Shown here: positions 1 through 50,962 of the stretch, one piece after another
How the letters are laid out: every line of letters starts with the position of its first letter
How positions within the stretch are numbered: position 1 is the stretch's first letter
Assembly: GCA_016841605.1 (NCBI GenBank)
Contig: JAENYV010000013.1
Span: 1-50,962, forward strand
Direction: 5' to 3'
Source: Dethiobacter alkaliphilus
GTDB taxonomy: Bacteria > Bacillota > Dethiobacteria > DTU022 > UBA8154
Length of the DNA stretch: 50,962 nt
The notes under the pieces: model-generated
Database searches by the model: none
Told to the model about the DNA's origin: nothing
Seen by the model: the letters and a program-made list of their open reading frames with translations, nothing else
Position numbers and translations under genes: made by a program

Positions 1-54
1 GCTTGTACGGTGGTGTGGGAGGGTCGGCGGTTAATCACCGCCCCCTATCCCGAT
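1..54 (+). ncRNA. 3' end of a probable group II intron (domains V-VI)
   Basis: The first bases read GCTTGTACGGT, like the 3' strand of a group II intron domain V. A GTGGGAGGG linker and a short hairpin follow, with GGCGGT pairing to ACCGCC around a TAATC loop. This resembles domain VI with its branch-point adenosine. The intron would end near ...CCCGAT at about position 54. The catalytic AGC triad and any reverse transcriptase would lie upstream, outside the window. This is a motif-based call on a truncated element. Confidence 0.55.
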
Positions 55-130
55 TAAGGGGATAGAATGTGTTAAAATATTTTAGAGCGAATACTTATAA
101 GAATGTTAATAAAGGCAAGAGGTGATTTAA

Positions 131-364
131 ATGATAAAAAAATCTAACTTTAAAAACAAAATTGTTAAAGAACTAGATAGTTTAAACTGGGAACAACAGG
201 AAAAAATACTGGATTATTTAGTATCGCTAAAAATATCCGAGATAAAAGGTACAAAAGGAAAAGATTTGCTTGTTTTTTCCGGATCTATTGGTAAAGAGGA
301 CCTGATCATTATGGAAAATGCTATCGTCGAAGGTTGTGAAAAGGCTGAGCCAAATGGTTGGTAA
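131..364 (+). CDS. Small antitoxin-like protein (77 aa) upstream of a broken vapC
   Basis: A 77-residue, Lys/Glu-rich, probably helical protein. The ATG at 131 is preceded by an AGAGGTGA ribosome-binding site. The phrase LNWEQQEKILDYLVSLK resembles small antitoxins of the DUF2281/VapB-like kind, which neutralise PIN-domain RNases. Its stop overlaps the ATG at 354 of a reading frame that begins with a PIN-domain motif, a typical antitoxin-toxin coupling. I do not recognise the exact family. The assignment rests on size, composition and the overlapping PIN start. With the toxin broken, this gene is probably an orphan antitoxin. Confidence 0.55.
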   Translation: MIKKSNFKNKIVKELDSLNWEQQEKILDYLVSLKISEIKGTKGKDLLVFSGSIGKEDLIIMENAIVEGCEKAEPNGW

Positions 365-651
365 GTTTTTATTGGATACAAATATAATTATCCGCTTGTT
401 TGCGAAAGACCTTTTATACATCCATACAACCAAACCATTTTAGGTTGAAAAAGTTGGCCTACTTTTTCAACTTTTTCAACCGCTTTTATGGTGATTGTAC
501 TACCTTCAACTCTTTTATGCTATTTGCCGGTATCTTTTACGCTTACTTTTTTCCTATGTTATTGGTAATAAGATTAAACAATGACGAACGTGCCAGGAGA
601 CTATTTACAGCCAATGAAGTTCTTGCTCCCGGTCTGGGAGACATTTATTAA
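354..651 (+). pseudogene. vapC: vapC-like PIN toxin interrupted by a palindromic insertion
   Basis: The frame from the ATG at 354 reads MVGKFLLDTNIIIRLFAKD, the N-terminus of a PIN-domain RNase with the first catalytic Asp in LDTN. It then runs into unrelated residues and stops at 441-443. Further on, in another frame ending at 651, the phrase NDERARRLFTANEV resembles the next part of a PIN domain (compare the common ADEVFVP...GELY segment). Between the two parts lies about 150 bp with a perfect inverted repeat. The distal part stops before the remaining catalytic acids. The N-terminal match is clear; the distal match is suggestive. Confidence 0.5.
443..481. repeat. 14-bp perfect inverted repeat inside broken vapC
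   Basis: GGTTGAAAAAGTTG (443-456) is repeated in reverse complement as CAACTTTTTCAACC (468-481), with an 11-base loop. It sits where the PIN reading frame breaks, so it may be an end or stem of a small inserted element. No transposase is present. Confidence 0.6.
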
Positions 652-776
652 TATTTTTTTCGTTGTTACTGGCCTTACAAAAACTGAGTAATTCGTATGC
701 GCCAAACTCGTCGGCTCTTATCAAAGCACCGGAGCTATATATAATTTCAATTGCAGTGGCAGTCACTGGTTTCATG

Positions 777-1853
777 TCATACACTACCTTTAGGTTCGTT
801 ATCATCTTCGGATTTCGTAATCTCCTGTTCAAGAAGCTTTAGTTGCTTGTCAAAATCCGACTCAAACAGCTTGTCCTGCATAATTCTATACTTCTCAAAT
901 TCGCTTTCAGCGTGTTCCTTCGCAATTTGAGAAGACATCTTCCCAGCATCCTTCAGAATTTCACGGTCATCAGCTTGCAGGAATATATCAAGCCGTTTAG
1001 CCCAATCCTCCATGGTCATTGGAATACGGCGCTTGGCGCGACTTTCCGCTAAGTCCAGGTAGGCATTAACGATACGAGCAAGCTCATCCAATTCTGATTC
1101 TGTCAGATAATTTTTGGCGATGGTTACATCGCTTTTTAAAATCTTGCCATCTGGACTGTTCGCCCAAGTGGTTAAGCCCATGTATTTCTTTTTGGCGTCT
1201 GCTCGACTATAAATCAACTCGGCAGAGGTCTTCCCATGGACAGCAAAATGCATTTTATTCTGAACCTTTGCAAAAAAAACTTTTGTTATGGGTGAATTTT
1301 TGTCATAGTCCATTGCAGTTGAATAGATGTCGGTTATTTTCTGATAAAAGCGTCTCTCTGAGAGCCGAATCTCTCTAATTTCTTCAAGCAGATGCTCAAA
1401 ATAATCTTCATCAAGGAAAGCACCATTTTCCATTCTCTTTCTATCGAGCAAATAACCGCGTAGAGCATAATCACGCAAAACTCTGGTTGCCCATTGACGA
1501 AATGCTGTAGCGCGTTTTGAATTTACACGATATCCCACAGCAATAATGGCATCAAGGTTATAATGCTTGACGTTACGTTTAACCTCACGGGTGCCTTCGA
1601 TTTGAACTACCGAGAAATCCTCGGTAGTTGACTTTTCATTTAATTCGTCCTCTGTATAAATGTTTTTCAAGTGTAACGAAATATTGTCGGCGGATGTGTC
1701 AAATAATGATGCAATATTTTTTTGACTCAACCATATAGTTCCGTCCTGAACGCGCACCTCAACACCGTCGCCGCCGGTCTGATATGAAAATATCAAAAAT
1801 TCAACTGTACTGTTACGAATTTGCAAACTTTTTTTGGGTTTCTTTTTATTCAT
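777..1853 (-). CDS. rhuM: RhuM family protein
   Basis: A 358-residue protein of the RhuM family, first named from a Salmonella pathogenicity island. Its molecular role is not established, and family members often occur in mobile or defence-associated DNA. Family-typical stretches are VRVQDGTIWLSQKNIASLF near residue 35, NLDAIIAVGYRVNSKRAT, FRQWATRVLRDYALRGYLLD and MTMEDWAKRLDIFL. The ATG at 1853 is chosen because AAAGGCGGTG lies just upstream, so 11 further in-frame residues are probably untranslated. The length is normal for the family. It stands alone on the minus strand between the vapC relic and the surface-protein genes. Confidence 0.85.
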   Translation of the reverse strand: MNKKKPKKSLQIRNSTVEFLIFSYQTGGDGVEVRVQDGTIWLSQKNIASLFDTSADNISLHLKNIYTEDELNEKSTTEDFSVVQIEGTREVKRNVKHYNLDAIIAVGYRVNSKRATAFRQWATRVLRDYALRGYLLDRKRMENGAFLDEDYFEHLLEEIREIRLSERRFYQKITDIYSTAMDYDKNSPITKVFFAKVQNKMHFAVHGKTSAELIYSRADAKKKYMGLTTWANSPDGKILKSDVTIAKNYLTESELDELARIVNAYLDLAESRAKRRIPMTMEDWAKRLDIFLQADDREILKDAGKMSSQIAKEHAESEFEKYRIMQDKLFESDFDKQLKLLEQEITKSEDDNEPKGSV

Positions 1854-2146
1854 GATTATCACCGCCTTTTGTTTTATCAAACGCACAATCTTGCGGGGAT
1901 TTTGAGCCCAAATTTCCCGGCGGCGTCATTTGAGTCCGTGATGTTCTGCTGGATAGCGATACTTTAACGTTCAGAACTTTATTTCCAATTTTTATTTTAC
2001 CACAATGGCATTAAATGATAAAGAGCAAGGAAAATTGGTATAATTAAAACATAATATCCCATGATGCGAACAATGTTACCTAAAAATGTTACTATTTTGA
2101 CAAAAGCCCGCAAATTAAAAATTCTATCGCAGGATTTTACTTTTTA

Positions 2147-2167
2147 AGGGTGCCGTAGAGGCACCCT
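2147..2167. terminator. Hairpin, possible terminator
   Basis: AGGGTGCC (2147-2154) pairs with GGCACCCT (2160-2167) around a GTAGA loop. A run of seven T residues follows about 12 bases downstream. No plus-strand gene lies directly upstream, so it may end a transcript from the accessory region or be a remnant. Confidence 0.4.
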
Positions 2168-2304
2168 AATTTATTGCCTTTTTTTAACCTTCTACTTTTT
2201 CCCAAAAGAAAAGCAGGAATTTGAAAATAATGGTCGAACTGAAAAAAAAGAATAGAATGTTATATTTTACGAATTTTTATAGGTAAAGGAAAAACAGACT
2301 GATT

Positions 2305-2331
2305 TTGATAATTTGTATTAATCACTATAAA
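2305..2331 (+). promoter_or_regulatory. Possible sigma-A-type promoter for the surface-protein gene
   Basis: TTGATA (2305-2310) and TATAAA (2326-2331) are separated by 15 bases, shorter than the usual 17. If used, transcription would begin near 2338-2340, so the hairpin at 2340-2369 would form at the very 5' end of the mRNA. Inferred by eye. Confidence 0.3.
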
Positions 2332-2339
2332 TGCTAACA

Positions 2340-2369
2340 CTGCAGCAAAAGAGTGCATATTTGCTGCAG
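2340..2369. promoter_or_regulatory. 10-bp perfect inverted repeat just upstream of the ribosome-binding site
   Basis: CTGCAGCAAA (2340-2349) and TTTGCTGCAG (2360-2369) form a perfect inverted repeat with a 10-base spacer. The AAGGAGGG ribosome-binding site follows at about 2383. It could be an mRNA-stabilising 5' hairpin or an operator for a dimeric regulator. The symmetry is seen directly; the role is not known. Confidence 0.55.
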
Positions 2370-2396
2370 CGCTAATTATTCTTAAGGAGGGAGAAG

Positions 2397-5300
2397 ATGA
2401 GGTTATCAGCCAAGAATAAGGTCTTTCTTCGGGTATTGTTGATGATTTATTTACTATTTTCCGCTTATCCGATGCAGTCGGCAGTTGCTCAAGGAGTTAT
2501 GATTGACGGCGGCAGAGATCACAGTATTATGCTCCAGGACGATAGTACCGCCTGGATCTGGGGCGGCAATAATTATGGACAATTGGGCAACGGCACCCTG
2601 AAAGGATCCTGTGTGCCTTCGTCATTGGAGGATATGAATGTTGTTAATTCCGTAGCTGCCGGTGGGATGCATACGCTGGTTTTAAAGGATGACGGCACCG
2701 TTTGGGCCTGGGGACGCAACGATGATGGCCAACTGGGCAACGGCACGTTCATAACCAGTCTTGAACCGGTCAAAGTTTTGCGAGGTGAAAGCTCCAGCAG
2801 CGACTCTTACCTGAAGAATGTCGAAGCAGTAGCAGCTGGTCTGTATCACAGTGTGGCATTGACCGGGAACAAAACGGTCTATAGCTGGGGAGATAATACC
2901 TGCGGACAGTTGGGTAACGGAAGCAACGATAACTGCAATATTCCCGTCTTTTCTTTAAGCGGTGTAAAACAAGTTGCTGCCGGCTCGTACCATACCATTG
3001 CCCTTCTGGAAAACGGGAATGTCCGGACCTGGGGATCGAACGAACATGGTCAGCTGGGAGCAACTGATGTAAACGCAAGCAGTAATCCACTGTCGGTTCA
3101 AGGTCTTGAAAATGTTATTATGGTTGCTGCCGGTGAGCGGCACAGCGTGGCACTTACAGCTAATAAGACTGTCTATACCTGGGGTGACAATGCATACGGT
3201 CAGCTGGGGACCGGTGATTTGCCCCAAAGCAATCAACCGGTTCAGGCCGAAGGATTGGAAAATATTGTCTGTATTGCTGCGGGTAGTTGGCATACTGTGG
3301 CTCTCGGTGAGGATGGAAAAGTCTATACATGGGGCTATAACCTGCAGGGACAATTGGGAGACGGAAGCAACGATGACCGTTTTTTGCCTGTCCATGTGCA
3401 AACAGCCGGTTCAGCTGACTTACAGGAAGTGCAGACTGTCGGAGCAGGGGGCTTTCACAGTTTTGCCGTAAAAAACGACGGTACGGTTTGGGCCTGGGGT
3501 ACGAATCTGAGCGGCCAGCTCGGGGATGGGAGCAAAGTTAACCGTAACTATGCTGTGCAGAGTCTTTACGAACCGGCCATCGATCCTACCCCCCCCCAGT
3601 TTAGCTCTAATTATCCCAAAATACCTGTGGATGAAATAACCGGCACTTCTTTTAAATTGCTTGTGAAAATAGATAAACCGGGGCGAGCCTATTATGTGGT
3701 GTTGCCCGGCGGGGCACCGGCCCCCACCTCTTTGCAGGTCCTGGCGGGAGAAGACGGCAGCGGCCTGAATGTGGCCGACAACCTGAAGGGGAATATTGTT
3801 CTGAGTGCCCAGGTGGAGGGTTCTGCACAGATCTCCGGCTTAAGTGCCGAAAATCATTATGATATCTATATTGTTGCCGAGGATTATGGGAACAATTATC
3901 AGCCAGAACCATGCAAACTTTCTGCTTATACGGCAGTTGCGGTAGAGGATCTCTCCGTTTTATATACCATCCCTGAAAACCAGGCAACAGCCGTTTCTTT
4001 GGAGACGAATATTAAAGTGACTTTTAACCGCAATATTGCTCCGGGAAGCGCTTATGACGGGATTACTCTGGAAAAGTCCGGCGAGCAAGTGGAGATAATA
4101 AAATCCATCGACGACAATGTGCTTACACTCACCCCACCGCGGCTGGCCCATAACACGGTCTATACCGTCACATTGCCCGCTAATTCCCTGCAGGATATGC
4201 AGGGAGAAGAACTTGGCGAACAATCTGTTTTCAGTTTTACGACCAAAGCGTACCTGCAGATAGAGCAAATATACCCTGCGGAAGGAGAGGAAAACGTCCC
4301 TATTGATACTGTCATTGAAGTAGACTTTGATGAAACCATCACTCCCGGTCCGGAATTTGCAGAAATATTTCTTGTGGACGCTTACGATAACCGGATTCCT
4401 TTGGACGTAACTCTGGATGAGCGGAAATTGCTTCTTACCCCGACCCAGCAGTTGGCCGATCATACTGTTTATACCGTTACAGTTCCGGCTGCCGCAGTGC
4501 AGGGGGGGCCGGGCCTTAACTATATCTCCGGTATTTTGCAGTTCAGCTTTACTACCCGCTCTGTGACGGATATGACTCCTCCCTGTATTATTACGACCGA
4601 TCCTGATGCCGCGATTGGCTGGTACTTACCCATTGAGGGATCCTTTATTGTAACATTCAGCGAAAAAGTGCAGCCGGGACCATATTTCGGCAATATCAGG
4701 ATGCTGGACCCGGGAGGCGGAGTTATATCCATAACGCGGAACATCTCAGGTGATACTCTTACAGTGCAACCCTCCTGTACATTGGGGTACGGCAAGACCT
4801 ATACAGTCTATATCCCTACCGGTGCAATAAGGGATCTCACGGGCAACCTGCTGCAGGAGACAAGCTCCTTCGACCTTGCAACCCGCGTCCTCGGCGTGGA
4901 AAGCCACGATCCCTGCGATGGAGCTATTGGCGTTTTAAGCAGTCAGGTTATCTCCATTACATTTAATCGGGCCGTACAGGAAGGGCCGGCCTTCGATAGT
5001 ATTTCCCTGTGGAATGAGACCTTCGATCAAGAAACCCCCCTTTCTGAAGTAAAATTTGAGGGGAAAAAGTTGTTGTTAATTCCGGAGGATCCCTTGTCGA
5101 CAGCTAACACGGAATACAAAGTTTATTTTCCATACAACGCAGTGAAAATCATCGATGAAGCCTGGATCGAGGTCTGGGATCCCATTGAACAGAAGTGGTT
5201 TATTGACCTTGTTAATGATGATATTTACCTGGAAAATGATCTGAGCTTTATTTTTACAACCATAGATACACAGAATATCACCCTGGAAATTGGAGATGTT

Positions 5301-5930
5301 TATGCCGTAACAGGCCAGGAGATCTCCGTTCCCCTTACCATCAGCAACAACAGCCCCTTTGCTGCTTTTCAGTTTGATATTGTCTATGATCCCGAAATTC
5401 TTACCCTGTCCGATCCCGCTGTTTCCAAAGGTGAACTGATTGCCTACAATACGGATTGGGCCGTCAGTTCCAGTGTTTACGCGGCGAGCACAAATGAAAA
5501 TCAGCTGCGGGTGTTGGGGTACAACATTCAGGCTCAGGAATTGACCCAAAATCATGGAGAACTATTGAAGCTGAATTTCAGCATTAACAATGATATTACA
5601 GCAGCAGAGACCCAAATCACTTTTCTCTATGAACCGGGAAATGAGGCCGAAGATCTTCTCCTTCTCAATAAAGATGGGGCACCCATCCTGGGGGCAGGAC
5701 AAGATATTATTCCCATACAAGGAACAGTAAACATCCTATCCTGTAGAAAAGGGGATGTCAATGCTGATGGGAACATTAACATTTTGGATGTTATCCGTAC
5801 TGTTAATATTACCCTGGGCAACATTATCCCGTCTTCCGAAGAGTTGTGGGCCTCCGATACTAATAATGACGGACGCATCAATGTGGTTGATGTGATTACA
5901 ATTTTGAATAATGCCCTGGGTAAAGTCTAA
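2397..5930 (+). CDS. Secreted RCC1-repeat / Ig-like / cohesin / dockerin surface protein
   Basis: A 1177-residue exported protein with a signal peptide at about 1-32. Residues 34-395 are RCC1-type propeller repeats (recurring HSVALT...VYTWGDN.YGQLG). A Fn3-like stretch spans about 400-515. Four SbsA-type Ig-like domains (Big_5) follow at 521-617, 619-723, 728-830 and 832-957, each with a V.I.VTF phrase. A cohesin-like domain lies at 961-1114. A dockerin ends the protein at 1116-1177, with two calcium loops (GDVNADGNINILDV and SDTNNDGRINVVDV). No catalytic domain is visible, so it is probably an adhesive or scaffolding protein. Carrying both a cohesin and a dockerin suggests self-assembly or binding to the double-cohesin protein encoded next. 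The ATG at 2397 follows AAGGAGGG. Confidence 0.88.
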   Translation: MRLSAKNKVFLRVLLMIYLLFSAYPMQSAVAQGVMIDGGRDHSIMLQDDSTAWIWGGNNYGQLGNGTLKGSCVPSSLEDMNVVNSVAAGGMHTLVLKDDGTVWAWGRNDDGQLGNGTFITSLEPVKVLRGESSSSDSYLKNVEAVAAGLYHSVALTGNKTVYSWGDNTCGQLGNGSNDNCNIPVFSLSGVKQVAAGSYHTIALLENGNVRTWGSNEHGQLGATDVNASSNPLSVQGLENVIMVAAGERHSVALTANKTVYTWGDNAYGQLGTGDLPQSNQPVQAEGLENIVCIAAGSWHTVALGEDGKVYTWGYNLQGQLGDGSNDDRFLPVHVQTAGSADLQEVQTVGAGGFHSFAVKNDGTVWAWGTNLSGQLGDGSKVNRNYAVQSLYEPAIDPTPPQFSSNYPKIPVDEITGTSFKLLVKIDKPGRAYYVVLPGGAPAPTSLQVLAGEDGSGLNVADNLKGNIVLSAQVEGSAQISGLSAENHYDIYIVAEDYGNNYQPEPCKLSAYTAVAVEDLSVLYTIPENQATAVSLETNIKVTFNRNIAPGSAYDGITLEKSGEQVEIIKSIDDNVLTLTPPRLAHNTVYTVTLPANSLQDMQGEELGEQSVFSFTTKAYLQIEQIYPAEGEENVPIDTVIEVDFDETITPGPEFAEIFLVDAYDNRIPLDVTLDERKLLLTPTQQLADHTVYTVTVPAAAVQGGPGLNYISGILQFSFTTRSVTDMTPPCIITTDPDAAIGWYLPIEGSFIVTFSEKVQPGPYFGNIRMLDPGGGVISITRNISGDTLTVQPSCTLGYGKTYTVYIPTGAIRDLTGNLLQETSSFDLATRVLGVESHDPCDGAIGVLSSQVISITFNRAVQEGPAFDSISLWNETFDQETPLSEVKFEGKKLLLIPEDPLSTANTEYKVYFPYNAVKIIDEAWIEVWDPIEQKWFIDLVNDDIYLENDLSFIFTTIDTQNITLEIGDVYAVTGQEISVPLTISNNSPFAAFQFDIVYDPEILTLSDPAVSKGELIAYNTDWAVSSSVYAASTNENQLRVLGYNIQAQELTQNHGELLKLNFSINNDITAAETQITFLYEPGNEAEDLLLLNKDGAPILGAGQDIIPIQGTVNILSCRKGDVNADGNINILDVIRTVNITLGNIIPSSEELWASDTNNDGRINVVDVITILNNALGKV

Positions 5931-5952
5931 CTCGCGCGGGAGGTGATTAAAA

Positions 5953-7218
5953 ATGAAAAGAGCTTTAAGAACAGTATTTGTGCTTCTCGGTGTCGTAGTA
6001 CTTATTTTCCCGGGTTACGGAGGCACTGCCTCAGCCGGGCAGACTAACTGCCTTTGTGTGAGTCCTGCAGCAGGTTCTTCCGCGACGGAGGTCGACGTTT
6101 TGTTGAATCTTACCAGTGAAGGACAGGTCAGAGGTATACAGTTTGATCTCACATATGACAGCACCTGCCTCACTTTTAAAGAATTGACTACCGGAAATCT
6201 TACTGACGACTTTTCCATATTCGGAAATGATCTGAACGGGACTTACCGCGTCATTATTTACAGTTTGCAGAATAAGTCCATCGCTGAGGGGACTGGAAGT
6301 GTGGCTATCCTTTCATTTACAGCCGGTGAAGATACCCAGCCCGGCACCTCCCTCCCCTTTACACTCAAAGAAGTAATTATTTCCGACATTACCGGCGATC
6401 CTCTTACGGAGAGTTTTGAACTTACGGACGGAACACTGATTTTTTCCGGTGAAGAGGAAAATGACGATCAAAACGGTGACGAAGGGGGAGACGGTACCCC
6501 ACCGGAAAACCCCACGCCGGGAGAAATTATTACCGCTGATATACATTTCTCCAGCGAAGGACAGGCCAGCGGCGTTCAATTTGATCTGGATTACGACAAA
6601 AATCTCTTGCAATACCTGGGGGCCGCGACAGGCTCTTTAACAGAAACTTTTAACCTGGGAGTTAATGAGACCGAAAGCGGCCTGAAAGCAATTATTTACA
6701 GCGTAGATGCATTAAACATCCCCGCTGGGGAAGGCAGCATTGTGAGCTTAACCTTTGAAGCCGATGCTCCGCAAGCCCGGGACTGTTTGTCGGTTCCATT
6801 TAATGTGATCGTTGGGGACGCTGAGGGCAATGATATTTCGGAAGAATTCATCGTCCTTAATGACGGGATAACGTATCTGGATAGTTCCGTGGATGAATGT
6901 TTTATTGCTACCGCGGCCTTCGGTTCAAAACTCCATCCTGCTGTGGCACTTCTCAGGCACTTTCGGGATATCAGGCTCTTGACTAACAAACCGGGCCGGA
7001 CCTTCGTCCATTATTACTATACTGTTTCACCGCTTCTTGCTGCCCGTATTGCCGACAGCCCATTCTTAAAAGGACTGGTATGTATTGCTCTGCTGCCGGT
7101 TATCGCTGTTGCGTTCCTTTTCCTGCAGGCGTGGTGGTGGCAGTCTGCTTTACTTCTAACGTTAATCTATATGCTGGTATCATGGCAACGTAAACGTCGC
7201 CGGAAATCCTGTTGCTGA
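5953..7218 (+). CDS. Double-cohesin surface protein with CFI-box and C-terminal membrane anchor
   Basis: A 421-residue protein with a signal peptide ending near residue 28 (GTASAG). Two cohesin-like domains lie at about 30-165 and 190-310. Both contain the G.QFDL.YD phrase typical of cohesins, and they are joined by an acidic Asp/Glu/Gly/Pro linker. At residue 316 the motif CFIATAAFGS marks a CFI-box C-terminal region, followed by two hydrophobic segments at about 372-410 and a basic tail (RKRRRKSCC). Cohesins bind dockerins, so this membrane-anchored protein could receive the dockerin of the upstream gene, whose stop is 22 bp away. A GGGAGGTGA ribosome-binding site precedes the ATG. Confidence 0.82.
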   Translation: MKRALRTVFVLLGVVVLIFPGYGGTASAGQTNCLCVSPAAGSSATEVDVLLNLTSEGQVRGIQFDLTYDSTCLTFKELTTGNLTDDFSIFGNDLNGTYRVIIYSLQNKSIAEGTGSVAILSFTAGEDTQPGTSLPFTLKEVIISDITGDPLTESFELTDGTLIFSGEEENDDQNGDEGGDGTPPENPTPGEIITADIHFSSEGQASGVQFDLDYDKNLLQYLGAATGSLTETFNLGVNETESGLKAIIYSVDALNIPAGEGSIVSLTFEADAPQARDCLSVPFNVIVGDAEGNDISEEFIVLNDGITYLDSSVDECFIATAAFGSKLHPAVALLRHFRDIRLLTNKPGRTFVHYYYTVSPLLAARIADSPFLKGLVCIALLPVIAVAFLFLQAWWWQSALLLTLIYMLVSWQRKRRRKSCC

Positions 7219-7272
7219 GCTGTTTTTTTTGTTTTTGTAGCCTTGCGCCAAAAAAGAAAAAGAGGGAAAAAG

Positions 7273-9546
7273 ATGCGCTGTTATTATTACTCACGGATTG
7301 GACCTGACCGGTTATGCTCCTGCTTTGTTGTCCTGGCGTTTTTAATATCACTGCTTACGGCAACATCAATCGCCTCTGCTTCAACAGTACAGATTCCCGA
7401 TGAGCACCTGCGTGCAGAGATTAAGAATGAACTAAGCCTGGACGAAGCAGAAGATATCACTGACGGGAAGATGCTGGAACTTACATATTTGTATGCCGAC
7501 GATAGCAATATCAGCAATTTAGAGGGATTGCAGTATGCCAGAAATTTGCTGATTGCTGATTTGAGGGATAACGATATTACAGATATAAGTCCTCTTGTCG
7601 AAATTTGCGTTCTGGGCGGTTTTGGTGTGGGAAGCGAACTGACCGGCAGAGTTAAGTTGGAAAACAATTATCTTGACTTGAGCGACTGGTCCCAGAATTT
7701 CAATGATATTCAAAGGTTAATAGACGAAGGAGTTTTAGTGACATATGAACCGCAAAAAAGCCTTACCGAATTTGAAATTACAACCGTAAGCCTGGCTGCG
7801 GCCAAGGTGGGCGAAGCATACACAGCAAAACTGACGGCCATAGGCGGTGTAGAACCTTACGAGTGGTCCGTTACAGCCGGTGTGCTGCCTGCGGGGCTCC
7901 TCCTTGATTACGGAGAGGGCGAAATATCCGGCGTTCCGACGCAAGCGGGTATTTATTCGTTAGCATTAACTGTAACGGATTCTGCAAACGATACAGCTAC
8001 AGAATACTTTATTATAGAAGTTTCTCAGGCTGATTCAGTAACACCTCCACCGACAGCGGATACATTGGCCATTACGACCGATACCATTTTGCCCGGTGCC
8101 TTTAAAGACATTTATTATACCGCCACTCTTGCCGCCCAGGGAGGGACAACTCCCTATAAATGGTATTTGCAAGCAGGCGATCTTCCTGAAGGTATGAATC
8201 TATCGGAGAGCGGCAGATTATCTGGTGAACCGGAAGAAAGCGGTTCCTTTTCCTTCATTATTCGTGTTGACGATGCGAAATATAAAATTCATTCTTCAGG
8301 TTTGACTGCAGCGGAGAGATTTTTTCTTGAAGTTGAAGAGGCTGAAGTTGAAAAACCTCTCATAACCACAAATGCTTTGCCGAAAGCGACAAAAAATACT
8401 ACGTACAGAACAAATCTTTCAGTTATGTTCGGAGAGGCACCTTACACCTGGCAGCTGGAGTCCGGTTCCTTGCCCTCCGGCATCTATTTTAATTCAAACG
8501 GCACAATAACCGGCATTCCTACTGTTGATGGTGTTTTCCCCATTGATGTTCAGGTAACCGATGCATTGGGTTTGACCGCGACAAAAAGCTTTTCCGTAAC
8601 AGTAGAAGTCCCGGATACATTGCAAATTAACACTGTGGAGTTGCCGACAGCCTCCAGGGCAGGTCTTTACCGTGTGCCATTGCAAGCCTCCGGGGGTGAA
8701 GGCACATATCGCTGGAGTTTGCAGGCGGGACGTTTGCCTTCGGGTCTTTCCCTGCTCAGCGAGGGTATGTTGTCCGGAACCACCATGTCCACAGGCAGCT
8801 ACAACTTTAGCGTAAGTGTCAGAGACGGTTCGGGCCATAGTGTTACAAAGGCGCTGAACCTGCGGGTGAAAGATAAAGATGGTATCAACATTCTTACTGA
8901 AAAGCTGCCGTCGCTTCTGCCCGACCGCTCCTGCCTGCAGTATCTGGAGGCCGAAGGAGGGGAGCCGCCCTATACGTGGTCTCTCTTTAGCGGTGAACTT
9001 CCCCGTGGTTTGACTTTGCATAGCAATGGAGTCCTTACCGGTAAGGTACAGGCTGAGGGTGAATATTCCTTTACCTTGCAGGTTTTGGATCAATCAGGGC
9101 TTTTTCAAGAAAAGAGTTATATCTTGACAGTGGGAGATTCTTCTGTGTCAGCGAATTCCCAGTCAGGCAAACAAACGGAAATTCCGGATGCAGTAGAAAC
9201 AGTGCAGGTGTACATTCATGGCCGGCCCCTACAGGCGGATACACCTCCTTTTCTTAAAGAAGGACGAACCTTTTTGCCCCTGCGGGCCATTTTTGAGGCT
9301 ATGAACGCTCAGGTATCCTGGAATGAGGCACTCAGGCAGGCGACAATTAAAAAAGAGAACACAGAAATTATTTTATATGCCGGTAAAAAAGAAGCCAGAC
9401 AAAACGAGAGCCTTGTAAATCTGGACGCTGTCCCCGTTTTGCAAAATGGTCGGCTCATGGTTCCCCTGCGTTTTATTGTAGAGACCCTGGGTGAACAAAT
9501 TCGTTGGGACGATAAAACCCGGGAAGTCTTTATTGGTAATAATTAG
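7273..9546 (+). CDS. Secreted LRR / putative-Ig / copper-amine-oxidase-stalk protein
   Basis: A 757-residue exported protein. The ATG at 7273 is chosen because AGAGGGA precedes it; a TTG 30 bases upstream lacks such a site. After a signal segment at about 10-36 come internalin-like leucine-rich residues (37-160; NISNLEGLQYARNLLIADL and DNDITDISPL). Five He_PIG-type Ig domains begin near 167, 265, 362, 450 and 537, each with the YxW...LPxGL...G.ISG.P pattern. Residues 645-757 form a copper-amine-oxidase N-terminal-like stalk domain (FLPLRAIFEAMNAQVSW, MVPLRFIVETLG). This stalk is common on cell-surface proteins of Clostridia and has no oxidase activity alone. The protein is likely structural or adhesive. 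Confidence 0.85.
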   Translation: MRCYYYSRIGPDRLCSCFVVLAFLISLLTATSIASASTVQIPDEHLRAEIKNELSLDEAEDITDGKMLELTYLYADDSNISNLEGLQYARNLLIADLRDNDITDISPLVEICVLGGFGVGSELTGRVKLENNYLDLSDWSQNFNDIQRLIDEGVLVTYEPQKSLTEFEITTVSLAAAKVGEAYTAKLTAIGGVEPYEWSVTAGVLPAGLLLDYGEGEISGVPTQAGIYSLALTVTDSANDTATEYFIIEVSQADSVTPPPTADTLAITTDTILPGAFKDIYYTATLAAQGGTTPYKWYLQAGDLPEGMNLSESGRLSGEPEESGSFSFIIRVDDAKYKIHSSGLTAAERFFLEVEEAEVEKPLITTNALPKATKNTTYRTNLSVMFGEAPYTWQLESGSLPSGIYFNSNGTITGIPTVDGVFPIDVQVTDALGLTATKSFSVTVEVPDTLQINTVELPTASRAGLYRVPLQASGGEGTYRWSLQAGRLPSGLSLLSEGMLSGTTMSTGSYNFSVSVRDGSGHSVTKALNLRVKDKDGINILTEKLPSLLPDRSCLQYLEAEGGEPPYTWSLFSGELPRGLTLHSNGVLTGKVQAEGEYSFTLQVLDQSGLFQEKSYILTVGDSSVSANSQSGKQTEIPDAVETVQVYIHGRPLQADTPPFLKEGRTFLPLRAIFEAMNAQVSWNEALRQATIKKENTEIILYAGKKEARQNESLVNLDAVPVLQNGRLMVPLRFIVETLGEQIRWDDKTREVFIGNN

Positions 9547-9655
9547 AATCAGAGATTATAAAGCAAGATGGCAATTCTACCTTTTATCCCCTTGGATAAT
9601 ATGTTAAAATTAAAGAAAAATTTTTTAACCCGGGACAATAATGGGAGGTAAAGAG

Positions 9656-11023
9656 ATGAAAGCAAAGCTTAGACTATCCGCCAGTCTGTTGTTGGTATTG
9701 TTCCTTTTAGCAGTAAACCCCTTTTGGGTTGACGCCGCATCTGTGATTACTCTGGAGCGTGCCCTGGAAATGGCCCGGAGCCAGGGTGAAGCTATGCTGC
9801 AGCTAGATTTGGGCAGCGAGCAGGCTTCTTTATCTTTAGATATGATGCGCAGAGAGTTTGGTTTGGGTGCTGTGGGTGTCTCCGACAGCAAGACGCTCAA
9901 AAAAAATATGCAGGCAATGGAGTCTTTAATTGATGAGCGAGTTACAGCTATAAGGCTGCTGGAGGAGAATATTGCCGGTTGGGAGGAACAAAAAGCCTCG
10001 CTTGATTCGGATGAAGCGCAAGAGGACAGCCCTAGTTCCGGTGAGCTGGATATTTTGATCCGGGAGGCAGAGCGGGAAAAGACGGATTATCAGCTGGAAT
10101 TGGATGAAATCAGATTTGCTTATTCCAAAGTGGTGCAACGCTATTATCCCATGAAGGCGCAGGAAGATCTGGCCGACGCCAACCCTAATATGCAGTCGAT
10201 TCAATCCGCTGTTGATGCCACTTCCGATGCCCAGCTTATACAGCCCCGCGTTATTTCATACAATGTTGAGCGCCTCTATCTTTCACTCCAGGAGCTGGGA
10301 GCACAGCAGAACCACCTGAAGGACACGGTGTCAAACCTGCAGAAGATGGTGCGGCGGGAAAAGATTATGCTCGATCTGGGAATGACTACGGCTCTCAGTC
10401 TGGCTACGACGGAAGAAGCCGTTTACCAGACGGAAGAAGGAGTTAAGAACCTGCAAAACACTGGAGAAGAGTTGAGCGCCTCTTTTCGGCGCCTGTTGGG
10501 GCTGCCCCTGGATTTTTCTTTTACACTGTATCCTGCCGAGATGACTGCAGATCTTATTGACGTTGCAGGGATCACGCCTCCCGATTTAACGCAGAGTATT
10601 CTGTATAAGCGAGCGCAAGCCAACGTGCAGGAAAAGATGGAAAATCTGGAGGATACAAGTAAAAGCGACCTTAGAAAATACCGCCTGGCTGAGCTGGAAG
10701 TAGAAGAAGAAGAGTTAAACATGGAGACAACATTAAAAGATTTGCAAACTAACTATACAAATAGCCTTAATGCTCTGCTGCTGGCCCAGAAAACACTGGA
10801 AAATACCCGCATAGGATTGGAAAATGCCCGGGAAACTTTGGATCAGGCTGAACTGAAATATCGTGTAGGCAGTATCGCCGGAGCAGAACTTGAACAAATT
10901 GAACTGGCTTATGACAAAGCCGTACTGGATTATCAAAACGCTTCGGACCAGCACTATCTTGCCTACCAGGCCTACCGCCTGGCCCGTGAAGGCATTTCTG
11001 CTAATGAATCGAAGGAAATGTAA
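9656..11023 (+). CDS. TolC-like (outer membrane efflux family) protein
   Basis: A 455-residue exported protein with a signal peptide at about 1-27 (FLLAVNPFWVDAAS). Long heptad-rich helices fill the rest, with the TolC-family pattern of two half-repeats. The ending (AELKYRVGSIAGAELEQIEL followed by AYDKAVLDYQNA) is typical of the family. TolC proteins form outer-membrane export tunnels in diderm bacteria, whereas members in Firmicutes have less certain roles. The ATG at 9656 has GGAGGT seven bases upstream. No partner efflux pump or adaptor is encoded nearby, so a role in exporting surface polymer or protein is only a possibility. A clear terminator follows the gene. Confidence 0.75.
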   Translation: MKAKLRLSASLLLVLFLLAVNPFWVDAASVITLERALEMARSQGEAMLQLDLGSEQASLSLDMMRREFGLGAVGVSDSKTLKKNMQAMESLIDERVTAIRLLEENIAGWEEQKASLDSDEAQEDSPSSGELDILIREAEREKTDYQLELDEIRFAYSKVVQRYYPMKAQEDLADANPNMQSIQSAVDATSDAQLIQPRVISYNVERLYLSLQELGAQQNHLKDTVSNLQKMVRREKIMLDLGMTTALSLATTEEAVYQTEEGVKNLQNTGEELSASFRRLLGLPLDFSFTLYPAEMTADLIDVAGITPPDLTQSILYKRAQANVQEKMENLEDTSKSDLRKYRLAELEVEEEELNMETTLKDLQTNYTNSLNALLLAQKTLENTRIGLENARETLDQAELKYRVGSIAGAELEQIELAYDKAVLDYQNASDQHYLAYQAYRLAREGISANESKEM

Positions 11024-11067
11024 TACAATGTATTATGTATGTATTACCTTTTTAATACCAATTTCTA

Positions 11068-11096
11068 AAAAAGGGCGATATAAATTCGCCCTTTTT
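11068..11096 (+). terminator. Rho-independent terminator after the TolC-like gene
   Basis: AAAAAGGGCGA (11068-11078) pairs perfectly with TCGCCCTTTTT (11086-11096) around a seven-base loop. The A-tract and T-tract make it potentially bidirectional. It lies 45 bp after the TolC-like stop codon and closes the surface-protein block. Confidence 0.85.
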
Positions 11097-11223
11097 CCAG
11101 AAATTTTCGGTTAACGCTTGTAACCAATAATCTGTACGAATTTCAGCGAGTCCCTGGCTTACTTGTAGAAAATCGGGTAAATTAGGACATGGAAAATACC
11201 AAAAACACAATTTCTTTATTTTA

Positions 11224-11232
11224 TGCTATAAT
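11224..11232 (+). promoter_or_regulatory. Extended -10 promoter candidate for the ligase-TPR gene
   Basis: TGCTATAAT is a consensus extended -10 element, 25 bases before the TTG start at 11258. No good -35 hexamer is visible, which is tolerated at extended -10 promoters. The upstream terminator supports a separate transcription unit. Confidence 0.5.
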
Positions 11233-11257
11233 TGAATGGTAAAAGGAGGGACTGCGC

Positions 11258-14215
11258 TTGGCTAAAAAAACTAATTTATCAAAATCAGCTAATAAAGCTC
11301 CAGCAAAATATTCCGGAAAGAGTTCTCGCGGTGCGGAAAAATCCATTGTAAAGGGCGGCTCCGGTTCAGGCCAAACAGGTTTCTCCCGGTTAACAATTCT
11401 GGACCGGATAAAAGCAGTCAATATTTTCCTTCTGCTCATTCTGATCGCCATTAGTGCCATCATACTCATAGGTCCCTTCCATCGCGGCCTTTTTTTTCAG
11501 GAAGAACTATTGCCGGTGCATGTGCTCAGTTTTGCCTTGTTTTTACTCTGGTGGGTGACAAAAATGCTGCGTCGTGACGGGGCCTTCCTGCAGACACCAC
11601 AGGACTGGTGCATTCTGATCCTGGTCTTTTTCTATTTCCTTTCCATGTTTGGAGCTGTCAACCAGCGCGCCGCGCTAGCAGAGTTTCTCAAGGTTGCCAA
11701 CTACTTTGCCGTTTATCTTATGGTAGCCGATATCTGCCGTCAGCGAGGTCTTTTTTCCATCTTACGTCCTTTGCCAAAATCCGGGCAAAGTTCTGTCTCC
11801 CGGTCCTCCGGGCGTGAGCAAAGCGGTAAAAAACTTTCGTTTTTCCTTGCTGTACAGGCTTTCTTTCAGGATTCAAACCGGGTAGAAAAAGAGCAACCCA
11901 CAGCTGTCCTGATTATTTTTCTACATATTATGTTAGCTTCCGGTGTAGCTGTAGCCCTGGGAGGGCTGGGTACTGCGGCCGGCACCTGGGATCTCCACGG
12001 CGCCTTCATGGACGGTCGTATCACGACTCCTCTCCAGTATGCCAATACAGGAGCAGCTTATGTCATGTCTGCTTACTTCCTGGCCCTCGGTCTGGCTTTT
12101 AACCTGCGCAGGTGGTATCTGCGCCCCCTTTATCTGGCGCCCTCCGCCTTTTTGCTTCTGGCCTTTATTTTTACCTATTCCCGCGGTGCCTGGTTGCTGA
12201 TGCCCTTTTTGGGAGTCCTGTTTATTTTATTGTCTCCTCAAGGCAGCAGGTTAAGGACTTTCCTTTATCTTTCCGTATCCGCGGTTGCTCTTCTGCCCTT
12301 CTTGTTTCCCCTTAACAGCGCTTTTCGGGAAAGTTTATCGGGAGAAGCGTGGGTTTATATGTTTGCAACCGCTCTTTTAATGGTGGCCGGCGGTTATATT
12401 GCCGAATACCTGGCCCGGCTACATCCCAAAGTAAAGATTGCTTTGGGATGTACAGTAGTAGTTATTCTTATGCTGGCCGGCGGTTACCTGCTTCTGAACG
12501 AGCTAAATAAGCCGATTCAACTGCAGACTTCATCCACAGAGCCTCCGGTGGAGCGTTACCTGGAAGAGAGGATCGGAAATATTCGGGGTGATGAAGAATA
12601 TACTTTATCACTGGAAGTCAACGCGGCCGAAGAGCCTCTTGAAAGTGAAAATCCATCTGACTATGCCTGGCGCTTGCTCATTCTCGCCTACGACCTGGAC
12701 GACAACAGTACAGTCCTGTTGGATCAGAAAGAAGGGGCCACTGACAGCTGGGAAGAAAGGGAATTTTCGTTTATTACGGATGCTGAACACAAAAGAGTGG
12801 AAATCCGGCTTTATAATCAATTTCCCGGAACCGGGTTTACTCTTCGTCAGGCAATCCTTTCGGGGGAAGAGAAATCTCAGGAGTTGAATTTCTTTTTGAG
12901 CAGGCTGCTGCCGGATAGCGTCTATATCGGCATCTTTTCCCGCGGTGAAAAGAGTGTAGATTTGCGTTTTGCACATTACAGGGACGCGCTCAAAATTATT
13001 GGGGATTATCCCCTGCTGGGTGTGGGCGGCGGAGGCTGGAGAGCACTCTACCAGGGTTACCAGGACCAGCGTTATTTTACCACAGAGGTGCACAACCACT
13101 ATCTGCAGATTTGGGTCGAGGCCGGTATTTTTGCTTTTTTGGCCTTTGTGGGGATGTGGGTATTTTTCATCCTTTCTTTTCGGCGTAATACTTTCGCTTC
13201 AGGACTTTCTTCGAAAGATCATTCGTCCGGCAGGTCGCTTTACCTTGCCGTTTTCCTTCCGGCGATTTCCATGGCAGCCCACAGTGCTATGGACTTTAAT
13301 CTTTCCCTTGGAGTTGTCAGTATTTTTCTTTTTGCTCTTTTGGGAGCCGGCCGCAGCCTGATGGGAGAAAGGGAAGAACAATTTTGGAACGATTACTTCC
13401 CGCAAAAGATTTCCGCTTTACAAAGTTCATGGCTTATCGGAGTGGTTGGTGTTACTGTTACTTTCATAGTATTTATTTATACTTTTACCCTCTGGCAAGG
13501 TTTTCAAACAGCTGTCCAGGCTTCAAGTTATTCCCAGGGACAGGATCTGAAGACGGCCACGGAGCTTTTCAAGGACGCTGTGGAGAAAGATCCCCTGGAA
13601 CCAACCAACTATGCCAACCTGTCACGGATCTATTTACACATGTCCGACTTTGAGGAAAATGAACAAATTGCTCCGCAGATGCAGCGGGAAGCCCTGGAAA
13701 TGGCCCGGCGCGCTTACGAATTGGAACCTTACAATTCACAGTACAATATGGAATACGGATCCTTGCTTCTAAGACATGGCCAACTGGAGGAAGGATTGGA
13801 GAAGATCGAGCGCATTATTGAACTGCAGCCCTTCCAGGAGGGGAACTATCTCCAGGTAGCAGGGGCTTACCTTTCTGTAGCGGATTACTATTTGGAAAAC
13901 GAGAAAGACGAGGAAAATAGGGAAAATGGTCAGATAAACAGTACGGCAGAGATCTATCTCCGTAAAGTCCTGGATTTAGAAGAGAAAATGAAACAGTTTT
14001 GCGAGCATGCCGCACCGCTCAATTTTTCCCTGGGGCGTGCCGCTCTGCTCCTGGAAGACTACACTGCTGCAGAAAATTATTTAACCCAAGTACAGGAAAA
14101 TGATGCCGCATATATGGATGCTATCAGGCACTTGCTGTACCTTTACCAGAAAACAGAGAGATGGGAAGATGCAGCAAATATACAGGAAATAATCTCTACG
14201 AAGGAAAAAGAATAA
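11258..14215 (+). CDS. O-antigen ligase/polymerase family membrane protein with C-terminal TPR domain
   Basis: A 985-residue integral membrane protein. It starts at a TTG with AAGGAGGG seven bases upstream. A basic Ser/Lys-rich N-terminus of about 50 residues precedes roughly a dozen membrane segments. The Wzy_C-type signature EVHNHYLQIWVEAGIFAF falls at about 610-627, after GVGGGGWRALY. Enzymes of this family move undecaprenyl-linked glycans onto an acceptor (lipid A, glycan end or protein) outside the membrane. Residues about 415-560 form a hydrophilic, beta-rich insert in an external loop. Residues 762-985 are TPR-like helices. In Gram-positive S-layer glycan loci a protein of this family is the oligosaccharyltransferase; that role here is inference from the adjacent glycan cluster. 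Confidence 0.82.
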   Translation: MAKKTNLSKSANKAPAKYSGKSSRGAEKSIVKGGSGSGQTGFSRLTILDRIKAVNIFLLLILIAISAIILIGPFHRGLFFQEELLPVHVLSFALFLLWWVTKMLRRDGAFLQTPQDWCILILVFFYFLSMFGAVNQRAALAEFLKVANYFAVYLMVADICRQRGLFSILRPLPKSGQSSVSRSSGREQSGKKLSFFLAVQAFFQDSNRVEKEQPTAVLIIFLHIMLASGVAVALGGLGTAAGTWDLHGAFMDGRITTPLQYANTGAAYVMSAYFLALGLAFNLRRWYLRPLYLAPSAFLLLAFIFTYSRGAWLLMPFLGVLFILLSPQGSRLRTFLYLSVSAVALLPFLFPLNSAFRESLSGEAWVYMFATALLMVAGGYIAEYLARLHPKVKIALGCTVVVILMLAGGYLLLNELNKPIQLQTSSTEPPVERYLEERIGNIRGDEEYTLSLEVNAAEEPLESENPSDYAWRLLILAYDLDDNSTVLLDQKEGATDSWEEREFSFITDAEHKRVEIRLYNQFPGTGFTLRQAILSGEEKSQELNFFLSRLLPDSVYIGIFSRGEKSVDLRFAHYRDALKIIGDYPLLGVGGGGWRALYQGYQDQRYFTTEVHNHYLQIWVEAGIFAFLAFVGMWVFFILSFRRNTFASGLSSKDHSSGRSLYLAVFLPAISMAAHSAMDFNLSLGVVSIFLFALLGAGRSLMGEREEQFWNDYFPQKISALQSSWLIGVVGVTVTFIVFIYTFTLWQGFQTAVQASSYSQGQDLKTATELFKDAVEKDPLEPTNYANLSRIYLHMSDFEENEQIAPQMQREALEMARRAYELEPYNSQYNMEYGSLLLRHGQLEEGLEKIERIIELQPFQEGNYLQVAGAYLSVADYYLENEKDEENRENGQINSTAEIYLRKVLDLEEKMKQFCEHAAPLNFSLGRAALLLEDYTAAENYLTQVQENDAAYMDAIRHLLYLYQKTERWEDAANIQEIISTKEKE

Positions 14216-14274
14216 GGGGATCGCGGGGACGGTTCCGCTGATCACCTGAGGATCACCGGAACCGTCCCCGCGAT
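14216..14274. repeat. Palindromic GGGGACGGTTCC element, copy 1
   Basis: The 17-bp arm 14220-14236 (ATCGCGGGGACGGTTCC) is perfectly matched in reverse complement at 14258-14274. An inner TGATC/GATCA stem extends the hairpin. It begins directly after the TAA of the ligase-TPR gene and could act as its terminator. A second copy lies at 15176-15269. Confidence 0.85.
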
Positions 14275-14345
14275 AAAAGAGGAGAATTACAATCGTTAAC
14301 TGTGGATATCGGACAGCCGGCCTTTAGCCCGGTGTTTTTAAATAG

Positions 14346-14774
14346 CTAAAGAAAGGGATTTACAACTTTAATATTTTCATACAATTGATTTGGGTTGAGA
14401 TCTTCCGTCCAAATCATTTTACAATGCAATGCTTTAGCACTGCAAATGATCATGGAATCCCAGAAAGAAAGCCTATTGCGTTGTTGAATATCAATAGCAT
14501 CCGAAATGCTTTCCAGTCCTGGGATATGAAGTCTCCAACAGCCAAAGTCCGCTATCAAACGGCCTGTTATCTCCGGTGATAATGGTTTTGGGATTTTTAA
14601 AGTCAAATTAACATAAAGCTCCTGTAATACCTGCATACTTAAACACCCCAGTCCTGATTTCCATAAATCAGTGAGCAAGGACTTGGCCCGGTTTTGTTTT
14701 TTAGTATCGGAAAAATCATAGGCATAAATAATAATATTTGTATCTACGAATTGTAAACCTTTATTCTCTGGCAT
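14346..14774 (-). CDS. vapC: PIN-domain RNase toxin (VapC-like)
   Basis: A 142-residue PIN-domain protein, probably a type II toxin endoribonuclease. The first acidic residue lies in QFVDTNIIIYAYD (residues 8-20). A conserved Glu sits in LQELYVNLT, and the C-terminal acidic cluster in SFWDSMIICSAKAL and WTEDLN. All four expected acidic positions seem present, so the enzyme should be active. Its start overlaps the last 14 bases of the antitoxin gene, indicating translational coupling. Toxin-antitoxin pairs normally repress their own promoter. The pair lies between two copies of a palindromic element. Confidence 0.85.
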   Translation of the reverse strand: MPENKGLQFVDTNIIIYAYDFSDTKKQNRAKSLLTDLWKSGLGCLSMQVLQELYVNLTLKIPKPLSPEITGRLIADFGCWRLHIPGLESISDAIDIQQRNRLSFWDSMIICSAKALHCKMIWTEDLNPNQLYENIKVVNPFL

Positions 14775-15006
14775 GGATATCTTCTCTTTTCCAATGTATA
14801 TTGCCTTTTAGCCCCAAGTTGAAACCGTTTTCCATGCCGTGTAGTTGCCTGGCCTTTGCCTTTTCATACGATTCTTCTTTTTCGACAATTTCTTCAAGTG
14901 CTTTTGTTAAAAGACCTGAAAGAGAAGTTTGTTTATCAATAGCAATATGTTTTGCCTTTTTCAAGATAATTTTGGGAATAGAAATAGTTACGTTTTGATT
15001 TTCCAA
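14761..15006 (-). CDS. vapB: Ribbon-helix-helix-type antitoxin partnering the PIN toxin
   Basis: An 81-residue protein. Its N-terminal part NVTISIPKIILKKAKHIA matches the beta-strand/helix pattern of ribbon-helix-helix DNA-binding antitoxins; the C-terminal half is charged and probably wraps the toxin. It starts at a TTG (15006) with GGAGGTG six bases upstream, which is better than any ATG choice. It is the first gene of the pair and overlaps the toxin gene by 14 bases. A good promoter with direct repeats between -35 and -10 lies directly upstream, consistent with autoregulation. Confidence 0.75.
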   Translation of the reverse strand: MENQNVTISIPKIILKKAKHIAIDKQTSLSGLLTKALEEIVEKEESYEKAKARQLHGMENGFNLGLKGNIHWKREDIHARE

Positions 15007-15028
15007 TTATTTCACCTCCACGTAAATA

Positions 15029-15057
15029 AGTATATCACGTTTTACACGTTTAAACAA
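15029..15057 (-). promoter_or_regulatory. vapBC promoter with direct-repeat operator
   Basis: On the minus strand, TTGTTT (15057-15052) and TATACT (15034-15029) are separated by exactly 17 bases. The spacer contains two direct AAACGTG repeats, a plausible binding site for the ribbon-helix-helix antitoxin. The vapB TTG start is 22 bases downstream. Confidence 0.55.
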
Positions 15058-15142
15058 GCGCTAATTATTATTAGATAGCGTTTACAATATTTTATTTGCT
15101 TAAAACTTTATTCTTTATACTACATTTTCTATTTCATCCTTA

Positions 15143-15174
15143 TTGACATATATTTTCCGGGTATATGCTATAAC
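15143..15174 (+). promoter_or_regulatory. Possible promoter reading into palindromic element copy 2
   Basis: TTGACA (15143-15148) is a perfect -35 box, and TGCTATAAC (15166-15174) is a good extended -10. The 20-base spacing is too long for a standard promoter, so the extended -10 may act alone. A transcript would begin with the palindrome at 15176-15269. Confidence 0.3.
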
Positions 15175-15175
15175 A

Positions 15176-15269
15176 GGGGATCGCGGGGACGGTTCCGTTG
15201 ATTACGTAATCCCCTGTCTTTCTCCTGGTGATCATGCGGAGGATCGTGGGAATCGTCCCCGCGATCCCC
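15176..15269. repeat. Palindromic GGGGACGGTTCC element, copy 2
   Basis: The 21-bp arm 15176-15196 and its reverse complement 15249-15269 differ at one position (GGAATCGT in place of GGAACCGT). The central part is about 52 bases, longer than in copy 1 at 14216. The shared arm sequence and different centres suggest a dispersed repeat family. No transposase is encoded in the window. Confidence 0.85.
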
Positions 15270-15394
15270 GATCTTATACCAAACCTGCTAAAAGAACGTT
15301 CCTTCGAGAGAAGTTTTTAAATTTTAAGAAGGAAAAGAACTTTTTCTGTCGAATTTGTTTTATATTGTAAGTAAAATTAAAGTGTTAAAAGTGT

Positions 15395-15408
15395 TATAAT
15401 GTTATAAT
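15395..15408 (+). promoter_or_regulatory. Two adjacent TATAAT boxes upstream of the glycan locus
   Basis: TATAAT occurs at 15395-15400 and again at 15403-15408. Either could be a -10 element for the transcript that begins with the sugar transferase gene at 15492. No clear -35 box is placed at 17 bases from either. Confidence 0.35.
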
Positions 15409-15491
15409 GGTGTTAATTTAATTTATATGATGTTTCGTAAAGGTTATTATTAAGCCGACGATAAAAATGTTATTTTTTTCTCTCCTTAAGC

Positions 15492-17021
15492 GTGGTGTTT
15501 TATTTGAGCAGTGAACCGGTGCTAAAAAAAACAGTGAAAGCTGGGTATTTATTTAACCCATCCATCCCCAACACGAGGGTTTTAACAGGGAAATACTTCG
15601 CTATCCCCGCTCTTTTTACTATTGACCTCCTGGCTGTTGTTACCAGTCTCCTGGTTGCCTTTTATTTCAGGGCATATCTCCTTCAATCCCTTTTTCCCAC
15701 CTTGTTTAAGGAAAAACTTCTATCCGGCACTGTTGAAACTATCTGGTGGTTCCCCCTGGTCATGCTTTTTTGTCTGGTCTACGAGAACCTTTATGCCAAG
15801 CGGTTGCCTTTTTGGACTGAAGTGGAGCTGATCTTGAAGGCGGCAACCCTTGCTGTTTTTTTTAGTGTAGTCGTTCTATATTTAACCAAAGCAACCGGAG
15901 AGGTTTCCAGGACCCTGATTATTATTGTCTGGTGCTTTGAAGTTTTTTTACTGCCTTTATTTCGTTATTATGGGAAATTGCTCCTGATTAAAATGAATAT
16001 TTGGAAGAGACCGGTAATAATTGTGGGAAATGGTGAAATGTCGCATCTAATTGCCAGAGCTTTAGAGAGAGAAAAAACCATAGGCTATGAAATTATTGGC
16101 GCCCTGGAAGGTGAAAAAAAGGAAACAAATAACAGAGCAGGCTCAAAAATGTATTTTCCTTTTCTTGGAACAATCGACGAGGCTGAGAAAGTTGTTGCTT
16201 TCACCGGGGTAAAAGACATTATAATAGCAATGTCAGGGTTGCCTTCGCGGCATTTAGTGGAGCTGGCCAACCGGCTGCAGCCTGTTGTCGGTAATATACT
16301 CCTGGTCCCCGACCTCTTCGGTCTCTCCCTGAGCGGTATTGAGGCGGAATATTTCTTCGAGGAGCAGACACTGCTGCTGCATATCAAGAACCGGCTTAAA
16401 TCCCTTTTTAACAGGTGCCTTAAAAGAGTATTCGACTTATTACTGGGGTCGATGCTTCTGGTGCTCAGTATACCTGTTCTTCTGGTGGTAGCCCTGGCAA
16501 TCAGGCTGGATAGCAGAGGGCCGGTTTTTTTTAAACAGCCCCGCCTGGGACAGGGTGGCAGCACTTTTATCTGTTTCAAGTTTCGCACTATGTATTTGAA
16601 TGCCGACAATATTTTAAGGGAACACCTTTTGTCTAATCTCGAAGCCAGGCAGGAGTGGGAGAAATACAATAAACTGCTTGGCTATGATCCCCGCGTAACC
16701 CGGATCGGGAAAATTATGCGCAAGTTCAGCCTGGATGAGTTGCCCCAGATCCTCAATGTACTCCGTGGGGAAATGAGCCTGGTGGGACCGCGCCCTTATC
16801 TTCCCCGGGAAAAAGAACAGATGGGAGATTGGCTGCACGATATTGTGGTCGCCAAACCAGGACTGACAGGACTCTGGCAAGTCAGCGGCCGCAATCAAAT
16901 CAGCTTTGAAGGCCGGCTTAAGTTGGATTCCTGGTACATGAAAAACTGGTCGCTGTGGCTGGACCTTGTCCTCCTTCTTAAAACGATAAGGGTGGTTGTC
17001 AAGCGTGAAGGAGCACATTAG
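15492..17021 (+). CDS. Undecaprenyl-phosphate sugar-1-phosphate transferase (WbaP type)
   Basis: A 509-residue initiating transferase that moves a sugar-1-phosphate, often galactose in this group, from a nucleotide sugar to undecaprenyl phosphate. N-terminal membrane helices (about 30-165) and a CoA-binding-like domain (about 170-300, [18 protein letters not shown]) precede the catalytic bacterial sugar transferase domain (315-509). Key motifs are [51 protein letters not shown] and [17 protein letters not shown] at 15492 is used here; a TTG at 15504 with GTGGTG upstream is also possible. It opens the glycan locus and overlaps the next gene. WsaP in Geobacillus S-layer glycan clusters is of this type. 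Confidence 0.88.
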
Positions 17022-17997
17022 TATTTCCGTGATTATCCCTACTCTGAATGCAGAAAAAACATTGGGAGCATTAATGGAAAGACTGAAAAAGCAGGAGCAG
17101 GCTATTGACGAAATAATAGTGGTTGATTCCGGCTCGGAAGACAATACTGTTGAGGTAGCTGAGAGGTATGGCGCTCATCTTTTACACATTAAAAGAGATT
17201 CTTTTGACCATGGGGGAACACGCAATTATGCTGCCGGTGAGGCCCGGGGCGATATCTTAGTTTTTATGACCCAGGATGTTCTTCCTGTTGATACAAAAAC
17301 AATCGGAAATTTGGTAAAACCTTTATTAAATATTTTACCGTCCGGACCGGCAGACGGATCAGGTGATATTATTGTTTCTTATGCCAGGCAGATCGCCTTT
17401 CCTCAGGCATCGTTATCCGAACAGTATCTGAGATTAGCCAACTATCCTGTGACTACACGTATTAAATCGAAGGAAGACATCCCTGAACTGGGGATCAAAG
17501 CTTTTCAGAGCAGCAATGCCTGTGCTGCTTATTATCGCAAGAAGTTTAACACCCTGGGATGTTTCCCTCAGCCTATAGTCTGCAATGAGGATATGATTTT
17601 TGCTGCCAGGGCAATTTGGGCCGGTTATCGGGTTTCTTATACCGCTGAATCGGTCGTCTGGCATACCCACCAGTATAATTTTAGACAACTTTTTCGCAGG
17701 TATTTTGATATCGCTGCCTCTCTGGACCATGAGCCCGCGATCAGGCAGATGGGTAATGCTGAATCCAAAGGATTGGATTTTTTGAAGGGGCAACTGGGCT
17801 TTTTGCAAGAGAAAAAGAAACTATACTTCCTGCCGTTGCTCGTCCTGGAAGCAGCGGGCAAATTCTTGGGTTTTAAAATTGGGGAACGGCACGGTCTTAT
17901 TCCCGGCAAATGGAAAAAATATCTGGGTATGAACACCCTTTACTGGGAGCGAAACAGCTGTTCAAAAAATATCATTAAGGGCGGTGAAACATTTTGA
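17005..17997 (+). CDS. Family 2 glycosyltransferase (rhamnosyltransferase-like)
   Basis: A 330-residue cytoplasmic GT-A enzyme. It has the GT2 opening [21 protein letters not shown], the nucleotide-binding [10 protein letters not shown], and a TQDVLP segment at the DxD position. [19 protein letters not shown] and the late His ([10 protein letters not shown]) resemble rhamnosyltransferases, so it may use the dTDP-rhamnose made by the neighbours. The substrate is inferred. The GTG at 17005 is preferred because AAGGGTGG lies about ten bases upstream; a TTG at 16996 would add three residues. The gene overlaps its neighbours at both ends, so it is co-transcribed. Confidence 0.82.
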
Positions 17998-19049
17998 AGA
18001 TCCTGGTTACCGGAGGGGCAGGTTTTATCGGCTCAAATTATCTGAATCTTTTTGTGACCCGTTATTCTCAGCATACGTTTATTAACCTGGATAAGCTTAC
18101 ATACGCGGCAAACCTCCTCAATCTGGAGAGGGTTTCCTCTTTGCCTAATTATCTTTTGGAAGAAGGGGATATTGCTGATTATGAACGGGTGGAAAATATC
18201 TTTCAAAGATATGATCCTGACCTGGTGGTCCACTTTGCCGCGGAGAGTCACGTGGACAGGAGCATCCTGGGTCCTGCCGAATTTATGCGTTCCAATATTA
18301 TGGGAACTTTTTGTTTGCTGGAAGCATGCCGCAAGTGCTGGACAAATAAAGAAAACAAACTGTTCCAGCTCGTCAGCACCGATGAGGTTTACGGTTCCCT
18401 GGGTGATAAAGGGTTTTTTACCGAGAAGACGGCCTACGACCCCAGCAGTCCCTATTCGGCCTCCAAGGCTGCCGCAGACCATTTGGCAAGAGCCTACTTC
18501 CGCACTTATGGACTGCCTGCCGTAATTACCAACTGTTCCAACAATTACGGTCCTTACCAGTTTCCCGAAAAACTTATTCCCCTTATGATTTTAAATGCAC
18601 TGGAGGGAAAAGCGTTGCCCGTCTATGGGAAGGGAGCCAATGTCCGGGATTGGCTTTATGTCGAGGACCACTGCGAAGCACTCTGGACGGTTGCCGAGCG
18701 GGGGAAACAGGGTGAGACCTACAATATCGGCGGAAATAATGAATGGAAAAATATTGATATTGTCCATAAAATTTGTGAAATTCTCGCGGTAGAAGTGGGT
18801 AAAGTCCCGCAAGATTTTGAAAAGTTGATAACCTTCGTTCAGGACCGTCCCGGTCACGATTTGCGCTATGCCATAGATGCAAGCAAAATAAAAAGGGAAC
18901 TTGGTTGGGAGCCCAAAGAAACATTTGAAAGCGGGTTGCGGAAAACCATTCTTTGGTATCTGGGAAATCAAAGATGGGTGGAAAGCGTCAAAAGCGGGGA
19001 ATACAAAAACTGGATGGATGCGAACTACGGTAAAAGACTTACAGGATAG
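17994..19049 (+). CDS. rfbB: dTDP-glucose 4,6-dehydratase
   Basis: A 351-residue extended short-chain dehydrogenase. It converts dTDP-glucose to dTDP-4-keto-6-deoxyglucose, the branch-point for all deoxysugars of this locus. The Rossmann motif [12 protein letters not shown] lies at the N-terminus. [12 protein letters not shown], the [10 protein letters not shown] segment, [10 protein letters not shown] (catalytic Tyr-x-x-x-Lys) and [18 protein letters not shown] are diagnostic of RfbB/RmlB. Length is normal for the family. It starts at a TTG at 17994 that overlaps the stop of the upstream glycosyltransferase, with AAGGGCGGTG as ribosome-binding site. The partner rfbA follows after an inserted hicAB pair. 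Confidence 0.95.
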
Positions 19050-19069
19050 CTAAGTTAAGCTCATTATAA

Positions 19070-19098
19070 TTGCGCTTATACAAAATTTATTTTAAAAT
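19070..19098 (+). promoter_or_regulatory. Candidate hicAB promoter
   Basis: TTGCGC (19070-19075) and TAAAAT (19093-19098) are separated by 17 bases, 18 bases before the hicA ATG. It would give the toxin-antitoxin pair its own transcript inside the rml operon. Assigned by eye. Confidence 0.35.
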
Positions 19099-19115
19099 AG
19101 TGATATAGAGTTATT

Positions 19116-19373
19116 ATGAAAAATAAAAAGCTCTTACTAAAAAATCTTAAAGGAACATCGGATACAAACATTAATTTTGATGATTTATGTAAATTAATGA
19201 AGAGTTTAGGCTTTGAATTACGAATTAGAGGAAGCCATCATATATTCAGAAAAGAAGGTGTCGTGGAGAAAACCAATCTCCAAAGGTCTGGTGATAAGGC
19301 AAAACCTTATCAAGTGAAACAGGTGAGAAATATTATTGTTAAGTATAAACTTGGGGGAGATATAGATGTATAA
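19116..19373 (+). CDS. hicA: HicA-family mRNA interferase toxin
   Basis: An 85-residue protein with the HicA double-stranded RNA-binding-like fold. The phrase LMKSLGFELRIRGSHHIFRK contains the catalytic His in its usual GSH context, followed by the conserved QVKQVRNIIVKY helix. HicA toxins cleave mRNA until neutralised by HicB. The last 8 bases overlap the start of hicB. The ribosome-binding site is weak (GATATAGAG), which would keep toxin synthesis low. The pair interrupts the otherwise contiguous rfbB-rfbA order. Confidence 0.85.
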   Translation: MKNKKLLLKNLKGTSDTNINFDDLCKLMKSLGFELRIRGSHHIFRKEGVVEKTNLQRSGDKAKPYQVKQVRNIIVKYKLGGDIDV

Positions 19374-19578
19374 ATATGAGATTATTATATATTGGAGCAG
19401 AGAAGACGAGGCTTATATCGCAGAGGTTCCTGAACTGCCGGGATGTATTGCTCACGGAGAAACTTTGGAAGATGCTCTGAAAAATGTCAAAGAAGCTATT
19501 CAGTTATGGATTGATACAGCTAATAAGTTTGGAGATAATGTGCCGGAACCGAAAGAAGAAAGATTAATTTTTGCGTAG
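19366..19578 (+). CDS. hicB: HicB-family antitoxin
   Basis: A 70-residue protein with the partial RNase-H-like HicB fold. [20 protein letters not shown] followed by [17 protein letters not shown] is the family signature. The GGGGGAGATATAG just before the ATG gives a good ribosome-binding site within the hicA end. There is no C-terminal DNA-binding domain, as in the shorter HicB proteins, so autoregulation may be weak or use another factor. It is followed after 41 bp by rfbA. Confidence 0.88.
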
Positions 19579-19619
19579 GAAGCATACTCACAAGGACTCG
19601 AAAGGAGCAAACCTCCATC

Positions 19620-20483
19620 ATGAAAGGAATAATCCTTGCCGGGGGAGCCGGCACCAGATTGTACCCTTCCACTATCGTCACAAGCAAACAGCTTTTGCCT
19701 ATTTACGATAAGCCAATGATCTATTATCCTTTATCCACGCTCATGTTTGCCGGGATCAGGGACGTGCTCATCATCTCAACCCCTGAGGATACTCCCAAAT
19801 ACGAGGCGATCCTGGGAGACGGCAAACGGCTGGGGATGAGCTTTTCTTACAAAGTACAGGAGAAGCCTGAAGGAATCGCTCAGGCCTTCATTATCGCAGA
19901 CGATTTTATCGGGATAGACAATTCCTGTCTCATTCTCGGCGACAATGTTTTTTACGGACACGGACTCCCCGAGATTATTAAGCGGGCCGGGAGCCTTACC
20001 GACGGAGCTGTAGTCTTCGGTTATCCGGTACATGATCCGCAGCGCTACGGGGTGGTGGACTTTGATGCAAGCGGCAGGGTCCTTAGCATTGAAGAAAAAC
20101 CTCAAAATCCCAAATCCGACTATGCTGTGCCCGGACTTTACTTCTACGATAACGAAGTTGTGGAAATAGCAAAAAATCTTAAGCCTTCCGCCCGCGGTGA
20201 ACTGGAAATTACGGCAGTCAATACCGTTTATTTCCAAAAAGGGAAGTTAAAAGTGGAACTTTTAGGCCGGGGAATAGCCTGGCTAGATACGGGAACCCCG
20301 GACAGTCTCCTGGAGGCGGCCAGTTTCGTGGCTACTATTGAACGCAGACAGGGATTAAAGATCGCCTGTATTGAAGAAATTGCCTTCAGAATGGGTTACA
20401 TAAATAAAAAAGAACTGCAGGAATTAATCACCGTTTTGCCGAAAAGTATCTATCGGGATTATTTGGAGAAGCTTTTTGGTTAA
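19620..20483 (+). CDS. rfbA: Glucose-1-phosphate thymidylyltransferase
   Basis: A 287-residue nucleotidyltransferase that makes dTDP-glucose from glucose-1-phosphate and dTTP, the first step of the dTDP-sugar pathways here. The N-terminal [16 protein letters not shown] loop with the catalytic Arg, [38 protein letters not shown] and [14 protein letters not shown] are diagnostic of RfbA/RmlA. Full family length. The ATG at 19620 follows AAAGGAG by 12 bases, slightly far. It feeds rfbB upstream and rfbC/rfbD downstream. Confidence 0.95.
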
Positions 20484-20515
20484 TTTATTTAATGTATTCA
20501 GGAGTTGAACTTTTC

Positions 20516-21016
20516 ATGAAGAATGAGAAAAGTGATACTAAATGGTCCAAAGGCCAAATTGATGGAGTCATAATAAAGAAGCTGGTTAAGTTTCCGGACA
20601 GACGCGGCTTCCTCTGTGAAACTTTTCGCCTTGATGAACTGCCTCCCGATCTGAAACCGGTTATGAGCTATGTTTCTTACACGGAACCCGGTATTATAAG
20701 GGGGCCCCATGAACATATTGAACAAACAGATATTTTTGCTTTTGTCGGTCCTGGAAATTTTCATTTAAAACTCTGGGACAATCGCAAGGAGAGTGCAACC
20801 TACGGGACTTGGTTGGAGATTTTTGCCGGGCGGGACAACCCTCTTACGGTAGTTATTCCTCCGGGTGTAGTCCATGGTTATCAAAATGTATCTTCAACCG
20901 AACGAGGCATGGTCCTGAACTTTCCGAATCGACTTTATATGGGCTGGGGGAAGAAGGAAGCAGTGGACGAGATCCGACACGAGGATGAAGCGGAAAGTCC
21001 CTTTCAGATGGATTAG
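20516..21016 (+). CDS. rfbC: dTDP-4-dehydrorhamnose 3,5-epimerase family cupin
   Basis: A 166-residue cupin-like protein. In the dTDP-rhamnose pathway RfbC epimerises dTDP-4-keto-6-deoxyglucose at C3 and C5. Family features are KFPDRRGFLCETFR, GIIRGPHEHIEQ (catalytic-His region), WDNRKESATYGTW, VVIPPGVVHGYQN and a terminal VDEIRHE. It is somewhat shorter and more divergent than classical RfbC, with RGPHEH in place of the usual RGLHYQ. The precise epimerisation is therefore less certain than for its neighbours. The ATG at 20516 follows AGGAG by 11 bases; an ATG eight codons upstream has no such site. It lies between rfbA and rfbD. Confidence 0.78.
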   Translation: MKNEKSDTKWSKGQIDGVIIKKLVKFPDRRGFLCETFRLDELPPDLKPVMSYVSYTEPGIIRGPHEHIEQTDIFAFVGPGNFHLKLWDNRKESATYGTWLEIFAGRDNPLTVVIPPGVVHGYQNVSSTERGMVLNFPNRLYMGWGKKEAVDEIRHEDEAESPFQMD

Positions 21017-21073
21017 ATCAAAGACAAAACACTAAATTCCGAGTTATAAAGGACATGGAGTAGAAAAAAACAT

Positions 21074-22012
21074 ATGAAAATATTATTACTCGGTAAGAAC
21101 GGACAAATTGGCTGGGAATTGCAGCGCACCCTAGCACCACTTTGCGAGGTTATTGCCTTAGGGCGGGAAGAACTGGATTTATTAGACGAAAAGGGTATCC
21201 GCAGCACCGTCAGGTCTATAAAGCCCAATGTCATCGTTAATGCTGCCGCCTACAATGCCGTAGACAAGGCCGAGGATGAGCAGGATTTTGCCATGGCTAT
21301 AAACGCTACTGCACCGGGTATCCTTGCTGAAGAAGCAGTCCTTAGCAAGGCGTCTGTAGTCCATTATTCTACTGACTATATTTTCGATGGTAACAAAAAC
21401 ATGCCTTATAAAGAGGATGACACGCCTAATCCCCTTAACATTTACGGTAAATCAAAGTTGGCAGGGGAAAAGGCTATTCGGGAGACGGAAGTGCCCTACC
21501 TTATTTTTCGTACCAGTTGGGCTTATGGATTACGGGGCAATAACTTTTTATTAACTATCCTCCGGTTAGCGCAAGAAAGAGATGAACTTAGAATTGTGGC
21601 TGATCAATATGGAATACCCAATTGGTGCCGAATGATTGCTGAAACAACTACCTATGTAATTGCTGCTGGGTTAAAGGATATTTTTTCATATTTTGCTGTT
21701 AATAAAGGGATTTACAACCTTTCGTCCTCAGGAGAGACAACATGGTATCATTTTGCTGCAAAAATACTGCAAAGCACATCAGCTTCCACACATAAGTGTC
21801 GGCATGTTTCTCCTATTGCAAGTGATGAATATAAGGCACCAGCCAGGCGCCCTTTATATTCTGTGCTTGATAACAGTAAGCTGCTTCATCAATTTGGCTT
21901 AAACTTGCCATCATGGGAAAGAAGCCTTGATTTTGTCTTAAGTGATTATTCCAACTTGCCCTATATTCTTGCAGGAGTGAAAAATGCTTATACAACCGAT
22001 AAAAAACTTTAA
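21074..22012 (+). CDS. rfbD: dTDP-4-dehydrorhamnose reductase
   Basis: A 312-residue NAD(P)H-dependent reductase for the last step of dTDP-L-rhamnose synthesis. It begins with the Rossmann motif ILLLGKNGQIGWELQR. VNAAAYNAVDKAEDE, VHYSTDYIFDGNKNMPYKED, NIYGKSKLAGEKAI (catalytic Tyr-x-x-x-Lys) and FRTSWAYGLRGNNF are diagnostic for RfbD/RmlD. Length is normal. The C-terminal region (RPLYSVLDNSKL) is also conserved. Its end overlaps the start of the ABC permease gene by 29 bases, so the two are co-transcribed. Confidence 0.94.
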   Translation: MKILLLGKNGQIGWELQRTLAPLCEVIALGREELDLLDEKGIRSTVRSIKPNVIVNAAAYNAVDKAEDEQDFAMAINATAPGILAEEAVLSKASVVHYSTDYIFDGNKNMPYKEDDTPNPLNIYGKSKLAGEKAIRETEVPYLIFRTSWAYGLRGNNFLLTILRLAQERDELRIVADQYGIPNWCRMIAETTTYVIAAGLKDIFSYFAVNKGIYNLSSSGETTWYHFAAKILQSTSASTHKCRHVSPIASDEYKAPARRPLYSVLDNSKLLHQFGLNLPSWERSLDFVLSDYSNLPYILAGVKNAYTTDKKL

Positions 22013-22766
22013 TAAATATAGGTTTCTGCTACAGGAGTTGGTCTTAAGGGATGTCAAGCTAAAGTATCGTCGTTCTGTGCTTGGTATTTTTTGGAGCCTG
22101 CTGAACCCGTTGTTAACAATGACTGTTATTACGATTATTTTTTCTCAGCTTTTTCGCTTCGATGTTCCAAACTATCATCTCTATATCTTAACGGGCATAG
22201 TCCTTTTCTCTTTTCATTCAGAAGCAACTACCAGTGCCATGAACTCAATTCTCAACAACAGTGGGCTAATTAAAAAAGTTTATATACCAAAATATATATT
22301 GGTTTTTGCTAAAACTGCTTCATCTTTGGTCAATCTAGGTTTTTCGGTTATTGCCATCTTTGTAATTTTATTGTTTTCTGATGTTAAGTTTACACTGATT
22401 AATTTGATGTTTCCTCTTCCCCTTTTGTATTTATTTATTTTTGCAACAGGTATTGGTTTAATTCTTTCTGTTTATACAGTGTTTTTTCGTGACCTAGCTC
22501 ACCTTTACACAGTCGGTTTAACGGCCTGGATGTACCTTACGCCAATTATCTATCCAATTGAAATAGTTCCAGAAAAATTTCATTTTATAGTTAAGACCAT
22601 TAATCCCCTTTACTATTTTCTACTCTGTTTTCGCGAAATTATCCTTTATTCACAACCGCCTTCATTGCAGTTGCATTTTTCGTGCCTAAGTATTGCTTTG
22701 TTCACATTTATTGTAGGTTTATATGTGTTTTTTAAAAACCAAGACAGGTTTATTCTTCACATCTGA
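21984..22766 (+). CDS. wzm: ABC-2 type polysaccharide export permease
   Basis: A 260-residue membrane protein with about six helices. It has the ABC-2 phrases LVLRDVKLKYRRSVLGIFWSL, LTGIVLFSFHSEA and YLTPIIYPIEIVP. It is the membrane half of a transporter that moves undecaprenyl-linked glycan across the cytoplasmic membrane (Wzm/RfbD-type; TagG is related). The ATPase follows 16 bp later. Its ATG lies inside the end of rfbD, with AGGAG upstream. From this gene onward the DNA is visibly richer in A+T than the rml genes, suggesting a different history. Confidence 0.9.
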   Translation: MLIQPIKNFNKYRFLLQELVLRDVKLKYRRSVLGIFWSLLNPLLTMTVITIIFSQLFRFDVPNYHLYILTGIVLFSFHSEATTSAMNSILNNSGLIKKVYIPKYILVFAKTASSLVNLGFSVIAIFVILLFSDVKFTLINLMFPLPLLYLFIFATGIGLILSVYTVFFRDLAHLYTVGLTAWMYLTPIIYPIEIVPEKFHFIVKTINPLYYFLLCFREIILYSQPPSLQLHFSCLSIALFTFIVGLYVFFKNQDRFILHI

Positions 22767-22782
22767 GTGAGGTTACAAAGAT

Positions 22783-23529
22783 ATGATGATGAATGGAAAA
22801 GATGATTATATAATTGAAGTTAACCATGTTTCAATGTGCTTTAATGCAGCCAAAGAAAAAGTTGACAATTTCAAGGAATACATTATTAGGCTTGCAACAA
22901 GGAAACTCTATTTTGATGAATTCTGGGTTCTTAATGAAATATCTTTCAAGGTCAAGTATGGTGAAGTATTAGGTATTGTCGGCTACAACGGGGCTGGTAA
23001 AAGCACCCTCTTAAAAATTATTGCCGGTGTGATGAAGCCTTCGAAAGGTAGTGTTATACGAAAAGGTTCTATGGCTCCTTTAATCGAATTGGGGGCCGGT
23101 TTTGATATGGATCTAAGTGCACGCGAAAATATTTACTTAAATGGAGCTATTTTGGGCCATTCACGAAAATATATCAGCGATAAATTTGAACAGATTATTG
23201 ATTTTTCAGAATTACATAGCTTTATTGACATGCCCCTAAAAAACTATTCTTCTGGAATGACCGCCCGACTTGGGTTTGCTATAGCGACAATTACCGAGCC
23301 GGATATTCTAATTATTGATGAAATTTTAGCTGTTGGCGACTTTAAATTTCAGCAAAAATGTCATGATAAGATTAGTTCCATGCTTGATAATAATACTACT
23401 GTTATTATAGTGTCTCACTCTATTGACCAGATTGAAAGCTTATGTACTCATGCTATTTGGTTGGAGAATGGAGATATAAAGTTAATGGGCGATGCTAAAA
23501 ATATCTGTAAACAATATAGGTTAAGCTGA
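22783..23529 (+). CDS. wzt: ABC transporter ATPase for polysaccharide export
   Basis: A 248-residue ATPase paired with the permease just upstream. Walker A is GYNGAGKSTLLKIIAG, the family-typical GSMAPLIELGAGFDMDLSARENIYLNG follows in segments, the signature is YSSGMTARLGFA and Walker B is PDILIIDEILAVGD. The H-loop is IIVSHS. The protein ends soon after the nucleotide-binding domain, so it lacks the C-terminal glycan-binding domain found in Wzt proteins that recognise a capped O-antigen. Export is therefore more like that of short Wzt or TagH-core types and is probably not governed by chain-end recognition. Confidence 0.9.
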   Translation: MMMNGKDDYIIEVNHVSMCFNAAKEKVDNFKEYIIRLATRKLYFDEFWVLNEISFKVKYGEVLGIVGYNGAGKSTLLKIIAGVMKPSKGSVIRKGSMAPLIELGAGFDMDLSARENIYLNGAILGHSRKYISDKFEQIIDFSELHSFIDMPLKNYSSGMTARLGFAIATITEPDILIIDEILAVGDFKFQQKCHDKISSMLDNNTTVIIVSHSIDQIESLCTHAIWLENGDIKLMGDAKNICKQYRLS

Positions 23530-23597
23530 TTCTCAAATAATTAAATATTCCTATAATTTTGTTAAATAGTTTAATTACTAATCTGGAGGGTTTTTAA

Positions 23598-24035
23598 ATG
23601 GCCTTAAGTGATTGTGTAATGATAGAGTTGCCTAAAATAAGTGACCCTAGAGGAAATTTAAGCTTTGTTGAATCTTTTAATCATATTCCTTTTGAAATCA
23701 AGCGAGTGTACTATTTATATGATGTTCCTGGAGGCGAATGCAGGGGTGGTCATGCCCATAAAGAATTACAACAACTTATTATAGCTATGAATGGTAGTTT
23801 TGATGTTTTTTTAGATGATGGATTAATAAAGAAAAGTTTTACATTAAATAGAAGTTACAAGGGTCTTTATGTAAGCAAAATGGTCTGGAGAGAGTTAAAA
23901 AATTTTACTTCTGGTGCTGTTTGTGTGGTGCTTGCATCAGAACCTTATTCAGAAGAGGACTATTACCGAAATTATGAAGAGTTTATAGTAAATGTAAAAA
24001 AACTTTATTTATCTGACACGTTTTTCCAAGTTTAG
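23598..24035 (+). CDS. fdtA: dTDP-4-keto-6-deoxyglucose 3,4-ketoisomerase (FdtA/QdtA family)
   Basis: A 145-residue cupin of the sugar 3,4-ketoisomerase family. It moves the keto group of dTDP-4-keto-6-deoxyglucose from C4 to C3, opening the route to 3-amino-3,6-dideoxy sugars. KISDPRGNLSFVESF, RVYYLYDVPGGECRGGHAHK (with the paired catalytic His residues) and VLASEPYSEEDYYRNYEEF are diagnostic. Whether the product leads to a galacto (Fuc3N) or gluco (Qui3N) sugar cannot be read from the sequence by eye. The partner aminotransferase is probably the DegT protein at 32150, and the acyltransferase the hexapeptide protein at 28328. A clear GGAGG precedes the ATG. Confidence 0.88.
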   Translation: MALSDCVMIELPKISDPRGNLSFVESFNHIPFEIKRVYYLYDVPGGECRGGHAHKELQQLIIAMNGSFDVFLDDGLIKKSFTLNRSYKGLYVSKMVWRELKNFTSGAVCVVLASEPYSEEDYYRNYEEFIVNVKKLYLSDTFFQV

Positions 24036-24142
24036 ATATAATTAGTTTGTTATTTCTATATGAATAGATGACTTATAGATATCTACCGTTTTTATTACAT
24101 TTCTTTGGTTTTGTTAAATAAATCGCCGGGGGATATTGCTAT

Positions 24143-25099
24143 ATGCATAATAGTGGTTGTATAAATGACGATACAAGCGTTCTCATTTCAGTAGTTATAC
24201 CGGTTTATAAATCTGAAAAGTTTTTGAAAGATCTATATCATCGTTTAGTAACCCAAATTGAATCATTTACCAGTGATTTTGAAATAATCATGATTGAAGA
24301 CTGTGGAGGAGATAAATCATGGCAGATTATAAATGAATTATCTCAGAAAGATAAAAGAGTAAAGGGTATTCAGTTTAGTAGAAATTTTGGCCAGCACTAT
24401 GGTATTACTGCTGGATTGGATTATTGCAGCGGTGAATGGGTTGTTGTAATGGACAGTGACTTGCAGGACAGGCCTGAAGAAATTCCTCATCTTTATGCGA
24501 AAGCACTTGAAGGTTACGATATAGTACTAGCCTGTCGGGGAAAAAGAAGAGATCCTCTGGTTCAAAAAATTATGTCTTGGTTTTTTTATAAAGTATTTAA
24601 TTACCTAACTGAAATGAACTATAATCCGCAAGTAGGGAATTTTAGAATTATATCTAAAAAAGTTGTAATGCATTTTAGGCAAATGCGCGAAAGATTAAGA
24701 TTTTTTGGCGGGTTGATTGATTGGATGGGTTTTCCCGTAGCCTACATCGATGTTCAGCATGATTCACGTGCCAAAGGGAAAAGCAGTTATACCTTTAAAA
24801 AAAAGTTTAAAATAGCTTATGAGGCGATTATTTCATACTCAGATAAACCTTTAAAAATGTCCATTCAGTTTGGTTTTATCATGTCCCTTCTCGCTTTTTT
24901 GTATGGCATTTACATAGTAATAAGGGCTATAATCTTTGGATCAGCTATTGCAGGTTGGAGTAGTTTAATGGTTTCAATTTATTTTGTGGGCGGGATTATT
25001 ATTGCTACATTAGGTGTTATCGGTATCTATTTAGGAAAAACATTTGATGAGGTAAAAAAAAGGCCGTTATACATTACTAAAGAAACAATTAATTTTTAA
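24143..25099 (+). CDS. Membrane-anchored family 2 glycosyltransferase (GtrB/ArnC/DPM1 type)
   Basis: A 318-residue enzyme with a cytoplasmic GT-A domain (ISVVIPVYKSEKFLKDLY, FSRNFGQHYGITAGLDYCSG, VVMDSDLQDRPEEIP with the DxD-like motif) and two C-terminal membrane helices (about 243-300). Such enzymes make undecaprenyl-phosphate-linked monosaccharides that are flipped and used outside the membrane. Downstream are a polytopic membrane protein and a small four-helix EamA-type protein, an arrangement like Gtr or Arn side-branch systems. The sugar is unknown. The start codon choice is plain ATG, with GGGGG upstream. Confidence 0.86.
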   Translation: MHNSGCINDDTSVLISVVIPVYKSEKFLKDLYHRLVTQIESFTSDFEIIMIEDCGGDKSWQIINELSQKDKRVKGIQFSRNFGQHYGITAGLDYCSGEWVVVMDSDLQDRPEEIPHLYAKALEGYDIVLACRGKRRDPLVQKIMSWFFYKVFNYLTEMNYNPQVGNFRIISKKVVMHFRQMRERLRFFGGLIDWMGFPVAYIDVQHDSRAKGKSSYTFKKKFKIAYEAIISYSDKPLKMSIQFGFIMSLLAFLYGIYIVIRAIIFGSAIAGWSSLMVSIYFVGGIIIATLGVIGIYLGKTFDEVKKRPLYITKETINF

Positions 25100-25117
25100 T
25101 AAACAGAGGGTAGTACA

Positions 25118-26599
25118 ATGAAACAGATAATAAAAATGGTTTGCTATTCTATATTAAGATTTTTTCTTCACCCATATTACATCTCTTTTATTGTCGCTTT
25201 TTTTATTATGGCTAACTATATTTTACCTCATCCAGATCTTATTCGAGTAAGCAGTGATGCACAAAGTATTTGGCAAACTATAATTACATTTCATAACGAG
25301 ACAATAACTTCTTCTTATGTTCTGTATAAAGGTTTTTTATCAGTTTATCCTTATGTGTGGTTATATGATTTATCTATGCTGATGGGTTTGGATATGTTTT
25401 TTTTCATAAAGATTTATCACTGTTTACTTTTTGCATATGCCGCCGGGATAGGAATGCCTTATATAATATCCAAACTTTTATCAATTCAATTAAAATCATA
25501 TAGAAATATTTTTTTTGTAATTATATTATTTTTTTTGTTTGAGTTTACGGGAGTATTTAAAGCATTAATGGTTGATTTGCCGAGTTGGGCTTTTTTCGTT
25601 ATGGCAGTTAGTTCTGTTTTAAAAATAGAAGAATTGATTTTCAATACCCCAAAATGGTTTTTTCTATTTTCAGGGCTGGTTGTTGGTTTGTGTTTATGTA
25701 TGAGCGGACAGTTTTTTCTGGCTGCATTTTTGCTTATTCTCTTTATCGTTATACTTCTATTAAGCAATATAAGGGAATCCAAGAAAAAAGGAGCCGCTCT
25801 ACTAATGCTTTTTATGCTGTTTGTTGGTGTTGCTATTCCCAAAGCATATGATATATATTTTGAAAAAAATATAGTACAACCTATGCGTGAAAGAGGCGAC
25901 TGGCTGCCAACCGGCAGTGAGTGGCTTATGAATGGGATGACGAGGTTTTTGCCGCATTATAAATCTTTTTCTTTCCCTTCAATTCCTAGCAACCGAGGAG
26001 AAGCTATTATTAAACAACAAGAAGGAGAAAATTTTACGGAGAAATACGAGTTTATTAAAGCAGGAGTAGACTCTTATACAGTTCAAGAATATTTTCAGCT
26101 CATTAAAAGGAACCCTTTTGATTTTATAATGATCTGGGGTACAAAAATGTTTCTGGCTATTAGTTTTGATAATGGTACAGCGAGGTTCTCACATTTATTT
26201 GTATCATACTCATCATTATTTCTATGCTTTTTTTTAATCTACCGTCGGTTTAAAACATTAAGGGATGTTTTTAAACTAAAAAGTCTTATTCCTCTTTCGT
26301 TTATTGTTTCTATTGCAGCGCCAGTATTTTTACAAATAGAAATGAGATATGCTATCTCTCTTCAAGGTTTTATTATTGGTTTGGCATTGTTAGATGATTT
26401 TATTTGGCTCCAAATTAAAAAAAATATTGAAATTATTAAACAATCTTTTAAAACCAATCAGTTTGGATTTTTTAACATAACTGTGATACCATATACATTA
26501 ATTTTTTATCTTATTTTTATTATTTTTTGCTTTTTATTATATGGTTCTTTGCTTGAGATATCAGGATCGGAGCCGGATAGTATTTTATTCAGGTTTTAG
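25118..26599 (+). CDS. Polytopic membrane protein, possible GT-C glycosyltransferase
   Basis: A 493-residue membrane protein with about ten hydrophobic helices. I do not recognise the exact family. The first external loop carries acidic residues (HPDLIRVSSDAQSIW), as in GT-C enzymes that use polyprenyl-phosphate sugars. A larger hydrophilic loop lies at about 245-340. It sits 18 bp behind a GtrB/ArnC-type gene and before a small EamA-type flippase-like gene. A role as the serotype-specific transferase of a three-part Gtr-like system is therefore likely but inferred from context. The DNA is very A+T-rich. Confidence 0.6.
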   Translation: MKQIIKMVCYSILRFFLHPYYISFIVAFFIMANYILPHPDLIRVSSDAQSIWQTIITFHNETITSSYVLYKGFLSVYPYVWLYDLSMLMGLDMFFFIKIYHCLLFAYAAGIGMPYIISKLLSIQLKSYRNIFFVIILFFLFEFTGVFKALMVDLPSWAFFVMAVSSVLKIEELIFNTPKWFFLFSGLVVGLCLCMSGQFFLAAFLLILFIVILLLSNIRESKKKGAALLMLFMLFVGVAIPKAYDIYFEKNIVQPMRERGDWLPTGSEWLMNGMTRFLPHYKSFSFPSIPSNRGEAIIKQQEGENFTEKYEFIKAGVDSYTVQEYFQLIKRNPFDFIMIWGTKMFLAISFDNGTARFSHLFVSYSSLFLCFFLIYRRFKTLRDVFKLKSLIPLSFIVSIAAPVFLQIEMRYAISLQGFIIGLALLDDFIWLQIKKNIEIIKQSFKTNQFGFFNITVIPYTLIFYLIFIIFCFLLYGSLLEISGSEPDSILFRF

Positions 26600-26682
26600 T
26601 TTAATAATTGTAGCATATTCTGATAAACCTAAGCGACATGAACGAATAATCAAAAATATTTAAATTATTGGAGGAAGATGAT

Positions 26683-27045
26683 TTGGCCTATCTTTATATT
26701 TTAGGAACAATTCTGTTAACTGTTTTTGCCCAACTAATTTTAAAGTATCGGATAATGCGACATGGTGTGCTTCCAGAACCTCTTTATGATAAGTTCATTT
26801 TTTTACTAAAATTATTTTTAGATCCCTTTATTTTACTCGGATTTTTTTCAGCCTTTATTGCTGCACTTTGTTGGATGGCTGCTCTATCAAAGTTTGACCT
26901 TACCCACGCTTATCCGTTTATGGGCTGTACGTTTATACTTGTTTTAGTTTTAAGTGGGATTCTATTCAATGAAGCAATTACTCTATTTAAATGTATTGGT
27001 GTTCTTTTGGTTGTATTAGGAGTAATCGTAGCAAGTCAGGGATGA
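26683..27045 (+). CDS. Small EamA/ArnE-like four-helix membrane protein
   Basis: A 120-residue protein with four hydrophobic helices. Phrases such as FAQLILKYRI, AALCWMAALSKFDLTHAYPF and ILFNEAITLFKCIGVLLVVLGV fit the small EamA/SMR-like family that includes ArnE/ArnF. These move undecaprenyl-phosphate-linked sugars to the outer face of the membrane. The TTG at 26683 is chosen because GGAGGAAG lies eight bases upstream; the ATG at 26678 is out of frame. It likely supplies the flippase for the sugar lipid made by the gene at 24143. Confidence 0.75.
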   Translation: MAYLYILGTILLTVFAQLILKYRIMRHGVLPEPLYDKFIFLLKLFLDPFILLGFFSAFIAALCWMAALSKFDLTHAYPFMGCTFILVLVLSGILFNEAITLFKCIGVLLVVLGVIVASQG

Positions 27046-27105
27046 TCATGCAGAGGGTAATTTGTTAAATATAAAAATATTACTTTAATCGAGGAAGGTT
27101 AATTA

Positions 27106-28260
27106 ATGCAAATACCATTTAATAATCCTTATTTTGTTGGGAAAGAGCTTGAATTTATTAAAGAAGCGATCAATAACAACCACATTTCCGGAGATGGTAT
27201 TTTTACTAAACGCTGCCAGAAATGGCTTGAGGAGCAAACAGGTTGCCGCAAAGCTTTGCTTACCCATTCATGCACAGCTGCCTTAGAAATGGCTGCAATT
27301 CTGTCGAACATCCAACCTGGCGACGAGATCATTATGCCCTCTTATACGTTTGTTTCCACTGCCAATGCTTTTGTATTACGTGGGGGAGTACCAGTTTTTG
27401 TAGATGTTAGACCCGATACCATGAATATTGATGAAACACAAATTGTAAATGCTATTACAGCAAAAACTAGGGCTATTGTTCCAGTCCATTATGCGGGAGT
27501 AGCTTGCGAAATGGAAACAATTCTTGCAATAGCTGAAAAATATAACTTACTGGTGATTGAAGACGCGGCTCAAAGTATAATGTGCAGCTATAAGGGAAAG
27601 CCTTTAGGAAGTATAGGTCATATTGGGACAATAAGTTTTCACGAAACTAAAAATATAACATCAGGGGAAGGTGGAGCTCTCCTTATTAATGATACGCGCT
27701 TTATTGAACGCGCCGAAATTATTAGAGAAAAAGGAACTAACCGAAGCCAATATTTTAGGGGAGAAGTGGACAAATATTCCTGGGTGGACATCGGTTCATC
27801 TTATCTGCCGAGCGATATCACTGCCGCATTTTTGTATGCTCAGATGGAAGTAGCAGCTAAAATAACCGCAAAGAGATTGCAGATATGGGAACAATACTAT
27901 GATAGTTTAATGCAGATAGCAGCTGAAGGTTTAATCGATTTGCCGTTTATCCCAGAGGGTTGTATCCATAATGCCCACATGTTTTATCTAAAAATTCGAA
28001 ACTTACAGGAAAGGACATCACTCATTAACTACTTAAAGAAAAATGGAATACATAGTGTGTTCCACTATATCCCTCTACATAGTTCAGAGGCAGGTATAAA
28101 ATTTAGTAGATTTAGCGGAAAGGATAGGTATACGACAAAAGAAAGCGATAGAGTGTTAAGGTTACCATTATTTTATAAAATGGACAGTATCTCTGTTGAT
28201 TTAATTGTTAACGTTATTAAACGTTTTTTAAATAGTAAGAGACAATTTAATACAAAGTAA
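27106..28260 (+). CDS. rffA: dTDP-4-amino-4,6-dideoxygalactose transaminase (RffA/WecE)
   Basis: A 384-residue PLP-dependent aminotransferase of the DegT/DnrJ/EryC1 group. It opens with IPFNNPYFVGKELEFI and contains KALLTHSCTAALEMAAIL, EDAAQSI and HETKNITSGEGGALLIN, where the Lys should bind PLP. These match the RffA/WecE branch, which aminates C4 of dTDP-4-keto-6-deoxyglucose to give dTDP-Fuc4N. A matching RffC-like acetyltransferase is encoded at 43697. Length is normal for the branch. It should compete with FdtA and RfbC for the same keto-sugar. Confidence 0.88.
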   Translation: MQIPFNNPYFVGKELEFIKEAINNNHISGDGIFTKRCQKWLEEQTGCRKALLTHSCTAALEMAAILSNIQPGDEIIMPSYTFVSTANAFVLRGGVPVFVDVRPDTMNIDETQIVNAITAKTRAIVPVHYAGVACEMETILAIAEKYNLLVIEDAAQSIMCSYKGKPLGSIGHIGTISFHETKNITSGEGGALLINDTRFIERAEIIREKGTNRSQYFRGEVDKYSWVDIGSSYLPSDITAAFLYAQMEVAAKITAKRLQIWEQYYDSLMQIAAEGLIDLPFIPEGCIHNAHMFYLKIRNLQERTSLINYLKKNGIHSVFHYIPLHSSEAGIKFSRFSGKDRYTTKESDRVLRLPLFYKMDSISVDLIVNVIKRFLNSKRQFNTK

Positions 28261-28327
28261 AGCGGCGAGAATACTGATGTATGTTCAAGCAACATTAAGC
28301 TTAACTGATAGAAAGAAGGTGAATATA

Positions 28328-29038
28328 TTGAGCCAAAACATTGCAAAGACAGCAGTAATTTATATACAAAATATAGGAGATTCGGTCTCTATCAAAGATT
28401 TTGCTATTATTTATGCTAATACTACCCTTAAACGGAATATCATCATTGGCGAACATGCAGTTATAGGAAAGCTGCCTAGCAGGAATGCTTTAATGAAAAA
28501 AAAGATAGAGGAAAAGGGGCAAACCATTTTAAAAGATAACGTGGTAATAGGCAGCAATGTTGTAATTTATAACAATGTTTTAATTGGTGAAAATTCGTTA
28601 ATTGGTGACAATACTTCCGTTTTTTTTAACGTGACTATCGGTGATAATGTTCTGATAAGCCGAAATGTCACTATTAATTCTAATACAAGCATTGGCAATT
28701 ATACCAGAATTATGGATAATACACATATCACAGGTAGGGCAGTGATTGGAGATCATGTTTTTATCAGTGTAGGCGTTATGTCAGCTAACGATAACAGTTT
28801 TGGTAAATATGGCTATGGGAATCATATACAGGGTCCCGTCATTGAGGATTACGTATCAATAGGTGCAGGTGCAGTACTTTTGCCTGGAGTAACCTTAAAA
28901 AGAGGATGTATGGTTGCCGCTGGAAGTGTTGTAAAAAATGATGTTCCTGAAGATATTATTGTTGCCGGAAATCCGGCAACATTCGTCAGAAAAATACCGA
29001 AGGCAATAAGACGATATTCCACAAGCAATAGTGATTAG
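28328..29038 (+). CDS. Left-handed beta-helix (hexapeptide) acyltransferase
   Basis: A 236-residue protein made largely of hexapeptide repeats (for example VIYNNVLIGENSLIGDNTSV and VTINSNTSIGNYTRI), which fold into a trimeric beta-helix acyltransferase. The later stretch YVSIGAGAVLLPGVTLKRGC followed by AGNPATFVRKIP is typical of sugar N-acetyltransferases. It lies between an amino-sugar transaminase and a dedicated acyl-ACP cassette, so it may attach either acetyl or 3-hydroxybutyryl to a dTDP-amino sugar. The acyl donor cannot be told from the sequence. The TTG at 28328 with AAGGTG upstream is preferred over an ATG at 28277. Confidence 0.78.
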   Translation: MSQNIAKTAVIYIQNIGDSVSIKDFAIIYANTTLKRNIIIGEHAVIGKLPSRNALMKKKIEEKGQTILKDNVVIGSNVVIYNNVLIGENSLIGDNTSVFFNVTIGDNVLISRNVTINSNTSIGNYTRIMDNTHITGRAVIGDHVFISVGVMSANDNSFGKYGYGNHIQGPVIEDYVSIGAGAVLLPGVTLKRGCMVAAGSVVKNDVPEDIIVAGNPATFVRKIPKAIRRYSTSNSD

Positions 29039-29074
29039 TTATTATCAATATATTATATTACGAGGTAAAATTCA

Positions 29075-30100
29075 ATGAATAATAAAGCATGTATTAAAGG
29101 GATCGCAAGTTATTTGCCAGATTACCAGTTAACCAATGAAGAGTTGAGCGAAAAATATCCAGAATGGAATGTAGAAAAAATATATAAAAAGACAGGAATA
29201 TCCAGTAGATCTATAGTTGCGCCAGGCGAATGCGTTTCTGATATGGCCGTTGCAGCTGCACAAAAGCTTTTTAATAAGAAAGTTTGTGTTAAAGAAGAAA
29301 TTGAGTGTCTTATTTTGTGCACTCAAAGTCCCGATTATTTTCTTCCATCTACCGCATGTATTATTCAAGATCGATTGGAGCTGCCAAAAGGAATTGCAGC
29401 ATTTGATTATAACTTGGGCTGTTCGGGATATATTTATGGTTTAGCAATAGCAAAAAGTTTAATCGAAACAGGGATTTTTAATAACATAATTTTAATTACT
29501 GCAGAGACCTATACGAAATATTTAAACCCAACAGATAAAAGCGTTCGAACCATTTTTGGAGATGGAGCTGCAGCAACATTTTTGTGTGCGAAGAAATGTG
29601 AAGAGGAAATGATTGGACCTTTTATTTTTGGAACAGACGGAAGCGGTGCTGAAAAGCTTATTGTTCCTGCTGGTGGTCATCGCAGGCCTATCGATTCATC
29701 TACAGCTATTGAATTAGTTTGCGATGACGGTATCAAACGCTCCCCAGAGAATCTGTATATGGATGGAGCCGAAATCTTTAATTTCACGTTGGACAGGGTT
29801 CCCCAAATGATAAAAGATCTTTTAAATAAAAGTGAAACAAAATTTGATGATGTAGGCTATTTTATTTTTCATCAGGCAAACAGGTTTATGCTCGAAACAC
29901 TTAGAAAAAAGATCAAGATACCTAAAGACAAATTTTGTATTAATAATGAGTATTTTGCGAACACTGTCTCAGCAACAATACCTATGGCTCTCGAAATTGA
30001 ATTTAATGACGGGAAAATCAAAAATAATGATCTAGTAATGTTGGCTGGATTCGGTGTCGGATTGTCATGGGGGGCTACTCTTATTAAAGTACTTTTCTGA
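29075..30100 (+). CDS. 3-oxoacyl-ACP synthase III (FabH-like)
   Basis: A 341-residue thiolase-fold condensing enzyme. The catalytic triad is visible: Cys in FDYNLGCSGYIYGL, His in YFIFHQANRFM and Asn in NTVSATIPMALE. The KASIII class joins an acyl-CoA, often acetyl-CoA, to malonyl-ACP to give a beta-ketoacyl-ACP. Its stop overlaps the beginning of the ACP gene region, and an SDR reductase and a malonyl transferase follow. It is thus part of a small acyl-building cassette inside the glycan locus and unlikely to serve housekeeping fatty-acid synthesis, because no dehydratase, enoyl reductase or elongation synthase is present. Confidence 0.88.
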   Translation: MNNKACIKGIASYLPDYQLTNEELSEKYPEWNVEKIYKKTGISSRSIVAPGECVSDMAVAAAQKLFNKKVCVKEEIECLILCTQSPDYFLPSTACIIQDRLELPKGIAAFDYNLGCSGYIYGLAIAKSLIETGIFNNIILITAETYTKYLNPTDKSVRTIFGDGAAATFLCAKKCEEEMIGPFIFGTDGSGAEKLIVPAGGHRRPIDSSTAIELVCDDGIKRSPENLYMDGAEIFNFTLDRVPQMIKDLLNKSETKFDDVGYFIFHQANRFMLETLRKKIKIPKDKFCINNEYFANTVSATIPMALEIEFNDGKIKNNDLVMLAGFGVGLSWGATLIKVLF

Positions 30101-30114
30101 TGAGGAGGAAAAAA

Positions 30115-30342
30115 ATGAATGAAGCATTTTTAGAAGAAATGGCCGAAATACTGGAAGAAGATATTGGGAACATAACACCGGATTACTCACTATCCAAAGA
30201 AAACTTTGATTCACTAGCTATTGTGGCTACATTAGCGTTAATAGACGATATATTTGAAGTTACAGTTAGTGGGAAAGAGCTTCGTAAGGTTAAGGATATT
30301 GGGTCAATTCTAAGGTTAGTTGAAAAAGCAATGGGAAAGTGA
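30115..30342 (+). CDS. Acyl carrier protein
   Basis: A 75-residue acidic four-helix carrier. The phosphopantetheine-binding Ser is in KENFDSLAIVATLALIDDIF, matching the DSL motif. The ATG at 30115 is used because GAGGAGG lies seven bases upstream and overlaps the end of the FabH-like gene. It is followed six bases later by the SDR gene. It probably carries malonyl and beta-keto/hydroxyacyl groups for the neighbouring enzymes only. A pantetheinyl transferase must be supplied from elsewhere. Confidence 0.9.
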   Translation: MNEAFLEEMAEILEEDIGNITPDYSLSKENFDSLAIVATLALIDDIFEVTVSGKELRKVKDIGSILRLVEKAMGK

Positions 30343-30348
30343 TTCTTT

Positions 30349-31113
30349 ATGAAAGAATTTATCGGACTGGAAAATCAAAGAATTATGGTAACGGGTGCAT
30401 CGTCAGGTATTGGAAAAGAAACTTCGATTTTACTTAGCGAGCTTGGTGCCAATCTTATTCTAGTCGCCAGAAATAGAGAGCAATTAGAATTTGTTAAAGA
30501 AAAACTTTCAAAAGGAGATCATAGTATTTATGTTTTTGACTTAGACCAAACGGAACAGATACCGACGTTTTTGAAGAATGTAAGTAAAGAAGTTGAACCA
30601 CTATCCGGTATTTTTCATGCGGCCGGTATTGACTGTATGATGCCCATCTCAATGGTGAAAGAAAAACACATAGAACGTACCTTCCGGGTAAGTGTTTACG
30701 CTGCTATGATGCTGGCTCGAGGGTTATGCAGTAAAGGTGTACGCAAAAATGGTAGCACTAGTTTTGTTGTTATGTCATCAGTTTCTGCATTAATGGGTGC
30801 AAAAGCTTTATCTGTTTATGCGGCAAGCAAATCAGCGGTTGATGGGATGGTTCGTAGCTTGGCAATTGAGTTTGCAGATAAACAAATTCGCGTAAATTCA
30901 ATTGTTGCCGGTCTTGTCAATACAGCAATGTTACGTGAAAAGAAGGTTTCCCTAACAGAAGAATCCTTTACTAACTTAATAAAACAACATCCCCTTGGCA
31001 TTGGAGAACCTCGGGATATTGCAATGGCAGCTGCCTTTTTATTGTCGGATGCTTCCAAATGGATTACTGGTACAACGCTGGTTGTTGATGGGGGCTTTTC
31101 CACTGGCAAATAA
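30349..31113 (+). CDS. SDR-family reductase, probable 3-oxoacyl-ACP reductase
   Basis: A 254-residue classical short-chain dehydrogenase. The cofactor loop is VTGASSGIGKETSIL. The catalytic residues are visible as Ser in VVMSSVSALMG and Tyr-x-x-x-Lys in YAASKSAVDGMVRSLAIEF, and the end WITGTTLVVDGGF is typical of the FabG-like group. Between ACP and FabD, the likely reaction is reduction of acetoacetyl-ACP to 3-hydroxybutyryl-ACP. Other SDR substrates, including sugars, cannot be excluded from the sequence alone. Confidence 0.85.
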   Translation: MKEFIGLENQRIMVTGASSGIGKETSILLSELGANLILVARNREQLEFVKEKLSKGDHSIYVFDLDQTEQIPTFLKNVSKEVEPLSGIFHAAGIDCMMPISMVKEKHIERTFRVSVYAAMMLARGLCSKGVRKNGSTSFVVMSSVSALMGAKALSVYAASKSAVDGMVRSLAIEFADKQIRVNSIVAGLVNTAMLREKKVSLTEESFTNLIKQHPLGIGEPRDIAMAAAFLLSDASKWITGTTLVVDGGFSTGK

Positions 31114-31142
31114 CGAATTGACGATTAAAACTGGAGGCCGGA

Positions 31143-32093
31143 ATGAAAAAAACCGCTTTTTTGTTTCCCGGACAGGGTGCTCAATATGTTGGTATGGGTG
31201 CAGATTTTTTTCACGCTCATAAAGAAGCCAAAGGAGTGTTTCAAGCTGCAAACGAAATTTTAAATCAAGATATTACTAAGCTTTGCTTGGAAGGTCCTGA
31301 AGGAGGATTGATAAAAACCGTCAACGCTCAACCGGCGATCGTAACAACTTCTATCGCAATCCTTAGAGTAATTGAAAAGGAATTGGGCCGACCTGATTTT
31401 GTTGCAGGTCTTAGTTTAGGTGAATACTCCGCCTTAGTTTGTGCTGAAAGCTTGCATTTTTCTGATGCAGTGAGAGTTGTACGTGCAAGAGGGCATTATA
31501 TGCAGGAGGCAGTGCCTTTGGGAAAGGGCAAGATGGCAGCTATAATAGGGTTAAATCGAGTAGCCGTTGAACAAATAGTGAATTATTTGAAAGGTGATGG
31601 TGTAATTGAAATTGCAAATTATAATACATCGGAACAGATTGTAGTATCAGGGGAAGCACAATTAGTTAAAAATGCGGTTAAAGAGGCCAAACAAGCAGGA
31701 GCTAGAAAAGCAGTACTACTGCCGGTCAGCGCACCCTTTCATTGCGGCCTGCAATTACAGGCCGCAAATAAGCTTGAAAAAAAATTAACAGAGATTACTA
31801 TTAAACCAATAAAAATTCCACTTATAAATAATGTAGATGCGCAAATCATTGATGATGCAGCTGATATCATTTCTTCCCTTGTTAGACAAGTAAGTAACTC
31901 CGTATTGTGGCAGCATTCAGTTGAGAAGATGATTACTCTCGGTGTTCAAAACTTTATCGAAATAGGGCCAGGCGAAACTCTTAGTAATTTTGTTAAAACA
32001 ATTGCACAAGAACGAGGTGTCTCTGTGAATTGTCTTTCTATTGAGTCAATTGAGGGATTTAATAAGGCAAAAGAATGCTTGTCATCAGTTTAA
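31143..32093 (+). CDS. Malonyl-CoA:ACP transacylase (FabD-like)
   Basis: A 316-residue acyltransferase that loads malonyl groups from malonyl-CoA onto ACP. FLFPGQGAQYVGMG opens the protein. The nucleophile is the Ser in GLSLGEYSALVCAE, an Arg follows in RARGHYMQEAVP, and the catalytic His is in VSAPFHC. Full length for FabD. It completes the FabH-ACP-SDR-FabD set and has a GGAGG upstream. A perfect 10-bp inverted repeat lies within the gene at 31742-31767. Confidence 0.9.
   Translation: MKKTAFLFPGQGAQYVGMGADFFHAHKEAKGVFQAANEILNQDITKLCLEGPEGGLIKTVNAQPAIVTTSIAILRVIEKELGRPDFVAGLSLGEYSALVCAESLHFSDAVRVVRARGHYMQEAVPLGKGKMAAIIGLNRVAVEQIVNYLKGDGVIEIANYNTSEQIVVSGEAQLVKNAVKEAKQAGARKAVLLPVSAPFHCGLQLQAANKLEKKLTEITIKPIKIPLINNVDAQIIDDAADIISSLVRQVSNSVLWQHSVEKMITLGVQNFIEIGPGETLSNFVKTIAQERGVSVNCLSIESIEGFNKAKECLSSV
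31742..31767. repeat. 10-bp perfect inverted repeat inside the fabD-like gene
   Basis: TTGCGGCCTG (31742-31751) and CAGGCCGCAA (31758-31767) flank a six-base loop. It is conspicuously G+C-rich in an A+T-rich gene and lies just after the codons of the catalytic His. No T-run follows, so it is not a standard terminator. Confidence 0.55.
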
Positions 32094-32149
32094 TAAGTAA
32101 TTCAGGGAAAGTTAACAAAAGATATTAATCAAGGCGGTTCGATAATATT

Positions 32150-33250
32150 ATGATTCCTTTTTTAGACTTAGAGCGTATACACAGAACATTATCAGAAGAG
32201 CTTATGGAGTCAATCAGTCAAGTTATTAATTCTAATCGCTTTATTCTTGGTGAAGAAGTAGAAAAATATGAATTAGAATTTGCTGCTTATTGTAATGCGG
32301 ATTATTGTGTTTCAGTTGGAAATGGCTTGGATGCTCTTCATTTAATTTTAAGAGCTTACGGTATAGGGATGGGTGATGAAGTAATCATTCCATCTAATAC
32401 ATTTATAGCAACTGCTCTTGCAGTGAGTTATGCCGGTGCACAACCGGTTTTGGTGGAACCATGTAAGCATACTTACAACATAGATACAAAATTAGTTGAG
32501 GCTAAAATTAGCAAAAAAACACGGGCAATTATTCCGGTTCATCTCTATGGGCAGCCTGCTGATATGGATCCATTATTACAATTAGCTTCAATATATAATT
32601 TAAAAGTTATTGAAGATGCTGCACAGGCGCATGGAGCTTTGTATAAAGGGAAAAAAACCGGTAGCTTAGGCGATGCTGCTGCGTTCAGCTTTTATCCAGG
32701 TAAAAACTTAGGGGCATTGGGTGATGGAGGGGCTGTAGTATCAAATGATACTAACTTGATAAAGAAGGTTAGATTGCTCAGGAACTATGGTTCTACTTGT
32801 AAATATTACCATTCAATGAAGGGTTTTAATTCTAGAATGGATGAATTACAAGCTGCAATTCTTAGAGTTAAATTAAAGTATTTGGATGGTTGGAATCAAG
32901 AGAGGAAAAAAATTGCCCAAAAGTATAAGGAAGAATTATCCTGTGAGGAGATAGTGACACCTTTCACCAATAAGAACACAGAACCAGTTTGGCATCTTTT
33001 TGTTGTTCGTCATCCCAAAAGAGATCACCTGCAAAAATATTTACGAGACAACGGAGTTGAAACCCTGATTCATTATCCAATACCTATCCATAAACAGAAT
33101 GCTTATAAAGAATTATTATCTTTAGATGAAAATTATTTATTAACCCAACAACTTTCCGATTCGATTTTATCGTTACCGATCTATCCCGGTTTAAAAGATG
33201 AGGAAGTCGAAAAAATAATAAATCTTATTAATTCGTACATGATCTGTTAA
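32150..33250 (+). CDS. fdtB: DegT/DnrJ/EryC1 aminotransferase, probable 3-amino sugar transaminase (FdtB/QdtB-like)
   Basis: A 366-residue PLP enzyme. It begins with [14 protein letters not shown] and has [40 protein letters not shown] and [18 protein letters not shown], where the Lys in PGKNLGA should bind PLP. These features fit transaminases that act on dTDP-3-keto-6-deoxyhexoses (FdtB/QdtB/TylB group). With FdtA at 23598 this gives a dTDP-3-amino-3,6-dideoxyhexose. It is clearly distinct from the RffA-type enzyme at 27106. The galacto or gluco configuration is not determinable here. Confidence 0.82.
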
Positions 33251-33364
33251 GATGAGACCGTCTCCGCTAATCAATGGAACAGTTACTGCCGAAATACTTT
33301 GGAGCAGCATTTTTATATATTGTTTGTGGTATAAGCTCTAGTTGAAGAAGTGGGAGGTTTGGTC

Positions 33365-34165
33365 TTGAAGCAAGAACAACATTATTCAGAACTTGTATTA
33401 ATAACTGGCCCCCCCAGAAGTGGAACTACTTGGCTTAATCGGGAAATTTGTAAAGGGACATCTGTTTTTCCGTTTCTGCCGGAATGCACATTTCTAACGA
33501 AACAGGTTGAAATATACAGCAATATCATTAACTACAGCGACGAAAAAAGATTTACTGCTTATTTCGGGAACAAAGAAAACTTAGTGGCTTTTTTTTCAGA
33601 AACTATTTATAGACAGATAAATATTGCTGCAAGCATAAATAAACTTTCAGATGCGAAAATATTGGTACTTAAAGATCCTGCTTTTTCCTTATATTTGGAC
33701 GAAATTAGTTTATTATTTCCACCTCATCGTTTAGTTGTGATAGTGCGAGATCCACTAGACGTAATCGCATCAATGAAAAATGTGAATAAAAAAAAGAAAA
33801 CTTGTTTCAATATAAATAATGTTGCTGAGGAAATATTTATTTATTACTTTAAAATTTCTCGTTTTCTTGATAAAAATAACGTTAATAACAGTTTCTTTGT
33901 TCGTTATGAAGATTTGGTGGCTACAGGGGAGATGAATGCTTTAAAGTCATTTTTGCCTGAAGGAATGATTGAATGCGCATCAAAAAAAAATGATATGTCG
34001 TCGTTCCAAAATATGCTAGACGTCTCCGATCCGTTTTTTAGTGAACTTTATTTGAGACCAACAACTCAAGAAAAAATTGGATCATATTTAGATATTTTGT
34101 CTGAGGATGAAATAAATCTTATACAGACTATATTTTCTGGTGTAATTCAACAATGGAAGTATTAA
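33365..34165 (+). CDS. PAPS-dependent sulfotransferase
   Basis: A 266-residue cytoplasmic sulfotransferase. The 5'-phosphosulfate loop is ITGPPRSGTTWLNREI and the 3'-phosphate-binding region is LVVIVRDPLDVIASMKNVN. The C-terminal residues include NSFFVRYEDLVATGE, typical of the family. It would transfer sulfate from PAPS to a hydroxyl or amino group of the growing glycan. PAPS synthesis genes are encoded at 39231-43623. The TTG at 33365 is chosen because GGGAGGT lies six bases upstream. A run of seven C bases falls inside the P-loop codons. The acceptor sugar is unknown. Confidence 0.84.
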   Translation: MKQEQHYSELVLITGPPRSGTTWLNREICKGTSVFPFLPECTFLTKQVEIYSNIINYSDEKRFTAYFGNKENLVAFFSETIYRQINIAASINKLSDAKILVLKDPAFSLYLDEISLLFPPHRLVVIVRDPLDVIASMKNVNKKKKTCFNINNVAEEIFIYYFKISRFLDKNNVNNSFFVRYEDLVATGEMNALKSFLPEGMIECASKKNDMSSFQNMLDVSDPFFSELYLRPTTQEKIGSYLDILSEDEINLIQTIFSGVIQQWKY

Positions 34166-34235
34166 ATGGCTACCCTTTATGTTTAACCAACGGCCAATGT
34201 TTACAAGTATCCGACATTAAATAGGAGGAGCTACC

Positions 34236-37200
34236 GTGGTTTTCAAGCCTACTGTAAGTGTAATTTTAACCTGTTACAATCATGAGGCATATATTGCTGA
34301 GGCTGTTGAGAGTATTCTTAAGCAAACATACAATGATTTTGAATTAATAATTATTGACGATGGCTCAACGGATGATACTTTACAGGTTATCAATAAGATT
34401 AAAGACGCAAGGATTAATTTGTTTACACAGAAAAATTCTGGAACAAGCATGGCTATAAACGAGGGTATTCAAAAAAGCAGGGGCAAATATATTGCATTGA
34501 TGAGTGGTGATGATATTTCAAAACCTAACCGCCTGGATAACCAGATAAATCAAATTAATAAGCATCAGGCGGATATTGTTTTTTGCCTTCCTGAAATTAT
34601 CGGGCCACATTCAGAAAAACTGAACTGGGCAACATGTCAGGTGTTTTTTGGTAAAGAATTTAAAACCACTGCGGAATTGTACCGCATTTTTTTTGAAAAC
34701 GGTAATTTTCTTTGTGCCCCCTCAGCCTTTCTGAGGCGATCAGCTATTGAGCAGGTCGGTTTGTTTAAGCGTGGGCTAATCCAACTGCAGGATTTTGATT
34801 ATTGGATTAGGGCCTGTAAAAAAAACTTGCTTATCAAACTGTTTAAAGATCCATTAATACAATATCGTTACTTGTTTGGTAAGAATTTATCTGATGCAAG
34901 GAATAATATTAACCGCATCAGGGTTGAGACATTGGCTCTATTTAGTGACTTTTTTGATAATGTGCCAAACGAGCTGTTTTGCGAGGCGTTTAAGGATAAA
35001 CTTATCATTGATTCCCCTGATGACTTTTTGGATATTGAAATTGAGAAAATAAACCTTTTAATGAATCATTCTGATGAGATTGCCAGGCTGATTGGTTCGG
35101 TTAAAATGGTTGAACGGCTTGATAATGACGAAATACATGACAAACTTATTCAAGAAAGGGCTTTTAATATCTCTGATTTTTTCAAGTCAGTTAATTTGCT
35201 AGGCTTGGAAGACTTGTATCCTTCAAAAAACGTAAAAGTAAAAAGGTTATTTGGATCGTATCTTTATTTTTTGCAGACAACAATCAATTTATGTTTAAAA
35301 ATTTTTATTCCGTCTTTGCGATATGCTGTTAATGAAGTAAAGATAGAAGAAAAAATTAAGGAATATCTGGAGAAGGGCGAAGACCAGAAGGCTATTAGTC
35401 TGGCGCGCGGGATCTGGTCTGCACAGCCAAAAGCCAAGATAAGAGATATCTTTGTTAGAATAAGAATGAATATTCTGACTAAATATAACCGGTATAAATC
35501 GAACTTGATACGAAAGATTGTCGAAAGAGATCGTATAAGTGTCTACCCTTTGGCTGGTTTGTATACGTATGCCCGGCAGAATGGATTGATCGTAGAAGAG
35601 TATCCCCCCGAGAGAGTGTACCTGCACAGACCGCATGTGGTTGGGCAACTAGAAGTAGAACTTCCTGAAGGAGAAGCTTTTTGCCCCAGGCCCTTTGTCG
35701 CCGAGTTAAACGATGCTATGATCACCGGCGATGCTAACTTGATTATTTCCCATGATGGCATCTTACTTAATGATGAGTTGGTTGATTTTCCTAGTGAAGA
35801 ATATGGGATTAAATCTCATTATATTAAGTTCAGGCATCAAAATAAGGTGCTTTTAACAAATAAGCGACCACGGTTTAAAAAAATACGAAAAGGAATTTTA
35901 ATTTCATGTGATCACAGTTTTAATTATTTTCACTGGCTAGTAGAAACTCTGCCTAAGCTGTTGCTGGTTGACAGCATCGGGAGATTCAATGATGTTCCTC
36001 TGCTCATTCCTAACGGACTGCATGAGAACTTGGAAGCAGCACTGATGAAAGTCAATATCAATGGACGTCATATAATTCGCCTGCAGTGTGGAGAGGCATA
36101 TAAGGTCAAACAACTGATCTATCCTTCCGCACTTTCACGTGTTCTTGACCACTACAAGGGGAAGCTGTCATTCAATACAGACATTGTCTTGTCGCACAAA
36201 TGGGTTTACGCAGTTAGCAAGACTATGCGGTTGGTGACCGATAAGAAGCCTTGGCGAAAACTTTTTTTGACGCGCAGGAAAGGAATTCGCTCCTTGAGCA
36301 ACCTGCAAGAGGTGGAACAATTATTGTTTGAGAACCAATATGAGATCGTAGAATTGGATGGTCTTTCTATAAATACCCAGGTTACGCTGTTTTCGCAGGC
36401 ATCAGTTGTCATAGCGCCCAGTGGGGCGGCTCTTACCAATATGCTTTTTTGCCGGCCGGGTACGAAAGTGATTGCCTTAACATCTAACCATGAACTCACT
36501 AATTACTATTTGTGGTCCCAAGTGGCCAGCATTGCCGGTCTGGATCTGACAACTATTTCGGGCCAGCGACTGTACAATATAACGAATATATATGCAGTTC
36601 ATGATGACTACATTATTGACCTCAAGATTCTTGATGACACAATTAAAAGTCTTGAAAAGAGCAAAACTGGAAAGACAACTTTTATAATGAAGCATTCTAC
36701 AGAGGATGTTACGCCATTAGAGGCGGTTAAAATGATAGATCCGCCAGATAACAATTCTGAAGAAGCCGATGAATCTACCATAGATCCACCAGATGATAAT
36801 TCTGAACAAACTAAAAATAAAAGGTGGGCTTGCATTATTTATTTGCAGACTAGAATTAAAAATATTGTAAATCTTGTTAACTCTTCATGGCGATATCCCG
36901 CCGATGAGGCTAACATAGAAGAAAAAATCAAATATTATCTAGTGCAAGGTGATGAACAGAAGGCCATCAAATTGGCGCGCAGAAACCATAGTATTTATCC
37001 TTTGGCTGGTATATATACGTACGCCCGGCAGAATAGCTTAATAGTAGAAGAGTATCCCCCCGAGAGAGTGTACCTGCACAGACCGCATGTGGTTGGTCAA
37101 CTAGAAGTAGAACTTCCTGAAGGGGAAGCTTTTTGCCCTAAGTCCTTTGTAGCCGAGTTAAACGATGCTATTATCACCGGCGATGCTAACTTGATTATTT

Positions 37201-38147
37201 CCCATAATGGCATCTTACTTAATGATGAGTTGGTTGATTTTCCTAGTGAAGAATATGGGATTAAATCTCATTATATTAAGTTCAGGCATCAAAATAAGGT
37301 GCTTTTAACAAATAAGCGACCACGGTTTAAAAAAATACGAAAAGGAATTTTAATTTCATGTGATCACAGTTTTAATTATTTTCACTGGCTAGTAGAAACT
37401 CTGCCTAAGCTGTTGCTGGTTGACAGCATCGGGAGATTCAATGATGTTCCTCTGCTCATTCCTAACGGACTGCATGAGAACTTGGAAGCAGCACTGATGA
37501 AAGTCAATATCAATGGACGTCATATAATTCGCCTGCAGTGTGGAGAGGCATATAAGGTCAAACAACTGATCTATCCTTCCGCACTTTCACGTGTTCTTGA
37601 CCACTACAAGGGGAAGCTGTCATTCAATACAGACATTGTCTTGTCGCACAAATGGGTTTACGCAGTTAGCAAGACTATGCGGTTGGTGACCGAAAAGAAG
37701 CCTTGGCGAAAACTTTTTTTGACGCGCCGGAAAGGAATTCGCTCCCTGGGCAATCTGCAGGAGATAGAACAGCTATTGTTTGATAACGGCTATGAGATTA
37801 TAGAGCTTGAAGGTCTTTCTATGAATGACCAGATTACGTTGTTTTCGCAGGCGTCAGTTGTCATAGCGCCCAGTGGAGCGGCTCTTACAAATATGCTTTT
37901 TTGCCGGCCGGGTACGAAAGTAATTGCCTTAACATCTAACCATGAACTCACTAATTACTATTTGTGGTCCCAAGTGGCCGGCATTACCGGTCTGGATTTG
38001 ACAACTATTTCGGGCCAGAGATTGTACAATATAACGAATATATATGCAGTTCATGATGACTACATTATTGATTTGAAGATTCTTAAAGATACAATTCAAA
38101 GTCTTGAACATTCAAATGAAAAAAAAATGGGAATACAAATGGTTTGA
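34236..38147 (+). CDS. Three-domain glycosyltransferase: GT2 plus two GT61-like domains
   Basis: A 1303-residue protein beginning at a GTG with AGGAGGAG upstream. Residues 1-230 are a GT2 domain (VSVILTCYNHEAYIAEAVES, LIIIDDGSTDDTL). Two GT61/DUF563-like domains follow at about 437-807 and 921-1291. Each contains CDHSFNYFHWLVETLPKLL, KLFLTRRKGIRSL and VVIAPSGAALTNMLFCRPGT. Short helical segments (EEKIKEYLEKGEDQKAISLAR and EEKIKYYLVQGDEQKAIKLA) precede each copy. The two GT61 modules are nearly identical in DNA. The protein could add three sugars, or alternate residues in a repeating chain. No membrane helices were noted. Confidence 0.82.
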   Translation: MVFKPTVSVILTCYNHEAYIAEAVESILKQTYNDFELIIIDDGSTDDTLQVINKIKDARINLFTQKNSGTSMAINEGIQKSRGKYIALMSGDDISKPNRLDNQINQINKHQADIVFCLPEIIGPHSEKLNWATCQVFFGKEFKTTAELYRIFFENGNFLCAPSAFLRRSAIEQVGLFKRGLIQLQDFDYWIRACKKNLLIKLFKDPLIQYRYLFGKNLSDARNNINRIRVETLALFSDFFDNVPNELFCEAFKDKLIIDSPDDFLDIEIEKINLLMNHSDEIARLIGSVKMVERLDNDEIHDKLIQERAFNISDFFKSVNLLGLEDLYPSKNVKVKRLFGSYLYFLQTTINLCLKIFIPSLRYAVNEVKIEEKIKEYLEKGEDQKAISLARGIWSAQPKAKIRDIFVRIRMNILTKYNRYKSNLIRKIVERDRISVYPLAGLYTYARQNGLIVEEYPPERVYLHRPHVVGQLEVELPEGEAFCPRPFVAELNDAMITGDANLIISHDGILLNDELVDFPSEEYGIKSHYIKFRHQNKVLLTNKRPRFKKIRKGILISCDHSFNYFHWLVETLPKLLLVDSIGRFNDVPLLIPNGLHENLEAALMKVNINGRHIIRLQCGEAYKVKQLIYPSALSRVLDHYKGKLSFNTDIVLSHKWVYAVSKTMRLVTDKKPWRKLFLTRRKGIRSLSNLQEVEQLLFENQYEIVELDGLSINTQVTLFSQASVVIAPSGAALTNMLFCRPGTKVIALTSNHELTNYYLWSQVASIAGLDLTTISGQRLYNITNIYAVHDDYIIDLKILDDTIKSLEKSKTGKTTFIMKHSTEDVTPLEAVKMIDPPDNNSEEADESTIDPPDDNSEQTKNKRWACIIYLQTRIKNIVNLVNSSWRYPADEANIEEKIKYYLVQGDEQKAIKLARRNHSIYPLAGIYTYARQNSLIVEEYPPERVYLHRPHVVGQLEVELPEGEAFCPKSFVAELNDAIITGDANLIISHNGILLNDELVDFPSEEYGIKSHYIKFRHQNKVLLTNKRPRFKKIRKGILISCDHSFNYFHWLVETLPKLLLVDSIGRFNDVPLLIPNGLHENLEAALMKVNINGRHIIRLQCGEAYKVKQLIYPSALSRVLDHYKGKLSFNTDIVLSHKWVYAVSKTMRLVTEKKPWRKLFLTRRKGIRSLGNLQEIEQLLFDNGYEIIELEGLSMNDQITLFSQASVVIAPSGAALTNMLFCRPGTKVIALTSNHELTNYYLWSQVAGITGLDLTTISGQRLYNITNIYAVHDDYIIDLKILKDTIQSLEHSNEKKMGIQMV
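35543..36656 (+). repeat. GT61 module, copy 1 of an internal gene duplication
   Basis: This 1.1-kb segment recurs 1452 bp downstream at 36995-38108. By eye the stretch 35755-36241 (487 bp) shows no difference from 37207-37693; the flanks differ at scattered positions. The phase is kept, so the duplication adds a whole in-frame module. Confidence 0.9.
36995..38108 (+). repeat. GT61 module, copy 2 of an internal gene duplication
   Basis: The second copy of the segment at 35543-36656. Differences cluster at both ends, for example NQYEIVELDGLS in copy 1 and NGYEIIELEGLS in copy 2, while the centre is identical. This mosaic pattern suggests gene conversion after an older duplication. Confidence 0.9.
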
Positions 38148-38186
38148 TTTTTTTCAATTGATAGTCTGGTGGGAGAGATTAAAATA

Positions 38187-39182
38187 TTGGGTAAAGACAA
38201 TAGTGTATCTGTAGCTCTTTGTTCATATAATGGTTCTTCATTTATAAAAGAACAACTATTAAGTATTGCTGGACAGAGTCTTCTACCAGAGGAGTTGGTG
38301 ATTTGCGATGACGCTTCATGTGATTCAACAATACAAATAGTCAATAATTTTTCTCAAAAATCACCTTTTCCTGTAAAATTTATTAAAAATGACAAGAGAA
38401 TTGGTGTTTTGGCAAATTTTTCAATGGCAACAAGCCTCTGCCAGGGTGATTATATTGCCTTAAGTGATCAGGACGATGTTTGGCTTCCCGACAAGCTTAA
38501 AATCACATTACAGGCAATGCAAGAAGCCGAAAAAAAATATGGGAGTCATTTGCCGATGCTAGTCCATTCAGATTTATTGGTAATCGATTCGGCAGGTAGG
38601 ACCTTAGCTCCATCATTTATGAAGTATATTAATATTAAGCACTTGGAAGACAGACCTTTAAACAATTTACTTGTACAAAATTTTGTCACCGGGTGTACTG
38701 TAATGCTGAACCGTTCCTTACTTGAAGTTGCCTTACCTGTTCCGGATGACGCTGCAATGCATGACTGGTGGTTCGCTCTTGTTGCCGCTTTACTTGGAAG
38801 AATTGTTTTTGTTCCAGAGGCCACAGTTTTATACAGGCAACACCTTTCTAACGTTGTGGGAGCGAAACGTTATTATAATAATCTAAATTATTTTTTAAAA
38901 GTTCGTAAGCTAAAAGAACTAGATTTGAAGGTGATTCAAGCTTATCGACAGGGTCTAGCGTTAAAAGAACGCCTTACAGAAGCTAATAGCAACAAAGATC
39001 ATAAAGTGCTTGAGAAATTTGTGGACTCTTTGCTTGCGGGCGGATTTAAGGCTTTTAAACATTTTTTAATAAATAGAATAGGCCGGCAGGATCTGCCGGG
39101 AACCCTAATGCTCTACTTTTTACTGCTTAAAGGCAGCTATTTATCTCAGTTAAGTAATAATAAAGCGGCAGAAAATATATAA
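38187..39182 (+). CDS. Family 2 glycosyltransferase
   Basis: A 331-residue GT-A enzyme. It has SVALCSYNGSSFIKEQLLSI, ELVICDDASCDST and YIALSDQDDVWLPDKL, with the acidic DQDD at the metal/nucleotide site, and HDWWFALVAALLG later. This sequence type is common among rhamnosyltransferases and related enzymes of O-antigen and S-layer glycan loci. The TTG at 38187 is preferred because GGGAGAG lies nine bases upstream; a GTG at 38169 would add six residues. It is the last glycosyltransferase before the PAPS genes. Confidence 0.82.
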   Translation: MGKDNSVSVALCSYNGSSFIKEQLLSIAGQSLLPEELVICDDASCDSTIQIVNNFSQKSPFPVKFIKNDKRIGVLANFSMATSLCQGDYIALSDQDDVWLPDKLKITLQAMQEAEKKYGSHLPMLVHSDLLVIDSAGRTLAPSFMKYINIKHLEDRPLNNLLVQNFVTGCTVMLNRSLLEVALPVPDDAAMHDWWFALVAALLGRIVFVPEATVLYRQHLSNVVGAKRYYNNLNYFLKVRKLKELDLKVIQAYRQGLALKERLTEANSNKDHKVLEKFVDSLLAGGFKAFKHFLINRIGRQDLPGTLMLYFLLLKGSYLSQLSNNKAAENI

Positions 39183-39230
39183 TGTATGTTTAAACAACGA
39201 TACGCTAATATCTAAGAAGGGACTTTCTTT

Positions 39231-40112
39231 ATGGAACATCTTGAAAAGCTGGAAAACAGGAGCATTCACATTTTGAGGGAGGCATACAGCGAATTTACGA
39301 GTCTTTGTATGCTCTGGTCCATCGGAAAAGACAGTACGGTGCTGTTATGGCTTACCAGGAAAGCTTTTTTTGGGCATGTTCCTATTCCCCTGGTGCATAT
39401 CGATACCAGTTATAAGATACCGGAAATGATTGAATACAGGGATAAACTCGCTTTTAAGTGGCACTTAGACATGATTTACGGGATCAATACCAAAGCCCTG
39501 GAAGAGAAGGAAACTTTCCCTGATGGCAACTGTACCAGGCTTGGGTGCTGTAAAAAACTGAAAACCGAGGCCCTGGTCAACACTCTGAGCGGTAACTGGC
39601 CGCGTTTCCGGATGAACCACGATACCTGCAGGTACGAGCTCGATAAAAATTCCGAACCTTATACTGGTGTGATTGTGGGTGTCCGTTCCGACGAAGAAGG
39701 GAGCCGTTCAAAGGAGAGATATTTTTCACCCAGGGGTAGGACGAGTAATTGGGCTTTTGCCGATCAGCCACCGGAATTTTGGAATCAGTATAAAACAGAC
39801 TTTGCACCCGGCACCCATGTGCGTATTCATCCCTTGTTGGACTGGACTGAACTAGATATTTGGGAGTACATCAAGCAGGAGGGCATTCCTGTGGTCTCTC
39901 TCTATTTTAACCAGGGTGACGGCAAACGCTACCGTTCTCTGGGGTGCGGCCCCTGTACCAAGCCTGTTGAATCAGAGGCTGGGAACCTGAAAGAAATTAT
40001 TGAGGAACTAAAAACAGGTAAGTTTGCCAAAATAGCGGAGCGCTCCGGACGAGATCAGGATAAAGAAGACGGTGGTGGGCTTGAAACCCTTAGGGTCGAC
40101 GGTTATATGTAA
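39231..40112 (+). CDS. cysD: Sulfate adenylyltransferase subunit 2
   Basis: A 293-residue PP-loop ATP pyrophosphatase. With CysN it makes adenosine 5'-phosphosulfate (APS) from ATP and sulfate. The PP-loop is [56 protein letters not shown] (in two parts) and [13 protein letters not shown] are diagnostic of CysD. It is normal length and directly precedes cysN. The DNA composition returns to a higher G+C content at this point, unlike the preceding A+T-rich genes, so the cys genes may have a separate origin. Confidence 0.95.
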
Positions 40113-40163
40113 TAAGATGTTTTTAAAAGAGTTGATAAAGACAGGTAATAAAGGAGAGACTTT

Positions 40164-42011
40164 ATGGCTCTGAATGATGCTGATAACATACAACAAGACG
40201 GACAAGTCAGGTCTGTGGAATTAAGAGAGGATATGCATATTGTAATTGTTGGCCATGTGGATCATGGCAAGAGCACCATTATCGGTCGAATGTTGGCCGA
40301 TACAGGCTCGCTTCCGGACGGTAAGCTGGAATTTGTACGTGAAACCTGCCGTCGCAACTCCAAGCCCTTTGAATATGCCTTTCTCCTTGATGCCCTCAAA
40401 GATGAACAATCCCAGGGAATTACCATAGATGCGGCCCGCTGTTTCTTCAAAACGAATAAAAGGCATTACATTATCATCGACGCTCCTGGCCATATTGAAT
40501 TTCTGAAAAATATGGTCACCGGGGCAGCCCGTGCCGAAGCAGCCCTGCTGGTTATTGATGCCGTTGAAGGGGTACAGGAAAACTCCAGACGTCATGGATA
40601 CATGCTGGGTATGCTTGGGATTAAGCAGGTGTCGGTACTTATCAACAAGATGGACTTAGTGGATTATCGTCAGGAAGTCTACAATGTTATTCGCAAAAAC
40701 TATCTTGAGTTTTTAGGAAAGATTGGTGTGCAGACGTCATCTTTTGTTCCTGTGAGCGGCTTGGAAGGGGACAACATTGCATATAGTTCTTCGCGGATGG
40801 GCTGGTTCAGGGGAAAAACTGTGATAGAAGTGCTGGATGATTTTCAGGCTGAAAAAGCACCTGAGGACAAGCCCTTTCGAATGCCGGTGCAGGGAGTTTA
40901 TAAATTTACACGCCACGGTGACACTCGGCGCATTGTCGCCGGTTCTATAGAGTCCGGACGTATAAGCGTGGGCGATGAGGTCATTTTTTACCCCTCGGGA
41001 AAAAAAAGTACCGTAAAGACCATAGAAAGTTTTAATGAAGCATCCAGAACAAGTATCGGGGCCGGATATGCTGCTGGGTTTACTCTAACAGAGCAGATTT
41101 ATGTAAATAGGGGTGAGGTGGCAACGTTGCTCAAACAGCCCCGGCCGCTGGTTACTTCTCGTATCCGAGCTAATATCTTCTGGCTAGGCAAAGAACCAAT
41201 GGAAAAAGGGGTAGACTATATTCTTAAATTAGGGACCAACAGGGTTAGTGCCAGGCTGGAAGAGATACTTATGGTTATTGACGCTTCTACCCTTAAGAAT
41301 AAAAAAAAAGTGTGCATTGAGTGCCACGATGTTGCCGAGTGCATTCTGAAGCTGGAGCGGCATATTGCTTTTGATTTGCCTGAAGAAGTTGTGCAAACAG
41401 GTCGCTTTGTCATAGTGGACCGCTACGAGATCGCCGGAGGAGGTATTGCCCAGGAGTCTCTACAGGATGAACAGAGTAGAGTCCGGGAAAAGGTGCATTT
41501 GCGCAACTATAAATGGGAAAAGAATTTAATAACTGAAGAAGAAAGGGGGGAACGGTATAACCAGCGTTCCTGTCTTATTTTGCTGACTGGACCCCCTGAT
41601 ATTGAAAGAAAACCGGTTGCCAAGGCGTTGGAGCAAAAGCTTTTTACAGAGGGAAAATTTATTTATTTTCTTGGTATCGGGAACGTCCTCTACGGTATTG
41701 ATGCCGATATCAAGCTCTCGGAACAAAACAACAGAGAAGAGCACTTGCGGCGTTTGGCCGAGGTATCCAACCTTATGATAGATGCCGGTCTTATCCTGAT
41801 TGTTACGGCGCGTGAACTCTCGCAGGCCGACCTGGAATTAATGAAAATGGCCGTCAACCCTGAAAAGATCCAGACGGTATGGCTTGGTGAAGATATTACA
41901 ACGGATATCACTTTTAATTTGCACATTCCGGACACTACTTCTATTAAAAAAAATGTCGCCCAGATAAAGGAATACATGCAGAAAAGAGGCATTATTTTCA
42001 AGCTATGGTAA
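40164..42011 (+). CDS. cysN: Sulfate adenylyltransferase subunit 1 with degenerate C-terminal APS-kinase-like domain
   Basis: A 615-residue protein of CysN/NodQ type. The GTPase motifs are intact: [27 protein letters not shown] and NKMDLV. GTP hydrolysis drives APS formation by CysD. After the elongation-factor-like domains, residues about 465-615 resemble the CysC kinase in position and length. However, the P-loop is [16 protein letters not shown] in place of a GxxGxGK[ST] sequence, and the usual DGD becomes LYGIDADI. The kinase domain is therefore probably inactive, and a separate intact cysC lies at 43060. The stop overlaps the next gene by seven bases. Confidence 0.9.
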
Positions 42012-43033
42012 ATTATGTTGCTTTTTTTGTTTCTATTGTTATTGCAGTTTTTCTAGCTTTTAATATGGGGGCAAGCGGTACTGCGCCATCTTTTTCCGCT
42101 CCATATGGAGCCAACCTTATTCGCAGGGAGCTTATTCCGGGCTTGTTTGGGACTTTCGTTTTTTTGGGAGCCGTTGTTGCAGGCGGGAAAGTGCTGAAAA
42201 CCATTGGTGGTGAGATTCTACCGTCGGAAAGCATGAGCCTTGTCTTGGTCTCCATTCTCCTTCTTGCATCGGCACTCTCTATTTTTTTTGCGAACCTGTT
42301 GAAGGTTCCCCAGTCGACGAGTCAGTCCACTATTTTTGCCCTGTCCGGTTGTGCATTTTATTTAAATAACCTAAAGACTCAAAAATTATTCTTAGAAATT
42401 ATTCCCATCTGGTTTGTTACACCTTTGATTAGCTTTTTATTAACATATTTGGCAGGGGCCTTCCTCTTAAGAATGCAGCGGGAAAAAGGTATCGTAGACT
42501 TTCAAGCTATTCGCCGCAAGGCCATTTGGAAATATATTACTATAGCTTGCTCATGCTATGTGGCCTTTTCCATTGGTTCCAACAATGTAGCGAACAGTGC
42601 AGGACCAATTGCTTCAATGCTTTTGAATGAACTTCACCTAGATTTAGTTGGAGGCGAAATGATTGCTGCACTGTTAAGTATTTTTTTGGTGGCTCCATGG
42701 TTTGGTATCGGCAGTTCCTTTCTAGGCAAAAATATCCTTGAGACTACTAGTATCGGTATTATTAAGATTGGACCTCTGGCGGCTACTTTTATTGCTTTTA
42801 TTACTGCGACGCTTCTCTTGCTTGCCTCAACTATGAGGGGTATTCCCACTTCCCTAGTTCAAATGAATGTCTTTGCAATTATTGCAGTGGGAATGCTTAA
42901 AGAAGGGCGAAAGGACATCTTGACCAGGGCAACCGTAAAAAAGCTTTTTATTACCTGGTTGGTTGCTCCGATCATAGCTTTTATCCTTGCTTATGTTCTG
43001 TTGCATACGGCGGTAATCGCAGGTTTAATGTAA
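42005..43033 (+). CDS. PiT-family permease, probable sulfate importer (CysP-like)
   Basis: A 342-residue membrane protein with about ten helices and the two-fold repeat of the PiT family. Repeat-type phrases are [20 protein letters not shown] near the start and [19 protein letters not shown] near residue 185; [15 protein letters not shown] lies between. PiT proteins carry phosphate, but CysP members carry sulfate. The seven-base overlap with cysN and the following cysC point to sulfate as the substrate. The context is strong, yet phosphate cannot be excluded from sequence alone. Confidence 0.85.
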
Positions 43034-43059
43034 ATATATCATTCTTTTATACTTAAATT

Positions 43060-43623
43060 ATGTGGGAGGCGGTGGATATTAAGCAGCATAGACGATCACA
43101 AAAAGGTGTAGCCCTCTGGTTCACGGGCATAAGCGGTTCCGGTAAAACTACTGTGGCTCTAGAAGTAGAAAAGCGCCTCCGTGAAGAGGGCCACTATGTC
43201 CAACACCTTGACGGCGATGTTGTCCGGCAACACCTCACACGAGATCTAGGCTTCAGCAGAAAGGACCGGGACGAGAATATCCGGCGCATTAGCTTTGTTG
43301 CTGCTCTTCTAACCCAAAACGATATTATTACCCTGTGTTGTTTTATCTCTCCCTATCGTGCAGCGAGGCAAGCAGCCCGGGAACTAATTGGAGAATTTGT
43401 AGAGATATATGTAAATGCCCCACTTGATGTCTGTGAGAAAAGAGATGTCAAGGGGCTTTATGCTCAGGCCAGGGCCGGAAAAATACCTGAATTTACCGGA
43501 ATATCCGACCCCTATGAACCCCCCGAAAATCCGGAGATCGAATTAAAAACCGACACAGAATGCGTTAACGAAAGTGTTCAGACCGTAATTCAATACTTGA
43601 AGGTAAAAGGATATATACCTTGA
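43060..43623 (+). CDS. cysC: Adenylylsulfate kinase
   Basis: A 187-residue kinase that phosphorylates APS at the 3' position to give PAPS. The P-loop WFTGISGSGKTTVALEVEKRL is intact, in two contiguous parts. QHLDGDVVRQHLTRDLGFS, DRDENIRRI, FISPYRAARQ and CEKRDVKGLY are diagnostic. The start is uncertain: the ATG at 43060 has no upstream ribosome-binding site, while a strong GGGAGG lies just inside the frame at about 43064, eight bases before an in-frame ATT. The enzyme core is unaffected. It completes PAPS synthesis for the sulfotransferase at 33365. Confidence 0.93.
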   Translation: MWEAVDIKQHRRSQKGVALWFTGISGSGKTTVALEVEKRLREEGHYVQHLDGDVVRQHLTRDLGFSRKDRDENIRRISFVAALLTQNDIITLCCFISPYRAARQAARELIGEFVEIYVNAPLDVCEKRDVKGLYAQARAGKIPEFTGISDPYEPPENPEIELKTDTECVNESVQTVIQYLKVKGYIP

Positions 43624-43696
43624 AAAATCAAAAGGAAATAGCTTACAGAAGAAACGTTATATGTGACTGTGATATATTTTTAATGGGGTGAAATAA

Positions 43697-44416
43697 ATGT
43701 TCGGTTTTGAAGTTGAGAGAATGGATTGGGATTCAAAATTTTGGGGTATAGTTGTATATAATGCAACAAAAGGCAAAGAACGAATATTCGATAATACATT
43801 TAATTTTAGCATGCCAAACTGCAACTCATTTATTATTCAAGCTTTAGTAGAAGATCCGGATATAGATTATATTAATTTTTTAGAGGATAATAATTTTAGA
43901 TTCGTTGAAACAAAAATTACTTTAAAAAAGGAAGTTAAGAGTAGGTCAGATGTAAGTAATGATTGCAAAAAGGTTGCATTCGATGATATAGAAATAAAAA
44001 AAAATGAGTTCTATAATTTGTTTGGAAAATTTAGTAGATACTCATTATTTGGGAGAAAAAGAGTTAATGAGTTTTATTATACCTGGGTTGTTAACAGTAT
44101 TAAGGGAGAAATGGATGATGAATGTATCGGATACTATGATGAAAATGAATTAGCTGGTTTTACGACTTTTAAAATACGGAGTAATGATCTGATTATTGGT
44201 TTAATAGGAGTTTTTTCTAAGCATCAAGGTAAAAGCATTAGTCAACGACTTTTGAACAGTATTAATAAAATAGCATTAGATAATAATTGTAAAACAATAT
44301 ACATTTCAACTCAAGGTAAGAATTTGAAAGCGATTAATGCTTATATCAAAAATGGCTTTTTTTTTGACAGCATAAGGCATTGGTATTATTTTAATAAGAG
44401 TAAGTATGGGACTTAA
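43697..44416 (+). CDS. rffC: GNAT acetyltransferase resembling dTDP-fucosamine acetyltransferase (RffC/WecD)
   Basis: A 239-residue protein. The opening VERMDWDSKFWGIVVY matches the L-x-WDS-x-FFG start of the RffC/WecD family. The central FGKFSRYSLFGRKRVNEFYY with TWVVNSIKG is also typical, and a GNAT acetyl-CoA site lies at about 178-200 (IGVFSKHQGKSISQRLL). RffC acetylates the 4-amino group of dTDP-Fuc4N, the product of the RffA-like enzyme at 27106. The two genes are 15 kb apart but in one locus. A GGGGTGAAATAA sequence precedes the ATG. It is the last gene of the glycan locus and is very A+T-rich. Confidence 0.75.
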   Translation: MFGFEVERMDWDSKFWGIVVYNATKGKERIFDNTFNFSMPNCNSFIIQALVEDPDIDYINFLEDNNFRFVETKITLKKEVKSRSDVSNDCKKVAFDDIEIKKNEFYNLFGKFSRYSLFGRKRVNEFYYTWVVNSIKGEMDDECIGYYDENELAGFTTFKIRSNDLIIGLIGVFSKHQGKSISQRLLNSINKIALDNNCKTIYISTQGKNLKAINAYIKNGFFFDSIRHWYYFNKSKYGT

Positions 44417-44532
44417 ATTTTACATCCAAAAAGTTGAGAAATATGTGTAATTTATTAATTTAACTCTCGGTGTTAAGGTATCGAATGAGTCAGGATATTG
44501 AGGCGCTGCCATACGAAAGGGGAAGAAACAGA

Positions 44533-44548
44533 TAGGCCGGCCGGCCTA
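44533..44548. repeat. 16-bp perfect GC palindrome
   Basis: TAGGCCGGCCGGCCTA is its own reverse complement. It stands out in an A+T-rich spacer. It could be a binding site for a dimeric protein or part of a structured RNA. No known motif is assigned. Confidence 0.6.
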
Positions 44549-44576
44549 AACGATTTCCAGACAAGAGAGGCTTAAG

Positions 44577-44691
44577 CATCTATTCGACCTTTGCTACTAT
44601 ATTTTTTTATTACACTTCACTTTTCCTCCGAAAAAAAATCCTTTTTTTGTCTATTTAAAAAAGGATTTTTTTAAGTGCCATCGAATAGATG
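44577..44691. repeat. 11-bp inverted repeat enclosing a terminator
   Basis: CATCTATTCGA (44577-44587) recurs in reverse complement as TCGAATAGATG (44681-44691), enclosing the A/T-rich hairpin at 44632-44672. The nested arrangement could be a small mobile element with inverted ends or a structured transcript end. Confidence 0.55.
44632..44672 (+). terminator. Rho-independent terminator
   Basis: A7-TCC-T6 (44632-44647) pairs with A6-GGA-T7 (44657-44672) around a nine-base loop. The final T7 run makes a good transcription stop, probably for the glycan operon, whose last stop codon is about 215 bp upstream. It is symmetrical enough to work on both strands. Confidence 0.75.
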
Positions 44692-44720
44692 ATAAGGAGT
44701 ATTTTTGTAACACTCCCATT

Positions 44721-44751
44721 ATTATATTCCCTACCCATTATATTCCCTACC
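44721..44751. repeat. 15-bp tandem direct repeat
   Basis: ATTATATTCCCTACC occurs at 44721-44735 and 44737-44751, one base apart. It lies about 45 bases before the Crp/Fnr start codon, within its probable leader or promoter, and could be a regulator-binding pair. Confidence 0.55.
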
Positions 44752-44793
44752 GGAATTTTTTCCTCTTAAACTCTTTTCATAGGAGTGGTTCGT

Positions 44794-45471
44794 ATGGCTA
44801 GCCTGGAGCTGGGCACAATTGAACTTTTTCAAGATCTGGACCCAACGCAATTAAAGATGGTTGAGGAAAAAATAACCCTGCGGAGTTATGACAAAGGAGT
44901 TACAGTTTTCCTGGAAGGTGAGGAAACAGACGGTATCTATATTATTGTCAGCGGGCATGTGAAAGTTTACATGCTGCATACGGACGGAAGAGAAAAAACA
45001 CTTGCTCTCTTAAGTTGCGGCGATGTTCTGGGAGAAGTAACTCTTTTCGGCAGTGATTTACGTTCAGCAGCCGTGGAAACATTGGAAAACGCCACTTTTT
45101 ATGTTATCAGCAAAGAAGATTTTAAGACGTTGATCTTTAATATCCCCGAATTGGCTATGCGAGTTATTGAAATGCTTTCTTTACGTTTACGGCAGACCAA
45201 CCGCCAGATTCAGGAGATTGTCTTTTTAAATGCTCCAAGCCGGGTAATAAGTAGCCTTTTGCACCTTTCCGAAAAATACGGAAAACCCAAGGATGAAGGT
45301 TTGGAGATACCTCTGCGCCTTACCCATGCTGAATTGGCCAAGCTTGCCGGTGTGTCCAGGGAAACGGTTACAAAGGTTCTGAATAACCTCCACGAACGCC
45401 GGCTTATTCAGATGACACATAAACACATTAAAATATTAAAAAGAAAAGAATTATTGTCGGACATTTTATGA
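44794..45471 (+). CDS. Crp/Fnr-family transcriptional regulator
   Basis: A 225-residue regulator. Residues about 10-125 are a cyclic-nucleotide-binding-type domain (GVTVFLEGEETDGIYIIVSG, GDVLGEVTLFGSDLRSAAVE), and residues about 150-215 a Crp-type winged helix (LTHAELAKLAGVSRETVTKV). It has no N-terminal cysteine cluster, so it is not an iron-sulfur FNR. Its ligand is unknown. The ATG at 44794 follows TAGGAGTGG; a GTG three codons upstream is less well placed. It lies between the glycan locus and the SLH gene in the same direction and could regulate either. That is inference. Confidence 0.88.
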   Translation: MASLELGTIELFQDLDPTQLKMVEEKITLRSYDKGVTVFLEGEETDGIYIIVSGHVKVYMLHTDGREKTLALLSCGDVLGEVTLFGSDLRSAAVETLENATFYVISKEDFKTLIFNIPELAMRVIEMLSLRLRQTNRQIQEIVFLNAPSRVISSLLHLSEKYGKPKDEGLEIPLRLTHAELAKLAGVSRETVTKVLNNLHERRLIQMTHKHIKILKRKELLSDIL

Positions 45472-45936
45472 AAAATATTTTATATTTCGCATTTTTTAGC
45501 AAAAAAGCTCACCTATTTGCAGGAATTCCCTTTATGCCCAACGAATTTCATAAATAATTCTAACCATTATTGTGTTGAAGCTCACTGAAAAAAAACTTTT
45601 TTACATAGATAATTCTGTTTAAGAATACATTTTTTTAGGCAAACATCTGCATAAAAATTAGGGAAATTTCGGGATTGTTTATTATTTCTCAGAAAAATAA
45701 CTTAATTAATTTTTATTTCAGAGCGAAGAATCGATTAACTTTGCCAAAGAGACGGCATTCGGGGGGGGAATATTTTTATTGACATAGCTAAGGGTTTAAA
45801 TTTGCAGCATTAAAGGGCGTCATCGTTTCAGAACCGTGTGGTAATTTGGTTACGGATTAATAATTAGTGTTAGCGGGTGTTTTCTCCAGTAATAAGTAAG
45901 CAGTTTTCAATTTTTTTCTTAAAAGGAGTTGAGTCA
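45472..45936. other. A+T-rich intergenic region before the SLH protein gene
   Basis: No gene or clear RNA was recognised. A run of eight G bases (45761-45768) is followed 10 bases later by a perfect TTGACA (45779-45784), but no -10 box lies at the usual distance. The long untranslated region may hold regulatory structure that I cannot name. Confidence 0.5.
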
Positions 45937-46008
45937 ATGACATTTACCATGATTTACAATGATTTCCCAAGTGCAAGTAACATAGTTATACTGGGGGTGC
46001 AAAGATGA
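45937..46008 (+). CDS. Short leader ORF (23 aa) coupled to the SLH protein gene
   Basis: An ATG at 45937 is preceded by AAAAGGAG, a strong ribosome-binding site seven bases away. The frame encodes MTFTMIYNDFPSASNIVILG plus VQR, and stops at TGA 46006-46008, which overlaps the ATG of the SLH gene at 46005 (ATGA). The SLH gene also has its own GGGGGTG site within this frame. The arrangement suggests translational coupling or a regulatory leader peptide. There is no run of a single amino acid that would indicate classical attenuation. Confidence 0.5.
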   Translation: MTFTMIYNDFPSASNIVILGVQR

Positions 46009-49000
46009 AATCAAAGAAGAAAGCATTCGTATCAATTGCTCTAATCTTTTTGCTCATGTTTTCTATGATTGGGTCAGCTCTGGCTCAAATTGTTGATATT
46101 GAAGACCACTGGGCTCAAGAGCAGATTAATTCCTGGACAGCAAAAGGACTTATTCAAGGATATCCTGACGGAACTTTTAAACCGGACCAGGGCATTAACA
46201 GGGCCGAGTTTTTTACTTTGGTTAACAGGTCCCTGGGCTTACAAAAAAGAGCATCCCTTACTTTCACGGATGTTATCGGGAATGAATGGTTCGTCGAGCA
46301 GATTGAAAAGGCTGTTGTGGAAGGATACGTAGAAGGCTATCCTGATGGAACAATAAAACCTTATCAGAGCATTACCCGTCAGGAAGTAGCGGTAATAATG
46401 TCAAGATTATTCAGCCTGGAAAGCCCTGAACAGGTACCGGCAGCGGAAAGGTTTACGGATTATGGGCAAATTCCGGAGTGGAGCAAGAACGCGGTTAAGG
46501 CTGTTGTGGGGAAAGGATACGTGTTAGGTTATCCGGATGGTTCATTTAAACCTGAGAGACCGATTACGAGAGCTGAAACGACGGTACTGTTGGACAGGAT
46601 CTTGGGCACTTTTTACAATGCTCCGGGCACCTACGGTCCGGCAGAGGACAAAGAGGTTATCGATAACGCTACCATTAGCTCAGCCGGGGTGACATTACGC
46701 AATATTACTGTTAATGGAGACCTCCATATTACAGCAGGTGTCGGCGAGGGCTCTGTTAATCTTAATAATGTAGAGGTTAAAGGTTCCTTGTTGGTTAAAG
46801 GCGGAGGCGAGGATAGCGTTTACCTTGACGACTGCACTATTGGAAATGTTGTTGTGGAGAAAGCGGACGGCAAGGTGCGTGTGGTAGCCCGCGGCAACAC
46901 GAATGTTACTATAGTAAAAGTTAAATCATCGGCACAACTTGAAACGGAAAATATTACGGCCGGTTACGACGGATTTGTCACTGTTTATCTGACAACAGAT
47001 GATGAAGTGGATTTAGCCGGTGATTTTGGGACTGTGTTTATTGAGTCGGAAGGGGCCAAAGTTCAATTATTAAGCGGGACTATAAAGAAAATGGTAGCTT
47101 CCGCTGCAGCAAAGGATGCAACACTGACCACATCTAGCGGCACAATAATCAGCGAGTTGGAGCTTAATGTTGCAGTTAAAGTGGTTAATAAAGGTACAAT
47201 AAGCAAAGCAACCGTTAATGTAAGCGGTGTTGTGTTTGAAGGTGTAAGGCCGGTTGTCGTATCTGTGGCGGAAGGCGTCGAAAAACCGACAGTTCCGAGC
47301 ACAGGCGGTGGCGGTGGTGGAGGCGGTTCAACTCCTGTAACGACATATACCGTAACATTTGTTGTATATGATCAGGACTTTAACAAGGTAAACGATGCTG
47401 TTATTAACTTTAACACCGTTGCATACACTGCCGGTCAATATAATATTAACAGTACATCCGGAACCTATGATTATCAAGTGAATAAAGACGGCTATGCTTC
47501 GGACTTCGGTACTGTAATTGTTAATGCTGATGTAACAGTTCAGGCAATTATTGTCGAAGATGCAAGCAATGTGGAAGAATTGGCAGCCGGAACTTATACG
47601 GGTAATTATGTAGTCCGGGAGCTTTCACAGGATACAATTTTCGGTCCGGAAATGGGGACTGCCAATATAACAGGAACCCTCTATTTAGATCCGGGCGAGG
47701 AGTACGACCTTACTCTGAAAAACATTGTTGCGGATAAGATGATTGTTCTTTCCGGAAAATCAAATTCCATTACCATGCTTAATGTAGGGGTTCTTACCGT
47801 CCTGATTATCAGCGATGATACTGGTGTAAGGATAATTGCGCAAGAGGGTACCTCTATTAAGGAAACCAAAATTGATAAAACAAATCCGGATAAACGTTCC
47901 GCTTTAGTGGTAGGCGCAGGAACGTCCATGGGTAAAATCAGCGTTAATGCCTCCGGTGAACTGGAGCTGGACGGTGATTTCGGCGAAGACGAAGTGATCG
48001 TTTCCGGCGATGGAGCATCTATCAGCCTGGCACAGAATGCCAAAGTATCCAGTATCAACATGGCAGCCCAGGGGAGCGTAAAGGCTCAGGCAGGGGCAAG
48101 CGTAGCAAAACTTAATGTAACTGCCGGTAAAGAAGTTGCTGTGGAAGGTAGTTTTAGTGAAACAGAAGTAAACATTACCGGAGACGGTGCTACACTGAAA
48201 CTTGCCGAAAATACCAGTGTCGGCAAAACAAATGTTTCCAGCAATGCAACTATCAGCGCAGGAGCCGGTGCAAAGGTAGCAGAAGTAACCATAACCAGTG
48301 CAGCAGCAGGGAAAACGGTAAAGATCGACACGCAAGAAAAGGTGGAAAGTGTCAAGGTAGAAGCATCAAATGCCAGAGTTGAAGGTGGTTCCAAGATCGA
48401 GGTAATCGAAGTTTCTTCCGGGGTTAGCGGAGTTAAGGTAGACGTAGCCCCCGAGAAAATAGCCGGTGGTTCGATTATAGATGATCAGAATGTAACTCAT
48501 GAAGAAAACACTGTTATGTCACCGATAGCTTCTCCGCCGTCCGGAGCATATGCAACCCCCTTGACGGTTACCCTTACCTGTGATACTGCAGGAGCGGTTA
48601 TTTTCTATACCACCGACGGTTCTGCTCCTACAACCGGTAGTACTGAATATACAGGGCCCTTTACAATCGACCTACCGAAAACAGTTAAAGCTTTTGCCGT
48701 AAAGGATGGCTACGATTTTGACAGCGCCATCAAAACCTTTACCTATACGCAAGCTGTTTCGCAGGGATTGAGTGCTCTTCAATTAAGTGAAGGAGTTTTG
48801 GCTCCATCCTTTGAAAGAACGAGAACAGTCTACTCATCCACAGTGCCGTATGAGACCACGGCGATAACTGTTACCCCAGCTGCCGTGGCCGGGATTATTA
48901 CAGTAAATGATCAGGTTGTAACAAGCGGCGGAGTATCGCAAAGTATCTCCCTGGCTGTAGGGGCAAATATCATTACTGTTAAAGTCCAAGAGACTGGTAA

Positions 49001-50069
49001 GCAGGCAAGGATCTATACGGTTGTTGTTACCAGACAGCCGAGCGTTAAATATATGTTAACGTTGCAAGCCGTACCGACAACAGGAGGTACAGTGACAGGA
49101 GCCGGTGAATATCAAGCGGGAACAGAAGTAACAATCACTGCGACAGCCAACACAGGCTATCGGTTTGTAAACTGGACGAAAGGAGGAGTGGAAGTCAGCA
49201 CCGAAGCAAGCTATATCTACACAATGCCGGCACAAGCAGTAACATTGGTAGCGAACTTTGAAGCACTTTATGCTTTGACCCTGGAAGCAAATCCGACAAC
49301 AGGCGGGACAGTAACGGGAGCCGGAAACTATGCTGCAGGAGCCGAAGTATCGGTAAGCGCCACGGCTACCACGGGTTATCAATTTGTGAACTGGACAAAA
49401 GGCGGCGTGGAAGTCAGCAGCCAGGCAAGCTTTACCTACACGATGCCCGCACAAGCAGTAACATTGGTAGCGAATTTTGAAGAAGTTCCTTATGAGGATG
49501 AAATGCCCTTGAAAAATTTAGGAAGTAAAGGGAATGTTCTAGAAGAGGGCAATGTATATAACATTTTTGATGATACTGCTATGGGGCTTTATGTAGTAAG
49601 TATAAGAGTATCGAGATTGCCCGAAGTATTTGAAAATGCAGAAGGATATGTGCTTAAAGTAGGAGAAAAAACATATACTTTGCTTCAAAACATATTCAAT
49701 GCGGATATATTTGAAGTTAATATTCCCAAGTCGGATGCGGCAGAACAGGAACTAGAAGACGGTTTATTTAGTGCAATAAAACCAGAAACTTATTTGCTGA
49801 AAGAATTAGGAAGTAAAGGGAATGTTCTAGAAGAGGGCAATGTATATAACATTTTTGATGATACTGCTATGGGGCTTTATGTAGTAAGTATAAGAGTATC
49901 GAGATTGCCCGAGGTATTTGAAGATGCAGAAGGATATGTGCTTAAAGTAGGAGAAAAAACATATACTTTGCTACAAAACATGTTCAATGCGGATATATTT
50001 GAAGTTAATATTCCCAAGTCGGATGCGACAGAACAGGAACTAAAAGACGGTTTATTTGAAAAGATTTAA
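46005..50069 (+). CDS. Large SLH-domain surface protein with beta-helix, Ig-like and InlB-type repeats
   Basis: A 1354-residue exported protein with a signal peptide at about 1-28. Three SLH domains (29-200; for example GYPDGTFKPDQGINRAEFF and GYPDGSFKPERPITRAETT) should anchor it to cell-wall polymer. Beta-helix-like repeats fill 215-430 and 525-830, separated by a Gly-rich linker near 433-446. A chitobiase-like beta-sandwich follows (840-920; GAVIFYTTDGSAPT), then a cadherin-like beta domain (923-1008), two InlB B-type repeats (1012-1155) and two near-identical 96-residue C-terminal modules. It is probably an S-layer or S-layer-associated protein and a likely glycan acceptor. A GGGGGTG precedes the ATG. 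Confidence 0.88.
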   Translation: MKSKKKAFVSIALIFLLMFSMIGSALAQIVDIEDHWAQEQINSWTAKGLIQGYPDGTFKPDQGINRAEFFTLVNRSLGLQKRASLTFTDVIGNEWFVEQIEKAVVEGYVEGYPDGTIKPYQSITRQEVAVIMSRLFSLESPEQVPAAERFTDYGQIPEWSKNAVKAVVGKGYVLGYPDGSFKPERPITRAETTVLLDRILGTFYNAPGTYGPAEDKEVIDNATISSAGVTLRNITVNGDLHITAGVGEGSVNLNNVEVKGSLLVKGGGEDSVYLDDCTIGNVVVEKADGKVRVVARGNTNVTIVKVKSSAQLETENITAGYDGFVTVYLTTDDEVDLAGDFGTVFIESEGAKVQLLSGTIKKMVASAAAKDATLTTSSGTIISELELNVAVKVVNKGTISKATVNVSGVVFEGVRPVVVSVAEGVEKPTVPSTGGGGGGGGSTPVTTYTVTFVVYDQDFNKVNDAVINFNTVAYTAGQYNINSTSGTYDYQVNKDGYASDFGTVIVNADVTVQAIIVEDASNVEELAAGTYTGNYVVRELSQDTIFGPEMGTANITGTLYLDPGEEYDLTLKNIVADKMIVLSGKSNSITMLNVGVLTVLIISDDTGVRIIAQEGTSIKETKIDKTNPDKRSALVVGAGTSMGKISVNASGELELDGDFGEDEVIVSGDGASISLAQNAKVSSINMAAQGSVKAQAGASVAKLNVTAGKEVAVEGSFSETEVNITGDGATLKLAENTSVGKTNVSSNATISAGAGAKVAEVTITSAAAGKTVKIDTQEKVESVKVEASNARVEGGSKIEVIEVSSGVSGVKVDVAPEKIAGGSIIDDQNVTHEENTVMSPIASPPSGAYATPLTVTLTCDTAGAVIFYTTDGSAPTTGSTEYTGPFTIDLPKTVKAFAVKDGYDFDSAIKTFTYTQAVSQGLSALQLSEGVLAPSFERTRTVYSSTVPYETTAITVTPAAVAGIITVNDQVVTSGGVSQSISLAVGANIITVKVQETGKQARIYTVVVTRQPSVKYMLTLQAVPTTGGTVTGAGEYQAGTEVTITATANTGYRFVNWTKGGVEVSTEASYIYTMPAQAVTLVANFEALYALTLEANPTTGGTVTGAGNYAAGAEVSVSATATTGYQFVNWTKGGVEVSSQASFTYTMPAQAVTLVANFEEVPYEDEMPLKNLGSKGNVLEEGNVYNIFDDTAMGLYVVSIRVSRLPEVFENAEGYVLKVGEKTYTLLQNIFNADIFEVNIPKSDAAEQELEDGLFSAIKPETYLLKELGSKGNVLEEGNVYNIFDDTAMGLYVVSIRVSRLPEVFEDAEGYVLKVGEKTYTLLQNMFNADIFEVNIPKSDATEQELKDGLFEKI
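49518..50069 (+). repeat. Tandem duplication of a 288-bp C-terminal module
   Basis: The segment starting at 49518 is repeated 288 bases later (from 49806). The unit encodes LGSKGNVLEEGNVYNIFDDT and then MGLYVVSIRVSRLPEVFE. Only a few base differences are visible (for example NA versus DA after VFE), so the duplication is recent. I do not recognise the domain. Confidence 0.85.
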
Positions 50070-50089
50070 CAGGGTAATGTACTAAAAAT

Positions 50090-50125
50090 TGGGAAGAAGA
50101 CAGTAAAGGTATTGTCTTCTTCCCA
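50090..50125. terminator. 13-bp hairpin between the SLH gene and the next surface gene
   Basis: TGGGAAGAAGACA (50090-50102) pairs perfectly with TGTCTTCTTCCCA (50113-50125) around a ten-base loop. Only TTAAAA follows and not a T-run, so it may be a weak terminator, a processing site or a stabilising structure. The next gene has its GGAGG 17 bases downstream. Confidence 0.5.
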
Positions 50126-50144
50126 TTAAAAAGGAGGTTAAATT

Positions 50145-50962
50145 ATGAACAAGAAAACACAGAAAAAAATAGGTTTATCCCTTTTGCTTTGTTTGTTTCT
50201 GTTATTTTCTTTGATCCCAGTTACTTTTGCAGAAACATACGAACTGGAACAAGTTGTTGTTAATTTAGAAGTTGAAGAAGGTATTATACAACCCGTAGTC
50301 ATGGATTTGGTTTATTTTACACAATTACGTACAGCAGGGTTACTTGTATTTGATGAAAATGAAAATCCATTAATTCCAAATTATATTAAATCAAGTGATG
50401 GAAATTTTTATGGATTAAGTTCCTTTACACAAGCTAGAACAGCATCGGATGGAACAAATCCAGGGGCTTTAGCATTATTAAATCAACATCCCGACTTAAT
50501 TGTGCAATTAAGCCCATATACTGTTGAATATGTAGGCGGAGAATTTATATTTACTCCACCAAGTATTGAAAAATATACATTAACAGTAGGGGTAGAGGGA
50601 CAGGGCACGACGGATCCAACAGTTGGAGCATATGAATATGAAGACGGCGCCTCGGTGACGTTAACGGCATATGCGGCTGAAGGCTGGGATTTTGACAAGT
50701 GGGTAGTAGGTACAGAAAACATTAGTGCGGAACAGATTACGGTAGTAATGGATTCTAATAAGACAGCCACAGCCTACTTTAAAGAAGAGTCTGTTGAAAG
50801 CTATACATTAACAGTAGGGGTAGAGGGACAGGGCACGACGGATCCAACAGTTGGAGCATATGAATATGAAGACGGCGCCTCGGTGACGTTAACGGCATAT
50901 GCGGCTGAAGGCTGGGATTTTGACAAGTGGGTAGTAGGTACAGAAAACATTAGTGCGGAACA
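50145..50962 (+). CDS. Secreted protein with InlB-type repeats (partial, runs off the window)
   Basis: An open frame from the ATG at 50145, preceded by AAGGAGG, continues to the window end with no stop, giving at least 272 residues. A signal peptide spans about 1-30 (LSLLLCLFLLFSLIPVTFA). Residues 30-143 form a domain I do not recognise (EQVVVNLEVEEGIIQPVVMD). From residue 144, 76-residue repeats of the divergent InlB B-repeat type begin (YTLTVGVEGQGTTDPTVGAY, then FDKWVVGTENISAEQITVVM). These fold into small beta domains on surface proteins. The second repeat is cut by the window edge. It is probably another cell-surface protein co-located with the SLH gene. Confidence 0.8.
   Translation, partial: MNKKTQKKIGLSLLLCLFLLFSLIPVTFAETYELEQVVVNLEVEEGIIQPVVMDLVYFTQLRTAGLLVFDENENPLIPNYIKSSDGNFYGLSSFTQARTASDGTNPGALALLNQHPDLIVQLSPYTVEYVGGEFIFTPPSIEKYTLTVGVEGQGTTDPTVGAYEYEDGASVTLTAYAAEGWDFDKWVVGTENISAEQITVVMDSNKTATAYFKEESVESYTLTVGVEGQGTTDPTVGAYEYEDGASVTLTAYAAEGWDFDKWVVGTENISAE
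50574..50962 (+). repeat. 228-bp tandem repeat within the last surface-protein gene
   Basis: The sequence from 50574 recurs from 50802, offset 228 bases (76 codons). By eye, 50802-50962 is identical to 50574-50734. The identity at DNA level suggests very recent expansion, and more copies may follow outside the window. Confidence 0.88.

Follow-up and report, generated by a model that had tools for sequence, protein, structure and literature searches.

What is the role of four genes resembling those of fatty-acid synthesis inside a locus for dTDP-sugars and glycan transport? The question is raised by a 50,962-nt stretch of DNA from Dethiobacter alkaliphilus (contig JAENYV010000013.1; the whole stretch is hereafter called the window), in which the four genes are embedded in a dTDP-sugar/ABC-transporter glycan locus. 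We consider it probable, with room left for doubt, that they form an abbreviated, dedicated type II fatty-acid synthase whose C4 3-hydroxyacyl product would be attached to a dTDP-3-amino-3,6-dideoxyhexose for a surface glycan.

The Four-Gene Set

The set comprises the following genes.

29075..30100, + strand: member of the glycan-locus clade, FabH-like beta-ketoacyl-ACP synthase III (341 aa; C116-H266-N296 intact)
30100..30342, + strand: dedicated acyl carrier protein, ACP (80 aa; Ser38 within the DSL motif)
30349..31113, + strand: FabG-like SDR ketoreductase (254 aa; Y157-xxx-K161)
31143..32093, + strand: FabD-like malonyl-CoA:ACP transacylase (316 aa; clades with FabD of a congener's module, L023)

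All four window ORFs are co-directional, with spacings of -1, 6, and 29 nt. The FabH protein matches the Pfam domains ACP_syn_III_C (97.5 bits) and ACP_syn_III (76.2 bits) and the NCBIfam model PRK09352 for beta-ketoacyl-ACP synthase 3 (286.5 bits, above the cut-off of 249); this match and the Cys-His-Asn triad identify it as a FabH-type beta-ketoacyl-ACP synthase III (KAS III). FabD matches Acyl_transf_1 (108 bits) and TIGR00128 (307 bits vs. a cut-off of 260.9), and it retains S91 as the serine of GxSLGE, R116 as the arginine for the malonyl carboxylate, and H200. The ACP match is weak (PP-binding, 23.5 bits vs. a cut-off of 20.8).

The SDR (adh_short_C2, 174 bits) has the family features of FabG, namely TGxxxGIG and S143-S144/Y157/K161. 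Because its score with the curated FabG equivalog model is below the cut-off (TIGR01830, 135 bits vs. 298) and the Asn of the Asn-Ser-Tyr-Lys tetrad is replaced by Ser, we call it FabG-like rather than FabG. The same substitution is found in the homologues from Burkholderia glumae and locus L119. The Pfam name of adh_short_C2 would suggest an enoyl reductase; this candidate was rejected, since the motif is YxxxK, not of FabI spacing, and points to a ketoreductase type. The first-pass annotation had described a minimal FabH-ACP-reductase-FabD set lacking a dehydratase and an enoyl reductase. The four ORFs with their family matches and intact catalytic residues bear this out, and neither missing activity was seen among the window ORFs scanned with Pfam. 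Neither promoters nor terminators were predicted more often than in shuffled sequences.

The Surrounding Glycan Locus

Genes for amino-sugar synthesis enclose the set, with gaps of at most 56 nt. The relevant features of the locus are as follows.

17994..19049, + strand: RmlB dTDP-glucose 4,6-dehydratase (TIGR01181, 485 bits)
19620..20483, + strand: RmlA glucose-1-phosphate thymidylyltransferase (TIGR01207, 473 bits)
23598..24035, + strand: FdtA/QdtA-like dTDP-4-keto-6-deoxyglucose 3,4-ketoisomerase
24143..25099, + strand: GT2 of the PgfS/ArnC type, which probably puts the acylated sugar on polyprenyl phosphate
25118..26599, + strand: 493-aa protein with multiple membrane spans and without a family match, possible GT-C enzyme
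26668..27045, + strand: small membrane protein of EamA type (125 aa), which may flip a lipid-linked sugar
27106..28260, + strand: WecE-like dTDP-Fuc4N transaminase, for a second amino sugar (TIGR02379, 644 bits)
28277..29038, + strand: QdtC/FdtC-type left-handed beta-helix N-acyltransferase, proposed to acylate a 3-amino sugar
32150..33250, + strand: QdtB/FdtB-like dTDP-3-keto-sugar 3-aminotransferase
43697..44416, + strand: WecD/RffC-like GNAT, candidate dTDP-Fuc4N acyltransferase and rival candidate for hydroxybutyryl transfer

The first-pass annotation correctly placed a hexapeptide acyltransferase directly upstream of the set. The gene ends 36 nt before FabH and starts at 28277; the position 28328 given for it is internal. 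Ketoisomerases of known structure with differing product types match the FdtA-like protein at similar scores, so the sugar may be either Fuc3N or Qui3N.

We infer the substrates, the acyl group, the order of steps, and the pairing of acceptor and donor, including the use of acyl-ACP by the acyltransferase. FabD would load malonyl onto the dedicated ACP, and FabH would condense malonyl-ACP with acetyl-CoA to acetoacetyl-ACP, the 3-keto group of which the SDR would reduce. It is not certain that this reduction precedes acyl transfer: the Pseudomonas syringae pathway of Yamamoto et al. names dTDP-N-acetoacetylviosamine as a precursor, implying reduction on the sugar after transfer (PMC3927599). 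RmlA, RmlB, FdtA, and the QdtB-like aminotransferase would yield dTDP-Fuc3N or dTDP-Qui3N, whose 3-amino group would receive the acyl group from the QdtC-type enzyme. The resulting 3-hydroxybutyryl sugar would then probably pass to polyprenyl phosphate via the GT2, be flipped, and be joined to the glycan.

Separation from Housekeeping Fatty-Acid Synthesis

The only other FabH and FabD of the genome are encoded together on another contig (C8), behind plsX, and the window proteins share 35% (FabH) and 44% (FabD) identity with them. In a tree of 50 FabH sequences, housekeeping FabH proteins form a separate group (support 100/99) that excludes the window FabH. Given the plsX-fabH-fabD cluster elsewhere and this position in the tree, a housekeeping role of the four genes was rejected. 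A phage origin of FabH was rejected as well; phage matches are weak (about 30-33%), the records are few, and several of them seemingly contain bacterial DNA.

The window FabH belongs instead to a glycan-locus clade (98/88) together with PDB 3gwa and the vioA-linked KAS III from the flagellin locus of B. glumae. This clade spans six phyla, or seven if one distant member is counted. In 19 of 22 glycan-clade loci the KAS III gene adjoins an SDR gene, compared with 8 of 65 loci of other FabH proteins. The fetched stretch includes a DegT aminotransferase at 12 of these 22 loci and at none of the 65; ACP, sugar aminotransferase, and acyltransferase genes are frequent companions. Two loci (G098 and G403) have the order FdtA-GNAT-ACP-SDR-FabH-FdtB and therefore tie the set to a 3-amino sugar. 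Another one (L025) combines an LpxD-like acyltransferase and AcpS with SDR-FabH; the donor for the LpxD family is 3-hydroxyacyl-ACP. Some loci contain a second KAS III from a distinct paralogous clade, that of PDB 4efi, as observed in G051, G362, G376, a Bryobacterales MAG, a Bacteroidota MAG, and B. glumae.

Gene content, phylogeny, cross-phylum neighborhoods, and two published precedents whose acyl groups are known thus make the proposed dedicated supply of a C4 3-hydroxyacyl group for an amino sugar well supported.

Acyltransferase and Acceptor Sugar

Which amino sugar is acylated depends on the assignment of the acyltransferase at 28277. Its closest solved relative is QdtC (PDB 3fs8; 89 bits), the nearest relatives in Bacillota lie next to FdtA and QdtB, and three relatives are fused to a QdtB-like aminotransferase, which places it in the QdtC/FdtC type. 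Assignment to the NeuD/PglB/VioB (VioB/PglD) type was rejected (TIGR03570, 94 bits vs. a cut-off of 160.8). The AlphaFold model is poor (pLDDT 66), and the fold-search hits have TM of about 0.3. Because the enzyme is of the QdtC/FdtC type, the acceptor is more probably the product of the FdtA-like and QdtB-like proteins, dTDP-Fuc3N or dTDP-Qui3N, than that of WecE. The first-pass proposal of a 3-hydroxybutyryl supply for an amino sugar is thus retained, with the acceptor specified as a 3-amino sugar rather than the WecE product. For dTDP-Fuc4N, the WecE product, the GNAT at 43697 would be a separate candidate acyltransferase.

Another scenario is that the set makes 3-hydroxybutyryl-ACP for dTDP-Fuc4N, acylated by this GNAT or by the hexapeptide enzyme, while the 3-amino sugar is only acetylated. 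We regard this as unlikely, although several observations agree with it. Only 16 nt separate the WecE gene from that of the hexapeptide enzyme, and the model for dTDP-Fuc4N acyltransferases hits the GNAT, if below the cut-off (109 bits vs. 219). The known 3-hydroxybutanoyl transferase FdhC (PMC4869667), annotated in Escherichia coli O103 as a GNAT, is of another family than the hexapeptide enzyme, and in VioA-type loci it is the 4-amino group that is acylated (PMC3927599). Locus L159, which encodes the closest relative of the hexapeptide enzyme (42% identity), has no KAS III, ACP, or SDR, so enzymes of this lineage can use a different donor, probably acetyl-CoA. Both the family of FdhC and this locus also count against the preferred reading. 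In L159, FdtA-acyltransferase-QdtB are adjoined by a relative of the GT2 at 24143. Relatives of the hexapeptide enzyme, however, pair with FdtA/QdtB rather than WecE. The GNAT gene, in turn, lies 11.6 kb downstream, past sulfate genes.

The starter specificity of FabH is not readable from its sequence, and 3-hydroxybutyryl is a deduced identity. The product could be another short acyl group: unreduced acetoacetyl, a branched or longer 3-hydroxyacyl from a different starter, or an iterated C6 dihydroxy acid. FabH enzymes vary in starter use, the window FabH has Leu where the E. coli enzyme has Phe87, and some loci contain two KAS III genes, the two-synthase system described for Flavobacterium psychrophilum making 3,5-dihydroxyhexanoyl (PMC6519341). 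Nevertheless, the window set has a single KAS III and a single SDR, KAS III enzymes normally perform one condensation, and the one-synthase viosamine island of P. syringae yields a C4 acid (PMC3927599), which makes this scenario quite improbable. It is highly improbable that the SDR acts on a sugar while KAS III, ACP, and FabD serve a non-glycan product such as a lipid or small secondary metabolite: SDRs are common in sugar pathways and a distant clade relative lies on a Deinococcus plasmid amid nonribosomal-peptide-like genes, but the SDR accompanies KAS III across phyla beside differing sugar genes, a vioR mutant loses the acylated sugar (PMC3927599), and the four genes are tightly enclosed by amino-sugar genes.

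Implications

The preferred reading, a C4 3-hydroxyacyl supply for the 3-amino sugar, describes a small dedicated fatty-acid-synthase-like set that is recognizable by one FabH clade and occurs in six or more phyla, Firmicute-type bacteria among them. The acyl group of an uncharacterized glycan would thereby become predictable from its genes. Copies of this clade can also be told apart from housekeeping FabH, although annotations can readily confuse the two. Tentatively, and with rather more doubt than confidence, we suggest a chain-length code. One KAS III of the window clade would give C4 3-hydroxybutyryl, and an added KAS III of the PDB 4efi clade would perform a further condensation to 3,5-dihydroxyhexanoyl; the window would represent the one-synthase C4 type, self-sufficient via its own FabD. 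Short hydroxyacyl decorations of amino sugars influence how bacterial surface glycans are recognized and how they act as antigens.

Comparison with Known Systems

The closest described precedent is the viosamine island of P. syringae (vioA, vioM, vioT, vioS, vioB, vioR, acp), in which vioS/vioR/acp/vioB lead to a Qui4N(3-hydroxybutyryl)2Me glycan; orfA-orfE of the P. aeruginosa PAK flagellin island is a related system (PMC3927599). In both of them, as described, and in the window, KAS III, 3-oxoacyl-ACP reductase, and ACP occur together with an aminotransferase and an acyltransferase, and the N-3-hydroxybutyryl group of P. syringae is the one proposed here. The viosamine island differs in having no FabD, a 4-amino sugar acceptor (dTDP-Qui4N), flagellin as the target, and a methyltransferase (PMC3927599).

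Similar gene company is observed next to flagellin on B. glumae pBGF3, in the order vioA-FabH-ACP-[second KAS III]-SDR-acyltransferase, with identities to the window proteins of 50% (FabH), 41% (SDR), and 39% (ACP). Here FabD is absent, the aminotransferase is VioA-type, and the second KAS III is split by a frameshift. The wfpC-wfpG genes for the O-polysaccharide R-group of F. psychrophilum also include ACP, ketoacyl-ACP synthase, and ketoacyl-ACP reductase, along with a PglD-type acyltransferase, and are proposed to equip an amino sugar with an N-hydroxyacyl group. Unlike the window, the set as described has two ketoacyl synthases for a C6 product and UDP-Qui2NAc4N as the acceptor, and its description mentions no FabD (PMC6519341).

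The same end product as proposed here is formed by the FdtA-FdtB-FdhC and QdtA-QdtB-QdhC pathways, leading to dTDP-Fuc3N(R3Hb) and dTDP-Qui3N(R3Hb) in E. coli O103, Hafnia, and Acinetobacter (PMC4869667). The window shares relatives of FdtA and FdtB/QdtB with them, whereas the E. coli O103 cluster has no dedicated FabH, ACP, SDR, or FabD. QdtC, the best solved relative of the 28277 enzyme by sequence and weakly so by fold, is described as a dTDP-Qui3N N-acetyltransferase, in contrast to the hydroxyacyl role proposed here. Most likely, the locus represents a hydroxyacyl-tag chemistry already known from a few Gram-negative bacteria, found here in a Firmicute-type organism and extended by a loading enzyme of its own, FabD.

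A second, dedicated acyl set

The first-pass annotation had described a FabH-ACP-reductase-FabD set lacking a dehydratase and an enoyl reductase. All four genes are in place on the forward strand, behind an acyltransferase gene, and neither missing enzyme was found among the window ORFs scanned.

28277-29038, hexapeptide acyltransferase, ending 36 nt upstream of FabH
29075-30100, + strand, FabH (beta-ketoacyl-ACP synthase III, KAS III), Pfam/NCBIfam match above the curated cut-off
30100-30342, + strand, ACP, Pfam/NCBIfam match barely above the cut-off
30349-31113, + strand, SDR, named by Pfam/NCBIfam
31143-32093, + strand, FabD, Pfam/NCBIfam match above the curated cut-off

The intergenic spacings are -1, 6, and 29 nt. 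When the proteins are aligned to their E. coli K-12 counterparts, the catalytic residues are C116, H266, and N296 in FabH, S38 in ACP, Y157 and K161 with a Ser pair at 143-144 in the SDR, and S91, R116, and H200 in FabD. The YxxxK motif assigns the SDR to the ketoreductase type. In this protein (30349-31113), Ser replaces the Asn of the FabG tetrad, as in the homologs from B. glumae and G362 (a genome of the same phylum but a distant family), and the FHAAGI motif is common to them.

The module is a second set, apart from the housekeeping genes. Elsewhere, the 4.07-Mb genome contains a single additional copy each of FabH and FabD, side by side behind plsX on contig C8, and two further ACP matches. 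The window FabH is 35% identical to its own housekeeping counterpart and 66% identical to the G362 protein; the window FabD pairs with the module FabD of the congener G051 (support 100/97), separately from housekeeping FabD. The module contains no AcpS, and two are encoded elsewhere in the genome. Related modules have dedicated AcpS-type phosphopantetheinyl transferases (9737-10123 in L119 of G362; 8579-8953 in locus L025).

Phylogeny and gene neighborhoods

The tree of 50 FabH proteins falls into three groups: housekeeping FabH (100/99), a clade around PDB 4efi (100/99), and a glycan-locus clade (98/88), to which the window FabH belongs together with PDB 3gwa and the pBGF3 protein of B. glumae. 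The latter clade spans Bacillota, Bacteroidota, Spirochaetota, Acidobacteriota, Planctomycetota, and Pseudomonadota (B. glumae), with one distant member from Deinococcota.

An SDR adjoins KAS III in 19 of 22 glycan-clade loci, against an SDR in 8 of 65 other FabH loci from the same scan, and a DegT-type sugar aminotransferase lies in the fetched stretch of 12/22 against 0/65; the loci differ in length, the search method differed slightly between the two sets, and these are not independent draws, so the p-values serve as a guide only. Gene orders include vioA-FabH-ACP-(split second KAS III)-SDR-acyltransferase beside flagellin on pBGF3, FabH-ACP-second KAS III-SDR-VioB-type acyltransferase-AcpS in G362, and FdtA-GNAT-ACP-SDR-FabH-FdtB in two further genomes (G098 and G403). 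The pBGF3 split is a frameshift (L105, 11275-12325), and the record has no annotation for this gene. In L025, SDR-FabH occurs together with AcpS and an LpxD-like acyltransferase; LpxD uses 3-hydroxyacyl-ACP, in keeping with a 3-hydroxyacyl donor bound to ACP. Few loci have FabD: it occurs only in the window, in G051, and as a short form in locus L035.

Acceptor sugar

The window locus has two amino-sugar branches. By predicted function, RmlA, RmlB, FdtA (23598), and a QdtB-like aminotransferase (32150; 483 bits to QdtB 3frk) produce a dTDP-3-amino-3,6-dideoxyhexose, and a predicted WecE-like enzyme (27106; TIGR02379, 644 bits) produces dTDP-Fuc4N. The proposal that the set supplies 3-hydroxybutyryl for an amino sugar is largely upheld by neighborhoods and published precedents, with the acceptor corrected to the 3-amino sugar in view of the QdtC-type acyltransferase. 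QdtC is the nearest solved protein to the acyltransferase at 28277, most of whose Bacillota relatives flank QdtB-like aminotransferases; the two enzyme types are naturally fused in three loci (L137, L138, and L141; ~630-645 aa). Because the QdtC-type enzyme keeps company with QdtB and FdtA, and the Fuc4N branch has a natural candidate of its own in a WecD/RffC-like GNAT (43697), we think that 3-hydroxybutyryl would go to the 3-amino sugar.

The main doubt comes from the closest relative of the acyltransferase, in genome G373, where the locus is RmlA-RmlB-FdtA-acyltransferase-GT2-GtrA-QdtB. This locus contains no KAS III, and therefore the acyltransferase lineage can use another donor. FdtA, GT2 (24143), a small EamA protein (26668), the acyltransferase, and QdtB are gene kinds common to the window and this type of locus; in the window, WecE and the FabH set are interposed among them. 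Judging from the PgfS/ArnC-type GT2 and the small membrane proteins, polyprenyl phosphate would carry the sugar, which would then be added as a side branch.

Other genes of the window

Probable sulfation of the glycan is indicated by a sulfotransferase that is accompanied by CysD, CysN (which includes part of an APS-kinase domain), the APS kinase CysC, and a transporter of PHO4 type (33350-34165 and 39231-43623). In a 1303-aa protein (34236-38147), a GT2 domain at the N terminus is combined with a GT61 domain at the C terminus. A 493-aa multi-span membrane protein (25118-26599), with no match in Pfam or NCBIfam, is perhaps a GT-C enzyme. The 2397-14215 region encodes a protein that combines RCC1 repeats with cohesin and dockerin domains, a cohesin protein, an O-antigen-ligase-like TPR protein, and an outer-membrane-efflux-type protein (9641-11023) that hints at an outer membrane. 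An SLH-domain surface protein and Flg_new_2 repeats 3' of the glycan locus (46005-50962) are possible carriers of the glycan.

Acyl chain length and comparison with known systems

The viosamine island of P. syringae pv. tabaci includes vioA, vioB, acp, vioS (KAS III), and vioR (3-oxoacyl-ACP reductase); the terminal sugar of its flagellin glycan is Qui4N bearing 3-hydroxybutyryl and 2-O-methyl groups, and a vioR mutant is without this sugar (PMC3927599). F. psychrophilum has an O-polysaccharide bearing 3,5-dihydroxyhexanoyl and a locus with two ketoacyl synthases, wfpC and wfpE, ACP wfpD, reductase wfpF, and PglD-type acyltransferase wfpG (PMC6519341). One synthase for a C4 acid and two for a C6 acid is the expectation from one condensation per synthase. 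The basis of this rule is these two published cases and the FabH tree, where second synthases from six loci form their own clade. With its one synthase, the window module should therefore yield a C4 acid, and the acyl group is predicted to be 3-hydroxybutyryl. A window-type KAS III is accompanied by a second one of the PDB 4efi clade in L023 (G051), L119, L122, L029, L105, and L038, and the latter may mark a two-condensation, C6 version; the exception to the separate clade is Flavobacterium locus L037, with both synthases in one clade.

Flagellin and O-antigen loci of Gram-negative bacteria have already yielded systems of this kind. New in the window variant are its own FabD, the 3-amino-sugar setting with a QdtC-type acyltransferase, the Firmicute-type host, and the presence of sulfotransferase and sulfate-activation genes in the glycan locus. 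The P. syringae authors name dTDP-N-acetoacetylviosamine as a precursor (PMC3927599), and therefore the reductase in that system may act after transfer; the same order is possible for the window SDR.
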